NCBI RefSeq assembly: GCF_000316645.1
Contig: NC_019684.1
Location: forward strand, 5,058,001-5,122,000
Reading direction: 5' to 3'
DNA: 64,000 nt
Source: Nostoc sp. PCC 7524
GTDB taxonomy: Bacteria > Cyanobacteriota > Cyanobacteriia > Cyanobacteriales > Nostocaceae
The notes below the pieces were generated by a model that was not told the origin of the DNA, made no database searches, and saw only the letters and a list, made by a program, of their open reading frames with translations. A program made the position numbers and the translations under genes. Below, one piece after another: positions 1 to 64,000 of this stretch (positions are counted from its first letter, which is position 1; every line of letters begins with the position of its first letter).

Positions 1-1
1 T

Positions 2-145
2 TGTGCTATCGTACCCTCGTCCCAATCCCTTAAAGGAGAATCTCCCAAACATATGAGCCACAACAGCAGTGATAAAACAAATAAGCTTAATAGCCATTCT
101 TTGTCTCGGAATGGAGGCATATCAGAAATTTTAGTTAGTTTTTAA
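2..145 (+). CDS. Possible C-terminal end of a gene cut by the window edge
   Basis: One frame is open from the left edge to a TAA at 143-145, about 47 codons. The peptide is polar and rich in Ser, Asn and Lys and has no motif I recognise. An internal ATG at 53 has a purine-rich AAAGGAG about 13 bases upstream, so a free-standing 30-residue peptide is also possible. Either reading is weak: the frame is short and the surrounding DNA is AT-rich. The sequence left of the window would settle it. Confidence 0.3.
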   Translation, partial: CAIVPSSQSLKGESPKHMSHNSSDKTNKLNSHSLSRNGGISEILVSF

Positions 146-1474
146 CTATAGATTTGACCTATTTACATAAATGTATATAATTTTTTTGGCTCTTCAGTAA
201 TCGGTATGCCAAAATTAATTTATCAATTTTCTATACTGTCTTTGCATTTGAGGGATGCGATCGCCACAAGGGAAGCGTAGTCCATCCCAACCATACATAT
301 ATCAAGCAACAAAAATTACCATCTACTTAAATCATGAAAGTGTACGTTTTTATCTTGAAATATACATAATCTAAATTGAAATTTCCATTTAATTTCAGTG
401 ATTATACTGTAACCAGATATATTAAATTCTAATATGAATAATGTAATAACCTACATTCACTTGAGACTTCATAAATATTTAGTGTCAAGCCATAGGTAAT
501 TAATGTCTCAAATACCTAATACAACACAGCAGAAATAAAGCTATTATTGAAAACCGTTAACAAACCAATAAATCTTTATTTTTAGTTTTACTTTACAAGT
601 AGCAGCACTATAGTTACAAGTGAAATTCAGCATTCGATAACATAGTTTTGCAATCAAGATTCAAAGAGTATATGGGTTAACTAATCACAGATGCTGATTC
701 ATGAGAAACTAGCTGGAGATGAGTGTCACCTAAGTGCCGAATCTCATAGGAAGGATAGCATTTAGGTACTAAAAATTTAATTTTTTCTTTCAAATGTAAC
801 AATGGCAGTAGGTATTACAATGTATGTGATCAATTTTAAGATTGATATTGATCTAGAGTTTTTGGTAGATAGAATACTGCCAATTAAATAATTGTATGGA
901 TCATCTTTGGTATGAAATCATATCACAGATGATACTAATTCATGGCAACAACATTCACACAACTAATTGGTTCTAATGCTATAGTAAATCAAATAATTTT
1001 GCTGTGTTGAATAGCTAGTTGTCAAGGGTAAAAACTAAAAACTTTACCTGATTTGGAACACCCTAATTCATAGTTAATCCTGTCGAATATTCTCTATGTA
1101 TTCTATAGAGAGAAAGAAGTTTTCTAGTGAGTCAGGGAAAAACTCAGGCTCGTAGCTAGATAGCTTATTGCGCTTCTGACTAGCTGAATGTAAAGGTTTC
1201 TGCGAATTCACTCTTGGAGTTTATACGGCAACGGATTTTTAGCTTCATCTATTGACTATTCTTGATGTTAAATATCCAAAATTCAAATCTTCCAGCTTAG
1301 ATTTCCATTGAGAACAGTTATAATCTGAAATTTTTTAATTAATTTCTGTGAAACTCTGTACAAAATTTCAGGATTAACCGAAATTATCCAGGTATCTAAA
1401 ATATCATGTGTTAAATGTTTTAAGTATCACCATCAAACAGTAACTAATACAACTCGACTCAAAGGAGCTATGAA
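146..1474. other. Long AT-rich intergenic region without a recognisable gene
   Basis: About 1.3 kb with no credible reading frame on either strand and no tRNA-like cloverleaf that I can see. A HIP1-containing scrap lies near 256-285 (GCGATCGC followed by a short G/C-rich stretch), typical of dispersed Nostoc repeats. The rest is AT-rich. The right end must carry the promoter of the deacetylase gene; an AAAGGAG ribosome-binding site is at 1461-1467. Confidence 0.5.
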
Positions 1475-2386
1475 GTGGAAAACAATAAGTCGTTGCTGTG
1501 GCCACAAGGAATATTGGTTGTGCTGTTTGCTTTAAGTGCTAGTTTGAGTATTGGTTTAATGATGTTGATCAAACCAAATACCTCAGATGCTCAGAGTAGA
1601 CAAAGTATAAATGTTCCTAATATTGCTATACCTGCGAAAGCGGGAACACAGAAGCGCATTGAAGGATTGAAGGCATCAATGCTCACAAGTTGGCGGCAGG
1701 AAGCGCAAGCTAAAGGGATCGCTCATTTGCCACCACGCTTTCAAGGAGCAACTATCAAATCAGCAAAACTTAGCCAAAGTCAAAAAGTGATTGCTCTAAC
1801 TTTTGATGATGGTCCTTGGCCGGAAACAACTGCACAAGTATTAGATATTCTCAAAGAAAATAATATTAAAGGAACATTTTTCGTTGTTGGACAAAATGTG
1901 AAGAACTATCCCGACATACTAAGGCGGGTAGTTGCAGAAGGTCACGCCATTGGCAATCATACATGGCACCATTGGTATCACTTCATGAATCCTAAAGTAG
2001 CTGCTTATGAAATTGATAATACAAACAATCTCATTTACAACGTTACTGGTGTGAAAACAAATTTGTTTCGACCACCTGGAGGCATGATGCACAATGGTTT
2101 GGTAGCTCATGCTAGAAATCAAAAGTATGCAGTTATTATGTGGTCATCTGACTCAATTGATTACTCGCGTCCTGGCGTACCACAGTTAGTCAACAATGTT
2201 CTTAGACAGTCAAAACCTGGTGGTATTGTACTCATGCACGATGGTGGTGGTAATCGCTCCCAAACTGTACAAGCTTTACCAGAAATAATTAGCAGATTTC
2301 GCAATCAAGGTTATGACTTTGTGACTGTTCCAGAACTTTTAGAAATGCAAGATAAATACCAAAGATTAATTGCTAACAAAAAGTAA
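1475..2386 (+). CDS. Membrane-anchored or secreted polysaccharide deacetylase (NodB homology domain)
   Basis: This 303-residue protein should remove acetyl groups from a GlcNAc-containing polymer, such as peptidoglycan or sheath polysaccharide, outside the plasma membrane. A hydrophobic segment at about residues 11-32 is a signal anchor or uncleaved signal peptide. The NodB core follows: TFDDGPW (109-115, with the Asp pair), the metal-binding HTWHH (162-166), RPPGG (199-203) and LMHDGG (253-258) with the late catalytic His. All key carbohydrate esterase family 4 residues are present, so it is probably active. The start is GTG: AAAGGAG at 1461-1467 is spaced correctly for it, whereas the nearby ATG at 1470 is out of frame. 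The natural substrate is not shown by the sequence, and it stands alone rather than in an operon. Confidence 0.88.
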   Translation: MENNKSLLWPQGILVVLFALSASLSIGLMMLIKPNTSDAQSRQSINVPNIAIPAKAGTQKRIEGLKASMLTSWRQEAQAKGIAHLPPRFQGATIKSAKLSQSQKVIALTFDDGPWPETTAQVLDILKENNIKGTFFVVGQNVKNYPDILRRVVAEGHAIGNHTWHHWYHFMNPKVAAYEIDNTNNLIYNVTGVKTNLFRPPGGMMHNGLVAHARNQKYAVIMWSSDSIDYSRPGVPQLVNNVLRQSKPGGIVLMHDGGGNRSQTVQALPEIISRFRNQGYDFVTVPELLEMQDKYQRLIANKK

Positions 2387-2400
2387 TTCTATAACAGGGG

Positions 2401-2442
2401 ACAGGTGACAGGTGACAGGTGACAGGTGACAGGTGACAGGTG
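2401..2442. repeat. Heptanucleotide tandem repeat, six copies of ACAGGTG
   Basis: Six uninterrupted copies of a 7-bp unit lie directly after the deacetylase gene. This is the short tandemly repeated repetitive (STRR) class typical of heterocystous cyanobacteria. The unit differs from the GGGGATT/GGGGACT family used elsewhere in the window. Confidence 0.9.
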
Positions 2443-2526
2443 ACGGACTTGAAAGCTTTTTAGTGTAACGGTTTTATGATTGCTTGATGTCCTAATCTAT
2501 ATGGCAATAATTCGTAATTCGTAATT

Positions 2527-2550
2527 AAAAAAGACGCGATTCATCGCGTC
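2527..2550 (-). terminator. Likely intrinsic terminator of the glutamate synthase gene
   Basis: A perfect 8-bp stem (GACGCGAT / ATCGCGTC, 2533-2540 and 2543-2550) with a 2-base loop is followed, on the minus strand, by six T. It lies about 70 bp past the gltS stop. The stem core also resembles a dispersed palindromic repeat common in Nostoc genomes, so a repeat may have been recruited as a terminator. Confidence 0.6.
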
Positions 2551-2621
2551 TCTACAAATAAATTGGTATTAGTCAAAAGTCATTGTCAACTTACTAATGA
2601 TTTTTGACTAATGATTAATAA

Positions 2622-5600
2622 CTAAACTGAACTCAAATGTTTTTCTGGTACAGCTTGAGGGTTTGTTTCTAAACTGTCAGCTTCAGAAGGTGGTACTAAT
2701 TGCCAGAACTGAGGTAAGAATTCTTGCCAATTTTGCAGGATGTGTTTAGCTTTTGCTGAATCAGTGCGTTCTGCATGAGCTGTAATTAAATCATGTAACT
2801 GCTTCTCTCCGGCTGCTGTTATTACCCGTTGAATTTTGACAATTTCGCGGTTAACTAACTCAGGGAAAGAGCCATCTTCATCTAAGAAGTAAGCTAGTCC
2901 ACCAGTCATCCCTGCCGCTACGTTACGTCCTACTTTACCCAACACCACAATTGTGCCACCAGTCATGTACTCGCAGCAGTGATCCCCAGTACCTTCAATC
3001 ACAGCTACACCTTTGGAGTTACGCACCGCAAAGCGTTCTCCCCCTAAACCATTGGCAAATAAAACCCCACCTGTAGCACCGTAAAGGCAAGTGTTGCCAA
3101 CTATGACGTTTTGTGCAGGGTCAAATTTAGCATCTGCTGGTGGTTTGATAATAATTTCTCCACCGTGCATCCCTTTACCTACGTAGTCGTTGGCTTCTCC
3201 TTCTAGGGTGAGAATAATTCCAGGGAGGTTAAAAGCACCAAAGCTTTGTCCCACACTGCCTGTAAAGTTGAGGTTAATTTGTCCTTCAAAGCCGCTATCA
3301 CCGTATTGAGAAGCGATCGCACCCGCTAATCTCGCGCCCACTGTTCTGTCGGTGTTGACTATAGCCACATTCTTAGTCACAGTAGATTGGTTGCGAATGG
3401 CAGCTTGAATGTTGGGATCAGCCAACAGTTGATCATCTACAACAGGGCCATTGCTATGGACTTCTTCATGCACTAACCAGCTACGGTTGGCTTTGGTATC
3501 TGGTAGTTGCAGCAAGCAATTCAGGTTGAGTGCTTGGGTTTTGGTGAGTTGTGCGTCTGTTCGTGCTTGGAGTAAATCAGCACGTCCCGTAATTTCCGAC
3601 AAAGAACGATAGCCTAGTTTTGCTAACAGATGCCGGACTTCTTCTGCAATGAAGTAGAAGAAGTTGACAACATGTTCTGGGATCCCTGTAAACCGTTTCC
3701 GTAGTTCTTCTTTTTGGGAAGCAACACCTACAGGACAGTTGTTGGTGTGGCAAATTCTCGCCATGATACAACCTTCAGCAATCATGGCGATGGAGCCGAA
3801 GCCAAATTCTTCTGCACCCATCAATGCACCCATTACCACGTCCCAACCACTCTTGAGACCGCCATCGACACGCAATAGGACGCGATCGCGCAGGCTATTC
3901 TCCATTAGGACACGATGTACTTCGGTTAATCCCAATTCCCAAGGTGAACCAGCGTGTTTAATAGACGACAGTGGTGATGCACCCGTACCACCATCATGAC
4001 CAGAAATTTGGATAATATCCGCGTTAGCTTTCGCTACACCAGCTGCGATCGTCCCAATCCCAATTTCTGCCACTAACTTCACTGATACTTGGGCTTTGGG
4101 GTTAATTTGATGCAAATCAAAAATTAACTGCGCCAAGTCTTCAATCGAGTAGATGTCATGGTGTGGGGGTGGCGAAATCAAGGTGACACCGGGTTTGGAA
4201 CGCCTTAACATCGCAATGTAAGGACTCACCTTTGGTCCTGGTAGTTGTCCACCTTCCCCTGGTTTTGCACCTTGGGCAATTTTGATTTCGATTTGTTTGG
4301 CACTAGCTAAATAGCCAGGTGTCACACCAAAACGTCCCGATGCAACTTGTTTAATCGCACTAGAAGCTGTGTCACCATTTTGCAAGCCGCGCAGGTGGGG
4401 CAGGGTGGATGAGTGTCCAGACTCATCGACATCGTTGAGAACTTTATAACGGACTGGATCTTCCCCACCTTCCCCAGAGTTGGATTTACCACCTAGGCGG
4501 TTCATGGCGATCGCCAAGACTTCATGGGCTTCCCGTGACAACGCTCCCAAGGACATCCCCCCGGTACAGAAGCGTTTGACAATCTCACTGACTGACTCTA
4601 CTTCTTCTACGGGAATGGGTAAGCGATCGCTTTGGAAATCTAGCAAGTCCCGCAACGCTGTCACTGGTCTGCCGTGGAGGTACTGCTTGTAAACTTCGTA
4701 GTGGTCGTATTTCTTGCCATCAACAGCTTTGTGCAGTGCTTTTGCCAGTTCTGGGCTGTTCATGTGGTACTCGCCACCAGGACGGTAGTTGAAAAACCCT
4801 AGGTTTTCTAACTTTTTAATGGTCAGTTCTGGGAATGCTTTGCTGTGGAAGGAGAGAATTTCCTGGGCTAACTCGCTGATACTCAACCCTCCAATCCGGG
4901 AAGCCGTACCACGGAATCCTAACTCTAATAAATCTTTGCCAATCCCAATCGCTTCAAAGATTTGTGCAGCTTGATAGCTAGAGAGCAGTGAAATTCCCAT
5001 CTTCGAGAGAATTTTCAATAGACCCGAATCTACAGCTTTGCGATAGTTAGCTATCGCTTGCTCTAAGGTGAGGGCTTTAATCTTACCCCGTTCCATGAAA
5101 CTTTGGGTTTTGGGATCAAACCACCAATCACGCACGGTGTTGAGAGCCATGTAAGGACACACTGCACCGGCTCCATAGCCAATCAAACAAGCAAAGTGAT
5201 GGGTACTCCAACACTGGGCGGTATCAACAATGAGGGAGGTTTTCATCCGTAAGCCCTCACGAATCAGGTGATGGTGTACAGCACCCACCGCTAACAAGGG
5301 AGGAATATAGCTGTATTCAGTGCTGATGCCATCGCCTGCTCTGTCACTCAAGATTAAAATCTTTGCCCCAGCCCGGACTGATTCAGCTGCTTGTTTTTGT
5401 AGGTCTTGGACTGCATTTTTCAACCCTTCTGGGCCGTTAGCGATCGCAAACAGAGTTGATAATTCAGCTGTAGCAAATCCTGACAACTTAATTGCATCTA
5501 ATTCTGTCTCTGTTAATACTGGTGATTCTAACTTCAGCCTTCTGGCGTATTCTGGTTTGGGTTCTAATAAGTTACCCCGCTCACCCAACTCAACTTTTAA

Positions 5601-7319
5601 GGACATCACCAGTTTTTCCCGCAGAGGGTCAATTGCTGGGTTGGTTACTTGAGCAAACCGTTGTTTGAAATAGTCATACAACAGGTGGGGTTTATCAGAC
5701 AACACAGCCAAAGGAATATCATCCCCCATGCAGAAAGTCGGTTCTGCGCCGTTGCTAGCCATTGGTTGAATCACCATTTCTACATCTTCTGTGGTGTAAC
5801 CAAAGGCTAGTTGTTGGCGGAGTAAGGTTTGTTTATCAATGGTATTGGTTGGCTGTTGTTCGTTATGTGCTAGATGACCATTACCATTACCGTTACCATG
5901 GCCGTTAACACTCGATACTTGCCCATCGAGCAATTGTTTCATATCTTGACGGTACTGTTTTAACCATGCACCGTAAGGATGTTGCTTGGCAATGCGCTGT
6001 TTAATCTCCCAATTCTTCAAGACTTCATGGTTGATTAAATCCACAGCAATCATTTGCCCAGGGCCAAGTCTACCTTTCTCGATAATGTTGGCTTCTGGTA
6101 CATCCACTACACCAGCTTCGGAAGCGACAATAATGTAGTCGTCTTTGGTAATCAGGTAACGAGCTGGTCTTAAACCGTTGCGGTCTAGGGTTGCACCGAC
6201 TTTTTTGCCATCACTAAATACTAACAGTGCTGGGCCGTCCCAAGCTTCTTGCAAGCCACTGTAATATTCGTAAAAATCGACAATTTCAGGATATTGACGC
6301 AAAGATGGTTGATTTTGGTAAGCCTCTGGCACCATCATCATCAAGGCTGCTTCTGGTGTTCGACCAGAACGCACTAATAACTCCAGCACATTATCTAAGG
6401 TAGCGGAGTCACTACTGTCAATATTGACTAAAGGTTTGAGTTCGGCAAAGCGATCTTCCCAAACTGGATGATTCAAGCTTGCTTCCCGTGCCATCATCCA
6501 ATTGATGTTACCCAACAAGGTATTAATTTCGCCGTTGTGACCTAAAAGCCGCATGGGTTGGGCTAGAGGCCATTTAGGCATGGTGTTGGTACTAAAGCGG
6601 CGGTGATAGACAGCAAAGGCACTTTGATAAGCGGGATTTTTTAAATCTAGATAGAATTCTCCCAAAACGGCGGAACGCACCATGCCTTTATAGACAATTG
6701 TGCGACTGGATAAGGAACAGACGTAAAATTCCTCAGAGATATTTTTCGCTGCCTTAACTATGCGGCGACGGGTAATATACAGATCCCTTTCTAGGTCATC
6801 ACCAGTTTTATCAGCTGCTAACAAGACTTGCTCAATTTGGGGTTGATTTTCTCGTGCCTGTATCCCCAGTAAATGCGGTTGTACTGGCACTACTCGCCAG
6901 CCCAGTACAGTTAATTTTTCTTCAGTGGCTATTTGCTCAAAAATGGCTTTAGCTGTTTTGGCAACTTCTGGATCCTGTGGCAAAAATATCATCCCTAAAG
7001 CAATATTGCTAGTAGATGAAAAGTCTATCTGTCCTAGGGAAGATTCTTGCTGTAACAACCCCCAAGGAATCGCAGTCAAAATACCCGCACCATCACCAGA
7101 GTCTTGGTCTGCGCTGCAACCCCCTCGGTGTTCTAAACAAGTCAAAGCAGCCAAAGCTTTTGCCACAATTTCATGGCTGGGATGATTTTGACGATGAGCA
7201 ATAAAACCTACACCACAGGCATCTCGTTCCTCTACTAACCACCTTTGCCCCTGGTAGGTATCTCTTGAGTTAATTTTCGCTGTGATTTCTGGGTTTTGAT
7301 TCATCGATTTATCATTCAT
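2622..7319 (-). CDS. gltS: Ferredoxin-dependent glutamate synthase (Fd-GOGAT)
   Basis: The enzyme converts glutamine and 2-oxoglutarate to two glutamates with photosynthetically reduced ferredoxin, the second step of GS-GOGAT ammonium assimilation. Domains run in the usual order: N-terminal class II amidotransferase with nucleophile Cys in ACGVGF (Cys35 from the start used), central domain, FMN-binding synthase domain with the 3Fe-4S ligands CX5CX4C (Cys1184, 1190, 1195), and C-terminal GXGXG beta-helix. The length of about 1565 residues fits the family. The residues before the catalytic Cys are a propeptide normally removed. The frame extends to an ATG at 7361, but the ATG at 7319 has AGGA upstream and gives a more usual propeptide. 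A Gly/Asn/His-rich linker near residues 475-485 looks like a lineage-specific insertion. It is transcribed alone. Confidence 0.97.
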
Positions 7320-8180
7320 AGCCTGTTCCTGAGTCACTTTCGCCACTGGTTGTGAAAACATTTTCTAAATTTCGTGCTGCATCAATATACAAATCACCGA
7401 AATTTAGGGAAAAAAAATTTTAACTTTGGTGTTTGTAAAACCACCCTCGTTAAAATGCTGACGTTGTTTACGCTATTTCTTATGTATTTATCCTGTGTTT
7501 GACAAAATACCTTTGCCTGAGAGCATTCTATTTATATCGTGAAGCTGTATACCTGCTCAATTTTTTGGTCGCAGATTAAATATCTTTTTTGAGAAAATTA
7601 AGCAATCTGGTGACGAGGAACAAAAACCCAGATCAATGCTTCACAGTATTCCAAGCTAATGAATCCTGATTTATTGGCAAAATCAGCGTATTACACTGTA
7701 TGCTATATGCCCATTTGACAATTCCTAAGTATTGTTTGTTATTTTGAGTTTTTCACTAATAAACTGTTGCCACTGTTTTTACTACCGTTTAGAACTGAAC
7801 TATTAAGTAGCCACCATGAACTCTTACACCAATAACGGATGAAAATAGGGACTAGAGACTAGAGGCTAGTAATTTTTACTCAGCACTCATGACTGTTTCA
7901 AGTTAGCAACAAAAAATACTTTACATCCTTGATGTAATATCTTAATTCAGATTTTACAACCAATACTACTGTTTATAGTCTGGTGATAACTATTGCTAGT
8001 TAAAGTATTTAGTCACAGTGGTTTTCGCGGCAAGCTTATCAGATATGACTTTAAGAGATAGAAAGCCAATATATACAATATCACATTTATTCCCAACTTG
8101 AATCGCTATTTTTTAAGATTTGCCGACAATTAGTTAACCTGTGATTTGAATAATAGGATTGCAAACTACCAAGATTAATT
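7320..8180. other. Intergenic region between divergent gltS and glycosidase genes
   Basis: About 0.85 kb that must hold both divergent promoters. No small gene or RNA is apparent. A short imperfect tandem (ACTAGAGACTAGAGGCTAG) is at about 7851-7869. I looked for an NtcA box (GTA-N8-TAC) that would link gltS to nitrogen control and found no convincing one by eye. Confidence 0.45.
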
Positions 8181-10232
8181 ATGGTAAAAATGCCAAATTG
8201 TCACCGAAAACAAAACTACAGTGCGATCGCCAACGGTGGGCAGAACGTCATCTCTATGAGAGGCTGCGCCAACGCCAAGCAGTTAAATTACAGCTTATTA
8301 CAGGCGACTATATCACCAATACTTGTAATATCACTGTGTTTGTCTGCTAGCTATGCCGCCAACGCCCAGACACCACTATCTGATGCTCAAGCCAATTCCA
8401 AATTAATTTCACAATCTGCCTCATCTGCTGGTAGCCAAATTTCCTTAAATGGTCGCAATCTGCCCGCAGCTTGGTGGCAGCAACCAGGAGGGACAAATCA
8501 AGTCAGAACATTCATCAGTGATGGTGCTTTGCGGCAATTGATAGGAATAGACTTATTAAGCAGCAACAATACAGCCAGGCAACCAATTCAGTGGTTTTCC
8601 GCAAGTAATCAATCATTAGTTTTAAATACGGCTCTATTGGCTGGCTATCGCTATCTTGATGTGACTAATTTAGCCCAAACCGCAGGATGGCAGATGCAAG
8701 TCCGAGGTAATACTTTAGTAATTACCACACCGCCAGCGCAAGTTAAAAATATTCGCCAAAGTCAACGACCTGCCATAGTTAGCAATAGTAGCCCTTTGCA
8801 AACAGCTCGCATTGTTTTGGATTTAGATCGCCCTACACCTTGGCAAGTCAGACAAGGATTACCAATCAAAACCCTACTTGATGATCCCAACAGCCCAGTT
8901 CCTAACGCATCTGCACCAGTTAACCGAGAGTGGACAATTGTCTTGGATGGTATAGCTGATGCTAGTTTAATTCAGCGATATACACCCTTACCTGCAACCC
9001 AGTCCCCAATCTTACAACCCAATCAGCTCAAACAATCACAGTCAAATCAAAGATTAGAGCCATTGATTCAAAAAGTAGAGGTGGTGAATAATCAGACTTT
9101 GATCAGTCTGAGCGTTCCATTGGATTTATCTCCCCAAATTAGCAGCATAGCTAATCCTAATCGCCTAGTAATTGATTTACGACCCGATGCTCTAAACACA
9201 AGAGATATCAACTGGGCTACAGGATTACGTTGGCGACAACAGTTGATCAATTTAGGTGCAGACCGATTTCCTGTAGTGTGGTTAGAAGTCAATCCCCGGA
9301 CTGTGGGACTAACTTTAAAACCTATGGTGGCAACCGCAGGTACTTTAATAGGCACAGCCCCCATTATTCAAACAGCCCAAAGATATCTAGCTGTAGCCGC
9401 CATCAACGCTGGTTATTTTAACCGCAATAACAGATTACCCTTGGGTGCAGTGCGTCGGGATGGTCAATGGTTATCTAGTCCTATTCTCAACCGAGGTGCG
9501 ATCGCCTGGAATGATTCTGGACAATTTCACTTTGGTCGCCTGACTCTACAAGAAACTTTAATTGCTGCTAATAACCTGCGATTACCAATTTTGTTTCTCA
9601 ACAGTGGCTATGTACAAAGTGGTATTGCTCGTTACACCCCGGTTTGGGGGGAAACCTATACACCCCTAACAGACAATGAAATTGTCCTGGTTGTCCAAAA
9701 AGACCAAATCACCAATCAATTAGCAGGTGGTAAAGCTGGTCAAACTAACCTTCCCATTCCCAAAGACGGATATTTATTAACTTTACGTGGTAGCGCCACC
9801 AACACAGCATCTCAATTAGCTGTGGGTTCTGCTGTCCGTATCAGTAGCACCACTACGCCTGCTGAGTTTAATCGTTATCCCCACATTATCGGTGCTGGGC
9901 CTTTACTGCTGCAAAATAGTCAAATTGTCCTCGATGCTCAAGCCGAACAATTTAGTAAAGCCTTCATTGCCCAAAAGGCTAGTCGCAGTGGCATTTGCAC
10001 AACTGCCAACGGTAGTTTGATGATTACTGCTGTACATAATCGCGCAGGTGGCCCTGGTCCCACTTTGGCAGAATACGCCCAATTAATGCAGCTGTTAGGC
10101 TGTGTAAATGCCCTCAACTTAGACGGCGGTAGTTCCACTAGTCTTTACCTAGGAGGACAACTACTAGACCGTTATCCTAACACTGCTGCTCGTGTACATA
10201 ACGGTATTGGCATTTTCCTACAACCAAGGTAA
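8181..10232 (+). CDS. Exported phosphodiester-glycosidase (NAGPA/DUF2233) domain protein
   Basis: This 683-residue protein has a signal peptide (hydrophobic residues about 44-58, likely cleavage after ANA at 62), so it is exported. Residues about 280-350 contain a beta-rich stretch that looks like an AMIN-type polysaccharide-binding module. The C-terminal third matches the NAGPA (phosphodiester glycosidase) family: AINAGYFNR, a GAGPLL turn, then HNRAGGPGPT and LNLDGGSSTS (around 645). Members cleave GlcNAc-1-phosphodiester-type linkages; in cyanobacteria a role in envelope or exopolysaccharide metabolism is an inference. The first 25 residues are encoded by a GCGATCGC-containing interspersed repeat, so translation may really begin at the ATG at 8256, which leaves a cleaner signal peptide. 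No operon partner. Confidence 0.8.
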   Translation: MVKMPNCHRKQNYSAIANGGQNVISMRGCANAKQLNYSLLQATISPILVISLCLSASYAANAQTPLSDAQANSKLISQSASSAGSQISLNGRNLPAAWWQQPGGTNQVRTFISDGALRQLIGIDLLSSNNTARQPIQWFSASNQSLVLNTALLAGYRYLDVTNLAQTAGWQMQVRGNTLVITTPPAQVKNIRQSQRPAIVSNSSPLQTARIVLDLDRPTPWQVRQGLPIKTLLDDPNSPVPNASAPVNREWTIVLDGIADASLIQRYTPLPATQSPILQPNQLKQSQSNQRLEPLIQKVEVVNNQTLISLSVPLDLSPQISSIANPNRLVIDLRPDALNTRDINWATGLRWRQQLINLGADRFPVVWLEVNPRTVGLTLKPMVATAGTLIGTAPIIQTAQRYLAVAAINAGYFNRNNRLPLGAVRRDGQWLSSPILNRGAIAWNDSGQFHFGRLTLQETLIAANNLRLPILFLNSGYVQSGIARYTPVWGETYTPLTDNEIVLVVQKDQITNQLAGGKAGQTNLPIPKDGYLLTLRGSATNTASQLAVGSAVRISSTTTPAEFNRYPHIIGAGPLLLQNSQIVLDAQAEQFSKAFIAQKASRSGICTTANGSLMITAVHNRAGGPGPTLAEYAQLMQLLGCVNALNLDGGSSTSLYLGGQLLDRYPNTAARVHNGIGIFLQPR

Positions 10233-10293
10233 TAGGGAATTGGGACAGGAAGTATGGGGAAAATCCTTCCCTCATACTCCCCTGCTTCTTCCT

Positions 10294-10320
10294 AGTCCCC
10301 AGTCCCCAATCCCCAATCCC
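10294..10320. repeat. Heptad tandem repeat (CCCCAGT/CCCCAAT type)
   Basis: Four degenerate copies of the heptad AGTCCCC/AATCCCC follow the glycosidase gene, with a pyrimidine-rich CCCCTGCTTCTTCC lead-in. It is the dominant intergenic repeat class of this window. Confidence 0.8.
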
Positions 10321-10543
10321 TTTTTAAAGTAGAGAATAAGCTGCCATTCAGCTTAATGAAGACTTGGTGTAGACCAATAATTTGAGCAAAGATTCCTTAC
10401 CTATCAAAGTTTTGCTTTGCTATGTTTAGCAGAGAAAAACTAAATTGCTGATTTTCACGGTTGTAAAATTGCTCAGAAGTTTTCCATCAATTGTTAAGAG
10501 TTAAGAGTAATGACGGTTTGTTATGTCTACAAATGAGGTAACT

Positions 10544-10963
10544 ATGGCTCAACATCAAGAAACCACAAAAACTAGCACTTTGACCCTATCGAGTGCGATC
10601 GCTAGCCGGGGTGTTGCTGCCACTGAACTGCGTCCTTGGGGTTCTTTCACCGTTTTAGAAGAAGGACGCGGTTATAAAATTAAGCGGATTGAAGTTAAGC
10701 CTGGACATCGCCTCAGTCTACAAATGCACCATCATCGCAGTGAACACTGGATTGTTGTCTCTGGTACTGCTAGGGTAGTGTGTGGTGACGAAGAAGTATT
10801 ACTCAGCAATAATCAATCGACATACGTACCTCAGTGTACTGCCCACAGATTAGAGAATCCTGGAGTAATTCCTTTGGTACTGATTGAAGTTCAAAATGGC
10901 GAATATCTGGGTGAAGATGATATTATTCGCTACCAAGATGATTATGCCCGCACTGCCAATTAA
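10544..10963 (+). CDS. Cupin-type mannose-6-phosphate isomerase (type II PMI)
   Basis: A small single-domain cupin matching the type II phosphomannose isomerase C-terminal family, which interconverts mannose-6-phosphate and fructose-6-phosphate for GDP-mannose and polysaccharide synthesis. The metal site is clear in HHHRSEHWIVVSG (His-His-His, Glu, His), and ELRPWG and YVPQCTAHRLENPG are typical of the family. In other bacteria this domain is fused to a GDP-mannose pyrophosphorylase; here it stands alone. The frame also has an ATG at 10523, but GAGG at 10535-10538 is spaced correctly for the ATG at 10544. Alternative: a sugar-phosphate cupin of other specificity. Confidence 0.85.
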   Translation: MAQHQETTKTSTLTLSSAIASRGVAATELRPWGSFTVLEEGRGYKIKRIEVKPGHRLSLQMHHHRSEHWIVVSGTARVVCGDEEVLLSNNQSTYVPQCTAHRLENPGVIPLVLIEVQNGEYLGEDDIIRYQDDYARTAN

Positions 10964-11054
10964 TTTTAGGGTGTAGGGGTTTAGGGCTGGGGAGATGAGA
11001 CGAAGCAGGGAGCAGAGGGGCAGAGGGGCAGAGGAGACAAGGTAGATTTTTATC

Positions 11055-11093
11055 CAGTCCCCAATCCCCAATCCCCAGTCCCCAATCCCCAAT
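11055..11093. repeat. Heptad tandem repeat (CCCCAAT/CCCCAGT type)
   Basis: Five to six copies of AATCCCC/AGTCCCC lie between the cupin and IscA-like genes, preceded by a GGGGCAGAGGGGCAGAGG purine run. Confidence 0.85.
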
Positions 11094-11170
11094 TTTCAAC
11101 TAATGACTTTTGTAGGCGATCCATCTGTAATACTTAGATATGGAGTTTTGGATCGGCTAAATTATATTTC

Positions 11171-11506
11171 ATGATTCATGTGAGCCAAGCAGCAGCAACT
11201 GAAATCAGTCGCTTACGCGCAAAGCAACAACCAAACAAGTTTTTTCGGTTAGCAGTTAAATCCGGTGGCTGTTCCGGTTGGTTTTACGATATGTCTTTTG
11301 ATGAACAGATCGAGGCAGGCGATCGCGTTTTTGAGGTTAACAGCCTGTCAGTAGTCATAGATGCCACCAGCTGGGATTACGTCAATGGGTTAGCAATAGA
11401 TTATTCAGAGGATTTGATGGGTGGAGGTTTTCGCTTTCATAATCCTCAAGCTGTTGTTACCTGTGGCTGTGGCAATTCCTTCTCTACTACTCCAACGGTG
11501 GCTTAA
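11171..11506 (+). CDS. HesB/IscA-type iron-sulfur carrier
   Basis: An A-type Fe-S carrier of 111 residues, the usual family size. The three conserved cysteines are present: Cys34 in SGGCSG and Cys98/Cys100 in the CGCG tail. Such proteins receive clusters from the SUF scaffold and pass them to targets, or bind iron. The ATG at 11171 starts the conserved N-terminus directly. It lies just upstream of the ribosomal protein operon, but the 110-bp gap and different job suggest a separate transcript. Sequence alone does not tell IscA from SufA-like roles. Confidence 0.9.
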   Translation: MIHVSQAAATEISRLRAKQQPNKFFRLAVKSGGCSGWFYDMSFDEQIEAGDRVFEVNSLSVVIDATSWDYVNGLAIDYSEDLMGGGFRFHNPQAVVTCGCGNSFSTTPTVA

Positions 11507-11617
11507 GCAAAAAATTAAAAATAAATAATCTGAGAGTTTGACATAAAAGCATAAAAAAAGATATAATCAGGATTTGTTAAAACTTAGACTAGCAATCAGC
11601 TTCACGCGCTGTTACTC

Positions 11618-12001
11618 ATGCCAACAATACAGCAATTAATACGTAGCGAACGCGAAAAAGCGCGTCAGAAAACCAAGTCACCGGCTCTCAAGCAATGCCC
11701 CCAGCGTCGGGGCGTTTGTACCAGAGTATATACGACTACACCTAAAAAACCCAACTCGGCTCTGCGTAAAGTAGCAAGAGTAAGACTGACCTCTGGATTT
11801 GAAGTGACAGCTTACATCCCCGGAATTGGCCACAACTTACAAGAACACTCAGTTGTGATGATTCGTGGTGGTCGGGTTAAGGATCTGCCTGGTGTGAGAT
11901 ATCACATAATTCGTGGCACCTTGGATACAGCTGGAGTAAAAGACCGTAAACAAGGTCGTTCCAAATATGGAACCAAGCGTCCCAAAGAAGCGAAAAAATA
12001 G
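11618..12001 (+). CDS. rpsL: 30S ribosomal protein S12
   Basis: Protein S12 of the small subunit, at the decoding centre. It has 127 residues, slightly longer than E. coli S12 as usual in cyanobacteria, with the conserved [13 protein letters not shown] loop where streptomycin-resistance changes and a conserved Lys occur, and [13 protein letters not shown]. It is the first gene of the str operon rpsL-rpsG-fusA-tuf, all on the plus strand. The C-terminus is lysine-rich and binds rRNA. Confidence 0.98.
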
Positions 12002-12400
12002 GAATAGCGATTAATCGTTAACTCATGCGATTGATCGCTTGACCATAAAGCGCCAAAAATCAATAACCATGAAAGGCGCTAGTTCTGAAACAGTATTAAT
12101 TACTTATAAAATCCCTGTTTCCAGAAATTTGGTAAAGCTTCTACTTCAAACCTACTACTCAGCGAGCAAGTGTAGGTAGCATAAGAAATGTTGTAAGCGG
12201 CAGCAGCATTTATTTTTGCACCCTAGATTACTCAGACTATTGTCGCTTTGTGTTCTCAGTTGAGAAGTCTAGAACAAATTAGGGTCACTGCAACCGTAGA
12301 GCCAACCATTGCGGAACCTCATCTGTAGCCGCAAAGCTCAGAGAATCCGCCGTCTGATAGCATATAATTTCGTTGCCAAATCTGAATTTAAGGTTAAAGT
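12002..12400. other. Unusually long rpsL-rpsG spacer
   Basis: 399 bp separate two genes that are normally close in the str operon. Just after rpsL an imperfect inverted repeat (AGCGATTAATCG at 12006-12017 against CGATTGATCGCT at 12028-12039) could attenuate or process the mRNA. A second promoter for rpsG-fusA-tuf in this space is plausible (inference). No reading frame of note is present. Confidence 0.5.
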
Positions 12401-12871
12401 ATGTCTCGTCGTGGTGTTACTCAAAGGCGGCCAGTTCCGTCTGACTCCGTGTACAATAGTCGGCTTGTGAGCATGATCATCCGACGGGTGATGCGTCATG
12501 GCAAAAAATCATTGGCTGCACGCATTGTCTATGATGCTTTAAAAACTATAGAGGAACGTACTGGTAACAATGCACTAGAAGTGTTTGAAAGAGCAGTACG
12601 CAACGCCACCCCTCTAGTAGAAGTAAAAGCTCGTCGGGTTGGTGGTGCAACCTATCAAGTACCAATGGAAGTACGTTCAGAACGGGGTATTACCCTCGCC
12701 CTGCGTTGGCTGGTACAATTTTCTAGGTCTAGACCTGGACGCACAATGGCTAGCAGATTAGCTAACGAATTACTAGATGCTGCCAATGAAACAGGCAACG
12801 CTATTCGTAAGCGGGAAGAAACACACCGGATGGCGGAAGCAAACAAAGCTTTTGCACACTATCGTTACTAA
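12401..12871 (+). CDS. rpsG: 30S ribosomal protein S7
   Basis: A primary 16S rRNA-binding protein that organises the 30S head. At 156 residues it has standard length, begins MSRRG and contains the conserved [12 protein letters not shown] and [14 protein letters not shown] stretches. It follows rpsL in the str operon and precedes fusA by 140 bp. AAGG lies about 10 bases before the ATG. Nothing unusual in the protein. Confidence 0.98.
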
Positions 12872-13011
12872 GTAAAATAGCGGTATATCGTGCCTCCCAA
12901 AGCGGTATATCGCAGAATTACACAAGCAAAGACGGTTTTCCGTAAGAGTATAGAATCTTAACAAAGAGTAATATACAAGATATCATGAGGCAAAAACCAT
13001 AGGAGGATACT

Positions 13012-15090
13012 GTGGCACGTACAAACCCGCTAGAGAAAGTACGCAATATCGGTATTGCGGCGCACATAGATGCGGGCAAAACAACGACAACAGAGAGAAT
13101 ATTATTTTACTCTGGAATAATTCATAAAATTGGGGAAGTCCACGAAGGAACTGCTGTAACTGACTGGATGGATCAAGAGCGGGAGCGGGGGATTACCATC
13201 ACTGCTGCGGCGATCAGTACCAGCTGGAAAGATCATCAAATTAACATTATCGATACTCCAGGCCACGTAGACTTCACCATTGAAGTTGAACGTTCTATGC
13301 GGGTGTTGGATGGTGTAATTGCAGTATTTTGCTCTGTAGGTGGTGTACAACCCCAATCAGAAACAGTGTGGCGGCAAGCAGATCGCTACAAAGTGCCTCG
13401 GATTGCCTTTATTAACAAGATGGATCGCACAGGCGCGAACTTTTATAGAGTTCACGAACAAATGCGCGATCGCCTACGGGCTAATGCCATTGCTATTCAA
13501 CTGCCCATTGGTAGCGAAAACGAATTCAAAGGCATTGTAGACTTGGTAAGAAAGCGGGCGTATATCTATACCAATGACCAAGGTACAGATATCCAAGAAG
13601 CTGATATTCCGGCGGATATGCAAGAGCAAACCGAAGAGTACTATACCAAGTTAATAGAAGCAGTTGCCGAAACCGACGACGCGCTGATGAACAAGTACTT
13701 CGAGGGTGAAGCACTTACAGAAGAAGAAATCCGTACTGCTTTGCGTAAAGGTACAATCGCCGGTGCGATTGTACCCGTACTCTGTGGTTCAGCCTTTAAA
13801 AACAAAGGCGTGCAGTTAATGTTGGATGCAGTTGTAGATTATCTGCCCGCACCAACAGAAGTACCTCCCATTCAAGGTACACTCGCCAATGGTGATACCG
13901 TCGAGCGCCGAGCTGATGATGATGAACCCCTAGCGGCGCTGGCATTTAAAATTATGGCTGACCCCTACGGTCGCCTCACCTTTGTACGTGTCTACTCTGG
14001 CGTTCTGAAAAAAGGTAGCTATGTATTAAACGCTACCAAAAACAAGAAAGAAAGAATTTCCCGTTTAGTAATCTTAAAAGCAGATGAACGTCAAGATGTA
14101 GAAGAGCTACGTGCAGGTGATTTAGGCGCTGCATTGGGTTTAAAGGAAACCTTGACAGGTGATACTATCACTGATGAAGGCGCACCAGTAATTCTGGAAT
14201 CCCTATTCATTCCAGAGCCTGTAATCTCGGTAGCGGTTGAACCCAAAACCAAGAACGACATGGATAAGCTATCCAAGGCTCTGCAATCTCTCTCAGAAGA
14301 AGACCCGACCTTCCGCGTCAACGTTGACCCAGAAACCAACCAAACTGTAATTGCAGGGATGGGTGAACTCCATCTAGAAATTCTGGTAGACCGGATGTTG
14401 CGCGAATTTAAAGTAGAGGCGAACGTGGGTGCGCCACAGGTAGCTTACCGAGAAACGATTCGTAAACCAGTTACCAACGTAGAAGGTAAGTTCATCCGTC
14501 AAAGTGGTGGTAAAGGTCAATACGGTCACGTTGTAATCAATTTGGAACCAGGAGAACCTGGTACAGGCTTTGAATTCGTCTCAAAAATTGTTGGTGGTGT
14601 AGTACCTAAAGAGTACATTGGACCTGCCGAACAAGGTATGAAAGAAAGCTGTGAATCTGGTATTTTAGCTGGATATCCACTAATTGATGTCAAAGCGACG
14701 TTAGTTCATGGCTCTTACCACGATGTAGACTCTTCGGAAATGGCTTTTAAAATTGCTGGATCAATGGCAATGAAAGAAGCTGTACTGAAAGCTTCACCAG
14801 TATTGTTAGAGCCTGTAATGAAAGTTGAGGTGGAAGTTCCTGAAGACTTTATTGGGAACGTGATTGGCGACCTCATCTCTCGTCGGGGGCAGATTGAGAG
14901 CCAAAGCACTGAACAGGGACTCGCTAAAGTGGCATCAAAAGTTCCACTGGCGACCATGTTTGGCTACGCTACCGATATCCGGTCGAAAACCCAAGGTCGG
15001 GGTATCTTTACGATGGAGTTCAGCCACTACGAAGAGGTACCTCGTAACGTGGCTGAGGCAATTATCGCAAAAAGCAAAGGGAACGCTTAA
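13012..15090 (+). CDS. fusA: Elongation factor G
   Basis: The translocation GTPase, 692 residues, full length. The N-terminal G domain shows the P-loop [13 protein letters not shown], the switch region [16 protein letters not shown] and NKMDRTGA; domains II-V follow to a normal C-terminus. The start is GTG at 13012, preceded by a strong AGGAGG at 13001-13006. Within the str operon, tuf follows after 22 bp, so the two are co-transcribed. Cyanobacteria often carry further EF-G paralogues; this str-operon copy is the housekeeping one. Confidence 0.98.
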
Positions 15091-15112
15091 TTAAAAAAGG
15101 AAACGAGCATTC

Positions 15113-16342
15113 ATGGCACGCGCAAAGTTTGAAAGGAATAAACCCCACGTTAACATCGGTACTGTTGGCCACGTTGACCACGGTAAAACTACTTTAACAG
15201 CAGCTATTACCATGACCTTGGCTGCTTTGGGTAAAGCTGAAGCTAAAGCTTACGACCAAATCGATAACGCACCCGAAGAAAAAGCACGGGGTATTACAAT
15301 TAACACTGCTCACGTTGAGTATGAAACTGACAGACGGCACTATGCTCACGTAGATTGTCCCGGACACGCTGACTATGTGAAAAATATGATCACTGGTGCA
15401 GCACAAATGGATGGGGCTATCCTCGTGGTAGCTGCTACTGATGGTCCTATGCCCCAAACTCGTGAACACATTCTGTTAGCACGTCAGGTAGGTGTACCTA
15501 ACCTAGTAGTCTTCTTGAACAAGGAAGACATGGTGGACGACGAAGAATTGCTAGAGTTGGTGGAACTAGAAGTTCGGGAACTGCTCTCTAGCTATGACTT
15601 CGATGGTGACAATATTCCCGTTGTTAAAGGTTCTGGTCTGCAAGCTTTAGAAGCTATGGTCAAGAACCCCAAAACCCAACGTGGTGAAAATCCTTGGGTA
15701 GACAAAATCTATGCATTGATGGATGCTGTAGATTCTTACATTCCCGACCCAGAGCGTGATGTTGACAAGCCTTTCTTGATGGCTGTAGAAGACGTATTCT
15801 CCATCACAGGTCGTGGTACTGTAGCTACCGGACGGATTGAACGTGGTAAGGTCAAAGTCGGCGATGTTGTGGAATTAGTAGGTATCAGAGATACCCGTAA
15901 CACCACCGTCACCGGGATTGAAATGTTCAAGAAGAGTCTCGATGAAGGTATGGCTGGTGATAACGCGGGTGTACTACTGCGCGGTATTCAAAAGGCTGAT
16001 ATCGAACGGGGTATGGTAATTGCTAAACCCGGTTCTATTACTCCTCACACCCAATTTGAAGGTGAAGTATACGTACTCACTGAAAAAGAAGGTGGTCGGA
16101 AAACACCCTTCTTCTCTGGCTACCGTCCCCAGTTTTATGTACGGACAACTGATGTAACCGGCACAATTACAGCCTTCACTTCTGATGATGGTAGTGAAGC
16201 AGAAATGGTGATGCCCGGCGATCGCATCAAGATGACAGTAGAATTGATTAACCCAATCGCGATTGAGCAAGGTATGCGCTTTGCGATTCGTGAAGGTGGT
16301 CGCACCATCGGTGCTGGTGTCGTCTCAAAAATCCTCAAATAG
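15113..16342 (+). CDS. tuf: Elongation factor Tu
   Basis: Carries aminoacyl-tRNA to the ribosome. It is 409 residues, the usual cyanobacterial length. Motifs are intact: [14 protein letters not shown]-loop, [24 protein letters not shown] and the C-terminal [13 protein letters not shown]. The spacer to fusA is 22 bp with an AGGAAACGAG leader. A strong hairpin follows the gene, so rpsJ is probably expressed partly from its own signals. Confidence 0.99.
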
Positions 16343-16363
16343 TACGTTTTTACCCTAATAACC

Positions 16364-16400
16364 AAGAGCAGAGATGGTAAAACGCCTCTCTGCTCTTTTA
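16364..16400 (+). terminator. Intrinsic terminator after tuf
   Basis: Perfect 11-bp stem AAGAGCAGAGA / TCTCTGCTCTT (16364-16374 and 16387-16397) with a 12-base loop, running into a T-rich end. It closes the str operon, probably partially, given that rpsJ follows. Confidence 0.8.
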
Positions 16401-16467
16401 TCTGAACTGAATTTGTAGGAGTGGGGCGTAGGGAATAGAGAGTAAGGTAAAAGCAAAATCTACTACT

Positions 16468-16500
16468 CCCAAATCCCCAGTCCCCAATCCCCAATCCCCT
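16468..16500. repeat. Heptad tandem repeat between tuf and rpsJ
   Basis: Four to five CCCCAGT/CCCCAAT units sit in the tuf-rpsJ spacer, between the terminator and the rpsJ ribosome-binding site. The repeat has entered a normally compact operon. Confidence 0.8.
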
Positions 16501-16528
16501 AACTTCATCCGAACCAGGAAAATTTAAG

Positions 16529-16846
16529 ATGGCAACTCTACAGCAGCAGAAAATTAGAATTCGTTTACAAGCTTTTGACCGTCGATTATTGGATACATCT
16601 TGCGAGAAGATTGTAGACACAGCTAACCGGACTAACGCTACAGCTATAGGCCCGATTCCTTTACCGACAAAACGGAAAATTTACTGCGTGCTGCGATCTC
16701 CTCACGTAGACAAAGATTCACGGGAACATTTTGAAACCCGTACCCATCGCCGGATTATTGACATCTACCAACCTTCTTCTAAAACCATTGATGCTCTGAT
16801 GAAGCTCGATTTACCATCGGGTGTGGACATTGAAGTAAAACTTTAA
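16529..16846 (+). CDS. rpsJ: 30S ribosomal protein S10
   Basis: S10 of the 30S head, also the NusB partner in antitermination. 105 residues with the conserved [10 protein letters not shown] start and GPIPLPTK loop. The family motif RRIIDIYQP is intact near the C-terminus. AGGAAA precedes the ATG by nine bases. In most bacteria rpsJ heads the S10 operon; cyanobacteria keep it after tuf, as here. Confidence 0.98.
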
Positions 16847-16855
16847 TTTTTAATC

Positions 16856-16890
16856 AAAAAGCCCTGAGATAAATTTCTTCAGGGCTTTTT
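16856..16890 (+). terminator. Intrinsic terminator after rpsJ
   Basis: A 12-bp stem (AAAAAGCCCTGA / TCAGGGCTTTTT) closed by an 11-base loop and ending in a T-run, 10 bp after the rpsJ stop. Classic rho-independent shape; it ends the ribosomal operon. Confidence 0.92.
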
Positions 16891-16983
16891 ATTAGCTGTA
16901 AAACAGATGTTAGAATGTAAACAAAATACGGGAAAAGCAGAGATCAGTAAATTTTATAGAATTAAATTTATACTTAGGTAACA

Positions 16984-17634
16984 ATGACATCTTCTTCTAA
17001 AATAGCAGTTCGTGAACTACCTCTGTTCCCGTTACCCGAAGTAGTTCTGTTTCCTACTAGACCTCTTCCCCTGCATATTTTTGAGTTTCGCTACCGAATC
17101 ATGATGAACACGATTTTGGAAAGCGATCGCAGGTTCGGTGTGTTAATGTTTGACCCCATCAAAGGTACGATTGCGAACGTTGGCTGTTGTGCAGAAATTA
17201 TTCACTACCAACGCCTACCAGATGACCGCATGAAGATGCTTACCTTGGGACAACAGAGGTTTCGGGTTCTAGAGTACGTTCGAGAAAAGCCTTACCGTGT
17301 TGGTTTAGTGGAATGGATAGAAGACCAAGCACCAAGTAAAGATTTACGGCCTTTGGCTACGGAAGTGGGACAACTGCTGCGTGATGTTGTTAGGCTTTCC
17401 GCTAAGTTAACCGAACAAAATATAGAACTGCCAGAAGAGTTGCCTGACTTACCAACAGAGCTATCTTATTGGGTAGCTAGTAACCTTTACGGTGTCGCCA
17501 GCGAGCAGCAGTCATTACTAGAAATGCAAGATACTGCTACTCGCCTAGAACGGGAATCAGAAATTTTGACCACTACTCGAAATCATTTGGCGGCTCGTTC
17601 TGTACTGAAAGACACCTTTAATCAGAAATTATAA
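16984..17634 (+). CDS. Stand-alone Lon N-terminal (LON substrate-binding) domain protein
   Basis: 216 residues with the Lon N-domain only. ELPLFPLPEVVLFP and LPLHIFEFRYRIM are typical of its start, followed by a helical C-terminal half. The AAA+ and Ser-Lys protease domains of Lon are absent, so it is not a protease. Such proteins are widespread in cyanobacteria and plastids and are thought to bind unfolded or specific client proteins; the client is unknown. It has its own promoter region after the rpsJ terminator. The ATG at 16984 starts the conserved domain directly. Confidence 0.88.
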   Translation: MTSSSKIAVRELPLFPLPEVVLFPTRPLPLHIFEFRYRIMMNTILESDRRFGVLMFDPIKGTIANVGCCAEIIHYQRLPDDRMKMLTLGQQRFRVLEYVREKPYRVGLVEWIEDQAPSKDLRPLATEVGQLLRDVVRLSAKLTEQNIELPEELPDLPTELSYWVASNLYGVASEQQSLLEMQDTATRLERESEILTTTRNHLAARSVLKDTFNQKL

Positions 17635-17648
17635 CTTCCTACTTTTAC

Positions 17649-17679
17649 AAGAGTTGTTGATTGTCAAATCACAACTCTT
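17649..17679. terminator. Hairpin between convergent genes
   Basis: Perfect 9-bp stem AAGAGTTGT / ACAACTCTT in the 34-bp space between the converging Lon-domain and pheA genes; its right arm covers the last pheA codons. No T-run on either side, so termination is inferred from position only. Confidence 0.45.
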
Positions 17680-18547
17680 GTGTACTGATTGGCACTAAAC
17701 TATAACTACCAAATATTTTTAAAACTTCTGTGTAGGCATTTATTTCCCCTAACGCAGATTGCATTTTTGGCGTATCGACAGCAGCCTCTAAGTCAATAAA
17801 AAATAAATACTCTCCTAGCGATCGCTTTGTCGGCCGTGACTCAATCCGACTGAGGTTAATCCCTAGTTGAGCAAATACTTGCAATGGTTTCATCAATGCC
17901 CCTGGTACGTTAGCCGGGACACTAAAAGCGATAGATGTGTGACTAGGGTTTTGTACGGGGAAATGCTGAATAATATCTGATGCTGTCTGACTAATTACCC
18001 AAAAGCGTGTGCAGTTTTCTGGATAATCATTAATATTATTAGCTAAAATCGGCAAGTTGTAAATTTGAGCAGCTCTAGCAGAGGCGATCGCGGCTGTTGT
18101 TAAGTCATGTTGTAAAGTTTGTAATGCTTCAGTGGTAGAATTACTAGGAATTAATTGTACAGTGGGTAAAAACTCTCCCAACCAATTCTGGCACTGCGCC
18201 AAGCCTTGGGGATGGGAATAAACAGTTTTAATCCTATCTAAGCTAGTTGCACAAGAAATTAACGCGTGGGCAATGGGCATCACCAAAGCTGATTTGATTC
18301 GCAAACTGTCTATTTGCCATAGCGTATCCATTGTCATGGTGACGCTGCCCTCAATAGAATTTTCGACAGGCACAACAGCTAACTGGGTTTCTCCTTGGGC
18401 TACGGCTTTTAATGACTGGGCAATACTAGGATAGGGGCGTAAAACAGTTTCCATGCCTGTATTTTGTGTGAGCCATTTTACATAGATAATAGTGGCTTGT
18501 TCTGCATAAGTCCCAGGTGGTCCTAAATGGGCAATTGATAGAGTCAC
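17669..18547 (-). CDS. pheA: Prephenate dehydratase
   Basis: Converts prephenate to phenylpyruvate in phenylalanine synthesis. The 292 residues comprise the periplasmic-binding-like catalytic domain (HLGPPGTYAEQA at the N-terminus, VPVENSIEGSV, and the NCTRFWVI region carrying the catalytic Thr) and a C-terminal ACT domain with the LSRIESRP effector-binding signature. It is monofunctional, with no chorismate mutase domain. The ACT domain predicts feedback inhibition by phenylalanine (known for the family). The start codon is GTG at 18547. It is transcribed alone. Confidence 0.95.
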   Translation of the reverse strand: MTLSIAHLGPPGTYAEQATIIYVKWLTQNTGMETVLRPYPSIAQSLKAVAQGETQLAVVPVENSIEGSVTMTMDTLWQIDSLRIKSALVMPIAHALISCATSLDRIKTVYSHPQGLAQCQNWLGEFLPTVQLIPSNSTTEALQTLQHDLTTAAIASARAAQIYNLPILANNINDYPENCTRFWVISQTASDIIQHFPVQNPSHTSIAFSVPANVPGALMKPLQVFAQLGINLSRIESRPTKRSLGEYLFFIDLEAAVDTPKMQSALGEINAYTEVLKIFGSYSLVPISTQEL

Positions 18548-19088
18548 AGCATTGATTCCTTAGTTATTTCTGATGACGGAGTACTGAATTTTTGTATTCT
18601 TAATACATACTTTTTAGAGAATTTACTGCCTTTAGACTAAGTGATCAGAATAAATTAAATGCCATTATTTACATATTTTTATTTGCCCAGCCTTGCCCTA
18701 AATGTATGGTAAACCGTCTTAAATGTTACCAGGTTTTTAGGTTATTAATACCAGTTCTCTTTGAAGCTGCACCTTATTTTGGCTCATCTCAACTTCCCTG
18801 CGAGTTCGGGGAAGCACCCCAGGCTATGGGGTTGTTTCTACGCGTCTTAACATAGAAATGGTATAAGAAGTTAATAATGTTTTTTGAACGAAAAATAATT
18901 TATATTTGAGATATAATATATTTTTAAAGAAAATATTGCCAAACATTGTAATAACTAATGATCACCATAAGTAAATATAGTTTTTATAATCAATTTAGGT
19001 TCAGTCAAATAATTCTTTCCTGAATAAAAACAATAAAATCATAATTTCATCAATAATAAAAATATCAAACAATTCGTATTACTAACTC
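18548..19088. other. Divergent promoter region of pheA and the DUF1997 gene, with two small hairpins
   Basis: About 540 bp. Two adjacent inverted repeats, CTTCCC..GGGAAG (18792-18813) and ACCCC..GGGGT (18816-18832), form a G/C-rich island in otherwise AT-rich DNA and look like a dispersed palindromic repeat. No reading frame or tRNA was seen. Confidence 0.4.
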
Positions 19089-19676
19089 ATGGCTACCAAG
19101 TTTACTGCCTCCCAATCGGTAGAAATTGCTGTTCCTCATCAGCCTATTCCTATTCAGCACTACTTGCGTCAGCCGCAACGCCTAGTTAATGCTTTGGTTG
19201 ATCAAAAGCGCATTCACCAGCTATCTGAGGAAGTATTTCGCTTAAAAATGCGTCCTTTGGCTTTTATGTCACTCAGTATTCAGCCGACTGTAGACATGAG
19301 AGTTTGGGCAGAATCAAACGGCATAATTTATCTGCGATCGGTAGGTTGTGAAATTCTTGGTTTTGAATACATTAATCAGCGATTCTCTTTAAACTTACGA
19401 GGACATTTATCTCCATACCAAATAAATATGGATACGCATCTGCAAGGTAGAGCTGATTTAGAAGTGCAAGTGGATTTGCCACCACCTTTTTCCCTTACTC
19501 CTAAACCAATCCTAGAAGCAACTGGTAATGGCTTACTCAAGAGTGTATTGTTAACAGTTAAGCAAAGATTAATGCACCAACTCTTAGAAGATTATCGTCA
19601 ATGGGTAATTTCACAAACCCAAGGACAACCCTTGGATAATGATGTTGCTAATTTGCCAATACTGAATATAGAGTGA
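19089..19676 (+). CDS. DUF1997 family protein
   Basis: A 195-residue cytosolic protein of the DUF1997 family, found in cyanobacteria and plant plastids. It has a conserved LRQPQRLVNALVD start, RLKMRPLAFM in the middle and a LKSVLLTVKQRLMHQLLEDY C-terminal helix. There is no signal peptide, membrane span or catalytic motif. The beta-rich central part (LRGHLSPYQINMDTHLQG) suggests a lipid- or pigment-binding fold, but that is only an impression. Function unknown. It converges on rnhB. Confidence 0.75.
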   Translation: MATKFTASQSVEIAVPHQPIPIQHYLRQPQRLVNALVDQKRIHQLSEEVFRLKMRPLAFMSLSIQPTVDMRVWAESNGIIYLRSVGCEILGFEYINQRFSLNLRGHLSPYQINMDTHLQGRADLEVQVDLPPPFSLTPKPILEATGNGLLKSVLLTVKQRLMHQLLEDYRQWVISQTQGQPLDNDVANLPILNIE

Positions 19677-19756
19677 TTTTTTACTCATTCAACAGTGAAA
19701 TTTTTAAGTAAATCGGATTAGTCAATTCTGGAATAAATTATGTCATGAAATTCTGC

Positions 19757-19793
19757 GGGGAGGTGTTCTACTGTTAGTAAAAAACACCTCCCC
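19757..19793. terminator. Bidirectional hairpin between DUF1997 gene and rnhB
   Basis: Perfect 11-bp G/C-rich stem GGGGAGGTGTT / AACACCTCCCC with a 15-base loop, lying between two converging genes. No long T-run, so it acts either as a weak terminator or as a 3' end stabiliser. Confidence 0.6.
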
Positions 19794-19803
19794 AAAATAT
19801 TAT

Positions 19804-20481
19804 TTAGCTCTGGAATTTAATTTGGCAAGGTCGAAAAGACTTACGGTGTAGATATGAGGGTCCATATTTTTGCAATGCCAACAGATGCTTTTGACTGCCA
19901 TACCCCTTGTTATTATCTAAGTCATACATGGGATATTTAGTAGCTAAACGCAGTATCAAATCGTCACGCCAAACTTTAGCCACAATACTGGCTGCTGCAA
20001 TATTCAGCGATCGCTCATCTCCTTTGACGATGGTTTGCTGTGGTATCAGTAAGTCTTTTACCAACTGATTACCGTCCACCAAGCACAATGCAGGCTGTAC
20101 TTTTAACTTTTGTACAGCCCGCTTCATCGCTAACAGCGTTGCTTGCAAAATATTGATTTGATCGATTTCAGCAGTTGAGGCATAACCAATTTTCCAGTCT
20201 GTTGCTATCACACAAATTTGCTGTGCTAGCTGAACTCGGCGAGAACTAGATAACTTTTTACTATCTCTAATCTCAGCTGCTATCAGTTCTGGAAAAGCAG
20301 AAACTGGTAGTATGACTGCTGCTGCTACCACAGGTCCGAACAAGCAGCCCCGCCCTACTTCATCTACCCCAGCAATTAACCCTGAAATATTGGCAAAATC
20401 ATCAGAAAACTCCAGCCAACTGATTGCATCTAGGAGTGCTGGCGATCGCTCTGCCTTAGCAGTTTGCTTCATCTTGACCAT
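19804..20481 (-). CDS. rnhB: Ribonuclease HII
   Basis: Removes RNA from RNA-DNA hybrids and single ribonucleotides from DNA. 225 residues; the catalytic acids are seen in AGVDEVGRGCLFGP (Asp-Glu pair), DSKKLS and the VDGNQ segment. It starts nine bases after the rne stop, so the two form an rne-rnhB operon, an arrangement common in cyanobacteria. The first ATG (20481) and one three codons on are both possible. All family residues are intact. Confidence 0.96.
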   Translation of the reverse strand: MVKMKQTAKAERSPALLDAISWLEFSDDFANISGLIAGVDEVGRGCLFGPVVAAAVILPVSAFPELIAAEIRDSKKLSSSRRVQLAQQICVIATDWKIGYASTAEIDQINILQATLLAMKRAVQKLKVQPALCLVDGNQLVKDLLIPQQTIVKGDERSLNIAAASIVAKVWRDDLILRLATKYPMYDLDNNKGYGSQKHLLALQKYGPSYLHRKSFRPCQIKFQS

Positions 20482-20490
20482 ATAGACAGG

Positions 20491-22569
20491 TTAACTATCT
20501 TCTGTGCTAGAGCTGTCTGACTCGACCGCAGAGGAACGACGACGACGACGACGATTACTATTATTGGCTTCAGTCTCTTCAGGGTTTGTCAAACTTGCTA
20601 CCGCTTTGGTGGGAACAGTTGGGGTTTCAGTTGTAGGTGTGGGTAAGACTTTTCTCGTTAACTTCACTTCTGGTGTGCTAACTTCTGTGCTTTCTGTTTC
20701 CACAGTAGTTTTATGTGCAGTTACCTCAGTGGATTCATTAACTTTCTGCCCTGGCTGAATAATATTAATAATTACAGATTTAGGATTTTTGACCTCCTGT
20801 TCTAACTTAATCAGAGGAGAAACCCCCATTAAGGCAAAAATATCCTGTTCTGGCTGAGTCATCTCTACAGTTTTTATTTCCGGTGGTTCTACCACAGGTT
20901 TAATTGGTTCTGCTTTAGTGACTTTGGTGCGTTCTGACCTTTCAGTCCAACCAGATTTGCCCAGGTTTGGTGGTGGAATTTCTGGTGTATTACCCAGTTC
21001 TACATCATTATCCAGGTCTAAATCTGAATCATTCATGAAACCCAAAGGATTATTAGTAATGCGGGCTTCATCTTTGCCATTTGCACCATTGATGCCAATT
21101 CGACTACGGCGAGTGCGGGTACGACGTTTGTTGTGATCGTTGAGTTCTTGATAGCTGGGATGATTAACTAAATTTAAAGCACCCAAATCAGAGTCGCCCT
21201 CAAAGCTTTCACCGAATCCATCGTAGTTTTCCCGCATATCTGTTAAGCGAGCCACTGGTATCCGGGGTTCTCTTTGAGGCAGAGGTACAAATCTGTCGGG
21301 TACTTCCACTGGTGTAGGTAAGCGACTTTCGGTTTCACCAGGTAACCGGACTGTATGTCCTAAACCACTACAGGTGGGGCAAGTTTCCCCAAACAATTCG
21401 TAAATATTTTGACCTTGACGTTTGCGTGTTAATTCGACTAAACCCAGCTCCGTCAGTTGAGCAATTTGGGGACGAGCTTTGTCTGCTCTCAGGGCTTTAT
21501 TAAAGTGTTCTAAAACTTGCAATTGGTCGCGCCGTGATTCCATATCAATAAAATCAACAACAATGACCCCAGCAATATTTCTTAAGCGCAGTTGGCGAGC
21601 AATTTCTGTGGCAGCTTCGCAGTTTGTCCACAACACAGTTTCTCTAGCTGTTGCCGATCGCGTGAAGGAACCAGAGTTAACATCTATGACAGTTAATGCT
21701 TCTGTTGGCTCAATGATGATATAGCCGCCGGAAGGCAGGTCTACTCGTGGTTTGAGGGCTTCGCGAATGGCGGCGTTGATGCGGAAATACTCTAAAATGG
21801 GGGAGCGATCGCGATGATGATCAATTAATAATCCCTGCGGTGTTTGGCCTCCACTCCAGTTTTGCAAATATTGCTTAACCCGCTTCAAACCAGTGCTGGA
21901 ATCCACCACAATCCGATTCACATCCGCGCCATACATATCTCGCAGTACACGCTGGATAAAATCATCGTCCCTATTGAGTAATGCTGGCGCACGAGTGGAT
22001 TGAGCTTCTTGCTGAATGGCTTCCCACTGCTTTTGCAGCACTTCCAAGTCTTCAATAATTGCTTCTTCTGGCTTACCTTCTGCCTCTGTCCGCACTAGCA
22101 AACCCATACCTGCGGGTTTGATTAAAATTGCTAATGCTCGCAAACGGTTACGCTCAGTTTCGCTTTTAATCCGCCGTGATAAATTTACACCTCTGCCATA
22201 GGGCATTAGTACCACATAGCGCCCTGGTAAAGTGATATTACCTGTGAGCCTTGGACCTTTAGTTCCCGTTGGCTCTTTCATCACTTGCACCAGCACTTTT
22301 TGTTGTGGTGCTAACAGCTCTGTAATTGCTGCTGCTGTGCGCTTTAGTCTGAGTGGTCCTAAATCAGTGACATGAATAAAGCCATTACGTTCTGGATCAC
22401 CAATATTTACAAAAGCCGCATCAATTCCCGGCAATACGTTTTCTACTACACCTAAGTAGATATCACCGATTTGATGATGGCCTGTGGCTACAACAAGTTC
22501 TTGGATTTGATCTTCCGAAAATACAGCAGCAATCTGATGCTGCTCCGCGATAATAATTTGTTTTGGCAT
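20491..22569 (-). CDS. rne: Ribonuclease E/G
   Basis: The main endonuclease of mRNA decay and rRNA processing. At 692 residues it is the compact cyanobacterial form. An N-terminal S1 domain (about 35-120) is followed by the catalytic DNase I-like region with VIDVNSGSF and VDFIDM supplying the metal-binding Asp residues, and the CPTCSG Zn-link near 395. The tail from about 420 is disordered and charged and contains an arginine run (RRRRRR, 673-678); in Anabaena such an arginine motif is known to recruit PNPase. It lacks the long E. coli degradosome scaffold. The ATG has a good GAGG upstream. rnhB follows in the same operon. Confidence 0.97.
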   Translation of the reverse strand: MPKQIIIAEQHQIAAVFSEDQIQELVVATGHHQIGDIYLGVVENVLPGIDAAFVNIGDPERNGFIHVTDLGPLRLKRTAAAITELLAPQQKVLVQVMKEPTGTKGPRLTGNITLPGRYVVLMPYGRGVNLSRRIKSETERNRLRALAILIKPAGMGLLVRTEAEGKPEEAIIEDLEVLQKQWEAIQQEAQSTRAPALLNRDDDFIQRVLRDMYGADVNRIVVDSSTGLKRVKQYLQNWSGGQTPQGLLIDHHRDRSPILEYFRINAAIREALKPRVDLPSGGYIIIEPTEALTVIDVNSGSFTRSATARETVLWTNCEAATEIARQLRLRNIAGVIVVDFIDMESRRDQLQVLEHFNKALRADKARPQIAQLTELGLVELTRKRQGQNIYELFGETCPTCSGLGHTVRLPGETESRLPTPVEVPDRFVPLPQREPRIPVARLTDMRENYDGFGESFEGDSDLGALNLVNHPSYQELNDHNKRRTRTRRSRIGINGANGKDEARITNNPLGFMNDSDLDLDNDVELGNTPEIPPPNLGKSGWTERSERTKVTKAEPIKPVVEPPEIKTVEMTQPEQDIFALMGVSPLIKLEQEVKNPKSVIINIIQPGQKVNESTEVTAHKTTVETESTEVSTPEVKLTRKVLPTPTTETPTVPTKAVASLTNPEETEANNSNRRRRRRSSAVESDSSSTEDS

Positions 22570-23124
22570 TCAATTTCCTCAAAAATCGGCAGCGCCAACG
22601 GACTTGGAGGTTTGTTATGCCTCTCGCCCCTGCCAGCCTCCAAAGACGCTGTTAATAATAAAAATTGTGAAGCTGTGCTTCCAAATTAAAGAGCTATTGG
22701 CTATGGAATTGCGTTGACACGCCTGATTCTTCCAGAACGGCTGCATATTGTTTAAGCACATAAATCAACCGTCCTTGGTTGATTTTTGATGTAATACCTT
22801 CACCCTCTGGGGAGTAGGCATTCAGCAGTTGTTTTAAAAAGCATAGATAGAGAAGCCGACTTAGCCTGCTGTTAATTACCGATTCACAAGGTAGCTATAG
22901 AGAGAGTGTGCTTTAATTCACCTTAGTTTGTCTGGGATAACATCCTAGAAATTACACTCTAATATCTTGCTCTTGCTCCCTGATTACCAGGGTAGTAGTG
23001 AACCAGTGTGTTCAATGCAGCGCCAGAAAATTTCTCTTCATTTCATTCTAACGCAACCTTGCTAAAAATCAATTTCTACGATGTGCTATAACAAGGCAAC
23101 TACTAGCAAGTTGCCCTTTGGGAA
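22570..23124 (-). promoter_or_regulatory. Long leader/promoter region of rne with a stem-loop
   Basis: 555 bp without a gene upstream of rne. A stem TTGGAGG (22604-22610) / CCTCCAA (22637-22643) lies just before the ribosome-binding site. In other bacteria rne mRNA leaders are cut by RNase E as feedback control; whether this one is used that way is inference. The far end must also hold the 3' end of the radical SAM transcript. Confidence 0.45.
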
Positions 23125-25824
23125 TTATACAGCTAAAAGCAGCTGATTGCGGTGGATGTGCGAGAGATGAAATTTTGTGAAGTTTATGGATACTTCTGCA
23201 TCTACTTGCGGAGTCGGTTGGCTCCCTGGATTTGGAACTTCACCAGCAATCATTTCCAGCATAGACAGGATTTGTTCAGGACGCAATAAAAATCCGTCTT
23301 GGCGACAACTACCCAAATAACGCAGGACGGCTGTAGATTCTGCTTCATGGTTGTTAGTTGATACTAATTCTAACTCAAACAACAGTGAGCGCAGATTTAC
23401 AATTTTAGTTTTCCCTGACTTGGTGGTTTGCTCGCACAAAATTTCATCTTGAGTGGTAATTGCATCAATCCAAGTTTGCCATTGTGCTGGTGTCACATTG
23501 GCTGGGGCTGTAACAGTAATCAAATACTCTGCTTTTTCCAACAACTTATTAGCGGCTGGAGCTTTTAAGTCTACCTGTTCTACACGATATACAGGGATAT
23601 CTTGGGGTAGTTCCTGAGCGAGTTTTTGGTGAAACGTATCCACGTCTATCGGCTCAGTTAACTCAAAATCGACAATCTCACCGCTACTGGTAGCTCCCAA
23701 TGCTAAGGCACTAGCAACAGCAATTCTGGGACTGGGATGGAATCCGCCTGTATAAGCTACTGGTAAGCTAGCTCGCCGCACCACTCGGTCAAACAAGCGT
23801 AGCAAATCCAGGTGACTCAGCAAGGCCATGTCACTTTGTTTACCAAACCAAACTCGTAAGCGTTGATTTTTAGCTGTGTTGGGAACAAACTCACCAGCAA
23901 AGTCTGGGATGTCCGGTGGTTCAATAACAATGTTATGACCAAAATCTGTGCCACATACGCCACAGTGAGAACAGCCTTCAAATGAGCAGTCTGGGACAAC
24001 TGCCGCTTCTAGAGCGCGTTGTAGGTCTTCTTTGAGCCACTTTTTGTCAATGCCGGTATCTATATGATCCCAGGGGAGGGGGGTGTCGAGGGATTGGGGA
24101 TTGGGGAGTAATTCTCCCGTCTCTGCCTTGTCTCCTTTGCTGTCTTCCTCTGATGCAGAAAACAGATTCCATTCGCCGTTTTCGACTTGGCGGTATTTCC
24201 AATCTAGACCAGCTTCGACGATCGCCTCACCCCAAGCGGCAAAAGCTTTATCTAGGCTGTCATACCACGAATCCATACCTGCGCCTAATTCCCAGGCGCG
24301 GCGGACTACTTTACCCAAACTGCGATCGCCTCGCCCAATAAAGTCTTCCATTGCTGAAATCCGGACATCTGTGAAATTAACTTTCACTCCTCGGATGCGG
24401 CGGAATGCTTGTCTCAATAGGTCTTGCTTCCGCCTAAATTCGGCAGTAGAAACTGAGTGCCACTGAAATGGTGTATGGGGTTTGGGGGTAAAGTTAGAAA
24501 TCGTCAAGTTGAAGTTGAGGGGTTTTCTACCTTTGCCTCGACATTCCCTTTGTAACCAGCTGACTGTTTCCACAATCCCCAACACATCGGCATCTGTCTC
24601 TCCAGGTAAGCCGATCATGAAATATAGCTTGATTTTATCCCAGCCTTGTACCCAGGCAGTTTTGACACCTCGTAATAATTCTTCGTTGGTTAAACCTTTA
24701 TTGACGATATCCCGCATCCTTTGCGTTCCTGCTTCAGGGGCAAAGGTTAACCCACCTTGGCGTGTACCACCAAGGATATTGGCGATGTTTTCATCAAATC
24801 TATCTACACGTTGGCTGGGGAGTGACAGGGAAATATTTTCATTTCTTAATCGATTTTTAATTTCCATCCCTACAGCCGATAGGGACAAATAATCGGAACA
24901 ACTCAAAGACAAAAGGGAAAACTCATTATAGCCAGTCGCTCTCATCCCCTGTTCAATGGCATCAACCACTTGCTCTGGTTCTACATCTCTGGCGGGACGG
25001 GTGAGCATTCCCGGTTGACAAAACCGACAGCCACGGGTGCAACCACGACGAATTTCAATTGTCAGGCGATCGTGTACGGTCTGGACGTAAGGGACTAGCC
25101 CGATAGAATAAGCTGGAATGGGGGTAGCGACTCGGCGCAAAATCCTTTGGGGAACATCTGGACGTAGCGGCTTGACTGAGCCATCCTCTGCCATATCATA
25201 AAACTGCGGCACATACACCCCAGGAATTTGTGCCAAGTCCAGTAGCAGATTTTCCCGACTTAATCCTGCTTGTTTACCGTCTTCCAAAACCAAACCAATT
25301 TCTGGGAGGAGTTCTTCACCGTCTCCCAAGGCGAAAAAGTCAAAGAAGTCGGCGTAGGGTTCAGGATTTGATGTTGCTGTTTGCCCTCCGGCGAATATGA
25401 GCGGATAATTGCCCTGGCTTCTTTCTTGCCATGTTAAGGGTATGCCAGCTAAATCCAACATTTCCAGAATGTTGGTTGCTCCTAATTCATAACTCAGACT
25501 AAAACCTAAGATGTCAAATTCTTGGAGTTCTCGCTTGGACTCGACAGTGAATAAGGGCGTATTGGTTGCCCTCAGTTTACTGGCTAAGTCTGTACCTGGT
25601 AGGTAGGCGCGATCGCATAATTGTCGCGGCTGGGCATTCAAAATGTTATAGAGAATGATATGCCCTAAATTGGATGCTCCAACTTCGTATACTTCTGGGT
25701 AAGTCAATACCCATCGTATTACTGCCGTATCCCAAGGTTTATGTACTGCCAGCCGTTCGTTACCCAAATAACGTGCTGGCTTCAAGATATCCGATGTGAT
25801 TAATTTTTCAAATGCAACAGCCAC
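23125..25824 (-). CDS. B12-binding-type radical SAM protein with DUF2344 C-terminal domain
   Basis: 899 residues. An N-terminal region resembling a cobalamin-binding fold is followed by a radical SAM core with the 4Fe-4S motif CTRGCRFC (about 262-269) and FAPEAGTQRMRD. A second Cys cluster (CSFEGCSHCGVC, about 614-625) precedes a C-terminal DUF2344 domain. This is the TIGR03960/TIGR03936 architecture, conserved in cyanobacteria and anaerobes; the substrate is unknown, with tRNA or rRNA modification a reasonable guess. The start is GTG at 25824. Between the SAM core and the Cys cluster, about 20 codons (near 24083-24130) are made of heptad repeat DNA read in frame, an insertion in a linker. 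Confidence 0.88.
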   Translation of the reverse strand: MAVAFEKLITSDILKPARYLGNERLAVHKPWDTAVIRWVLTYPEVYEVGASNLGHIILYNILNAQPRQLCDRAYLPGTDLASKLRATNTPLFTVESKRELQEFDILGFSLSYELGATNILEMLDLAGIPLTWQERSQGNYPLIFAGGQTATSNPEPYADFFDFFALGDGEELLPEIGLVLEDGKQAGLSRENLLLDLAQIPGVYVPQFYDMAEDGSVKPLRPDVPQRILRRVATPIPAYSIGLVPYVQTVHDRLTIEIRRGCTRGCRFCQPGMLTRPARDVEPEQVVDAIEQGMRATGYNEFSLLSLSCSDYLSLSAVGMEIKNRLRNENISLSLPSQRVDRFDENIANILGGTRQGGLTFAPEAGTQRMRDIVNKGLTNEELLRGVKTAWVQGWDKIKLYFMIGLPGETDADVLGIVETVSWLQRECRGKGRKPLNFNLTISNFTPKPHTPFQWHSVSTAEFRRKQDLLRQAFRRIRGVKVNFTDVRISAMEDFIGRGDRSLGKVVRRAWELGAGMDSWYDSLDKAFAAWGEAIVEAGLDWKYRQVENGEWNLFSASEEDSKGDKAETGELLPNPQSLDTPLPWDHIDTGIDKKWLKEDLQRALEAAVVPDCSFEGCSHCGVCGTDFGHNIVIEPPDIPDFAGEFVPNTAKNQRLRVWFGKQSDMALLSHLDLLRLFDRVVRRASLPVAYTGGFHPSPRIAVASALALGATSSGEIVDFELTEPIDVDTFHQKLAQELPQDIPVYRVEQVDLKAPAANKLLEKAEYLITVTAPANVTPAQWQTWIDAITTQDEILCEQTTKSGKTKIVNLRSLLFELELVSTNNHEAESTAVLRYLGSCRQDGFLLRPEQILSMLEMIAGEVPNPGSQPTPQVDAEVSINFTKFHLSHIHRNQLLLAV

Positions 25825-26000
25825 TGTGCTAACTTCGAGCTACTTTAATTACAGCTACTCACCTCCAACATTAGCATTGATTAGCTCTTGCTGTCGGCTT
25901 TCTTGCTGTAACTTACAACTCCTTTACACTCGCTTGCTCAGAAACCATAGCTCGTGTTAGCATACAGTGCCGTATTTGTAAATAATTATCTTACTGCCAA

Positions 26001-26315
26001 CTAATTTTTCTCTTCACATATTTGAAAAACTTGATCTAATTGGGTCAATTCAAAAATAATTTTAATAGCTGGAGAAACTGCATCCAATCGGAAACCCTTG
26101 CCTAGACTCTGAGCTACTTTGAGGGCAGAAACTAAGGCCATTAGTCCAGAGCTATCTAAAGATTCCACTTGGCTTAAGTCTACTGACAGGCTAGAAACAT
26201 CATTCTGAGCCAAAGTTGTAGACAAATCTCGCTCAAATTCTAAGGCGTTGGTGGCATTCAAGTACCCTTGAGGACTAATAACTACACTTTTCGGACTCTC
26301 TACTACTGCTTGCAT
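26001..26315 (-). CDS. STAS-domain protein (anti-sigma factor antagonist type)
   Basis: 104 residues, a single STAS domain with the SLDSSGLMALVSAL loop holding the phosphorylatable Ser (55/56). Proteins like this bind a partner-switching kinase or anti-sigma factor and are controlled by Ser phosphorylation. No kinase or PP2C phosphatase gene is adjacent, so its partner must lie elsewhere. The start at 26315 leaves a short N-terminal strand as in SpoIIAA. Alternative roles include a slr1859-like signalling module. Confidence 0.85.
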   Translation of the reverse strand: MQAVVESPKSVVISPQGYLNATNALEFERDLSTTLAQNDVSSLSVDLSQVESLDSSGLMALVSALKVAQSLGKGFRLDAVSPAIKIIFELTQLDQVFQICEEKN

Positions 26316-26795
26316 ATGAACATCCTAATTAGAGTTATTGAACCGTGAAGCTTGAATTTATTTGAACATAAACTGTTTGCTTTCACATCGACCATATGTC
26401 CTAAATCTCTTTGCTAAATCTTTATTTTTTGACAGGGCTTGTTTAAAGATTGTCATAAATCCAGGGTGAAATGTGTTTATATATACATTTTTTTCATTAA
26501 AGTTACAAAAAAATCGACATGGTATAGCCCAAAAGCAGAAGTCAGTCCAAGCGTCATCCACAATTATGCAGAAAAGTCAGGCTGAACTACGACTACAACA
26601 GATTCAGCCAGAATTCCGTAATTGGTCAGGTGTATTTATCGCCGTTTATTGGCATGACTATTGGTAAATTTAACCAGGAATTATCTACCGAACTAATTTG
26701 TGATCTAAATCACTGGTATTGCGGAATTTAGATCACATTTTATACTTAACTTCATCTTCGATAATTTAGTATCACCGAATGCAGGTTCATTACTT
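26316..26795. other. Intergenic region with an 11-bp inverted repeat
   Basis: No convincing gene: two overlapping frames of about 65 codons exist but neither has conserved-looking content. An inverted repeat GTGATCTAAAT / ATTTAGATCAC (26700-26710 and 26726-26736) with a 15-base spacer lies 60 bp before the small gene at 26796 and could be a regulator site or a hairpin in its leader. Confidence 0.45.
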
Positions 26796-26996
26796 ATGAG
26801 AACTAAATACGTAATTCGTCAGTTGGTAGAAAAAGCACTTGATATTAAAAAATTAACTCCAGAAATAGAAAATGAAATCAACTCAGAATTGACGGCACAA
26901 GGCTATATATCTGATGTGGATTACGAAGCCCTGGAATTATTAATGTCTGAGATGGATGCCGGACGTGTTCAACTGGTTCCTAGTTGGGGATACTAA
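26796..26996 (+). CDS. Small conserved cyanobacterial protein of unknown function
   Basis: 66 residues, acidic, predicted mostly helical (LTPEIENEINSELTAQG) and ending in the aromatic VQLVPSWGY. It looks like a genuine small gene: codon use matches its neighbours and the sequence resembles short conserved proteins I know from Nostoc genomes, without a named domain. No signal peptide or membrane span. It may be expressed alone, with the inverted repeat upstream as a control site. Function not inferable. Confidence 0.6.
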   Translation: MRTKYVIRQLVEKALDIKKLTPEIENEINSELTAQGYISDVDYEALELLMSEMDAGRVQLVPSWGY

Positions 26997-27193
26997 ATCT
27001 AGCCATCGTCTCAGTATTTTTCTCTATAAAAACTTAATTTCGCCAATAATGTAGAAACACTCAATTTGAGAATTGCTGAGTTACAGCAGCGTTTTGATTG
27101 CTGGTACTTTTTGATGATGGTTACTATTTAGTTACAAGGTGTGCATTAAACTGTGCTAATGAGCATCCACTTTTGCATTAGTAACAAGTCGCC

Positions 27194-28366
27194 ATGCAGC
27201 CTGCTAAACGTTTACAAAAAATTCCTCCTTATCTATTTGCTGAAATTAACCGTAAAAGGGAAGAACTTGTTGCCCAAGGAATTGACATCATTAATATGGC
27301 AGTAGGTGATCCAGATAAGCCAACTCCTGCTCATATTCTCCAGGCAATGCACGAAGCGATTGATGACACTGCCAATCATAACTATCCACCTTATCAGGGT
27401 ATGCAAGCATTCCGTGAGGCCGCAGTTAAGTGGATGGAACGGCGATTTGGGGTAATGGGATTAAACCCTAATTCCGAAGTGATATCTTCCATTGGTTCCA
27501 AGGAAGCAATACATAACACTTTTTTAGCCTTCGTAGAAACGGGGGACTATGTACTGATACCAGATCCGGGTTATCCTGTGTATCGAACTGCTACCATCTT
27601 TGCTGGGGGCGAACCTTTTACCATGCCCCTGAAGGCAGAGAATAATTTTTTACCAGATTTAAATATTATTCCGGAAGAAGTAGCTCGGCAAGCAAAAATC
27701 TTGTGGATTAACTACCCCAATAATCCAACCGGGGCTTTAGCAACTTTAGAGTTTTTTGAGGAATTAGTGGCGTTTTGTCGGCAGTACGATATCTTGTTGT
27801 GTCATGACCATGCTTACTCAGAAATGGCTTACGATGGCTACAAACCGCCAAGTGTGTTGCAAATTCCGGGTGCTAAGGATGTAGCAATTGAGTTTCACAG
27901 TTTGTCAAAGTCCTATAACATGACAGGTTGGCGGATTGGGTTTGTGGTAGGTAACGCCGATGGGATTAAAGGGTTAAGCCAAGTCAAAACCAACGTAGAT
28001 TCAGGGGTATTTAAAGCCATCCAAAAAGCTGCGATCGCAGCTTATGCCACTGATGAAACCGAACTGCAAAGCTTGATGTCAGTTTACCAAAATCGACGTG
28101 ACATAGTGATTCAAGGATTGCAAGCTTTAGGTTGGCCGATTGCACCGCCAAAAGCCACTCTGTACATTTGGGTTCCTGTACCTCCAGGATATACCTCATC
28201 TGAATTTGCCAACTTACTGTTAGATAAATGCGGGATTATGGTTCCTCCAGGCAATGGTTATGGCGCATCAGGGGAAGGTCATATCAGAATTGCCCTCACC
28301 ATTCCTGATGAACGCTTACAAGAAGCAATGCAAAGAATGCAAGATGCCGGAATTCGGTATGCTTAG
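27194..28366 (+). CDS. dapL: LL-diaminopimelate aminotransferase
   Basis: Fold-type I PLP aminotransferase of 390 residues. It makes LL-diaminopimelate directly from tetrahydrodipicolinate, for lysine and peptidoglycan, a route used by cyanobacteria and plants. PLP-binding features are NNPTG (about 175) and SLSKSYNMTGWRIG with the Schiff-base Lys (about 236); a C-terminal Arg in RIALTIP binds the substrate carboxylate. The MAVGDPDKPTP start is typical of the DapL/aspartate-aminotransferase branch. I prefer DapL over a generic aminotransferase from overall similarity, with moderate certainty. The ATG at 27194 begins the conserved domain. A heptad repeat follows the stop. Confidence 0.8.
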   Translation: MQPAKRLQKIPPYLFAEINRKREELVAQGIDIINMAVGDPDKPTPAHILQAMHEAIDDTANHNYPPYQGMQAFREAAVKWMERRFGVMGLNPNSEVISSIGSKEAIHNTFLAFVETGDYVLIPDPGYPVYRTATIFAGGEPFTMPLKAENNFLPDLNIIPEEVARQAKILWINYPNNPTGALATLEFFEELVAFCRQYDILLCHDHAYSEMAYDGYKPPSVLQIPGAKDVAIEFHSLSKSYNMTGWRIGFVVGNADGIKGLSQVKTNVDSGVFKAIQKAAIAAYATDETELQSLMSVYQNRRDIVIQGLQALGWPIAPPKATLYIWVPVPPGYTSSEFANLLLDKCGIMVPPGNGYGASGEGHIRIALTIPDERLQEAMQRMQDAGIRYA

Positions 28367-28414
28367 GGACTGGGGATTGGGGACTGGGGCTGGGGATTGG
28401 GGACTGGGGACTGG
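28365..28414. repeat. Heptad tandem repeat (GGGGATT/GGGGACT)
   Basis: Seven degenerate heptads directly after the aminotransferase stop codon, followed by a long pyrimidine-rich tail (CCCCTGCCTCCC type) up to about 28506 that reaches into the 3' end of the next, converging gene. Confidence 0.85.
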
Positions 28415-28485
28415 TCATAGGGTATGGGATTTCTCTCCCCCTGCCTCCCCTGCCTCCCCTGCTCCTCTGCCCCTCTGCTTCTTCC

Positions 28486-28854
28486 CTACTCCCTACTCCC
28501 CACTCCCTCCTGATAAGCTTGCCAAAGTTGATGAATAAACTGATGGAGTTGCTGCTTGGCTAATGTGTCTAATTCCGGCTTTGGTTCTTTGACCAAAATC
28601 TGACTCAACAGGGTAATCACCTCAGTATCTAGGGCTGGTCGAAACAACTCACTAGGCCAAAGTAGGTCAGAACCATCTCGGAGGTCCGTAATTGTTGGCT
28701 GTTCTGGGGTATGAGTGACTAATAACAGTGGGCGTACCCAGCATAGTTGGCGGGAAACCACAAATTGAATCACTTCTGCATATAGATTCCTGTCACTATG
28801 CTCTAAAGATACAATTTGTCCTGGTTGAAATTCGACACTCATGTTGATCAACAC
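28486..28854 (-). CDS. Conserved cyanobacterial protein of unknown function
   Basis: 122 residues (118 if it starts at the second ATG, 28842, giving MSVEFQPGQIV). The N-terminal half is a small beta-rich domain reminiscent of SH3-like folds; the C-terminal half is helical and may be an interaction tail. No catalytic motif, signal peptide or membrane span. The last few codons and the stop fall in repeat DNA, so the native C-terminus may have been altered. It converges on dapL. I do not recognise a named family. Confidence 0.65.
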   Translation of the reverse strand: MLINMSVEFQPGQIVSLEHSDRNLYAEVIQFVVSRQLCWVRPLLLVTHTPEQPTITDLRDGSDLLWPSELFRPALDTEVITLLSQILVKEPKPELDTLAKQQLHQFIHQLWQAYQEGVGSRE

Positions 28855-29074
28855 CTAGCTAGGGCAATAGCACGGGTTATTTTGCGGTTTCCTGTACCTT
28901 TATTCTAAAAGTGAGAGTACAGTATTCCCCAAAAAAGTTGTAGATTATCGGCAGCAAAATTTTGATCTGCCATAAAGTTTTGGTAAAAATGCTATAAAAT
29001 AAGTGAATAACTGTTAAGCGATCGCTAGTACAGAACCTCTGTTGTAGTAAATCAAAAATCAAAGAGCAAAAGCT

Positions 29075-29356
29075 GTGTCAGTCGAAACCATTGAGAAGCG
29101 TTCCACAACCCGTAAGCTCGCGCCTCGGTATCGTGTTTTGCTCCATAATGACGACTACAACTCTATGGAGTATGTTGTGCAGGTACTACTAACCACAGTG
29201 CCGAGCCTCACCCAGCCCCAGGCTGTTAGCATCATGATGGAAGCCCATACCAACGGGTTAGCCCTAGTCATTACCTGCGCTCAAGAACACGCAGAGTTTT
29301 ATTGTGAAACGTTAAAAAGTCATGGTTTAAGCAGCACAATAGAACCTGATGAATAG
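29075..29356 (+). CDS. clpS: ATP-dependent Clp protease adaptor ClpS
   Basis: A 93-residue N-recognin that delivers N-degron substrates to ClpC/ClpP. The core YRVLLHNDDYNSMEYVV is diagnostic, with Asn-Asp-Asp lining the substrate pocket; MMEAHTNG and ITCAQEHAE follow as in the family. The start is a GTG at 29075. Cyanobacteria often have two ClpS paralogues with different specificity; sequence reading alone does not tell which this is. The CPBP protease gene follows at a short distance and may be co-transcribed. Confidence 0.93.
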   Translation: MSVETIEKRSTTRKLAPRYRVLLHNDDYNSMEYVVQVLLTTVPSLTQPQAVSIMMEAHTNGLALVITCAQEHAEFYCETLKSHGLSSTIEPDE

Positions 29357-29416
29357 TTATGAGTCATTAGTCATAATCTGGAATTATTGATTTATGGCTC
29401 TTTGACTCAACTCAGT

Positions 29417-30241
29417 ATGAAAATCAATCTTGTCAATTTAGCTCAACGCCCTGCCCCTATCCGGCTGGGTTGTTTTATTTTGGCTTTATTATTGTTATGG
29501 TTGCCCATAGCCGCACCAATTTATCTGTTAGTGGATGATCCTAACTTAGTCAGCATATTGACAATGGTGTTGCTATATGCAGAGTTTATTATGCTGCTCA
29601 GGCTATGGGGTCAAAATGTCTATCAGCAACCTCAAATTTTGTGGAACTATGGCTTACAATTCACACGGCGTAACGGTGTAGAACTGCTATGTGGTTTAGT
29701 TCTAGGAATAATTAACATTACCATCTTATTTGGGCTACAAGGTTTTTTGGGTTGGTTAGTGTGGCAGCAACCGCAAGTTTTTTTACTCAAAATAGTTTTA
29801 GAAGGTTTTATTGTCGGCTTAGGTGTGGGTTTTGCAGAAGAGTTACTATTTCGTGGCTGGTTGCTGGATGAATTAGAACGTGACTATAGCAATAGTGTGT
29901 CATTGTGGACAGATGCTGTAGTATTTGCCGCGTTGCATTTCATCAAACCACTAGAAGCCATTATTTATACTCTGCCCCAATTTCCCGCTTTAGTATTGCT
30001 GGGGTTAACGCAGGTATGGGGAAAACGTTGGCGGAGGGGACGCTTGGGCTTACCAATAGGTTTACATGGTGGTTTAGTTTGGGGTTACTACATTATTAAT
30101 GTTGGAGGATTAATGAAATATTCAGGACAAGTTCCTGATTGGGTAACGGGTATAAATCAAAATCCCCTACAAGGAGTGATGGGGGTAGCGTTTATGAGTA
30201 TATTAGCCCTATGGATGCGGAGGCGGTGTGTGAAAGGTTAA
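29417..30241 (+). CDS. CPBP-family intramembrane metalloprotease (CAAX-type)
   Basis: A polytopic membrane protein of about 274 residues with six or more hydrophobic segments. The CPBP (ABI/Rce1-like) signature EELLFRGWLLDELE gives the Glu-Glu-x3-Arg motif, with later His residues (ALHF; LPIGLHGG) completing the metal site. Members are membrane-embedded endopeptidases; in cyanobacteria no substrate is known. The frame extends to a TTG at 29387, but the ATG at 29417 (MKINLVNLAQR) is the more natural start. It follows clpS by 60 bp and is followed by a small secreted protein two bases after the stop, so these may be one transcript. Confidence 0.85.
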   Translation: MKINLVNLAQRPAPIRLGCFILALLLLWLPIAAPIYLLVDDPNLVSILTMVLLYAEFIMLLRLWGQNVYQQPQILWNYGLQFTRRNGVELLCGLVLGIINITILFGLQGFLGWLVWQQPQVFLLKIVLEGFIVGLGVGFAEELLFRGWLLDELERDYSNSVSLWTDAVVFAALHFIKPLEAIIYTLPQFPALVLLGLTQVWGKRWRRGRLGLPIGLHGGLVWGYYIINVGGLMKYSGQVPDWVTGINQNPLQGVMGVAFMSILALWMRRRCVKG

Positions 30242-30243
30242 TT

Positions 30244-30537
30244 ATGATTAAATGGATGGCGATTTTACTACTATTGATATTTTCTTTCTCTGACACCTCT
30301 CCAGCTTGGGCTATGGTATGCCGCAATTATGAAGATCATCAGATTTGCATTCTCAGTATTAAGCGTAGTGCAAAAAAATATTGGGAGTATCAAGCGGCTG
30401 TAAGTGTTGATGGAGTGAAAACACCTGTTGAAATTTACAACTGTCGCGGCAGATTTAAGCTGCAAAGAGATAGGACTGTAATTCAATTTACGCAGAATAG
30501 CCCCGGTGAGATGATTTGTAGTTTCTTTAAAAAGTAA
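30244..30537 (+). CDS. Small exported protein of unknown function
   Basis: 97 residues with a typical signal peptide (hydrophobic 4-16, cleavage after AWA near 22). The mature part has three Cys residues at CRNYEDHQIC and near the C-terminus and is predicted beta-rich (KTPVEIYNCRGRF). The ATG at 30244 follows the CPBP protease stop by two bases and has AAAGG upstream, so it is translationally close to that gene. No family recognised. A longer in-frame extension into the protease gene is unlikely to be used. Confidence 0.68.
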   Translation: MIKWMAILLLLIFSFSDTSPAWAMVCRNYEDHQICILSIKRSAKKYWEYQAAVSVDGVKTPVEIYNCRGRFKLQRDRTVIQFTQNSPGEMICSFFKK

Positions 30538-30802
30538 ATCGGCGGGAGAAAACCAAACTATATGGATAAAAATGAACCAGGCTAAGGAGACTTTAATACT
30601 TAGATGTACTTGTTTATATGAATTTATGTAAAATTTTTGGAATTTCTCCCCAAAAAGTTCTCTGCTATGTCATCATAGAAAGTGAGAGTTAATTCGGTTA
30701 ATAGCGTTTGTTTTTAGTATTGACAGGCTTTTTGTTTTTGGTATTTACAAACTTTTCTCCGAAACTTAAATCTCTACACATTTATGATTTCGGAGACAAT
30801 TT

Positions 30803-31105
30803 ATGTCAGTTTATGTAGGCAATCTTTCTTACGACGTTACAGAAGATAGTCTCAATGCTGTGTTCGCAGAATATGGTTCTGTCAAACGGGTTCAGTTACC
30901 TACAGATCGTGAAACAGGTCGTGTACGCGGCTTTGGTTTTGTGGAAATGAGTAGTGATGCTGAAGAAACAGCTGCCATTGAGGCTCTTGATGGCGCAGAA
31001 TGGATGGGAAGAGACTTGAAAGTAAATAAAGCTAAACCCAAGGAAGATAGAAATTCTTTTGGTGGTGGCAATCGAGGCGGCTACGGTGGACGTAACCGTT
31101 ACTAA
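30803..31105 (+). CDS. RRM-type RNA-binding protein (Rbp family)
   Basis: A 100-residue cyanobacterial RNA-binding protein: one RRM with RNP2 VYVGNLSY (3-10) and RNP1 RGFGFVEM (43-50), then a short Gly/Asn/Arg-rich tail (GGGNRGGYGGRNRY). Anabaena Rbp proteins of this type are known cold-induced RNA chaperones, some localising mRNAs at the thylakoid; which paralogue this is cannot be told. The 260-bp upstream region is rich in T-runs, like the cold-responsive leaders of such genes (inference). A clear terminator follows. Confidence 0.92.
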   Translation: MSVYVGNLSYDVTEDSLNAVFAEYGSVKRVQLPTDRETGRVRGFGFVEMSSDAEETAAIEALDGAEWMGRDLKVNKAKPKEDRNSFGGGNRGGYGGRNRY

Positions 31106-31169
31106 GGTTAACGGGTTTAGCTACTTGAGCTAATCCATTAGTTGAACAAGTTAATTTAATGTATTAGAG

Positions 31170-31197
31170 GCTCAAGTATTTATGCTTGAGCTTTTTT
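31170..31197 (+). terminator. Intrinsic terminator of the RNA-binding protein gene
   Basis: Perfect 7-bp stem GCTCAAG / CTTGAGC with an 8-base loop and six T. The left end of an insertion sequence begins six bases further on. Confidence 0.85.
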
Positions 31198-31589
31198 GGT
31201 TAAAACCCACATTCCGCACCCATAAGTATCACAGAGTGAAATAACGGAGAAGAAACATCGAAGTGAGAATAAAAACAGACATACTGAGTGTCAAAAGACA
31301 TTTGAGTAACAATAAACCAGCAAAAATGGCATCAAAACCTATTCTCAATAAGTACCAATAAGAACTAAGGGAATAGGAAGGAGTGAGAGATAAATAAAAG
31401 AAGACGTTGAAGAGGAAAATGATAAATTAGACTCATAAAGCCTGCGAAAAACCTAAATTATTGGCAAAAAGAAAAAGAGCTATGAATCAAAGAGATTAGC
31501 TCATGATATTGGAGAAATAAAATTAATAGAGAGAAGAGTTAGCTGGCTAATTGATAATAAATTAAACAATCATCAGGTAAAAGATTTAA

Positions 31590-32520
31590 GAGGGTGTTTG
31601 AAAAGTCAGGTATGTTGTAAAAAAGCTCTCTCAGTATACGCTGTGAATAGATAATCAACAGCACCGAGAGAGCGACATGAGTAAAGCTTACCCCAGTAAC
31701 CTGAGCCTCGCACAATATGAATTTCTTAGCGACTTGATTCCAGAAGGGAAACCGGGTGGTCGTAAGCGTGAAGTCGATATGTGGGAAGTCCTGAATGCAA
31801 TTTTTTACATCCTGCTAGAAGGAGTGAGATGGCGATGCCTACGGCGGGCTACGCCTACGCTACCTGGGGACTTTCCTACGAGAGCAAACAGTGTACACAT
31901 ATTTCCGAAACTGGCGTAAAGACGGGACATGGTTGCACATTCACGATAGTCTCCGAGAGTGGACGAGAATCGAAATTGAACGTCATCCGAGTCCATCGGA
32001 AGCGATAATTGATAGCCAAAGCGTCAAGAGTGCGGCAATGGTGAGTCAATCAGTAGGCTTTGATGCTGGCAAGAAAATCAAAGGACGCAAGAGATTTATG
32101 ACCGTTGATACCTTGGGGTTAGTGCTGCGGGTTTTGGTAACAGCAGCCAATGTCGGTGAGCGAGAAGGAGGCAAACAAGTTCTCCAACGAGTTAAACAGT
32201 CTCAGCCACAATCTCGGTTAACCACCATCTGGGTTGATGGTGGCTTTGATGGGGAACCGTTCATGCAGTGGGTCATGAATTTTTGTCGCTGGATTGTACA
32301 GGTGGTGCTGCGACCAGAGCAAAGCAAGGGCTTTGTTTTACTCAAAAAACGTTGGGTGGTGGAACGCACTTTTGGCTGGTTCATGGGATGTCGGCGATTG
32401 GTCAGAGATTATGAATTATTGCCCGAAACCTCAGAAACTTTTATCTATCTTGCAATGATCCGTATTATGGTGAAGCGATTGGCTTAATTTTTGACTCCCT
32501 AAAACTTTTCAAACATCCTC
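31590..32520 (+). mobile_element. IS5-family (IS427/IS1031-like) insertion sequence, 931 bp
   Basis: Inverted repeats GAGGGTGTTTGAAAAGT (31590-31606) and ACTTTTCAAACATCCTC (32504-32520) match over 17 bp with one mismatch. Both sides are flanked by TAA (31587-31589 and 32521-32523), a 3-bp duplication as expected for this group. It sits inside the 3' end of the IS1634-like transposase gene. Its own transposase is frameshifted (separate entry). Confidence 0.88.
31677..32487 (+). pseudogene. IS5-family transposase, frameshifted and carrying an in-frame repeat insertion
   Basis: Two adjacent frames together make one IS5-type transposase. The first (31677-31919) gives the N-terminal helix-turn-helix region through EGVRWR; the second (to 32487) gives the DDE domain: AIIDSQSVKSA, WVDGGFDG and VVERTFGWF. 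Two defects are visible. About 24 bp (near 31832-31855, GATGCCTACGGCGGGCTACG type) of a dispersed palindromic repeat is inserted in frame after EGVRWR. Downstream, near 31881-31890, one extra base shifts the frame relative to the expected DFPxWQTVYTYF. The shift is +1, not the -1 slippage known for some IS5 groups, so it is probably a mutation. Confidence 0.8.
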
Positions 32521-34146
32521 TAAGATAAAGTCTCTTTCGGGATTCCAATTAGAGATGTGTTTTTCATTCTTAAATTTAACTAAATGAATAGACTGAAAGC
32601 ATTGAAAAATCCAGCGTAAAGTGGGGCGGTCAGTCGATTTACCTAACTGATTCTTAATTGTTGATTGAGATTTTCTGAGTGCAGTCCTGATTTGACGTTG
32701 AGCCAAGGTATAAACTAGCAGACATAAACCCATAATCATTGCCAATGACTCTATTCTCTCTGGACTTTTGAGGAAAATACTGTCGGCAAAAAATAATGGG
32801 TCTTTCAGGAAAGCAAATCCTCTTTCACAAGACTGCTGGGCTTTATATTCATTCAACATCGAGTCATTGCTAAGTTCATTTAAATCTAAAACATTAGTGG
32901 CAATAATGAAACGTCCTGCACCCAGAACTTCTGTGTTAATTTTACTTTCGTCCTGGGAAACTGTCGCTGATATTTGGTATGCTGTTTCTACTTGATTATC
33001 TTGATTTTTGAACTTGATTTCAGTAACTTGGCTCGACTGAATTTGATGGTATTTAAATTGTTTTGATAGTTTGGTTAATGCCTTGACAGCATCAACCTCA
33101 CAAGCAAATTTATCTTTTGATAATTCTTTTAACTCAAGAACAGCTTTCGATTCAGCTTTCGTAATTTTTTGTGAAAGTTTACGCAGGTCTGATGCTTTTC
33201 GCTCTTGACTTTGCACTACCAACCATCTTTGCTCTATTCCTGCATAACTTACAATTTTTGCAGCAAATTTATATCCTGGTAAGTTACTATCAATAAATTC
33301 TGATGCTGCTAATGTTGATATTAATGATTGTGCTGCTTTAATGGTTAATGGCACTCGACATAACCAACGTAAATCCGACATTAATTTCAGATTTGATTCT
33401 GTGTATAAAGCCGAGTCTGCAACTATGAGACTATCAACTTCTAATTGTTTTTGATACTCTACTGCTATTTGACCAAAGCAGGATGAGTCAGCTTGATTTC
33501 CAGATGCTAATTTTAAAAATATTGGTATATCTCCATCTCCCGAACATATTAGTTCTATGATAAATTGTTTTAAGTCTGGTCTATGGTCACGGGAATAGCC
33601 ATAGGTGATGGTAATCTCTTTTGGTGATTTTACTACTAATTCTTCTGATTCTTGGGTATTTCCTATTTGTTGATTCTCAAATATTACTTCTGGTAATCTG
33701 GTGTTGTACTGCCCATGTACGTGCATTGATGACGAATCTAAATGTGATGATGACAGAGATACACCAAATTTTTGGGCAGCTTTTAAGGCAATGATAGAAA
33801 ATATTGTATCCAGTCCTTTGATAAATAGTTTATCCATGACTCTTCCCAGCTTATCGTCGTTGAGATATTCTGGTTTTACTCCTACTCCCATTAAATGCTC
33901 ACAGGCTATTGTTTCAAAATATTTGGGAAACATATATAAAGGTTTGGATACAAATCCTAACCCATTCAATATCATGGCTTTGACAACATGACCTGAACTG
34001 ATTTTTTCTCCTTTTTCAACTCCTATTAATTCATTGATTATTTCTACTAATCCTATCCTATCTATTATTCCTGCTACTATCCCTAGATGGTCTATGTTCT
34101 GAATTTCCATTTCTTGGGGTGGCAATTGCACAACAGATTTCTCCAC
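32509..34146 (-). CDS. IS1634-family transposase with altered C-terminus
   Basis: 545 residues. A DUF4277-like N-terminal region (about 1-110) is followed by a DDE core: SSHLDSSSMHVHG (first Asp), LIVADSALYTE (second Asp) and QSCERGFAFLKDP (Glu). The IS5-like insertion cuts the last part: after DFIL the frame reads the IS5 inverted repeat as Glu-Asp-Val-stop. Joined across the insertion, the old frame would continue from DFIL for 15 residues (NLLPDDCLIYYQLAS) to a TAA, so only the extreme C-terminus was lost. It may still fold and even be active; its own left terminal repeat is now about 930 bp further away. Confidence 0.85.
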   Translation of the reverse strand: MEKSVVQLPPQEMEIQNIDHLGIVAGIIDRIGLVEIINELIGVEKGEKISSGHVVKAMILNGLGFVSKPLYMFPKYFETIACEHLMGVGVKPEYLNDDKLGRVMDKLFIKGLDTIFSIIALKAAQKFGVSLSSSHLDSSSMHVHGQYNTRLPEVIFENQQIGNTQESEELVVKSPKEITITYGYSRDHRPDLKQFIIELICSGDGDIPIFLKLASGNQADSSCFGQIAVEYQKQLEVDSLIVADSALYTESNLKLMSDLRWLCRVPLTIKAAQSLISTLAASEFIDSNLPGYKFAAKIVSYAGIEQRWLVVQSQERKASDLRKLSQKITKAESKAVLELKELSKDKFACEVDAVKALTKLSKQFKYHQIQSSQVTEIKFKNQDNQVETAYQISATVSQDESKINTEVLGAGRFIIATNVLDLNELSNDSMLNEYKAQQSCERGFAFLKDPLFFADSIFLKSPERIESLAMIMGLCLLVYTLAQRQIRTALRKSQSTIKNQLGKSTDRPTLRWIFQCFQSIHLVKFKNEKHISNWNPERDFILEDV

Positions 34147-34458
34147 AGCTTCTGTTGTGATTTTCTCATTTATCTTTTTATGAGCAATTAATTTTTTTCT
34201 CTGAACTTTTCTTTTCCTTTCTTTTATCTCTGCGGCAAAACTTCACTTTCTCACTCCCCCTGTCGATTTTAATGCAACTTATTCTCATTACCTCTCTTAG
34301 CAATTGAATTGACTTTAGTTCTTGTGTACTACTTTGCTGGCTTTGCTTGATGTGTGACAGTTAGGGTGCGGAAGGTGGGTTAAAAAAATTAGAAAAAGCT
34401 CATAATAGTAGCATTTCTAGGAATTTCCAGAGATGCAAGATATTGTCTATCTACTGAG
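34147..34458. other. Right end of the IS1634-like element and flank
   Basis: About 310 bp without a gene. It contains the transposase leader, the element's right inverted repeat (34364-34381) and 77 bp of host DNA that ends at the pentapeptide-repeat gene stop. No terminator hairpin was seen for that gene. Confidence 0.5.
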
Positions 34459-35097
34459 TTAAGAAACTTTTTCCAGCAGGGTACCTACTATGCAGGCTTT
34501 GTCTAAATTAACGCCTTGCAAGTTCACACCTTCTAATTCTGCACACAGTAAGTTTGCTCCTGTTAAATTTACTCCTGCCAAATTCGCCCCGCGTAAGTCG
34601 GCTTCTTCCAAATTTGCCTCACTCAATAATGCCCCTTGCAAGTCAGCACGGCTTAAGTCTGCACCCTTAAGATTAGCACCTGTCAAGTTAGCACCCCTTA
34701 AGTCAGCACCACGCAAATCGACTCCTTGCAAGTTAACATTCATTAAATTCGCACCACTCAAAAAAGCGCCAGCTAAAGATACTTCGCTGAGTTTCGCACC
34801 CATCAAGCTAGCACCCCTTAAGTTACTACCTCGTAAGTCTGCGCCTGTTAAATCTGTTTGCATCAAGTTAGCTCCCATCAGGTGCGCCCGCAAATCTGTT
34901 GCTTGGAGATTTGCCCCCATTAAATTTGCGCCTTGTAAATGCCCTCCTTCGAGTTTAGAGCCTGAAAAATCAGTGCCTACAAGGTTAGCGCCTGCTAGAT
35001 TGATGTTGCTTAAATCTAGTTGAGAGAGTTCCTCATCTTCTAAATTAACCCCTGGTAGTTGTTTAAGTTTTCCTTGTTTAATGGCTTCTATATTCAT
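34459..35097 (-). CDS. Pentapeptide-repeat protein
   Basis: 212 residues, nearly all of them tandem A(N/D)LXX pentapeptides (for example GADLRGANLTGANLKGADL), predicting a right-handed quadrilateral beta-helix of about 35 repeats. A stretch near residue 70 (LRAHLMGANL) breaks the register once. The ATG overlaps the stop of the upstream DICT/HD protein gene by four bases (ATGA), so the two are translationally coupled. Some such proteins mimic DNA and protect gyrase, but cyanobacteria have dozens with unknown roles; no signal peptide is present, so it is cytosolic. Function not inferable. Confidence 0.9.
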   Translation of the reverse strand: MNIEAIKQGKLKQLPGVNLEDEELSQLDLSNINLAGANLVGTDFSGSKLEGGHLQGANLMGANLQATDLRAHLMGANLMQTDLTGADLRGSNLRGASLMGAKLSEVSLAGAFLSGANLMNVNLQGVDLRGADLRGANLTGANLKGADLSRADLQGALLSEANLEEADLRGANLAGVNLTGANLLCAELEGVNLQGVNLDKACIVGTLLEKVS

Positions 35098-36488
35098 CGG
35101 CGGTAATTACTCATCTCCTGATTCGTTTGGCTATGGCTATCCCATCGGGAATCCAGTAGCCATATACCTGTGCTGACTTTGGTTGTCATTAGAGGTAAGT
35201 CGAGTCCTTGTTGCAAGCCCATGACTAATAAAGTGAGGGCATCTACCAGTTTAGGGTCAAAGCGATCGCACTGTTGTTTACATTCTGCCAAAGCTTGGGT
35301 AAATATCTCTTCTCGACTCAGTTGAGAAGTTTTCTTCTGATTGACTTGCCCCTGAAACTCGGTAACTAAAGCCAAAATTCTTGACTCTAGGGGAATTTCA
35401 TCGCTAGCTAACCCGGCTGGTTCTCCTGTACCATCCCACCATTCGGTTTGATGGGTGATAATTTGAGCCACTGCCCGCAGTCTGGGCATGGTTCGCAAGA
35501 CTTGCGCCCCTGGAACTAGAGGACAACTCAAGGGTAAACTTGGGGCTGTTTCTTCATGGCGTGTGGATGCGCCAGGCGTGAGAACGCTTTTTGTTGTACG
35601 GAGTGGATCTATGCGGTGTAATAATGCTGCTAGTTTTAATCGCTTAATTTGCCATGCAGGTAAATCTAAAAGTTGCCCCATTATTTCTGCTAGGGCGGCA
35701 ACTTCTGCGGCGGCGGCTGGGTTGTTGACATCCGCTAAGTCCATCAATTGAGCCATCCGCAAAAATGCTTGCACTTCGTTGGAAATGAGGTTGTTATCTA
35801 GGGCTTGTTGGCGTAGTGCTGTAGAAATTGATAATTGCTCTTTCCCGGTTTGGAGGTAATTAACAACGCGGGAGACGACAGCACTCAAACCTTCTGAGGT
35901 AATTACAGACGGTGAAATAGTCTGTTGCAAAGTTGTCAGTTTTTTCGCTAATTCTGGATTGTAGTGCTGAATGTGAGCGATCGCCAACTCTGCCGTTTCT
36001 TGCACCAATTCTGGTTCAAATGTCCATAAGCCATAGAATTTGCGCTCTAAATCCGAATTAGGTACTCCCCCTGCGCCATAATCCGCAGCCGACAACTCTT
36101 GACAAAGTACCATTGCTGTGTATTTTGGCGATAGGATGATTAAGTGCCATTCTTGCGCTACCGGATCTGATGTATCTAATCCTACTAAGTCTACACTTGG
36201 CAATTGGCTAGTGGGATGTTCAGCAAAGCCTGCATCCGGTGCTGCCATGATCACAATCTGGCGGCTAGACTTGGCAATGTCTGCGTATCTTTCTGCTTCT
36301 TGCAAATACCACTTTCCCCGTTGGAAGGCAGTAATTACCAAAGGTGTGCTGTCATCGTTTAGGATATGGTCTTCTAAAGCATGGCACAAGGCAACAAGGG
36401 TATTTTTGTAATACACTCCGAAGCGAATCGGCCTGATACTCTGACGATGGGCTGTTTCCAGTTTTTCTAAAATCGAACCTTTTAACAT
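35094..36488 (-). CDS. DICT-sensory-domain protein with degenerate HD-type C-terminal region
   Basis: About 464 residues. The N-terminal half (MLKGSILEKLETAHR... to about 200) matches the DICT domain, a sensory module found beside two-component and diguanylate cyclase proteins in cyanobacteria. The C-terminal half is helical with HD-GYP-like elements: AALLHRID, ITHQTEWWDGTGEPAGL, LESRILALVTEF. The usual HHExxDGxGYP is HQTExxDGTGEPAG, so phosphodiesterase activity is uncertain. The frame extends upstream to 36557, but those 23 codons are Ser/Pro-rich repeat DNA and the ATG at 36488 is the natural start. It is coupled to the pentapeptide-repeat gene. Confidence 0.78.
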   Translation of the reverse strand: MLKGSILEKLETAHRQSIRPIRFGVYYKNTLVALCHALEDHILNDDSTPLVITAFQRGKWYLQEAERYADIAKSSRQIVIMAAPDAGFAEHPTSQLPSVDLVGLDTSDPVAQEWHLIILSPKYTAMVLCQELSAADYGAGGVPNSDLERKFYGLWTFEPELVQETAELAIAHIQHYNPELAKKLTTLQQTISPSVITSEGLSAVVSRVVNYLQTGKEQLSISTALRQQALDNNLISNEVQAFLRMAQLMDLADVNNPAAAAEVAALAEIMGQLLDLPAWQIKRLKLAALLHRIDPLRTTKSVLTPGASTRHEETAPSLPLSCPLVPGAQVLRTMPRLRAVAQIITHQTEWWDGTGEPAGLASDEIPLESRILALVTEFQGQVNQKKTSQLSREEIFTQALAECKQQCDRFDPKLVDALTLLVMGLQQGLDLPLMTTKVSTGIWLLDSRWDSHSQTNQEMSNYRR

Positions 36489-36599
36489 AGGATTTGGACA
36501 CAAGAACAGCAGAGGAAGCAGGGGAGTAGGGGGAGATGAGGGAGATGAGGGGGACAAGGGAGAATTTATTCTTAATACCCAGTCCCCAGTCCCTGTCTT

Positions 36600-38192
36600 T
36601 TATGATACGCCAGCTAATTGTTTCTCTTTCGTTTCAATCGGTGCTGACAGTGCCTCTTCTAAATCGGCACAACCCAACTTCTGTTCTAAGATGTTCATGA
36701 CTTCCCGTCCAAAGTCATTGGGATTTTGTCGCCAAGCTTGTAGGCACACTTCGCCAAAAAATGAACCCAGGGGTTCAGGATTCCAGAGAAGTTTTTTGGC
36801 TGTCCATGGCATCAAACTCATGGGATTATACCCTGGTTTGAGAATCCCTTCTTTAAAGGCATATTCTTCTAAGTGGGTGTGGGGTTGCAAGCCGATGAAG
36901 AAGATAGCTGGCTCAACTTTATCCGCGCCAAAAATCTTTTCGAGTTCGCGGTGGTAGGCGATAGTTTGGCGAATTGTTTCGGGGCGTTCGTCAATCACGT
37001 TAAAGGAGTAATTGACGGAGACTAAATCGTTAAAACCAGCTGCTTTCAAATCACGGCAATTTTGCAAGACAGTACGTAGATTATACCCCATCCGCATTTT
37101 TCGCACGAGTTCTTGAGAACCGCTAGTAATACCGATTTCAAAGTAATTCATCCCGGTTTTTGCCATCAAATCACACAACTCTGGTGTTAAGTTGTCGGCT
37201 CTGATGTATGCTGCCCAATGAATATCTGTCATCCCGGAATCGACAATTTTTTGTAAGAGTTCTACAGCATCGTCGATGAATCTCCGGGCGGGGATAAATT
37301 GGGCATCCGTAAACCAGAAGTTGCGAACCCCACGATTGTACAGTTGGCGTATTTCCGCCACTACTTCATCGGCTGGATTAATGCGTACCTGTTTACCTTC
37401 AACCACGGTGTAGACACAGTAACAGCAGTTATGGGGACAACCACGCTTAGTTTGTACACCAATGTAAAAGTCTTTGTCTTGCAGGTAATAGTTAAACTCT
37501 GGCCAGATGGTTTCTATGTAATCGTAGTTACAGGCACTTTTTTCTAGGGGAGTAGGTTGTTCGTGAATTAGTCTCTGGCGTGGTTTATCTTCTCCCACAA
37601 CATAGCAGCGTTCATCGCGAAACTCTTTCCCACTGAGGAATTTTTCCAGCAAGGTTTCGCCTTCACCTACAGAAATAATTGTTCCTGAAGGTAAGCTTTT
37701 ACCCAACTGTTCGTAAAATACGCTGACTGCACCACCACCAACAACAGCACGGGCATCATGATGATATTGGCGGGCGCGTTTTAAACCGCGTTTAATCAAT
37801 CCCAGGTTGCGCCATAACTCTACATAGTAGGCGATAAAAATTCGCAAACCACCCAATGCTCCCCGCAATTTAATGAGGGGATTCTTGGCATAGTAAAATT
37901 CAAAGGCATTTTGCAGAGGGTTGCCACCCCGTCCCCCCACTGGAGCATAAATTTGAATATCCCGCCAGGAGAATACTAATACAGTTGGTTGAAATTCATC
38001 AATACAACTATCTAGTGCCGAGGCGTAGTCTAGAGGTGGAACAGTTCCCAAATCAAAAATACGCTGTTCGATATTGGGAAAAATCTTGTGGACATGATCG
38101 CTCAAATAAACAACCCCAATGGGAAAGATGGGGTTACAAGGAAGGCGAACATAGAGGATTCGATTTTCCATAATCGGTGTTTTAACTTCCAT
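36600..38192 (-). CDS. B12-binding-type radical SAM protein, substrate unknown
   Basis: 530 residues. An N-terminal Rossmann-like region with VGGGAVSVFYEQ and SVGEGETLLEKF is the cobalamin-binding-type module, though no DxHxxG cobalamin-His motif is visible. The radical SAM core follows with RGCPHNCCYC (CX3CX2C, about 252-261) and the family's FEIGITSGSQELVRKM. The layout resembles BchE-like and methyltransferase-type B12-radical SAM enzymes, many of which methylate or cyclise secondary metabolites or cofactors. It stands upstream of the DICT/pentapeptide pair on the same strand but is separated from it by repeat DNA. The first ATG (38192) and one seven codons on are both possible. Confidence 0.82.
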   Translation of the reverse strand: MEVKTPIMENRILYVRLPCNPIFPIGVVYLSDHVHKIFPNIEQRIFDLGTVPPLDYASALDSCIDEFQPTVLVFSWRDIQIYAPVGGRGGNPLQNAFEFYYAKNPLIKLRGALGGLRIFIAYYVELWRNLGLIKRGLKRARQYHHDARAVVGGGAVSVFYEQLGKSLPSGTIISVGEGETLLEKFLSGKEFRDERCYVVGEDKPRQRLIHEQPTPLEKSACNYDYIETIWPEFNYYLQDKDFYIGVQTKRGCPHNCCYCVYTVVEGKQVRINPADEVVAEIRQLYNRGVRNFWFTDAQFIPARRFIDDAVELLQKIVDSGMTDIHWAAYIRADNLTPELCDLMAKTGMNYFEIGITSGSQELVRKMRMGYNLRTVLQNCRDLKAAGFNDLVSVNYSFNVIDERPETIRQTIAYHRELEKIFGADKVEPAIFFIGLQPHTHLEEYAFKEGILKPGYNPMSLMPWTAKKLLWNPEPLGSFFGEVCLQAWRQNPNDFGREVMNILEQKLGCADLEEALSAPIETKEKQLAGVS

Positions 38193-38698
38193 CTTGCCGT
38201 TTGTCGGGGAAATTGTCAGGAAAGATTTTAGATAGTCAAGTAAGGGTTGATTTTACCAGTTGCTCAAGTCATACTTGACATTTACACAGATTCTTGATAA
38301 ATGGATTTACTTGACATCAGTAATATAGATGAGGTTTTATGAGGAAAATTTTCATATATCTTTACCATAACATTGAGTTCATGCGTTAAGCGATGATCCC
38401 TCTGGCTAAGTTTTAGGCATAGATAAAAACAAATCATCACTATATTGACTTTAAAATAATGGCTTGTTGGAATTAACTATTGATGAGTTCAAGAATAAAA
38501 TTCAAAAAAATTCTTTTATAGTGTATAATTATTCCTTAGTAATAATTTTTTATAAAAATTTCATAACTTGAACATACCTTTAGATAGAAATAACGTAGAA
38601 AATTTCAGTTGGTAGTCGGAGTTACAGCATATGGGGATCAGCAAGTGTTAACTTTGCTGGTGTAATGTAAAATTGTGGCGTAAAGCTCCTCAGCAGTT
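38193..38698. other. Divergent intergenic region, AT-rich
   Basis: About 0.5 kb between the radical SAM gene and the DUF1830 gene; it must hold both promoters. No small gene, tRNA or strong hairpin was found. Confidence 0.45.
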
Positions 38699-39091
38699 AT
38701 GGCTCAAATACTAGATCCTCTACCACCTGAGCAATCAGGAAAAATTCTATGCTGCTACGTCAATGCCACGAGCAAAATCCAGGTTGCTCGCATCTCCAAT
38801 ATTCCGAACTGGTATTTTGAAAGGGTGGTTTTTCCTGGACAACGCCTCGTGTTTGAAGCTCCATTAGAGTCTCAGATGGAGATTCATACAGGGATGATGG
38901 CAAGTGCAATTTTGTCGGACACAATTCCGTGCGATCGCTTGATCATCAACGAACCAAGCAGTAGTGAGTTTAATACAGATGCAATAGGTACAGACCCTAT
39001 TAGTACCAAACCAATTGTGAAGTCAAAGAATACAAAACTCAGTGATACAACCAAACCCTTAACAACAGCTGGTTTAGCATCAATTGATTAA
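38699..39091 (+). CDS. DUF1830 family protein
   Basis: 130 residues. The first 85 match DUF1830, a small beta-rich cyanobacterial domain (ILCCYVNATSKIQVARI, NWYFERVVFPGQRLVFEAP). The rest is a Ser/Thr/Lys-rich low-complexity tail, probably disordered. No signal peptide; cytosolic. Function unknown. It has its own terminator, so it is monocistronic. Confidence 0.82.
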   Translation: MAQILDPLPPEQSGKILCCYVNATSKIQVARISNIPNWYFERVVFPGQRLVFEAPLESQMEIHTGMMASAILSDTIPCDRLIINEPSSSEFNTDAIGTDPISTKPIVKSKNTKLSDTTKPLTTAGLASID

Positions 39092-39115
39092 AAAAATAAT
39101 TTTGTTCAATTTAAG

Positions 39116-39140
39116 GGTTGCTGAATTCAGCAGCCTTTTT
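39116..39140 (+). terminator. Intrinsic terminator of the DUF1830 gene
   Basis: Eight-bp stem GGTTGCTG / CAGCAGCC with an AATT loop, followed by a run of T. It lies 25 bp after the stop. Confidence 0.88.
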
Positions 39141-39242
39141 TATTTTTAGTCAATAATCCATAGTTAAGAATTATTCTCCTCTGCTCCCCTGCTCCCATGC
39201 CCTCTGCTTCTTTGCCCCCCATCTTCTCTAAAATAAATACTT

Positions 39243-39740
39243 ATGCACCTACCTTCATTTCTCTGGTTATGGAAAATAGCTGCTTGGTCGATGGGATTGT
39301 CGATACTGGCTTATTTACTGTTAGCGGTTACAGGGGTTTGGATGTGGCGGGTGAGAAATGATCGGGATGTCACTAATTTTGAGCAGTTTAGAAGCAGCGC
39401 GCAATGGGCTACGCCCCACCTCTTCTGCGGTTCCCTACGGGTATGGCGATCGCTCCACTATATCATCGGCATTAGCATGGTCAGTTTAGTGTTGCTACTG
39501 CTGGCTATAGGTATTGTTGGCACTTTAGGTCACTTTGGTTCTTTGGGACACTCGCCACACTTGGCAGCTGGGTTAACAGTGGTGGTATTAGTTCTAGTGT
39601 CGGCTGCAAGTGCAACACAAATTGGTGCTAGACGACCTTGGGCTAGACCTTTACATATCAGTGTGAATATGATTTTATTCTTAGGTTTTACTTGGGTGTC
39701 ACTTACTGGCTGGAGCGTCGTGCAGAAGTATTTACCTTGA
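39243..39740 (+). CDS. DUF4079-family membrane protein with a repeat-derived insertion
   Basis: 165 residues with four predicted membrane helices (about 8-32, 75-97, 105-122, 140-158), a DUF4079-like small integral membrane protein of cyanobacteria, possibly distantly related to b-type cytochrome membrane domains. Conserved His residues (LHYIIG, HLAAGL, LHISVN) could ligate haem, but that is inference. Residues about 42-70 (FEQFRSSAQWATPH, FCGSLRVWRSLHY) are encoded by a GCGATCGC-containing dispersed repeat at about 39398-39452, read in frame in the first cytosolic or lumenal loop. Confidence 0.75.
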   Translation: MHLPSFLWLWKIAAWSMGLSILAYLLLAVTGVWMWRVRNDRDVTNFEQFRSSAQWATPHLFCGSLRVWRSLHYIIGISMVSLVLLLLAIGIVGTLGHFGSLGHSPHLAAGLTVVVLVLVSAASATQIGARRPWARPLHISVNMILFLGFTWVSLTGWSVVQKYLP

Positions 39741-39741
39741 A

Positions 39742-39790
39742 TTGGGGACTGGGGATTGGGGATTGGGGATTGGGGATTGGGGATTGGGGG
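39742..39790. repeat. Heptad tandem repeat, seven GGGGATT/GGGGACT units
   Basis: Uninterrupted heptads starting at the stop codon of the DUF4079 gene; among the most regular copies in the window. Confidence 0.9.
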
Positions 39791-39889
39791 ATGAGGAAGC
39801 AGGGGAGCATAGGGGAAAAGATGCCCAATGCTCTGTGCAGCGATGCCAGTTAGACTAAATTTAAGAGCTTATATATTGATGATTGAGCC

Positions 39890-40444
39890 GTGACCATAAA
39901 CTCAGTTGATACTTCAGCATCTATTTTTCGTTTATCTCCTCTGATTCGGATAACGCTGTTGAGTCTTTATGTAGCACTCACAGCACCATTACCTTTTTTA
40001 GCCGAAGCAACAGCCGCACCCACACCTCCTGCTTTGTTATGGGTGGGAATTTGCATCGGCTTTGTTGGCTTATATGCAGTGTTGACTGAACGAGTTATTA
40101 TAGATGATCAAGGAATCCAGGTTTCTTATCCTGTTTGGGTTCCTAGCTTCTTCCGTAAGGGTTGGTCTTTACCTTGGTCAGATGTTAAACAACTAAAACC
40201 TCGTTCTACTGGTCAAGGTGGATTAGTTTATTATTTTCTTAGTCACGATGGCAAAGCTTATTTACTACCAATGCGAGTAGCTGGATTTGCCCGGTTAGTA
40301 AATATAGTCCAGGCTAAAACAGGTATAGACACCACAGATGTTCGCCCTTTGGCGCAGCCGTGGATGTATTTGATTTTATTAGGATTTACACTATTGCTAT
40401 TGTTGGTAGATGGCTGGACTATCACTACAGCTTTAGCTAATTAG
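39890..40444 (+). CDS. Conserved membrane protein of unknown function
   Basis: 184 residues. Two hydrophobic spans lie near the N-terminus (about 18-40 and 48-66) and one at the C-terminus (about 160-180); between them is a cytosolic PH-like beta-rich part (RVIIDDQGIQVSYPVW, WSLPWSDVKQLKPRS). The layout is typical of bPH2-like cyanobacterial membrane proteins. The start is GTG at 39890. No enzymatic motif. A repeat-rich spacer separates it from the ABC ATPase. Confidence 0.7.
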   Translation: MTINSVDTSASIFRLSPLIRITLLSLYVALTAPLPFLAEATAAPTPPALLWVGICIGFVGLYAVLTERVIIDDQGIQVSYPVWVPSFFRKGWSLPWSDVKQLKPRSTGQGGLVYYFLSHDGKAYLLPMRVAGFARLVNIVQAKTGIDTTDVRPLAQPWMYLILLGFTLLLLLVDGWTITTALAN

Positions 40445-40546
40445 AGATGGGCATAGCCGACGACAGTTGCCTTAAGTCGGGAAACCCGCCCACAGCACTG
40501 TCTCCCCAACGCAGTGGCTCCTCCCTACTCCCCACTCCCCACATTA

Positions 40547-41305
40547 ATGACAGTCCAATTACAACTAGAACAAGTTAATTTGTTCGCCAAGCTCAAAACT
40601 CAGCTTCAGGGATACCCGATTTTGCAGGATATTTCCTTTGAGGTTTTCCCTGGAGAACGTTTAGCGATCGCTGGCCCTACTGGTGCTGGTAAAACCTCTT
40701 TATTACGCTTAATTAACCGCCTCTGTGAACCCAATAGTGGCAAAATTTATCTGGAAAATCAAGATTATCGCCAAATTTCGGCGATTAAACTCCGCCAGAT
40801 GGTGACACTGGTATTACAAGAGCCAAAACTACTGGGGATGACAGTCCAGCAAGCTTTGGCGTATCCTTTAGTTTTGCGTGGTTTGTCTAAACAGACGATT
40901 CAGCAACAAGTCAATCATTGGACAGAACAACTGCAAATTCCCAATGATTGGTTAGGACGTACTGAATTACAACTTTCGGTAGGACAAAGACAGCTAGTAG
41001 CGATCGCTCGTGCTTTAGTCATTGAACCGAAAATTCTCCTGTTAGATGAGCCAACTTCTGCTTTAGATGTAGGTACAGCTTCCCATCTGATGCAAGTCCT
41101 CACCCAGCTTACTCAAACTCATCAAACTACAATTTTGATGGTCAATAATCAATTGGATTTCACCCAGATGTTTTGTCAGCGGCTATTGTACCTACAAAAA
41201 GGACGTTTATTCACAAATCAAACCGCCTCCATCATTGACTGGGTTGGCTTGCGAGAAAGGTTGATGCACGCCCAAGTTCAAGCAGATGAAGAATGGAGTC
41301 AGTAA
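40547..41305 (+). CDS. ABC transporter ATP-binding protein without an adjacent permease
   Basis: About 252 residues with a complete nucleotide-binding domain: Walker A GPTGAGKTSLLR, Q-loop LVLQEPKLLG, signature LSVGQRQLVAIARAL, Walker B ILLLDEPTSALD and the later switch region (residue at VNNQ, where most ABC proteins have a His). The closest subgroup by eye is the YbbL/FetA-like or phosphate-type ATPases, so export or import cannot be assigned. The ATG at 40547 is chosen because the preceding 11 codons are repeat DNA. No permease or binding protein is adjacent. Confidence 0.85.
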   Translation: MTVQLQLEQVNLFAKLKTQLQGYPILQDISFEVFPGERLAIAGPTGAGKTSLLRLINRLCEPNSGKIYLENQDYRQISAIKLRQMVTLVLQEPKLLGMTVQQALAYPLVLRGLSKQTIQQQVNHWTEQLQIPNDWLGRTELQLSVGQRQLVAIARALVIEPKILLLDEPTSALDVGTASHLMQVLTQLTQTHQTTILMVNNQLDFTQMFCQRLLYLQKGRLFTNQTASIIDWVGLRERLMHAQVQADEEWSQ

Positions 41306-41604
41306 AAGCACTCAAAAGTTAAAAATCAAAAGAATGAAAGTTGATTTCTTTTGAAATTTTGTTGTGTGATTATATCAATTGAGGAAGATACAAAAAAACA
41401 GAAGGATGTGAAAAAAGATGAAACGTGCAGAAATCTTTTTCCCCCTGAATGTTAAATTTTACCTTGACTTTAGCGATCGCCTCATACTCTCTGACAGAGA
41501 AGTAGACGCAGCACTGCGAGATTTGGAATTGTTAAATTTTCAATCCAAAATCTCAAATTTCAAATCTAAAATTCTCTGTCTCCTGCCTAATAGCAGATTG
41601 TTGT

Positions 41605-42399
41605 CTATGATATTTTCCCACTCAGGGTTGAGCGTGGATTACTAAATCTCTCCTTTGCTAACTTGGTTGGTGTTTGCGGAGGATTCGCGTTCAAAATTTC
41701 CATGTTAAATCGGTATCCCACGTTACGAATAGTTTGAATCAGGCTAGGTTGACGGGGATCAAGTTCTACTTTTTTCCGTAGAGATAAAACATGAGTGTCA
41801 ATGGTACGCGGATTATCAATGGCATCCGGCCAAGCACGGCGTAACAATTCCGATCTACTTAAAGGCACTCCTCCAGCTTGTGCCAAAACATACAGTAAAC
41901 TAAATTCCTGCGGAGTCAGGTCAATAAACTCCCCTTGGAAGCGGACACGGCGCTGGACTAAATCAATTTGCAAAGTGCCGTAATCTAAATACGCTGGTGC
42001 AGTTGGTGTGCGTTTACGACGAACTAATGCCTCTACCCTAGCCAAAAACTCTTGCATTCCAAAAGGTTTACTCAAGTAGTCATCAGCTCCCGCTTTCAAC
42101 CCGGCAACGATATCTGCTTCGTTGCTACGAGCAGATAGCATTAAGATTAAAGGCTGTTGCTGACGATGCAACCAACGGCAAAACTCGATGCCGTCGCCAT
42201 CTGGCAAATCAGCATCTAAGATTACTAAAGTCGGTTGATGGCTTAAAAAGGCTTCTCTTGCTTGATAAATGCTAGCTGCTTGATGTACCCTATATTCCAA
42301 CTGTTGCAAGTGCCAGCCTAGTAACGACCTCAGATGGGGATTCCCCTCTATGATTTCAATACAAACCGAACCCACGGCTGCAAGACCCCTTAGCATCAA
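41605..42399 (-). CDS. OmpR-family response regulator
   Basis: 264 residues with a receiver domain (12-130) and a winged-helix DNA-binding domain (about 140-235). The phosphoacceptor is Asp62 in ILDADLPDGDG, the Ser/Thr switch is in LMLSARS and the Lys in YLSKPF. The acidic pocket residue pair reads Glu-Gly (IEIIEGN) instead of Asp-Asp/Glu-Asp, so phosphorylation may be weak or atypical. The wing contains SLLYVLAQAGGVPLSRSELLRRAW and TIDTHVLSLRKK, normal for the family. No histidine kinase is adjacent, so it is an orphan regulator. A Ser/Pro-rich tail follows the DNA-binding domain. Confidence 0.92.
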   Translation of the reverse strand: MMLRGLAAVGSVCIEIIEGNPHLRSLLGWHLQQLEYRVHQAASIYQAREAFLSHQPTLVILDADLPDGDGIEFCRWLHRQQQPLILMLSARSNEADIVAGLKAGADDYLSKPFGMQEFLARVEALVRRKRTPTAPAYLDYGTLQIDLVQRRVRFQGEFIDLTPQEFSLLYVLAQAGGVPLSRSELLRRAWPDAIDNPRTIDTHVLSLRKKVELDPRQPSLIQTIRNVGYRFNMEILNANPPQTPTKLAKERFSNPRSTLSGKIS

Positions 42400-42892
42400 T
42401 GAATTTCAAAGTAACAAGCCCATGCTCAAGGTTTTGTAGTCTTTGTTACTCCAATTGCAATTCTCCTGACATTGACTCAGAAAAATTGTTGGCAATCTGG
42501 TTCATTCCTATTTTGCCCAAGGCGAAGTTAGTAATATTCTTAAATTTTTGTTAGACTTAATCAAAAGTTCTTTCGGAAAAATTTCCTACTTTTGAATGAG
42601 GGCAACTTGCATAAACTTGATTACACGCCAAGCTAACTTCACTCTGGATGAATTAATACTTATTCCAACTGATCCAGTCAGCCTGCTACACCGAAAAAAA
42701 GTATAAAAATAGCTTATGAGATAATCTAATTGCGATGCTTCTGGAATAGGATCTAACTATACTGTAGATGCTGGAGATATTGCCACAGAGGAGATCCAAA
42801 CAATTGTTATAGATGTCAAAGAATAACTAACACTTCACATTTTAGTCGGAATCATTTACAATTCTCATTCCAAAGAGATCAACAAAGCAGTT
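42400..42892. other. Divergent intergenic region between the regulator and DUF6761 genes
   Basis: About 490 bp, AT-rich. It must hold two promoters. No gene or structured element stands out. Confidence 0.45.
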
Positions 42893-43147
42893 ATGCTCCA
42901 AGACACACAAACCATCCGCTATTACCAACGAATTACCGACGCCTTCGCCGAGTTATGGAATCGCGGTTATCGCACGGATGACATGAGGATGTATTTGGAT
43001 GGCTATCTAGCCGCACTGCGACACAGCAACGTGATAGAACCTTACCTGATTCATCGTTTGGAGGAAGAAGCAAGTCGCTACCTGTACGATGCCTCAAATT
43101 TTGTTATGGTACAGCCTCAACCCCAACCGCAGCATGATTATTACTAA
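42893..43147 (+). CDS. DUF6761 family small protein
   Basis: 84 residues, a conserved cyanobacterial small protein: RYYQRITDAFAELWNRGYRTDDM, then a helical RLEEEASRYLYDAS and a Pro/Gln tail. Predicted all-helical and cytosolic. Function unknown. It is monocistronic, followed by a long spacer and a terminator-like hairpin. Confidence 0.78.
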   Translation: MLQDTQTIRYYQRITDAFAELWNRGYRTDDMRMYLDGYLAALRHSNVIEPYLIHRLEEEASRYLYDASNFVMVQPQPQPQHDYY

Positions 43148-43465
43148 ATCCTGCTCAGAGGTTATGACAGCTTCCATATATAACGCAGATGATTATAGCA
43201 TATTATCTGCCTAGGTCAAGCACTCGGCTGGTGTGAATTTTGGGAATCTAATCAATAATTGTCAACAATTGATCAAAATAACCCCTCAGATTCTGCACAT
43301 TTGTGCTAATTAATTATTCTGAGGGGTTTTTAACTATGCCCAGCACGGCAAATATACAAATTTATTATAGCATTGATAATTTAATTTAATTAATTGCCCT
43401 TGAAATTGGAGCATGATCACATTTCCTAATTTCCAGGGCAATTAAAACAAGATGAATGGCAAATA
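43148..43465. other. Intergenic region with a terminator-like hairpin
   Basis: About 320 bp between convergent genes. It contains the hairpin at 43280-43328 (separate entry); the rest is AT-rich with no reading frame. Confidence 0.5.
43280..43332 (+). terminator. Large terminator-like hairpin
   Basis: Eleven-bp stem AACCCCTCAGA / TCTGAGGGGTT (43280-43290 and 43318-43328) with T-run after it; the loop itself holds a small GCACA/TGTGC stem. It could end the DUF6761 transcript or the 3' end of a small RNA located just upstream (inference). Confidence 0.7.
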
Positions 43466-43789
43466 TTATGAAGCTAGTGCTACTTCTACCATTTGCTGTA
43501 ACTCACCCTTTTGGTAGAGTTCAATCATGATATCGGAACCACCGATGAACTGACCATTGATATATACCTGGGGAATTGTCGGCCAGTTGGAATATTCTTT
43601 GATACCCTGACGAATTTCGTAGTCTGCCAGCACATCAACTGTTTCAAAGGGAACGCCCAGAGTATTGAGAATCTGCACGACGTTGTTAGAGAAACCACAT
43701 TGAGGCATCAACTTGTTTCCCTTCATGAAAACCATAATTTTATTTTGTTGAACTAAGTTATCAATTTTCTCTTTGGTTTCTGGTGTCAT
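43466..43789 (-). CDS. grxD: Monothiol glutaredoxin, Grx4 (CGFS) family
   Basis: 107 residues with the CGFS active site in [13 protein letters not shown] and the TVPQVY-type [18 protein letters not shown] region for glutathione. CGFS glutaredoxins bind a 2Fe-2S cluster as a glutathione-ligated dimer and act in Fe-S cluster trafficking rather than thiol redox. It lies 100 bp downstream of a BolA gene on the same strand; BolA and monothiol Grx form a known complex. Together they point to iron or Fe-S sensing. Confidence 0.93.
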
Positions 43790-43891
43790 GGCCTTTGGGT
43801 TTCCTAGTGTTGTTAATAGTTAAGAGTCGATAGTAGCAATAGTCAATTATCATGGTTTAATCAGTAAACCTGGAATATTTGACTATTGATT

Positions 43892-44149
43892 CTAGGAAGC
43901 GGCTGTTGCTTGCCAAGCTTCGGGAGTGTAGGTTTTGAGTGCCAAGGCGTGGATAGCTTCAGTGGACATAGCTTGTTGCAACGCGCCATAGACTAACTGA
44001 TGTTGTTGCACCAGCCCTTTACCTGCAAACTGCGATGAGACGACAGTCACCTGATAGTGATCACCACCACCGGTCAAGTCTTGCACCTGAACCTGAGCAT
44101 CTGGCATTTCCGCTTTGATCATTGCTTCAACCTGTTGCGGAGTAATCAT
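43892..44149 (-). CDS. BolA family protein
   Basis: 85 residues, the BolA/YrbA-type short form, with a central [24 protein letters not shown] carrying the conserved His used to share a cluster with Grx4. The N-terminus [22 protein letters not shown] is typical. It sits immediately upstream of grxD, so it is probably the Grx4 partner in Fe-S cluster handling. A role as transcription regulator is suggested for E. coli BolA but not shown here. Confidence 0.9.
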
Positions 44150-44590
44150 CGCAATTCCTAAAAAACTTACTTTCTTATTATTAACAAATCATAGACCAGA
44201 TACTGCTGCCAGACGGATAGGTAAAAAACAAAAAAATACTGATGGTTACTGTCAACTTTCTTTAGGTGTCACATGGAAATTTGACCATGCCCCGTTGGGG
44301 CGGGGTGCAGGGTGTGGGGTGTGGGGTGTAGGGGATATTGAGCATCGAACCACCACAGGGATACAAGCCTCGTCTTCTCAAGACGATTGTATTGGTCGAG
44401 GTGCCAAGCCTCGACCAATACCGTCCTCCCTACACCCCACACCCTACCCCCAACACCCTGTTGTTGACTGATCTGATGGGGTAATGATGATAGGTAAGAC
44501 TTGTGGGCGGATATTTGCGATCGCTCATGACCAGAATCAACCCATCCTAAGATCAACTAAGGGCGCAAAGCCTTGCGCCCCTTGCTCTAC
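44150..44590. other. Repeat-rich spacer holding a foldback element
   Basis: 440 bp containing the foldback described at 44296-44460. Reading frames here are made of repeat DNA and are not credible genes. The start of the region holds the bolA promoter. Confidence 0.6.
44296..44460. repeat. Long foldback (MITE-like) repeat with nested hairpin
   Basis: Outer arms made of GGGTGTGGGGTGTAGGG-type heptads (about 44305-44336) face complementary CCCTACACCCCACACCC-type heptads (about 44427-44452). Inside is a perfect 13-bp hairpin GTATTGGTCGAGG / CCTCGACCAATAC (44389-44401 and 44409-44421) with a 7-base loop. No transposase; it looks like a miniature element or a repeat pair of opposite orientation. 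Confidence 0.7.
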
Positions 44591-45175
44591 TTATTTTTGC
44601 GATGATGAAGATGAACCACTACCCCCTTGTCTGGGGTAAGGAGCATCAACAAAACCCAACTCAAATAACTGCTGATAAGCTTTTTTACCTAATTCTCTTG
44701 TAGGGTTTTGACTTTTAATAATTTGTACCAATAAAGGTACAGCTAATTCTGGCTGATTTTGAGCGCGATGTACCAATGCTAACTGATAGGTAGCTTCATC
44801 CCGTTTTTGAGCCGTCATGAGAGCCTTTTGACGTTGGGAATCAGAAACACGAATATCAATACCAGAAAAGCTAGAGTTTAAATCTTGATAAAAATTTGAT
44901 AGCTGATTATAAACCTGACGCGCTTCTTGGAGTTTTTTAGCAGCTAAGGCGTAATTTTGAGCAGCGACAGCTTGCTCCGCCTCTTTCATCAAACGTTCTC
45001 CACCAGCAATGCTCAACAGGCTGTTATTTTGAGCAGTAGGACGTAAGTTATTGGGGCTATTAGGATCAATAGGTTGTACTTGGTTCTGAGCATTAACAGG
45101 CGCTAGCAGACCAAGAATTGCTATCACCGATAGAGAAGTTATACGAATTAGAGAAGCAGGAGCAGCGACTTTCAT
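44591..45175 (-). CDS. Exported protein of unknown function, TPR-like
   Basis: About 194 residues with a signal peptide (hydrophobic 10-24, cleavage after NA near 29). The mature part is helical with repeats resembling tetratricopeptide units (EAEQAVAAQNYALAAKKLQEA; QLALVHRAQNQPELAVPLL style), so it may bind partners in the periplasm or lumen. It ends in a Gly/Ser tail (GGSGSSSSSQ). The ATG at 45175 is preferred; an in-frame upstream ATG (45214) adds a non-signal-like extension. Divergent from the subtilase gene. Confidence 0.72.
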   Translation of the reverse strand: MKVAAPASLIRITSLSVIAILGLLAPVNAQNQVQPIDPNSPNNLRPTAQNNSLLSIAGGERLMKEAEQAVAAQNYALAAKKLQEARQVYNQLSNFYQDLNSSFSGIDIRVSDSQRQKALMTAQKRDEATYQLALVHRAQNQPELAVPLLVQIIKSQNPTRELGKKAYQQLFELGFVDAPYPRQGGSGSSSSSQK

Positions 45176-45350
45176 GGGGTCAATTTGTGCAACAACTATT
45201 AAGAAATAGAACAAGGTGGGGAAACTTCGGGTATCTTAACTCTGTTTTTGTTTTTAACAAAGCGCAGCTACGTACTGAGTTTCTGTGATTTAGACTGAAA
45301 ATCGGTTTCATAGAGTTCCCATAGCCCCAGCAACAACCACAATCGCCCTT

Positions 45351-47456
45351 ATGAACGAGCGCAATCACTCCTCTGATTTATCAACCACAGGTGTACCAGC
45401 AAATAGCTTGGGATTAGTTCTCCAACGGGGTGGTGAAGAATTAATCTTAGATAAAGCTTTAGACCGCTTCACCGTCCGTTTTGTCACCGACTTTCCTGTG
45501 CAACAATTATCTCAGGTTAGTTGGGGTATTTGGCAACGCAGTATTACCCAGGCTCGATTAGAACTATTTCAGGTTGTACCAGCACAAATTGAGGAGGCGA
45601 TCGCCCAAGCGCGTGCTGACCAGAATGTAGCTTTTGCCAGTCATGCTTACACAGTTAAGGATAATCCGGGGACTTTTGTTTATTTAGATGACCACATTAC
45701 AATTCAGTTTGCCGATGGTGTAGATACTGCCAAAATTAATCTCATCGCCGCTACATTCCACCTCATCCAAAATAAACCAATTCTCGGTTTACCCAATGCT
45801 TTTGTGTTTCTGGTGAGTAAACACGCCACAGAAAACCCCGTTAAAATTGCTAACCAATTACAAGGTATCTCAGAAGTATTAGCGGCTGAGGCGAATGTAC
45901 TCGTGCAGACAGAGCCGCATTACCGACCCCGTGACACGCTGTACACTCAGCAATGGTATCTCAATCACAATGGTGGTTATGAGCTAGTTGCAGGTTCTCA
46001 TATAGCCGTGGAACAGGCTTGGGATATTACAAGGGGTGTGCGTTCTGTAGTAATAGCTGTAGTTGATGATTCCTTTGATTTAAATCACCCAGATTTTCAA
46101 GGTAGTGGCAAGATTGTTGCCCCCAGAGACTTGAGAGACAATGACTTTTTACCTTTGCCTGATGGTAGTAAGGCTAATAGTCATGGTACAGCCTGTGCAG
46201 GGCTAGCGGTGGCGGAAGAAAATGGTACGGGAATTGTGGGAGTTGCCCCTGGTTGTGCATTGATGCCTATTCGTACTACAGGATTTTTAGATGATGAGTC
46301 CATTGAGCAGATATTCAACTGGGCGATTGAAAAAGGAGCTAGTGTCATTTCTTGCAGTTGGGGAGCTTCTGCTGTTTACTTTCCCTTATCTTTGCGTCAA
46401 CGGGCAGCGATTACCAGAGCAGCTAAACAAGGACGCAATGGTAAAGGCTGTGTAGTTTTATTTGCTGCGGGTAATGCCAACCGCCCTGTGAGCGGTACTA
46501 TCTATGAGCAGAATTGGCCAGACAATATTTTACAAGGGTTGACGGACTGGCTGGGTGGTTTTGCTGTGCATCCTGATGTCATGACAATTGCGGCATCTAC
46601 GAGTATGAATAAAAAAGCCGCCTACAGTAATTGGGGTTCTAATATTTCTGTATGTGCGCCTAGTAATAATGCTCCACCAGGTATGTCATTTCCAGAGAAG
46701 GGTTTTTTGTATACCCAACCCATGATCATGAGTTCCTTAACTGGCAGGGGAATGTTGACAACTGACCAAATAGGGACTGCTGGTTATGATCCGGGTAACT
46801 TCACGGAAAACTTTGGTGGGACTTCCAGTGCTACACCGGTAGTTGCAGGGGTAGCGGCGTTAGTATTATCAGCAAATCCTGACTTAACCGCCCAACAAGT
46901 CAAACGAATTTTAGAAACAACCGCAGATAAAATTGTAGACCCTGATACTGATCCACAATTGGGTTTACGTGAAGGCACTTACAATGAAAATGGACATTCT
47001 CAGTGGTTTGGTTACGGAAAGGTGAACGCCGCTAGGGCTGTACAAGCAGCTTTACAGATGCAGGCAAATACATCAGCTGCCGGTAAAGAAGTTAAGGTGA
47101 GTAATACCAGCCCAATTGAGATTCCCGATAACAATAGACAGGGCGTGAAGAGTGCGATCGCTATTACTGAAGCTAGTGCAGTTAAAGATATTCAAATAAC
47201 AGTTAATATCAAACACGATTTTTTAGGCGATTTAGAAATTTATTTAATTGCCCCCAATCATCAACAGGTATTGCTGCAAAATCGCACCTTAGGATGCCGT
47301 ACCGAGTTAAATACTACATTTACACTGCGATCGCATCCCATCCTCAAACAGTTACTCTCACAGTCGGCTCAAGGGCGCTGGCAATTATGGTTAATTGACT
47401 ACGCACCCCAAGATATCGGTAAACTCAACAGTTGGGAATTGAGTTTAGGGGTTTAG
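45351..47456 (+). CDS. Subtilisin-family serine protease with C-terminal P-domain
   Basis: 701 residues, S8 family. Catalytic triad: Asp in VVDDSFDLNHPDF (about 240), His in NSHGTACAG (about 278) and Ser in GGTSSATPVVAGVA (about 490). A proprotein-convertase P-domain occupies about 590-700 (DIQITVNIKHDFLGDLEIYL). The N-terminal 200 residues lack a signal peptide and look like a propeptide or targeting region. It resembles the Ca-dependent protease PrcA of Anabaena in layout, but I cannot say it is that gene. The ATG at 45351 precedes the first conserved residues. A putative role is protein turnover during nitrogen step-down or heterocyst formation (inference). Confidence 0.88.
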   Translation: MNERNHSSDLSTTGVPANSLGLVLQRGGEELILDKALDRFTVRFVTDFPVQQLSQVSWGIWQRSITQARLELFQVVPAQIEEAIAQARADQNVAFASHAYTVKDNPGTFVYLDDHITIQFADGVDTAKINLIAATFHLIQNKPILGLPNAFVFLVSKHATENPVKIANQLQGISEVLAAEANVLVQTEPHYRPRDTLYTQQWYLNHNGGYELVAGSHIAVEQAWDITRGVRSVVIAVVDDSFDLNHPDFQGSGKIVAPRDLRDNDFLPLPDGSKANSHGTACAGLAVAEENGTGIVGVAPGCALMPIRTTGFLDDESIEQIFNWAIEKGASVISCSWGASAVYFPLSLRQRAAITRAAKQGRNGKGCVVLFAAGNANRPVSGTIYEQNWPDNILQGLTDWLGGFAVHPDVMTIAASTSMNKKAAYSNWGSNISVCAPSNNAPPGMSFPEKGFLYTQPMIMSSLTGRGMLTTDQIGTAGYDPGNFTENFGGTSSATPVVAGVAALVLSANPDLTAQQVKRILETTADKIVDPDTDPQLGLREGTYNENGHSQWFGYGKVNAARAVQAALQMQANTSAAGKEVKVSNTSPIEIPDNNRQGVKSAIAITEASAVKDIQITVNIKHDFLGDLEIYLIAPNHQQVLLQNRTLGCRTELNTTFTLRSHPILKQLLSQSAQGRWQLWLIDYAPQDIGKLNSWELSLGV

Positions 47457-47506
47457 TCATTAGTTATTTTTTCTTGTTTCCCTCATCTTCCCTAATTCCC
47501 AATCCC

Positions 47507-48277
47507 TCAAGAATTGGTAATTTCTGCAAAAGCATGATTACTAACAGCTAGTTCTGGATGGCTTAATTTTTGCAACGACTTTGTTAAATCTTCTGTCAAT
47601 CGCTTGGCGTTTTGTTTCGCTTTCCCATTGACATAATCTTGGACATTAATTGCTGAACCAATGTGAATACTTACATCTGTACCCCAACTTGGATAAGGTT
47701 CACTGTAATTGATGCTAACTGGTATGATTTTTACCCCCAGTCCTGGGTGGTGGGATTCTGCACTCAAAGCTAAACGCGCAATTCCAGGCTTTAAGGGGTG
47801 AATTTTGCCATCTCTAAAAATATTGCCTTCCGGATAAATGACTAACATTTGTTCTTGTTGCAGCACTTCCACTGCATGACGCAGAGTAGCAATAGCAGGA
47901 TGTTGAGGATCTATGGGAAATCCACCCATTCGACGTACAAACCAACCTTGTAACCCTCTGCATTCAGTCCGAGTCACCATAAATTGTAAATCTCTACCCG
48001 TGACATAACGACCTACAGCATAGGGTAGAAGTAAGGAGTCCCAACGCGCACGATGGGTGGGAGCTAAAATTACGGGGCCAGACTGGGGAAGATGTTCTTG
48101 TCCTGTGATTTGAATTTTGCCAAAAAACAATGGCAGCAGGATATGATGCCCCAAAAAATACGCTACAGGCGTTAACCAAGGTGAAATTTGCGTATTATTA
48201 ACAGCCACCTGGGGATTTATCGGTTTGTCCGTGGGGTTTATTGGGTAAGGATCAGACACAGAGTAAAATTCCATCAT
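47507..48277 (-). CDS. 1-acyl-sn-glycerol-3-phosphate acyltransferase (PlsC-like)
   Basis: 256 residues of the PlsC/LPLAT family. The catalytic HX4D is THRARWDS (His and Asp), and the substrate-binding EGN is in VIYPEGNIFRDG. Members esterify lysophosphatidate for membrane lipids. No clear N-terminal anchor; a hydrophobic patch (FLGHHILLPLFF, about 42-54) may bind the membrane. Two adjacent ATGs at the start are both possible. It is on the opposite strand to the subtilase gene, tail to tail. Confidence 0.88.
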   Translation of the reverse strand: MMEFYSVSDPYPINPTDKPINPQVAVNNTQISPWLTPVAYFLGHHILLPLFFGKIQITGQEHLPQSGPVILAPTHRARWDSLLLPYAVGRYVTGRDLQFMVTRTECRGLQGWFVRRMGGFPIDPQHPAIATLRHAVEVLQQEQMLVIYPEGNIFRDGKIHPLKPGIARLALSAESHHPGLGVKIIPVSINYSEPYPSWGTDVSIHIGSAINVQDYVNGKAKQNAKRLTEDLTKSLQKLSHPELAVSNHAFAEITNS

Positions 48278-48377
48278 GGCGGTAGCTGCGTTAAGCGGTA
48301 GAATACGGGGATAAATTATTTATGTAGTTACACCGTAGATTTTCTTCCGTAATTTGTGTGATCACAGCTGGACACTT

Positions 48378-48947
48378 TTACCTCTGTCCGTTGGTTTGCT
48401 GATGTCGCCTAGCCACAAACCAACTTTGTAAATGTTGGCGACAAGCTGATTCTAGAATGCCTCCTACCACCCGCAGGTGGTGGTTAGAAGCAGCACTGTC
48501 AGGAATATTGATCACAGTACGAACTGCGCCAGTTTTTGTATCGTCCACTCCATAGACAAGCTTACCTATACGTGCCTGTACAATAGCTCCTGCACACATC
48601 GGACAAGGTTCTAGAGTGACATACAAAATGCATTCATGAAGTCGCCAAGTTTGTAAGGCTTGGGCGGCTGCTCTGAGGGCGATCATTTCTGCATGAGCTG
48701 TAGGGTCATGGTCACGCTCTTTTCTGTTTTCCCCTTCAGCAATTAAATTACCATCAGCGTCAGTAATCACTGCACCTACCGGCACTTCTCCTGCGTCCCC
48801 AGCATTTTTTGCTAACTCTAAAGCTCGGTTCATCCAGTGGCGGTAAATCAAATATTCAGAGTAGTCAGGGGATTGGGGATTGGGGATTGGGGATTGGGGA
48901 CTGGGGACTGGGGATTGGGGATTGGGGATTGGGGAATCGGGAGACAA
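48378..48947 (-). CDS. tadA: tRNA-specific adenosine deaminase
   Basis: Deaminates A34 to inosine in tRNA-Arg(ACG), essential for decoding. The Zn site is complete: HAEMIAL (His and catalytic Glu) and PCPMCAGAIVQARI (two Cys). The conserved part begins near YRHWMNRALELA. The first 27 codons are heptad repeat DNA that encodes IPNPQSP-type repeats, so the natural start may be an ATG at 48833 or a nearby alternative codon; the longer form is listed because the frame is open. grxC is upstream on the same strand, 11 bp away. Confidence 0.9.
   Translation of the reverse strand: MSPDSPIPNPQSPVPSPQSPIPNPQSPDYSEYLIYRHWMNRALELAKNAGDAGEVPVGAVITDADGNLIAEGENRKERDHDPTAHAEMIALRAAAQALQTWRLHECILYVTLEPCPMCAGAIVQARIGKLVYGVDDTKTGAVRTVINIPDSAASNHHLRVVGGILESACRQHLQSWFVARRHQQTNGQR
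48867..48935. repeat. Heptad tandem repeat (GGGGATT/GGGGACT), about ten units
   Basis: The longest run of the main heptad family in the window. It lies in the tadA 5' end and is translated if tadA starts upstream of it. Confidence 0.9.
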
Positions 48948-48957
48948 GGGAGAATAA

Positions 48958-49281
48958 CTAATGACTAATGACTATTGACTGTACTAATAAGGAGTCAAGT
49001 TGACCTTTGGTGTCTAACTGATAAAGATCATCACAGCCGCCAATGTGTTGGTTATTGATGAAAATTTGCGGTACTGTACGGCGACCGTTGGCGCGTTCGG
49101 CCATTTTGGCTCTAGCTGCTTCATCACCATCGATTTTGTACTCGGTAAAATTTACACCTTTCCACCATAGTAAGAGTTTAGCTCTGATGCAGTAAGGGCA
49201 GGTTTGCCAAGTGTATATCTCAACATTGGCTTTGATGCGTTCGGGATGGCGACCAAGTAGGGGATTAAGAAAGTCAAACAT
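48958..49281 (-). CDS. grxC: Glutaredoxin 3 (dithiol, CPYC)
   Basis: 107 residues with the dithiol active site TCPYCIRAK (22-ish N-terminal residues before it), the cis-Pro TVPQIFIN and the glutathione-binding GGCDDLYQLD. It reduces disulfides and mixed glutathione disulfides using GSH. A second Cys in GGCDD is seen in some Grx3 proteins. The gene precedes tadA closely and may be co-transcribed with it. Confidence 0.94.
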   Translation of the reverse strand: MFDFLNPLLGRHPERIKANVEIYTWQTCPYCIRAKLLLWWKGVNFTEYKIDGDEAARAKMAERANGRRTVPQIFINNQHIGGCDDLYQLDTKGQLDSLLVQSIVISH

Positions 49282-49619
49282 GGTTTTTATATTTATGATG
49301 TTTTGTGAATTATAAAGTCGATCAGGATGTCAGTGTTACATCCCCAGGTCATGTAGAAGTTAAGCTTTCAAGTATTAACTTATATCCATCGGTTAAAATA
49401 CTTTTTCTCTTAGCATCACAACTCGTAAAAATCATACGCAGCCTTGTAGTTAAAGTGATCGCTGCTCTTATTTTCCCATCCAAAATCTATCATTAGCAGC
49501 AAAACTTAACACATATGCAAGTGGATACTATTTTCCACAGGTATCCGCCCTTTGGTAGACTTGAAAACTGAAACAGCAATAAAAATGACGCAAAGTCAAG
49601 CAGTTGAGAGGGCGACTCT
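49282..49619. other. Intergenic region before glpX
   Basis: About 340 bp. A 63-codon frame at 49305-49496 has no supporting content. An 18-codon frame starting at an ATG at 49585 overlaps the glpX start in another frame. GAGAGGG at 49606-49612 serves as the glpX ribosome-binding site. Confidence 0.45.
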
Positions 49620-50657
49620 GTGGAAAATACACTTGGATTAGAGATTATTGAGGTAGTAGAACAAGCCGCGATCGCATCCGCAAAGTGGATGGGTAAAGGC
49701 GAAAAGAATACTGCTGACCAGGTAGCAGTAGAGGCAATGCGGGAGCGTATGAACAAAATTCATATGCGTGGTCGCATTGTCATCGGTGAAGGGGAACGTG
49801 ACGATGCGCCCATGCTGTACATCGGCGAGGAAGTTGGTATCTGCGCCCGTCCAGATGCGAAAGATTTCTGTAACCCCGATGAATTAGTCGAAATTGATAT
49901 TGCGGTTGACCCTTGCGAAGGTACAAACTTGGTAGCTTATGGACAACCTGGTTCAATGGCGGTTCTGGCTATTTCTGAAAAAGGTGGATTATTTGCTGCA
50001 CCTGACTTCTACATGAAGAAATTAGCAGCACCTCCAGCAGCTAAAGGTCATGTAGACATCAACAAGTCAGCCACGGAAAACCTCAAGATTCTTTCCGAGT
50101 GTCTAGACCGCGCTATTGAAGAACTGGTAGTAGTGGTCATGAAGCGCGATCGCCATGCCGATTTGATTAAGGAAATCCGTGAAGCCGGAGCAAGAGTACA
50201 GCTGATTTCTGACGGCGACGTGGGTGCAGCTCTATCTTGTGGCTTTGCTGGTACTAATATTCACGCGCTCATGGGTATTGGTGCTGCTCCTGAAGGTGTG
50301 ATTTCCGCAGCCGCAATGCGTGCTTTGGGTGGACACTTCCAAGGACAACTGATCTACGATCCAGAAGTAGTGAAGACAGGTTTGATTGGCGAAAGTAAAG
50401 AAGCCAACCTTGATCGTTTGCAATCTATGGGTATCAATGACCCCGATAAGGTCTACAATGCCCATGAATTGGCATCTGGAGAAAATGTTCTATTCGCTGC
50501 GTGCGGTATCACCTCTGGCAACCTCATGCAAGGTGTGCGCTTCTTCCACGGTGGTGCGAGAACTCAAAGTCTGGTTATTTCTAGTCAGTCTAAAACTGCT
50601 CGGTTTGTGGATACCATTCATATGTTTGAGCAGCCCAAGATTGTACAACTGCACTAA
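49620..50657 (+). CDS. glpX: Class II fructose-1,6-bisphosphatase / sedoheptulose-1,7-bisphosphatase
   Basis: 345 residues, the cyanobacterial F/SBPase that dephosphorylates both FBP and SBP in the Calvin cycle. Metal-binding signatures: [31 protein letters not shown] and the later [14 protein letters not shown]. The length and order match the GlpX family. The start is GTG at 49620. It is regulated by light through thioredoxin and AMP in the family. It stands alone; the STRR-rich spacer to hemA is separate. Confidence 0.96.
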
Positions 50658-50664
50658 AAATTAG

Positions 50665-50783
50665 GGAGTAGGGAATAGGGAATAGGGAATAGGGGACAGG
50701 GAACAGGGCTTTTTTACCTTTAACCTTTTCCCCATATCTCATAACCAGTACCTACTCCCCACTCCCCATTCCCTACTCCCCAA
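50665..50783. repeat. Repeat cluster between glpX and hemA, foldback type
   Basis: GGGAGTAGGGAATAGGG-type heptads (50665-50707) are followed by CCTACTCCCCACTCCCCATTCCC-type units (50752-50783) in opposite orientation, so the spacer could fold back on itself. Confidence 0.8.
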
Positions 50784-50817
50784 TCATTAATAACCCATTA
50801 CTAATTACCGATAAGAA

Positions 50818-52104
50818 ATGAATATTGCAGTGGTGGGGTTAAGCCATAAAACAGCCCCAGTTGAAATTCGGGAAAAGCTGAGTATTCCAGAACCACAAAC
50901 AGAAAGTGCGATCGCTCAACTCACCAGCTATCCCCATATTGATGAAGTTGCTATTCTCAGCACCTGTAACCGTTTAGAAATTTACATTGTTGCTGCTGAA
51001 ACGGATCATGGCATTCGCGAAGTGACTCAGTTTCTTTCTGAACACAGCAAATTGCCTGTACAGTCTCTACGCCAGCACTTATTTGTGTTGCTGCATGAAG
51101 ATGCAGTGATGCACGTAATGCGGGTAGCTGCGGGATTAGATAGTTTGGTGCTGGGAGAAGGTCAAATTCTGGCTCAGGTGAAAAATACTCATAAACTGGG
51201 GCAGCAATATCAAGGTATAAAAACAATTCTGAATCGATTATTTAAACAAGCAATTACAGCTGGTAAGCGTGTCCGTACTGAAACGAGTATCGGGACTGGT
51301 GCAGTTTCTATTAGTTCGGCAGCTGTTGAGTTAGCACAAATCAAAGCCGATAATTTGGCTGGTTGTCGAGTGGCAATTCTCGGTGCTGGTAAAATGTCAC
51401 GGCTGTTAGTACAGCACTTGATTTCTAAAGGTGCTACACAAATTAGTATTGTCAATCGCTCCCGCGATCGCGCCCAAGAATTAGCGCAGCAGTTTTCTGA
51501 GCAGCCCATCCGCACACATTTACTCTCAGAAATGATGCAAGTAATTGCCGAAAGTGACATAGTGTTTACTAGCACTTCGGCAACAGAACCAATACTTGAC
51601 CGCTCTAAATTAGAGATGGTTTTAGCACCTAACCAATCTCTAATGTTATTTGATATTTCTGTGCCACGTAACGTTCATGCAGACGTAAATGAACTGTCTC
51701 ATGTTCAAGCCTTTAACGTGGATGATTTAAAGGCAGTTGTAGCACAAAACTACGAAAGCCGGAGAAAGATGGCTCAAGAAGCTGAACGGCTTTTAGAGGA
51801 GGAAATTGAGGCTTTTGATATTTGGTGGCGCAGTCTAGAAACTGTTTCTACAATTAGCTGTCTGCGGAATAAAATCGAAACTATCCGTGAACAAGAACTA
51901 GAAAAAGCTTTGTCAAGATTGGGTGCGGAATTTGGAGATAAGCATCAAGAAGTCATTGAAGCTTTAACAAGAGGAATTGTTAATAAAATATTACATGATC
52001 CGATGGTGCAATTACGGGCGCAGCAGGACGTTGAAGCCAGAAGACGTTGTATGCAAACCCTGCAAATGTTATTTAACCTGGATGTAGGTGAGCAGTTTAG
52101 TTAA
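50818..52104 (+). CDS. hemA: Glutamyl-tRNA reductase
   Basis: Reduces Glu-tRNA to glutamate-1-semialdehyde, the committed step of tetrapyrrole (chlorophyll, haem, phycobilin) synthesis. 428 residues with the catalytic Cys in STCNRLEIY (50), the NADPH-binding [13 protein letters not shown] (about 191) and the helical dimerisation tail. All features are intact. It has no obvious operon partner; the gene after it is a remnant on the other strand. Confidence 0.97.
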
Positions 52105-52614
52105 ATAGGGGTATAGCTATCAAGTGTATAGGGGTGTAGGGGATACATCCTTATACCTTCATATGCTTTTAAAGTTCCTCTTAAAGTTCCTCTGGATTTA
52201 TCAGTAAAGCTTGATATTGCTGACGTTCTTGCTCTAGTTGTTGGAGAGCAACTTATTTGGCTTATTATTCTTGTTCGGTGCGTTGGCTTTCTTGTAGCCA
52301 TAAATACATCTACTTGCGCTGCCAATCAAATTTCTCAATTTTCTTTAATATTTACTATCCAGTGAAATTGCTTTTGATTCTCTGTTATCGTTTGTCTATC
52401 GCTTTCGGGGTAAATGACCTCAGATGCGTTACTGAGAGTGATTACCATAACGCTACACCTTCACTCTTGGTTTTTTCATAGTTTAGATGGTGGAGATGGT
52501 AGTTTCCTGGTAATGATGGTATTTATGTACTATTAAATGCTCAGTAATCGCATGATCTTAAATATTGCGAATATCAAAAATCATGCGATCGCTTAGATAT
52601 CATGAATCCACAAC
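52105..52614. other. Spacer with a decayed gene remnant
   Basis: About 510 bp holding the remnant at 52181-52346 and a T-rich stretch to the next gene. No intact gene. Confidence 0.5.
52181..52346 (-). pseudogene. Decayed C-terminal fragment of a coiled-coil, Uma2-like protein
   Basis: Read on the minus strand in one frame the segment gives KFDWQRK-stop-MYLWLQESQRTEQE followed by two stops, one further stop, then ALQQLEQERQQYQALL and a final LINPEEL-stop. The charged, Gln/Glu-rich heptad style and the ending are typical of the C-terminal tail of Uma2 (DUF820) family nuclease-like proteins, which Nostoc genomes carry in dozens. The several in-frame stops mark it as dead. No start codon or N-terminal domain is present. 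Confidence 0.5.
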
Positions 52615-52830
52615 TCACCGATTTCTGATTCTCGCTTGATAATCTAGTAGCGCACCTGAGCTAATTACCGTCCGCCCATTTTTCCGATGAGTGGGAATCT
52701 GCCCTTTTTGCAGAGCCATATAGAAAGTGCTTTGATCTATGCCCAAAAGTCTAGCGGCTTGGACAAGCGAAGTACCCTGTTGAAGCCTTCCTGATTGTCT
52801 TCTGTTTCGGCGCGATAAGGGTTTGAACAT
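52615..52830 (-). CDS. Excisionase-like helix-turn-helix protein
   Basis: 71 residues of the HTH_17/excisionase type: SLVQAARLLGIDQSTFYMALQKGQIPTHRKNGRTVIS holds the helix-turn-helix and wing. The N-terminus is very basic (RRNRRQSGR). Such proteins act as excisionase partners or as small DNA-binding regulators; here no integrase or attachment site is nearby. Alternative: antitoxin DNA-binding part. The ATG at 52830 starts it. Confidence 0.7.
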   Translation of the reverse strand: MFKPLSRRNRRQSGRLQQGTSLVQAARLLGIDQSTFYMALQKGQIPTHRKNGRTVISSGALLDYQARIRNR

Positions 52831-52952
52831 AGCTAAATGTAAAGAACAACTTAAGAAATCTCAATTTTTCTCAGAACAAATCGCAAAATTAACATTAATT
52901 CAAAATTCACCATAGCAAAGCTGTTGCTGCATCAGACGAAGCCAGCACGAGA

Positions 52953-52988
52953 AATTCGATCTAGCTCTAATTAGATTGAGATCGAATT
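52953..52988. promoter_or_regulatory. Thirty-six-base palindrome, candidate operator of the ArsR-type gene
   Basis: Two 10-bp arms AATTCGATCT / AGATCGAATT surround a perfect 10-bp palindrome TCTAATTAGA; 30 of 36 bases are symmetric. It ends 14 bp before the ArsR-DUF2087 start codon, where an autoregulatory operator is usual. Confidence 0.65.
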
Positions 52989-53002
52989 AAGTATAACAAA
53001 TT

Positions 53003-53593
53003 ATGAAAAGAGAACAATTTCAAATCCTGTTGCAATTTTTTAAAGCGTTGGCTGACGAAAGCCGATTGAAGATTTTAGGGATTTTAGCAAATCAAGAGTG
53101 TAGCGTTGAAGAGTTGGCAGCACTAATGCAACTCAAAGAACCCACAGTATCCCATCATTTGGCGAAACTCAAAGAACTCAATTTGGTGACAATGCGCCCA
53201 GAAGGTAACAGTCGCATATATCAGCTAGACAGTGAGGTGTTACAAAGCATCAGTAAGGAAATCCTCTCCCCAGAAAAAATAGCTTCTTTGATAGAAGATG
53301 TCGATACGGAAGCCTGGGAAAGCAAAGTCTTGAATAACTATTTGGAACCGGATACTAGCACTCAAGAAGGAGTAAAACGCCTGAAAGAGATTCCTGCTAG
53401 CCGTAAAAAACGCCTTGTGATTCTTAAATGGTTGGTAAGCAAATTTGACTTGGGTGTTCAGTACCCAGAACATGAGGTGAACGAAATTTTGAAGCGATAT
53501 CATCCTGATTGCGCCACTCTGCGACGAGAGTTAATTAGCTACCAATTAATGGCGCGAGAAAATGGAGTTTACTGGCGAATAGCACAGATTTGA
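53003..53593 (+). CDS. ArsR-family transcriptional regulator with DUF2087 domain
   Basis: 196 residues. The N-terminal winged HTH (ALADESRLKILGILANQECSV... LKEPTVSHHLAKLKELNL) is ArsR-like; the C-terminal DUF2087 domain (RLVILKWLVSKFDLG, YHPDCATLRRELISYQLMAREN) is an effector or dimer module of unknown ligand. No Cys metal-sensing pair (ELCVCDL type) is present, so it is unlikely to sense metals in the classical way. The palindrome before it suggests autoregulation. The nearest neighbour gene is the LivG-type ATPase on the other strand. Confidence 0.85.
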   Translation: MKREQFQILLQFFKALADESRLKILGILANQECSVEELAALMQLKEPTVSHHLAKLKELNLVTMRPEGNSRIYQLDSEVLQSISKEILSPEKIASLIEDVDTEAWESKVLNNYLEPDTSTQEGVKRLKEIPASRKKRLVILKWLVSKFDLGVQYPEHEVNEILKRYHPDCATLRRELISYQLMARENGVYWRIAQI

Positions 53594-53688
53594 CACTCAT
53601 GAGAATGCCTATTTGAAAGTAGTGAGTGGTGTTAGCAGTAACGCGACGGTTAGCCGATGCTGAGGTAAAAATCCCAGCCCTGCCTGCT

Positions 53689-54471
53689 TCAAGTTCCCAA
53701 GTAAGCTTCTAAAACTTGGGGATTATTTTGAATTTCTGCGGGGCTACCGTCAGCTAAATTTTTTCCTTCAGCCAATACCCAAACGCGATCGCACAAAGAC
53801 ATGATCACATCCATGTTATGTTCGATAATCAGAAAGGTCATGCCGTCTTCACGGTTCCAATTGAGAATGCGATCGCATATATCATCAATTAACTTGGGAT
53901 TTACTCCGGCTGCTGGTTCATCCAATAAAATCAACTTGGGATTAGTCATCAACGCCCTACCCATCTCTAGCAGCTTGCGTTGTCCTCCCGATAACCCACC
54001 AGCATACTCATAGGCTTTTTGGGCTAATCCCACAGATTCCAGTAAAAACATTGCCCGTTCTTTTAATTGCTTTTCCTCCTGAGCAACTACGTGCGGTTGT
54101 AACTGTACCTGCCAAAAATTCTCACCGGTTTGTTTTTGGGCTGCTAGCAGCATATTTTCTAACACCGACAACCTAGAGAGTGTCCGGGCTACCTGAAAAG
54201 TCCGGACTAATCCCTGCTGGGCGATTTGGTGGGGTTGTAAGTTTTGGATGGGTTCACCGTCAAAAATCACCCGTCCTTTATCTGGATGGATAAAATTTGA
54301 GAGTAAGTTGAATAAAGTAGTTTTACCAGCACCGTTGGGGCCAATTAAGCCAGTGATGCTGCCTTGGGCAACTTCAATGTGGGCTTCTTGAACAGCTTTA
54401 ATCCCACCAAAGTTTTTACACAATCCACTAGCTGCTAACAGGGGAAGTGGGGATGATTGGTTATTTACCAA
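53689..54471 (-). CDS. Branched-chain/neutral amino acid ABC transporter ATPase (LivG type)
   Basis: 260 residues with Walker A GPNGAGKTTLFN, signature LSGGQRKLLEMGRAL and Walker B LILLDEPAAGVNPKL, the last being the LivG subfamily's fingerprint. The end NPQVLEAYLG is also typical. It overlaps the LivM-type permease gene by 11 bp, so both are in one operon. In Anabaena the Nat-type neutral amino acid permease is of this family; the genes for its other components are not in the window. Confidence 0.9.
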   Translation of the reverse strand: MVNNQSSPLPLLAASGLCKNFGGIKAVQEAHIEVAQGSITGLIGPNGAGKTTLFNLLSNFIHPDKGRVIFDGEPIQNLQPHQIAQQGLVRTFQVARTLSRLSVLENMLLAAQKQTGENFWQVQLQPHVVAQEEKQLKERAMFLLESVGLAQKAYEYAGGLSGGQRKLLEMGRALMTNPKLILLDEPAAGVNPKLIDDICDRILNWNREDGMTFLIIEHNMDVIMSLCDRVWVLAEGKNLADGSPAEIQNNPQVLEAYLGT

Positions 54472-55594
54472 GGGTGAGTTCCTCCTTTTTCCCTAAGATA
54501 CCTTGAGGCCGCCAAACCATCAGCACCATCAAAATTAAACCAATAACCATGATGCGAAAAGCACCTAGACGCGCTTCATCTAGGGGAATAATTCTCGGTA
54601 AAACCTCACGAGTAATCGCATCGTAGGCAAAGTAAATGACTGCACCTAAAATTGTACCGATATTATTACCCGAACCACCGAGAATGACCATAATCCACGA
54701 GTCAAAGGTGAGTTGTGGCTGAAAATTATCAGGGTAAATGGCGCTGATTTGCCAAGCAAAGAAAGCACCAGCAACACCTGCGATCGCACCACCTAGCATC
54801 AAGGATTGTAACTTGTAGGAAAAGACATTTTTACCCATTGCTTTGGGTACTTCTTCATCTTCGCGGATAGCTTTAAGGACTCGACCCCAAGGCGATCGCA
54901 CCAGATATTCTAAACGCCAAAATACAAACGCTAAAACTAACAGCGATAACAACATTAAACCTGCTTTCGGAATGTAATTATAGAGCGTTATCACCCCAGA
55001 AATATAAATTGCTGCTGCCAATAACCCTAAAATACTTCCTACTACTAAACGGGTGGTAAATTCACCCTTACTACCGACTTGAGAATTCCCATCGGCAACC
55101 CGTGATTTTTGGGCGCGACGAATCCACCCCCATAAAGAAAAGGTAGTAATGGCAAACAATAACGTTAGTATGCCAATCATCACCAAGCGAAACAACAAAC
55201 TCGGCGGTGTTGATAGAGGGAGCGGATAACTTTGGACACCAAAAGCCCCAGATACCCAGGTATTACCTATAGGTAACTCTTGGTTATTCACCACTAAACG
55301 AATCAGTTCTCCTGTGCCAATAGTGACAATTGCTAAATAATCTTCACGCAGACGCAAAGTTGCTAAACCGATAATCAAGCCCAACAAAGAAGCCACAATT
55401 GCCCCGGCAATGGCGGCTATGAGTAAGGGAACACCCTGTAAACTCAACAAGACGGTAGTGTAAGCGCCCAAGGTCATAAAAGCAATATGACCAAAGTTAA
55501 TTAACCCTGTAAAACCCCACTGTAAATTGAGTCCTAAACTAAACAGGGCAAAGATGGCTGTAGAAATGGCAAGAAAAATTAGATATTCAATCAT
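54461..55594 (-). CDS. Branched-chain/neutral amino acid ABC transporter permease (LivM type)
   Basis: 377 residues with about ten membrane helices; INFGHIAFMTLGAYT near the N-terminus and VGSAFGVQSYP, LPRIIPLDEARLGAF regions are typical of LivM/LivH. A charged loop (RRAQKSRVADGNSQVGSKGEF, about 157-177) is longer than in E. coli LivM. It is translated first in the pair with the LivG-type ATPase. A substrate-binding protein and the second permease and ATPase are missing here, as often in cyanobacteria. Confidence 0.9.
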   Translation of the reverse strand: MIEYLIFLAISTAIFALFSLGLNLQWGFTGLINFGHIAFMTLGAYTTVLLSLQGVPLLIAAIAGAIVASLLGLIIGLATLRLREDYLAIVTIGTGELIRLVVNNQELPIGNTWVSGAFGVQSYPLPLSTPPSLLFRLVMIGILTLLFAITTFSLWGWIRRAQKSRVADGNSQVGSKGEFTTRLVVGSILGLLAAAIYISGVITLYNYIPKAGLMLLSLLVLAFVFWRLEYLVRSPWGRVLKAIREDEEVPKAMGKNVFSYKLQSLMLGGAIAGVAGAFFAWQISAIYPDNFQPQLTFDSWIMVILGGSGNNIGTILGAVIYFAYDAITREVLPRIIPLDEARLGAFRIMVIGLILMVLMVWRPQGILGKKEELTLGK

Positions 55595-55616
55595 TGGTGA
55601 TTAGTGAATAGTTAGT

Positions 55617-55651
55617 AGGCAATAGGCAATAGGCAATAGGCAATAGGCAAT
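55617..55651. repeat. Heptad tandem repeat, five copies of AGGCAAT
   Basis: Five perfect 7-bp units upstream of the permease gene, followed by a CCCCTGCTCCCC-type pyrimidine run. Yet another heptad sequence, showing that the unit varies while the 7-bp period is kept. Confidence 0.9.
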
Positions 55652-55759
55652 AGTAATAGTTATTCTCCTCTGCTCCCCTGCTCCCCACTCCCCACTCCTC
55701 GTTAACCGTTTCCGATTTTTGGGAACAATACCCTTGTGTTTTGGGTAAGTGAAGAGTAG

Positions 55760-55957
55760 ATGAACTTGCTGAGAATTAGAATCCATCACTTAATTGAGCA
55801 ATTAGGGGACGAAGAACTAGAAAGCGTTTGGAGTGATATCCATGCGCTGCATTGTGACTTTTATATGCGTAAAGCTATACAACAAGTCAAGCGATCGCAG
55901 CAACCGTGGGACATATTAACTCATGATGAAGCAGTCAGGATGTTGATGTTTGTCTAG
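55760..55957 (+). CDS. Putative antitoxin of a toxin-antitoxin pair
   Basis: 65 residues, acidic and helical (LIEQLGDEELESVWSDIHALH) with a C-terminal WDILTHDEAVRMLMF that resembles cyanobacterial type II antitoxins (DUF2281-like tail). It lacks a clear DNA-binding N-terminus. A RelE/ParE-like gene follows on the same strand after a repeat-filled gap. Confidence rests mostly on the pairing and the tail motif. Confidence 0.6.
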   Translation: MNLLRIRIHHLIEQLGDEELESVWSDIHALHCDFYMRKAIQQVKRSQQPWDILTHDEAVRMLMFV

Positions 55958-55960
55958 GGT

Positions 55961-56007
55961 AGGGGACTGGGGACTGGGTACTGGGGACTAGAGACTGGGG
56001 ACTGGGA
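55961..56007. repeat. Heptad repeat between antitoxin-like and toxin-like genes
   Basis: GGGGACTGGGGACTGGG units immediately after the antitoxin-like stop. With the CTTATACCCCTACACCC stretch and the GGTTCGGCAGTTGCACCC element after it, this fills the space between the two genes. Confidence 0.85.
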
Positions 56008-56180
56008 TAAAAATCTACTTTGTCTACCTTGTCTCACCCTACACCCTTATACCCCTACACCCTTGTCCTTCGGGTTCGGCAGTTGCACCCTGTGGGAAGG
56101 CTAACGCCAACATGGGGGAAATCCACTACGTACCCGTCACTGCTTCATCTCATGCTTCCATCTTTCTCAAGGTGAGCCTA

Positions 56181-56438
56181 GTGAATCTAGAAATGCGCTA
56201 TGCCAGGTCTTTTTTAGTAGACCTTAAAAGTTTAGAACCTGCTGCCTACCAGCGAGTATATGATTTTGTGTTTTATGAGTTTGCGGAAAATTGGCCTTTG
56301 CATTCTTTGCCAGAACTGCGACAACTGGATGATGAGGGCATTTTTCATCGGTTTACTATCGATAATTATCTGATTGGCATAGAAATTAGGGGTGAGATTG
56401 TAAAATTTCTCCGAGTCATACCTATGCCAGATGTTTAG
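56181..56438 (+). CDS. RelE/ParE-like toxin of a toxin-antitoxin pair
   Basis: 85 residues with the RelE/ParE fold pattern: RYARSFLVDLKSLEPAAYQRVYDFVF at the start, then YLIGIEIRGEIVKFLRVIPMPDV-like final strands. The frame is open upstream to 56112, but that part is repeat DNA. A GTG at 56181, with AAGGTGAG just before it, or an ATG at 56193 gives a normal N-terminus. Whether the toxin is active is not shown. Usually antitoxin and toxin genes overlap or touch; here about 220 bp of repeats separate them. Confidence 0.65.
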   Translation: MNLEMRYARSFLVDLKSLEPAAYQRVYDFVFYEFAENWPLHSLPELRQLDDEGIFHRFTIDNYLIGIEIRGEIVKFLRVIPMPDV

Positions 56439-56542
56439 GGTGAGGAGTTTCTCAACACTTAAAACTGTATAAGGCAAAGCAGGGATGGGTCTACCGTTAC
56501 ATTACACTTGATTTTAAAGGACACTTTACTAGAGATTTCCCT

Positions 56543-58129
56543 ATGGATGCGAAGGCACTTTGGCAACGATACCAAGATTGGTTATATTTCCACGAGGGAT
56601 TAGGACTGTATCTAGATGTTAGTCGGATGCGTTTTGATGATGCCTTCGTGAATTCGTTGCTGCCGAAGTTTGACAAGGCGTTTGCGGATATGGCGCAATT
56701 GGAGAAGGGTGCGATCGCTAATCCGGACGAGAACCGCATGGTTGGACACTACTGGCTAAGAAACCCAGACTTAGCGCCTACTCCAGAACTTACACAAGAA
56801 ATTGTCCAAACCCTAGAACAAATCGAAGCCTTTGCTGAAAAAGTCCAAACAGGTGCTATTCATCCTCCCAAAGCAAGCCGCTTCACAGATATTATCTCTA
56901 TTGGGATTGGGGGTTCTGCCCTCGGCCCTCAGTTTGTCGCTGAAGCCCTCACCCCAGAATTTCCACCCCTGAAAATTCACTTTATTGACAATACTGATCC
57001 GGCTGGGATTGATCGGGTTCTCACTCACCTCAGAAATAATTTGGCTAGCACTTTGGTGTTAGTCATTTCTAAATCTGGAGGCACACCAGAACCCCGTAAC
57101 GGCATGATTGAAGTCAAAAAAGCCTATGCTGGACAAAATTTAGATTTTGCTCAATATGCAGTAGCTATTACCAGTGCTGATAGCAATCTAGACAAATTAG
57201 CAAAAGCTGAAGGCTGGCTAGCAAGATTCCCCATGTATGACTGGGTGGGTGGACGTACTTCAGAAATGTCTACTGTCGGTTTAGTTCCCGCCGCATTGCA
57301 AGGTATTGATATTCGCGCCATCCTAGAGGGTGCGAAAGAAATGGATGACGCTACCCGCGTCACTGATGTGAAAAAGAACCCGGCGGCGTTGCTGGCTTTA
57401 TCTTGGTATTTTGCTGGTAACGGTAAGGGTGAAAAAGATATGGTTGTCTTACCCTACAAAGACAGCTTGCTGTTGTTCAGCCGCTATTTACAACAGCTAG
57501 TTATGGAATCCTTGGGTAAGGAGAAAGACTTAGATGGCAATACTGTTTACCAAGGTATTGCTGTTTATGGTAACAAAGGCTCAACTGACCAACACGCTTA
57601 TGTGCAGCAGTTGCGTGAAGGTGTACCCAATTTCTTTGCTACCCTGATCGAAGTTTTAGAAGATCGTCAAGGCCCATCTCCAGAAATAGAACCTGGTGTA
57701 ACATCTGGTGATTATCTCTCTGGTTTTCTTCAAGGAACTCGCCAAGCCCTGTATGAAAATCAGCGCGATTCGATTACAGTCACCGTTCCCCAAGTTAACC
57801 CCCGCATTGTAGGCGCGTTAATCGCTTTGTATGAGCGTGCTGTCGGTTTGTATGCTAGTTTGGTCAACATCAATGCTTACCATCAACCAGGGGTAGAAGC
57901 TGGGAAAAAAGCTGCGGCTGCCATTCTCGATCTGCAAACTAAGGTAGTAGGATTACTACAAACAGAGAAAACTGCCCTCTCTGTAGAACAAATCGCGGAA
58001 AAAGTGGGTGCTGCGGATCAAGTAGAAGCCATCTACAAAATTCTGCGTCATTTGCACGCTAATCAACGCGGTGTAGTATTCCAGGGAAATCTGGGACAAC
58101 CGGGTAGTGTAAAGGTTTCTCTCGGCTGA
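56543..58129 (+). CDS. pgi: Glucose-6-phosphate isomerase
   Basis: Interconverts glucose-6-phosphate and fructose-6-phosphate in glycogen turnover, the oxidative pentose phosphate route and glycolysis. 528 residues, with [16 protein letters not shown] (about 125), [11 protein letters not shown], and the late [15 protein letters not shown] and catalytic His/Lys regions ([12 protein letters not shown]). It is the cyanobacterial short-form PGI. The ATG at 56543 follows a GGACAC leader. No operon partner; the gene after it is on the other strand. Confidence 0.97.
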
Positions 58130-58232
58130 TCACTCTGACTTAACTTTGACGCATTGTTCAATAGAAATTTCTCACTCACAAGCATCCTAATTTTTAGGGT
58201 GCTTTACTGTTAGATTGGCGTTGTTGATTGAG

Positions 58233-58262
58233 TGGGGATTGGGGATTGGGGATTGGGGACTG
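58233..58262. repeat. Heptad tandem repeat (GGGGATT)
   Basis: Four units between the 3' ends of pgi and the Nif11-like gene; the last falls 28 bp past that gene's stop. Confidence 0.85.
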
Positions 58263-58289
58263 CACTCAGCACTCAAAAAGCTCTGGAAG

Positions 58290-58952
58290 TTAGTACAGGT
58301 TTTGGCTGACGAAGTGTTGGTTAAAGTAGCTCTTGGGTAGAAAACAGCGATCGGGTAAGAAAGGATCATCTGTATATTGGGATAGGAAAGCTAAGGGTGG
58401 ATCTTTGTGACAAAATGGAGCCACAAGTCCCCATTCTTCTGCTAACCAAATCCAGTATCCTATTTCAATCTTGCCGTAGTTTGATACAGTGAGAATTTCA
58501 CCAACGCTGTTATTAATTGGTACGACTTCAGGGGATGACTTGATTTCTGTTAACAGCCAACCTAACTCATCTACAGTAAAGTAATAATCATAATTAGCAG
58601 CTATGTTAACGAACTGCTGGGGGTTTTTAGCTGCTAGCAGTTTATCTTTGAGGGTTGGTGTTTTTTGAGCTAAATCAAATAATTCCCAAATCTGCTTTCT
58701 GGTAACAAGAAACCAAGCCAATTCCTCCGCCGTTAAACTATAGCCGTTCTGTTTTGCTAAGTTAATAAACTGCTCAAGGTTATAAGTTTCTCCTAGTTGA
58801 TGTTTGATGAAGAAATCTTGTTCTACAAATGTGAAGAAATCATTAATTTTTTGCCATGTAGACTTATTAAAATTATTGGGACTTTTTATTTTTTCTTTCC
58901 AATTAATATATTCTTCATCTTTGAGAAAGAAATTCCAAATCTGGTAATACAT
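58290..58952 (-). CDS. Protein with two Nif11-like units
   Basis: 220 residues. Two copies of a Nif11-like pattern are seen: NLEQFINLAKQNGYSLTAEELAWFL (about 66-90) and NPQQFVNIAANYDYYFTVDELGWLL (about 110-134). Nif11 domains occur as N-terminal leader regions of RiPP precursors and in proteins linked to nitrogen fixation. Here there is no GG cleavage site or Cys-rich core, and the C-terminal 80 residues (IWLAEEWGLVAPFC, PDRCFLPKSYF) are a separate unknown domain. So it is probably not a RiPP precursor. No modifying enzyme or transporter lies nearby. Confidence 0.6.
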   Translation of the reverse strand: MYYQIWNFFLKDEEYINWKEKIKSPNNFNKSTWQKINDFFTFVEQDFFIKHQLGETYNLEQFINLAKQNGYSLTAEELAWFLVTRKQIWELFDLAQKTPTLKDKLLAAKNPQQFVNIAANYDYYFTVDELGWLLTEIKSSPEVVPINNSVGEILTVSNYGKIEIGYWIWLAEEWGLVAPFCHKDPPLAFLSQYTDDPFLPDRCFLPKSYFNQHFVSQNLY

Positions 58953-59495
58953 AATTCATTTTTCCTTAATATTTAGAGTGGTTGGGAGTATTATTAAATA
59001 TCAGTGTAGTCAGTATCTCATTGGTTATTCGACAGTATTAATTTAAAAGTTTTTGTAAAGGCAAACACTCAGGGTACAAGTATGAAGTTTATGTAAAGTC
59101 TGTTACTTTGATTGACGGTATCTAAACGTAAATAAGAGGCGATCGCGTCTAGTTTACTGTTACTTTTCTTAATATAAAATCACAGGTATTTTAGTGAGAG
59201 CGATCGCTCATAATTTATTGTTACTTTTCTTCATCTAAAATTAGAGTAACACTGATAATTTTGGGTGTAAAAATTATGAATTGACAGCAAAACTACTCTG
59301 GGAGAGCCAAAATAAATTATTCCAAATTGACGCTTAGTGCGGTGCGTCAGTATGAATAATTTCTTGGTACAGCTAGGTTTTCTCCCACTGACGCACCCTA
59401 CATTTTGCTGTTGGGGATGAGATTACAGAAGTTTTATTAGGTTCAGAGTAGTCACAGAGGCACAGAGGTAAGGATTAATGCACACTGGGCTGTTA
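58953..59495. other. Repeat-bearing region between the Nif11-like gene and the accessory operon
   Basis: 540 bp. Two HIP1-containing direct repeats (separate entry) and an inverted repeat GGTGCGTCAGT / ACTGACGCACC (59341-59351 and 59387-59397) typical of dispersed Nostoc palindromes. No gene. Confidence 0.55.
59139..59262. repeat. Two direct repeats with HIP1 cores
   Basis: GCGATCGC followed about 10-13 bases later by GTTACTTTTCTT and an AT-rich tail with AAAATCA or AAAATTA, occurring twice about 62 bp apart. The copies are about 70% alike. The first 8 bases are the HIP1 octamer. Confidence 0.6.
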
Positions 59496-60965
59496 TTAGT
59501 TAATTAGTAAATCACGGAGGTAGTAAAAGCGATCGCTTCTCCAATCACTACCTTTAATTCTTCCTAAATAACCTGTTAATGGTGATGAAAGTTCTATTAA
59601 AATTTCGTGCATTTCTTCTGTTTTTAATGGCTGTGGCGGATTTGAACCGAAATATGCACCATGTAAAGCCTCAACCCCAGAAAATTCTATACCTGAGTTT
59701 TGTAAATAATTTTTAACAAGCTGTATAATGTGCGATCGCATACTCAAATCTAAATAAACTTGGTCAATATATCTTTCAACTTCTTGATCAGATTGACCTG
59801 CTTTTAAGTATTCTTTCAGCCTAAATAAATCTACTGAATTGCGGTGATTGCTTTGCAATTTAACGAGTTTTTCAAGTGTTTCTGGGTTCATAATAGCCAT
59901 ATCTTGTATTTTTGCAGCATCATTGAGTTGGATTGTAGCTTCACCTGGCCCGATAATTAATTTAGTCGCTTGCTTAAATAATTCCTGGCTTTTTAAGCGT
60001 AGAGTTCCTAAGTTTAATAGTTGTACTGCGGTATCATTAGGAATTTTTTTACCAGCTTTGCATTCTGCAACTAATGGATAAGGTTGTGAACAGAATACAT
60101 CTACACCACCAGCACCACCTTTATGGAAATAGTCAACTGTAAAGCCTAAAAATTCAAGGCTTCGACGAACTATAATTTCAAAATCTGTCCCAGCTTGATA
60201 ATTATTTTTTCCCGCATCTTCTTCTTTACTACGATTACCCAGAGATGCAATCTCATTTATCCAAGCTAAATCTGTATTTATTGACTGAATCTGCTTAGTA
60301 TTTTTCCAACCTAAAAATATTTGAATATCATCATCTAATTCTTTAACTGCTGGTTTAGTAATTGCAAGTGGAGCTAGAATACTCTGCAATTCTTCTAATT
60401 CAGGATGCGGTGGAGGTTCTAAGTTCTCTAGTTGTTTTCTGCGTTGTGCGAAGATGCGATCATTTAATATTGGGTTGTCTTCAGAACCCTTAAAATTAGG
60501 TAAACTAACGAATCTACCTAACTTTTCTTGAATGTTGGGATTAACTGCAACTTCACAGACATGAGATAAATGATAAACACGTAAGTAAGCCAGAAATATG
60601 TTTTCTTGCTTCTGTATGATGGACTCAAATGCTTCTGATGTCCATATTGTTAACTCAGATAAAAGCTTTAAAGGTTTAGTCTTGTCTATAATTTGGCAAA
60701 GTTCACATTTAGCCCAAGCTTTAATTGAGACAGTTTGAGACGAGTTTAATTTAATATTTTTTTGAGTAATTGATAATAAATTGGCGTGATAGTATTGCCC
60801 AATTGAAAGTATATTGTTGGAATACTCAGCAGGATAAAGAGAAAACCTCTGCCCAGGACGCATAAACATCTTGGGCATAGCTGCAATTGTTCGCCCCTGT
60901 ATTAAAGCTTCAATTTCAGGGGCAGGTAAACATAATGCTGTTGGAAGTGAAAACAGCTGATTCAT
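59496..60965 (-). CDS. PD-(D/E)XK nuclease with DUF1802-like N-terminus (third gene of accessory operon)
   Basis: 489 residues. The C-terminal half contains a restriction-endonuclease-like core: DFEIIVRRSLEFLGF (Glu263), GGAGGVDVF (Asp289) and VAECKAGKK (Glu301, Lys303), the PD-(D/E)XK layout of Mrr/HSDR_N-type nucleases, followed by a TAVQLLNLGTLRL helix. The N-terminal 150 residues resemble DUF1802, a domain of unknown function, with RFSLYPAEY. It begins 10 bp after the stop of the ATPase gene, so both are in one operon. An active nuclease coupled to an ATPase suggests a DNA-targeting role. Confidence 0.78.
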   Translation of the reverse strand: MNQLFSLPTALCLPAPEIEALIQGRTIAAMPKMFMRPGQRFSLYPAEYSNNILSIGQYYHANLLSITQKNIKLNSSQTVSIKAWAKCELCQIIDKTKPLKLLSELTIWTSEAFESIIQKQENIFLAYLRVYHLSHVCEVAVNPNIQEKLGRFVSLPNFKGSEDNPILNDRIFAQRRKQLENLEPPPHPELEELQSILAPLAITKPAVKELDDDIQIFLGWKNTKQIQSINTDLAWINEIASLGNRSKEEDAGKNNYQAGTDFEIIVRRSLEFLGFTVDYFHKGGAGGVDVFCSQPYPLVAECKAGKKIPNDTAVQLLNLGTLRLKSQELFKQATKLIIGPGEATIQLNDAAKIQDMAIMNPETLEKLVKLQSNHRNSVDLFRLKEYLKAGQSDQEVERYIDQVYLDLSMRSHIIQLVKNYLQNSGIEFSGVEALHGAYFGSNPPQPLKTEEMHEILIELSSPLTGYLGRIKGSDWRSDRFYYLRDLLIN

Positions 60966-60975
60966 TTCTAGTTAA

Positions 60976-62886
60976 CTATAAGGTTAATTCAATTTTTTCG
61001 TCATTAGTAAAGCTTTGAGGTATTCTCATTGGCAGCTCATCATCTGTCAAATTATCAGGTTCTTGTCCAGAAGGATCGCTGAGTATTTCTCTAATCAATG
61101 GATTATTGATTACTAATTGCTTCTGCTCAATAAAATCAAATATTTGTTCCTCTGTCAGTTCGTAGCTTTCACTGTTATACCAAACAAAATAGATAGCTAA
61201 AAGAGATTTAATATCTTGGCTTTGCAATGCTACCCATTCTCCACCCCTTTCTTGTAAAAGTATTCTCAAACGTTCTCTAGCTAATGCAGCACCTGAATTA
61301 ATTTGTTTGGAACGAACTAAGCAGCCACGAGTTAGATTAAATTTTTTGTAATCAATTAATCGCTTCAATGTAGCACCTATAAATTTACCATCTTGTTGAA
61401 CTACACTTACCCCAATCCTTACTTTTCCATCGTTACCAACAATTATGAAATCTATGAATCCCTGATCTGCCGCACTAGCCTCAATTGCTGCGATTTCATC
61501 AATAATTATTCCTTCTAATGTTTTACCTACTAAGCTATCAAAAGCCAGCCAAAGAGATTCAGCAATATTTACCTCTTCTTCCATTAATGAACCAATAGAA
61601 GATTCAACATTTGCTAGTTCACTATCAAAGTATGGTTTTACAGGATGGACTGTGGAAGATTTCCAAGCATTTGTAACATTTGGCTCTACTGTACAGGATT
61701 TATCATTAATAGATTGGCAAGGAAGAAAATTTTCTGCACACCATTTTAGAACTGACCTAATAGTTGGCTTACCCTTACCAAGTTCTCTGAGTTTAGCTTC
61801 GTCAAATGGGTAGAGAGGATGAGGAGGATTTTGATTATTTTCCTGATAAAATTCTTTTAACCATTGCTGAACGAGAGCAACGATATCATCAGCATTTAGA
61901 TATTTTAATGCAATTGGTTGTCTGTCAGTTTGTTCACTTACTAATCTATCAACAACTGCCTCAGCCTGCGGTAATGCCCTAATTTGATCATTCCAAATTT
62001 CGGGATACATTGTTAGAAGTAAAACACCTTGTTTGAGACTGTTGTATAAATCTTTAGTTAAATTGGCAACAATTTGTGCTGCTGTAAATCCTGTATCAGA
62101 AACATCTGTAATATCTAATTCATCAAAGCAAATTACCGTAACTCTGTAATGACTTGTTATGTCTAATATCTGTCGTACATTACTTAATGCTTCAGCTTCT
62201 CTGTCTTCATTTTTAGGATTTGGTAAACCCAGTACATCACCTTGTGTTTGAGTTATTTCTAAACCTGATAGCCAATAGGTTGCATAATGAGCGTGTGTTT
62301 TCGAGAGTGTCCACAAAATAGCTCTAATGATGTAGGGGTTATTAATTTCAGGCTTAATTTTTAAGACTGATTCTGTTAAAATGTCAATTGTTTTAGTTGA
62401 ATATTTGCTTAACCAATTTGGATAAATACTACTAATGTATTGTTGTGGTGTATTGTTCCAACCTTTAGCTTCATTGATTAAAGCCGTAGCTATTTCTTGC
62501 CACTGCATCACTTCTTGACTGCCAAATGCTCTCAAACTAGAAGCAACGGTTTGCTGAAATTGATATTTAATTTGATTCAAGTTGTCATACTTGCTCATGT
62601 AAATGAATAATGTATTATCTTGTGATTGCAAGCGATGACGTATACGGCTAATAATATGACTTTTACCTAAACCTTTTTCAGCAGTTATTGTAATACCTAC
62701 AGTTTCGCGCTTACCATTACGTATTTTTTCAACTGCATCAAACACTGCTTTAGAAGCATGAGCATTAATAGATGGAACATCAGGATAACTTTTACCCCAT
62801 ATTTGCTGAGGTCTGACAACAATATGTCCTGCAAATGGGTTGTGATTTCTAATTAGTTCATCAATGGTAGACGTAGTAGCAATCAT
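60976..62886 (-). CDS. P-loop ATPase of an accessory operon
   Basis: About 636 residues. The P-loop AEKGLGKSH and Walker B VTVICFDELD are clear and about 180 residues apart, as in ORC/STAND-like AAA ATPases and the ATPases of some defence operons. A helical region with RLVSEQTDR and a lid-like VLKWCAENF follows. The C-terminal 150 residues (ESLWLAFDSLVGKTLEG, FIDFIIVGNDGKVRIGVSVV) have a fold reminiscent of a PD-(D/E)XK nuclease that lost its Lys. The frame extends to a TTG at 62952 overlapping the gene before it; the ATG at 62886 is preferred. Function unknown. Confidence 0.78.
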   Translation of the reverse strand: MIATTSTIDELIRNHNPFAGHIVVRPQQIWGKSYPDVPSINAHASKAVFDAVEKIRNGKRETVGITITAEKGLGKSHIISRIRHRLQSQDNTLFIYMSKYDNLNQIKYQFQQTVASSLRAFGSQEVMQWQEIATALINEAKGWNNTPQQYISSIYPNWLSKYSTKTIDILTESVLKIKPEINNPYIIRAILWTLSKTHAHYATYWLSGLEITQTQGDVLGLPNPKNEDREAEALSNVRQILDITSHYRVTVICFDELDITDVSDTGFTAAQIVANLTKDLYNSLKQGVLLLTMYPEIWNDQIRALPQAEAVVDRLVSEQTDRQPIALKYLNADDIVALVQQWLKEFYQENNQNPPHPLYPFDEAKLRELGKGKPTIRSVLKWCAENFLPCQSINDKSCTVEPNVTNAWKSSTVHPVKPYFDSELANVESSIGSLMEEEVNIAESLWLAFDSLVGKTLEGIIIDEIAAIEASAADQGFIDFIIVGNDGKVRIGVSVVQQDGKFIGATLKRLIDYKKFNLTRGCLVRSKQINSGAALARERLRILLQERGGEWVALQSQDIKSLLAIYFVWYNSESYELTEEQIFDFIEQKQLVINNPLIREILSDPSGQEPDNLTDDELPMRIPQSFTNDEKIELTL

Positions 62887-62924
62887 AGTATGTTGAAGTT
62901 TATTTAGTGAGGAGTTTAGAAAAT

Positions 62925-63626
62925 CTAGGCTTTGAGAAGTTTGGCGTAACAACGTAGTCCATCTAACACAGTAGTAATGGAATCTTCTATTTTGTCAGGT
63001 GCATTATCCTCTACAGTTCCGCCTTGCAACTGCAAAATATCATCAGATTGCATCTCTAGCAGCCAATCATTAAATTGTGTACGACTCACCCGATCGCCTA
63101 CTTGTCTCCTAATCCGATAAATTGGTACTAGATGATTGAAGTTGTATTCATAATTCAACTTGTCGTAAACTTCCAGCACCGTTGATTTAAACTCGTCATA
63201 AGATGTGATAATCGCCACCTTATTGCCCTGATTCGATTGCTTATCTGAATCAGCCTGAGAAATCCCTACACTATCTATCTGACGAATCCATTTAACCAAC
63301 GCATTTGCAACTCGCACTCCAATTTGATTGCCATCAAACTCAAAATTACCGCTTTTTAATCCATCGCTAAGAATTTGCAAGCCTGTATCAGTCAGAGACA
63401 TCTTTGCTACTCTGTTTGTAGTAGCGATCGCGATCGCTCCAGTTTCTTGTAATTCTTCAAAAACTACCTGATAGTCTTTGGCCTTTTCATTAGTCCGTAT
63501 TACTCTCTTGGTGAGATCGCTTTTTTTAACTTCTGCTTTTGCGCCTCCTAAATCCCACAACGCCAGCAGAGTCAGAGTTTTAGCTTGAGCTTCTCCGCCT
63601 TTTAAGCCAGTATTCTTTGATACCAT
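62925..63626 (-). CDS. Winged-helix-like protein, first gene of the accessory operon
   Basis: 233 residues. Residues 10-85 (LTLLALWDLGGAKAEVKKSDLTKRVI... VVFEELQETGAIA) fit a winged helix domain; the C-terminal half (LVPIYRIRRQVGDRVSRTQFNDWLLEMQSDDILQLQGG) looks like a second one. No family name comes to mind. The stop lies 38 bp before the preferred ATPase start (or overlaps it by 28 bp if TTG is used), so the three genes are one operon. It may be the operon's DNA-binding or target-sensing subunit. Confidence 0.72.
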   Translation of the reverse strand: MVSKNTGLKGGEAQAKTLTLLALWDLGGAKAEVKKSDLTKRVIRTNEKAKDYQVVFEELQETGAIAIATTNRVAKMSLTDTGLQILSDGLKSGNFEFDGNQIGVRVANALVKWIRQIDSVGISQADSDKQSNQGNKVAIITSYDEFKSTVLEVYDKLNYEYNFNHLVPIYRIRRQVGDRVSRTQFNDWLLEMQSDDILQLQGGTVEDNAPDKIEDSITTVLDGLRCYAKLLKA

Positions 63627-63959
63627 ACAAATAATTCCATTAAATAAAACCAGTATAGTTTTTCTAGCTACTCAAAACGTTTCGTAAAATTACTGAAAGA
63701 ATCACAGAAATTTACAATGATTTTAGATATTTTTAGCGAAATATTCCGATGATTTATTAGATAGAGTTACTTGTAAACGCTCACTATTTCTCTGCATATA
63801 TAACCTAACTAAAAATCTATTTCCTTGGAGCGATCGCAATGTCTCTCAAAAGCAGGACGGAAGACCGGAATAAGCGACTCATCATAGCAAAAGGTAAGTA
63901 CAACCTTCTTTAAAAATAGGCGTATATCCTACTGCTATGTTTTAGCCAGGAGATAGATT
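63627..63959. other. Divergent spacer before the right-edge gene
   Basis: 333 bp upstream of the accessory operon and of the gene at 63960. A 24-codon frame (63839-63913), preceded by GGAG and a HIP1 octamer, is too short to call a gene. Promoters of both flanking units must lie here. Confidence 0.45.
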
Positions 63960-64000
63960 ATGGTCGGTGATTTTTTGCGAAAAGCTCAGGATTTTATTGG
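63960..64000 (+). CDS. Start of a gene cut by the right window edge
   Basis: An ATG at 63960 follows CCAGGAGATAG (AGGAG at 63948-63952), a very good ribosome-binding site at the right distance. The visible 13 residues (MVGDFLRKAQDFI) are compatible with the beginning of a helical protein. No more can be said. Confidence 0.55.
   Translation, partial: MVGDFLRKAQDFI

Follow-up and report, generated by a model that had tools for sequence, protein, structure and literature searches.

A predicted Orc/Cdc6, ASCH-nuclease and wHTH operon at a fixed site between pgi and mdh in Nostoc sp. PCC 7524 and its relatives

We analyzed a stretch of 64,000 nucleotides of the Nostoc sp. PCC 7524 genome (NC_019684.1, positions 5,058,001 to 5,122,000), hereafter the window, which carries three consecutive minus-strand genes close to pgi. 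Placement of the three open reading frames (ORFs), their gaps of 38 and 10 bp and the motifs AEKGLGKSH and CFDELD of the second gene, all given in a preliminary description of the window, were confirmed. The relevant features are as follows.

56543..58129, plus strand: pgi, left core flank of the slot
58290..58952, minus strand: gene with a Nif11 domain (Pfam E 1e-16), a frequent slot neighbour outside the system
59496-60965, minus strand: gene 3, nuclease protein, ORF of 489 aa
59499..59750, minus strand: C-terminal winged helix of gene 3, aa 406-489
59751..60284, minus strand: PD-(D/E)XK nuclease domain of gene 3, aa 228-405, with E263, D289, E301 and K303
60474..60953, minus strand: ASCH/PUA-like domain (DUF1802) of gene 3, aa 5-164
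60976-62886, minus strand: gene 2, AAA+ ATPase, ORF of 636 aa from ATG
61081..61638, minus strand: C-terminal alpha/beta domain of gene 2, aa 417-602, from the element order in the model
61717..62886, minus strand: Orc/Cdc6/TnsC/MuB-like AAA+ domain of gene 2, aa 1-390
62925-63626, minus strand: gene 1, ORF of 233 aa
about 0.3 kb past the window end: mdh, right core flank

Separate searches with each of the three proteins returned 1293, 2058 and 1194 homologues at E 1e-3. The same one-operon arrangement, gene 1, gene 2 and gene 3 on one strand, recurs in 45 of 46 loci fetched from relatives; these loci were picked for carrying a trio-class ATPase, and the matches in G003, G024, G046 and G077 lie outside the set. 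The single exception (L070) is a solitary, distant ATPase. The L054 ATPase is split over two ORFs, and tandem copies occur in L124, L208 and L213. Given these many homologues and the kept gene order, the ORFs are not a product of chance, and the trio is a genuine, intact unit whose gene order is conserved. For gene 2 an alternative in-frame TTG start at 62952 would overlap gene 1.

The N-terminal region of gene 3 matches DUF1802 (Pfam, E 4e-38), and the protein models as an ASCH/PUA-like domain followed by a FokI/BspD6I-like PD-(D/E)XK nuclease and a winged helix, so that a fold of the modified-base-reader type and a nuclease are predicted on one chain. Glu263, Asp289 and the ECK motif (301-303), placed in the nuclease core by the preliminary description, do not vary among all 46 aligned nuclease homologues, that of PCC 7524 included. 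In fold searches, where the VIA-align lists for genes 2 and 3 span part of each model, the nearest folds of the nuclease domain are DNA-cutting enzymes, and those of the N-terminal domain include a Zymomonas ASCH protein and the TRIP4 ASCH domain with dsDNA. The modelled fold thus suggests that DUF1802 is ASCH/PUA-like. In a literature search, the name DUF1802 was met in one paper, on soil gene networks. The preliminary description had passed over DUF1802, the ASCH-like and winged-helix folds, the published system type considered below and the pgi and mdh flanks.

Gene 2 models as an Orc/Cdc6/TnsC-like AAA+ ATPase, and its predicted fold is equally near TnsC, MuB and Orc. Towards the C-terminus, the element order of the model fits an inactive-REase insert between the AAA+ domain and a C-terminal wHTH, the fold search having covered the other part. 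Sequence profiles revealed no similarity between the gene 2 C-terminus and gene 3 and did not support a degenerate nuclease there. NCBIfam matches of the ATPase to the Sll1717 type (1.7e-6) and DS41_1 (2e-5) were set aside as far under the curated cut-offs and resembling common AAA features, and YTH matches to the ATPase profile (E about 0.01) were taken as chance. Gene 1 gave no useful family or structure match in Pfam, PADLOC, PHROGs, NCBIfam or PDB sequence searches; its product is probably a small winged-helix protein, and the name wHTH is shared by the preliminary description and the published type.

The trio had been put forward as a possibly undescribed system, and 'undescribed' does not hold: operons combining an Orc/CDC6 ATPase, an ASCH-REase and a DndG-like triple wHTH protein have been predicted in silico as a counter-invader system (NAR 2024, PMC10853773). 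Like these, the trio joins in one operon an ATPase of the Orc/CDC6-clade AAA+ type, an active-type PD-(D/E)XK REase fused to ASCH and a small wHTH-like protein. The published class is tied to mobile gene neighbourhoods, and section 22 of that paper names no fixed site, whereas the trio resides at one. The view that no named system matches was borne out, with none of the PADLOC-DB 2.0.0 families matching any of the three proteins at E 1. PADLOC, PHROGs, NCBIfam and PDB sequence searches yielded nothing useful for the trio, and a literature search found no experimental test of it. In viral contigs, 493 (ATPase) and 5 (nuclease) pattern matches were obtained, none of which was confirmed as a relative. 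A paralogous wHTH-ATPase pair elsewhere in the genome, followed by an exonuclease-PDDEXK-FtsK protein, resembles the Orc/CDC6 - HerA/FtsK capture systems with a 3'-5' exonuclease described in PMC10853773; unlike those, the trio is without a HerA/FtsK translocase. Modification-dependent (type IV) restriction pairs a PUA-superfamily or wH reader with a nuclease (EVE-HNH, PMC7897488; wH fusions, PMC11037411); gene 3 similarly has PUA-superfamily-like and winged-helix domains on one nuclease, to which the trio adds an AAA+ ATPase and a third protein. A role of ASCH as 6mA reader is unconfirmed according to PMC11037411, and RNA binding is also known for ASCH/PUA domains (PMC7641849). What is new is the locus, with its fixed slot, decay and allele swapping, the system type itself having been predicted before.

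The region had been described as repeat-bearing and as resembling an accessory island, with a Nif11-like gene next door. The neighbour is real, and direct repeats (a 47-bp repeat at 59139 and 59200, 81%, plus short ones) and imperfect inverted arms are present; no inverted pair turned up in the adjoining 401 bp on the gene 1 side, nor did any enclose the trio within the stretches scanned. Clustering of neighbouring genes brought out no fourth family as a recurrent or obligate partner. The island was half right, as in most family members the trio occupies one set position flanked by core genes and is no free island. A nuclease match at E 1e-20 occurs in 125 of 162 family genomes, and a long match in 48 of 79 genomes, that of PCC 7524 included. 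Leaving aside G114, G144 and G094, which hold a 3' fragment only, the nuclease gene lies within 12 kb of pgi or mdh in at least 91 of the other 122. It sits between pgi and mdh in 35 of at least 46 family genomes with the interval intact, and two of these occupied slots carry a decayed trio (G131, G196). Comparison among relatives, as the preliminary description had proposed, revealed a patchy distribution with decay, the trio being missing or decayed even in four genomes of the same genus (G004, G009, G011, G012).

Fourteen slots are trio-less, comprising 11 intact intervals and three visible from one side only (G011, G115, G189). They contain a reverse transcriptase (RT) gene in G011, G022 and G168 (PADLOC E 2.1e-135 or better), called retron-type here because the three RT loci gave no Rfam match for a retron RNA, a PDC-S28 helicase in G122 and G175 (E below 1e-275) and a NACHT domain in G013 and G165 (Pfam E 1e-13). 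In the contig-broken slot of G189, a BnzB-like gene stands beside mdh (E 1.4e-65). Reading by eye placed two FAD oxidoreductases in G166 and an ABC transporter in G144; small genes only are present in G009, G080 and G140. PADLOC matches at E 1e-40 were obtained for 6 of 19 slot ORFs of at least 200 aa compared with 3 to 7 of 120 proteins from elsewhere (Fisher p 0.0002 to 0.003, in a post hoc test against a background of largely core genes). The controls were 120 of 142 candidate proteins from other regions, of which up to seven may match because five PD-T4-6 models matched one member each, and the 13 slot ORFs lacking a strong PADLOC match include NACHT and AlbA_2 proteins.

Eight of the 14 trio-less slots retain a scar of the nuclease gene 3' end, the surviving part corresponding to the last codons of the gene 3 winged helix, and several defence-like replacements adjoin it. 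Scars were scored as the best of many query tails and reach 26.2 to 94.7 bits; in the control, tails compared with the reversed slot sequence gave no more than 23.9 bits. The weakest, in G165 and G168 (26.2 each) and G022 (29.6), are backed also by a 3'-end pattern search, in which the pattern was genome-wide unique and at the slot in G009, G011, G022 and G165; G168 has one further match with three mismatches, and the genome-wide search found no match in G080, G013 or G175. A tail match in G166 (28.5 bits) was dismissed, being on the wrong strand relative to mdh and within another ORF.

Where the trio is present, its genes were compared with their core flanks. Among 29 of 30 qualifying loci (one identical ATPase was dropped; the locus sets L032-L077 and L092-L171 share genomes), mean identity is 87% for the core flanks compared with 58% for nucleases and 51% for ATPases. 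Distances correlate with those of pgi at 0.85 for mdh, 0.60 for gene 1, 0.33 for the nuclease and 0.03 for the ATPase, whose distances fail to track the core. In approximately unbiased (AU) tests, the core tree was rejected for each of the three trio genes, as was each trio gene tree for the core. pgi and mdh reject each other's trees too (AU p 0.001 and 0.0001), with likelihood differences of 62 and 79 units that are far smaller than the 349 to 1054 by which they reject the trio trees. In the SH test, the ATPase tree was not rejected for gene 1 (p 0.08).

These observations bear on several explanations of the trio. A housekeeping DNA repair or recombination operon held at a conserved site would account for the pgi/mdh synteny and is in keeping with an Orc-like ATPase and a nuclease that are widespread in the family; absence or decay within the genus, ATPases far more divergent than their flanks and other defence-like genes adjoining the trio scar make it the least probable alternative. 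The locus is thus neither conserved in all relatives nor devoid of a link to defence. A Tn7/Mu-like or other selfish element, whose ATPase and nuclease would move or maintain their own cassette at a preferred site, is very unlikely: the closeness of the ATPase fold to TnsC/MuB as much as to Orc, the fixed site and the tandem copies speak for it, but framing inverted repeats and a recurrent fourth family were not found in the stretches scanned and in the clustering, respectively, and the 3' remnants in trio-less slots differ from clean excision.

The ASCH domain might instead read RNA or a small molecule and activate a nuclease that harms the host, as in abortive infection. RNA binding by ASCH/PUA domains and the Zymomonas ASCH protein among the nearest folds are compatible with such a variant; the proximity of the nuclease to DNA-cutting enzymes, with dsDNA-bound TRIP4 likewise among the nearest ASCH folds, renders it quite unlikely. 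A barrier chiefly to plasmids, integrative elements or transformation, and not to phage, would suit the lack of a phage-specific signal in our analysis and the tie of the published class to mobile neighbourhoods (PMC10853773), and has nothing directly against it; we regard it as rather unlikely.

The trio is likely to belong to the predicted Orc/Cdc6 - ASCH-REase - wHTH type and to be a restriction-like system that targets the DNA of invaders. Modelled folds, an invariant active site, kept gene order, the fixed slot and the scars support this reading, and the proposal of the preliminary description that the operon acts against foreign DNA is partly supported, as a predicted role, by patchiness, decay, allele replacement and defence-like slot genes. 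Points on the other side are that no PADLOC model matches, that the site is fixed, unlike a classic mobile island, that the viral contigs yielded no confirmed relative, that 13 of 19 slot ORFs lack a strong PADLOC match and that some trio-less slots hold non-defence genes or little. In the counter-invader system, the gene 1 protein and two domains of gene 3, ASCH and winged helix, would together recognize some property of incoming foreign DNA, a modified base being the most plausible candidate. The Orc/TnsC-like ATPase would assemble with ATP on the sensed DNA and license gene 3, whose FokI-like PD-(D/E)XK domain would then cut the invader. As no fourth gene family was seen to accompany the trio, host DNA presumably escapes cutting through absence of the trigger. 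The trio is best read as a restriction-like resident of the slot that undergoes decay, allele exchange and replacement.

More tentatively, as a possibility that falls somewhat short of probable, the pgi-mdh interval of Nostocales may be a one-cassette immune slot. The ASCH-nuclease/Orc-ATPase restriction system would be its ancestral resident, with DUF1802 as a reader of modified DNA; the ATPase and nuclease core would be swapped as separate alleles by homologous recombination via the core flanks, gene 1 tracking the host lineage more closely. Retron-type RT, NACHT and PDC-S28 systems would replace the trio, joining preferentially within the final codons of the nuclease gene, the leftover 3' end serving as landing or recombination site. 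Fixed core flanks with alternative immune systems are shared with core defence hotspots (Pseudomonas cDHS1/2, PMC10250203; E. coli, PMC10121019); unlike those, the pgi-mdh slot is dominated across genera by one short cassette, with a scar on loss.

This adds evolutionary evidence for a system type that so far rested, as far as we found, on gene-neighbourhood prediction. It also points to one fixed slot in the chromosomes of multicellular cyanobacteria at which immune-like genes are exchanged, and surveys of this slot could look for more unknown systems. If gene 3 is modification-dependent, this would matter for transforming strains of Nostoc and Anabaena.

The trio in the window of Nostoc sp. 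PCC 7524 (genome ~6.7 Mb, window on its 6.6-Mb contig) consists, as the preliminary description stated, of three genes on the minus strand, separated by 38 and 10 bp:

59496–60965, minus strand, nuclease (DUF1802, modelled as ASCH/PUA-like, PD-(D/E)XK and winged helix)
60976–62886, minus strand, ATPase (modelled as Orc/Cdc6/TnsC-like AAA+)
62925–63626, minus strand, gene 1 (233 aa)

Among named homologues of the ATPase, that of Anabaena minutissima ranks best (98%), in keeping with a cyanobacterium of the Nostoc/Anabaena type. Public species genomes scanned with an alignment of the nuclease yielded 248 relatives, the 80 of these that were kept all bearing cyanobacterial names. Tandem arrangements of at least two trios, divergent and fragmentary copies among them, are present in L124 (Oscillatoria sp. 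PCC 10802), L213 (G145, 6776–15449) and L208 (G156, 128–11948). The direct repeats of the region include a 47-bp pair (81%; 59139–59185 and 59200–59246), located between the trio and the Nif11-domain gene and beginning with GCGATCGC.

Flanking genes, named by NCBIfam, are pgi, mdh, mutM and psaE at the window's site and folC and pilM at another. Among 128 loci, a set that includes short contigs, some genomes twice and the locus of a paralogue (L078), pgi and/or mdh flank in 75, and six share the second recurrent address beside folC/pilM (L043, L053, L056, L068, L076, L120). At least 46 of 162 genomes of the window's family have pgi and mdh facing each other no more than 16 kb apart; the nuclease lies in this slot in 35 of them, two of which hold a decayed trio, and is absent from it in 11. 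In at least 91 of 122 nuclease genomes, 12 kb or less separates the nuclease from pgi or mdh. Repeat-rich small ‘DPYGDPADQY’ proteins and a ~164-aa protein also recur in slots with or without the trio (e.g. L195, 3200–4093).

Amino-acid distances were compared across 29 distinct loci in which both flanks are present. They average 0.13 for pgi and mdh together, 0.31 for gene 1, 0.42 for the nuclease and 0.49 for the ATPase, and correlation of distances falls from 0.85 (pgi–mdh) via 0.60 (pgi–gene 1) and 0.33 (pgi–nuclease) to 0.03 (pgi–ATPase, p 0.29). Along the nuclease, correlation with the core genes is 0.46 at residues 151–224 and near zero at 225–349, the catalytic core. Approximately unbiased tests rejected the core tree for all three trio genes and, conversely, each trio tree for the core genes (p ≤0.003 throughout); pgi and mdh trees were mutually rejected too, with much smaller likelihood differences. 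These sequence comparisons therefore indicate an inherited site whose contents are exchanged. Exchange is freest for the ATPase and the catalytic region of the nuclease, a pattern that would also agree with evasion of inhibitors made by phages.

Trios are also lost. A long nuclease match is present in 48 of 79 genomes (own genome counted), relics occur in G009, G062 and G077 and at second sites in G043 and G046, and stops or breaks were found in further genomes. Internal deletions are evident in L205 (G131, 4988–6807), where an ATPase match to ~residue 253 abuts a nuclease match from ~residue 152, and in L204 (G196, 2457–4241), which lacks the ATPase match and has a nuclease match from residue 140 behind gene 1. 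At G006:C1:2151312–2153971 the nuclease match runs to residue 453 and the final 42 residues lie ~1.2 kb downstream, as if an insertion had split the gene.

Occupants were surveyed in the 11 intact trio-less slots, in G011 and in the contig-cut G189:

G013, G165: NACHT-domain protein, with a second ORF behind it in G165
G022, G168: SLFN/AlbA_2-TPR protein and retron-type RT
G011: SLFN/AlbA_2-TPR protein (by Pfam in this copy) and retron-type RT, between mdh and the Nif11 gene
G122, G175: PDC-S28 helicase
G166: two FAD oxidoreductases, identified by eye
G144: ABC transporter (by eye) and trio relics
G009: relic and small genes
G080, G140: small genes only
G189, beside mdh: BnzB-like gene (E 1.4e-65) and weakly PDC-M09A-like gene

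PADLOC matches at E 1e-40 were obtained for 6 of 19 slot ORFs of at least 200 aa; among 120 proteins encoded in other regions, 3 to 7 matched (Fisher p 0.0002 to 0.003, with a control picked after the slot had been noticed). The SLFN/AlbA_2-TPR and RT pair occurs in three genera (L176, 4963–7411; L179, 4772–7083; L200, 2095–4767), with 78–89% identity among the RTs and only 53–60% among their partners; no Rfam RNA match was found near these three loci, and the pair may be an unlisted retron-like system. In G004, where mdh lies away from pgi, a 948-aa protein two genes from mdh (L174, 6521–9367) appears NACHT-like with pentapeptide repeats by eye.

Of the nuclease gene, a 3′ remnant of 14 to 53 aligned residues in the expected orientation survives in 8 of 14 trio-less slots, namely the 11 intact ones plus G011, G115 and G189, of which one side was seen. 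Such scars lie in G009, G011, G022, G080, G122, G144, G165 and G168; none was accepted in the slots of G013, G140, G166, G175, G115 and G189. In all three RT slots the scar starts downstream of the RT stop codon, at a distance of 10 to 20 bp. A degenerate pattern for the gene end (≤3 mismatches), searched in nine genomes, had a single match, located at the slot, in G000 (the window's own genome), G009, G011, G022 and G165, and two matches in G168 (slot and one other); it matched nowhere in G080, G013 and G175, and the backward pattern gave 0 matches in all nine. As the upstream genes are missing, the scars are most simply explained by an earlier trio that has since been replaced. The palindrome GCGATCGC, HIP1 according to literature abstracts, lies within the scar of three replaced slots (L176 ~7438, L179 ~7107, L198 ~6216) and at the 3′ end of the intact window gene, and is missing from the G168 scar; a role in recombination would be a guess.

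The preliminary description had proposed a possibly undescribed defence system. Its defence reading is supported by the history of the slot; its novelty is not, since PMC10853773 already predicts an operon type of Orc/CDC6 ATPase, ASCH-REase and wHTH, to which the trio corresponds. The trio is real and well conserved, and belongs to a class that had already been predicted and is apparently untested; as far as we found, what is new lies in the slot, its scars and the mosaic of alleles. Nor did a literature search covering few subscription papers turn up an experiment that tests the trio, and DUF1802 was named in one of the papers searched, on soil gene networks. PMC10853773 also describes Orc/CDC6-HerA/FtsK operons with a 3′-5′ exonuclease, a build matched by a paralogous operon elsewhere in the window's genome:

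G000:C2 ~252,727–258,400 (L078, 5228–10901): 282-aa protein, ATPase (723 aa), 863-aa protein

The 863-aa protein has 3′-5′ exonuclease, PDDEXK_1 and FtsK domains; in relatives' loci fetched for this operon, the 282-aa protein and ATPase were present in 12 of 12 and the exonuclease/PDDEXK_1/FtsK protein in 10.

The modelled folds of ATPase and nuclease, the catalytic residues, the operon and the slot behaviour are established. Since the nuclease carries both an ASCH/PUA-like domain and a winged helix, it may recognise a modified base or site, by analogy with domains treated in PMC11037411 and PMC7641849, the former regarding ASCH domains as 6mA readers as unconfirmed. An ATPase of Orc/TnsC-like type would probably assemble on DNA in an ATP-dependent manner, and the combined parts would, judging from known families, cleave incoming DNA. 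The window's genome also encodes a stand-alone DUF1802 protein (L172, G000:C2:729278–729796), with ~200-aa look-alikes common to many relatives, which may be a reader without nuclease if the ASCH-like fold holds.
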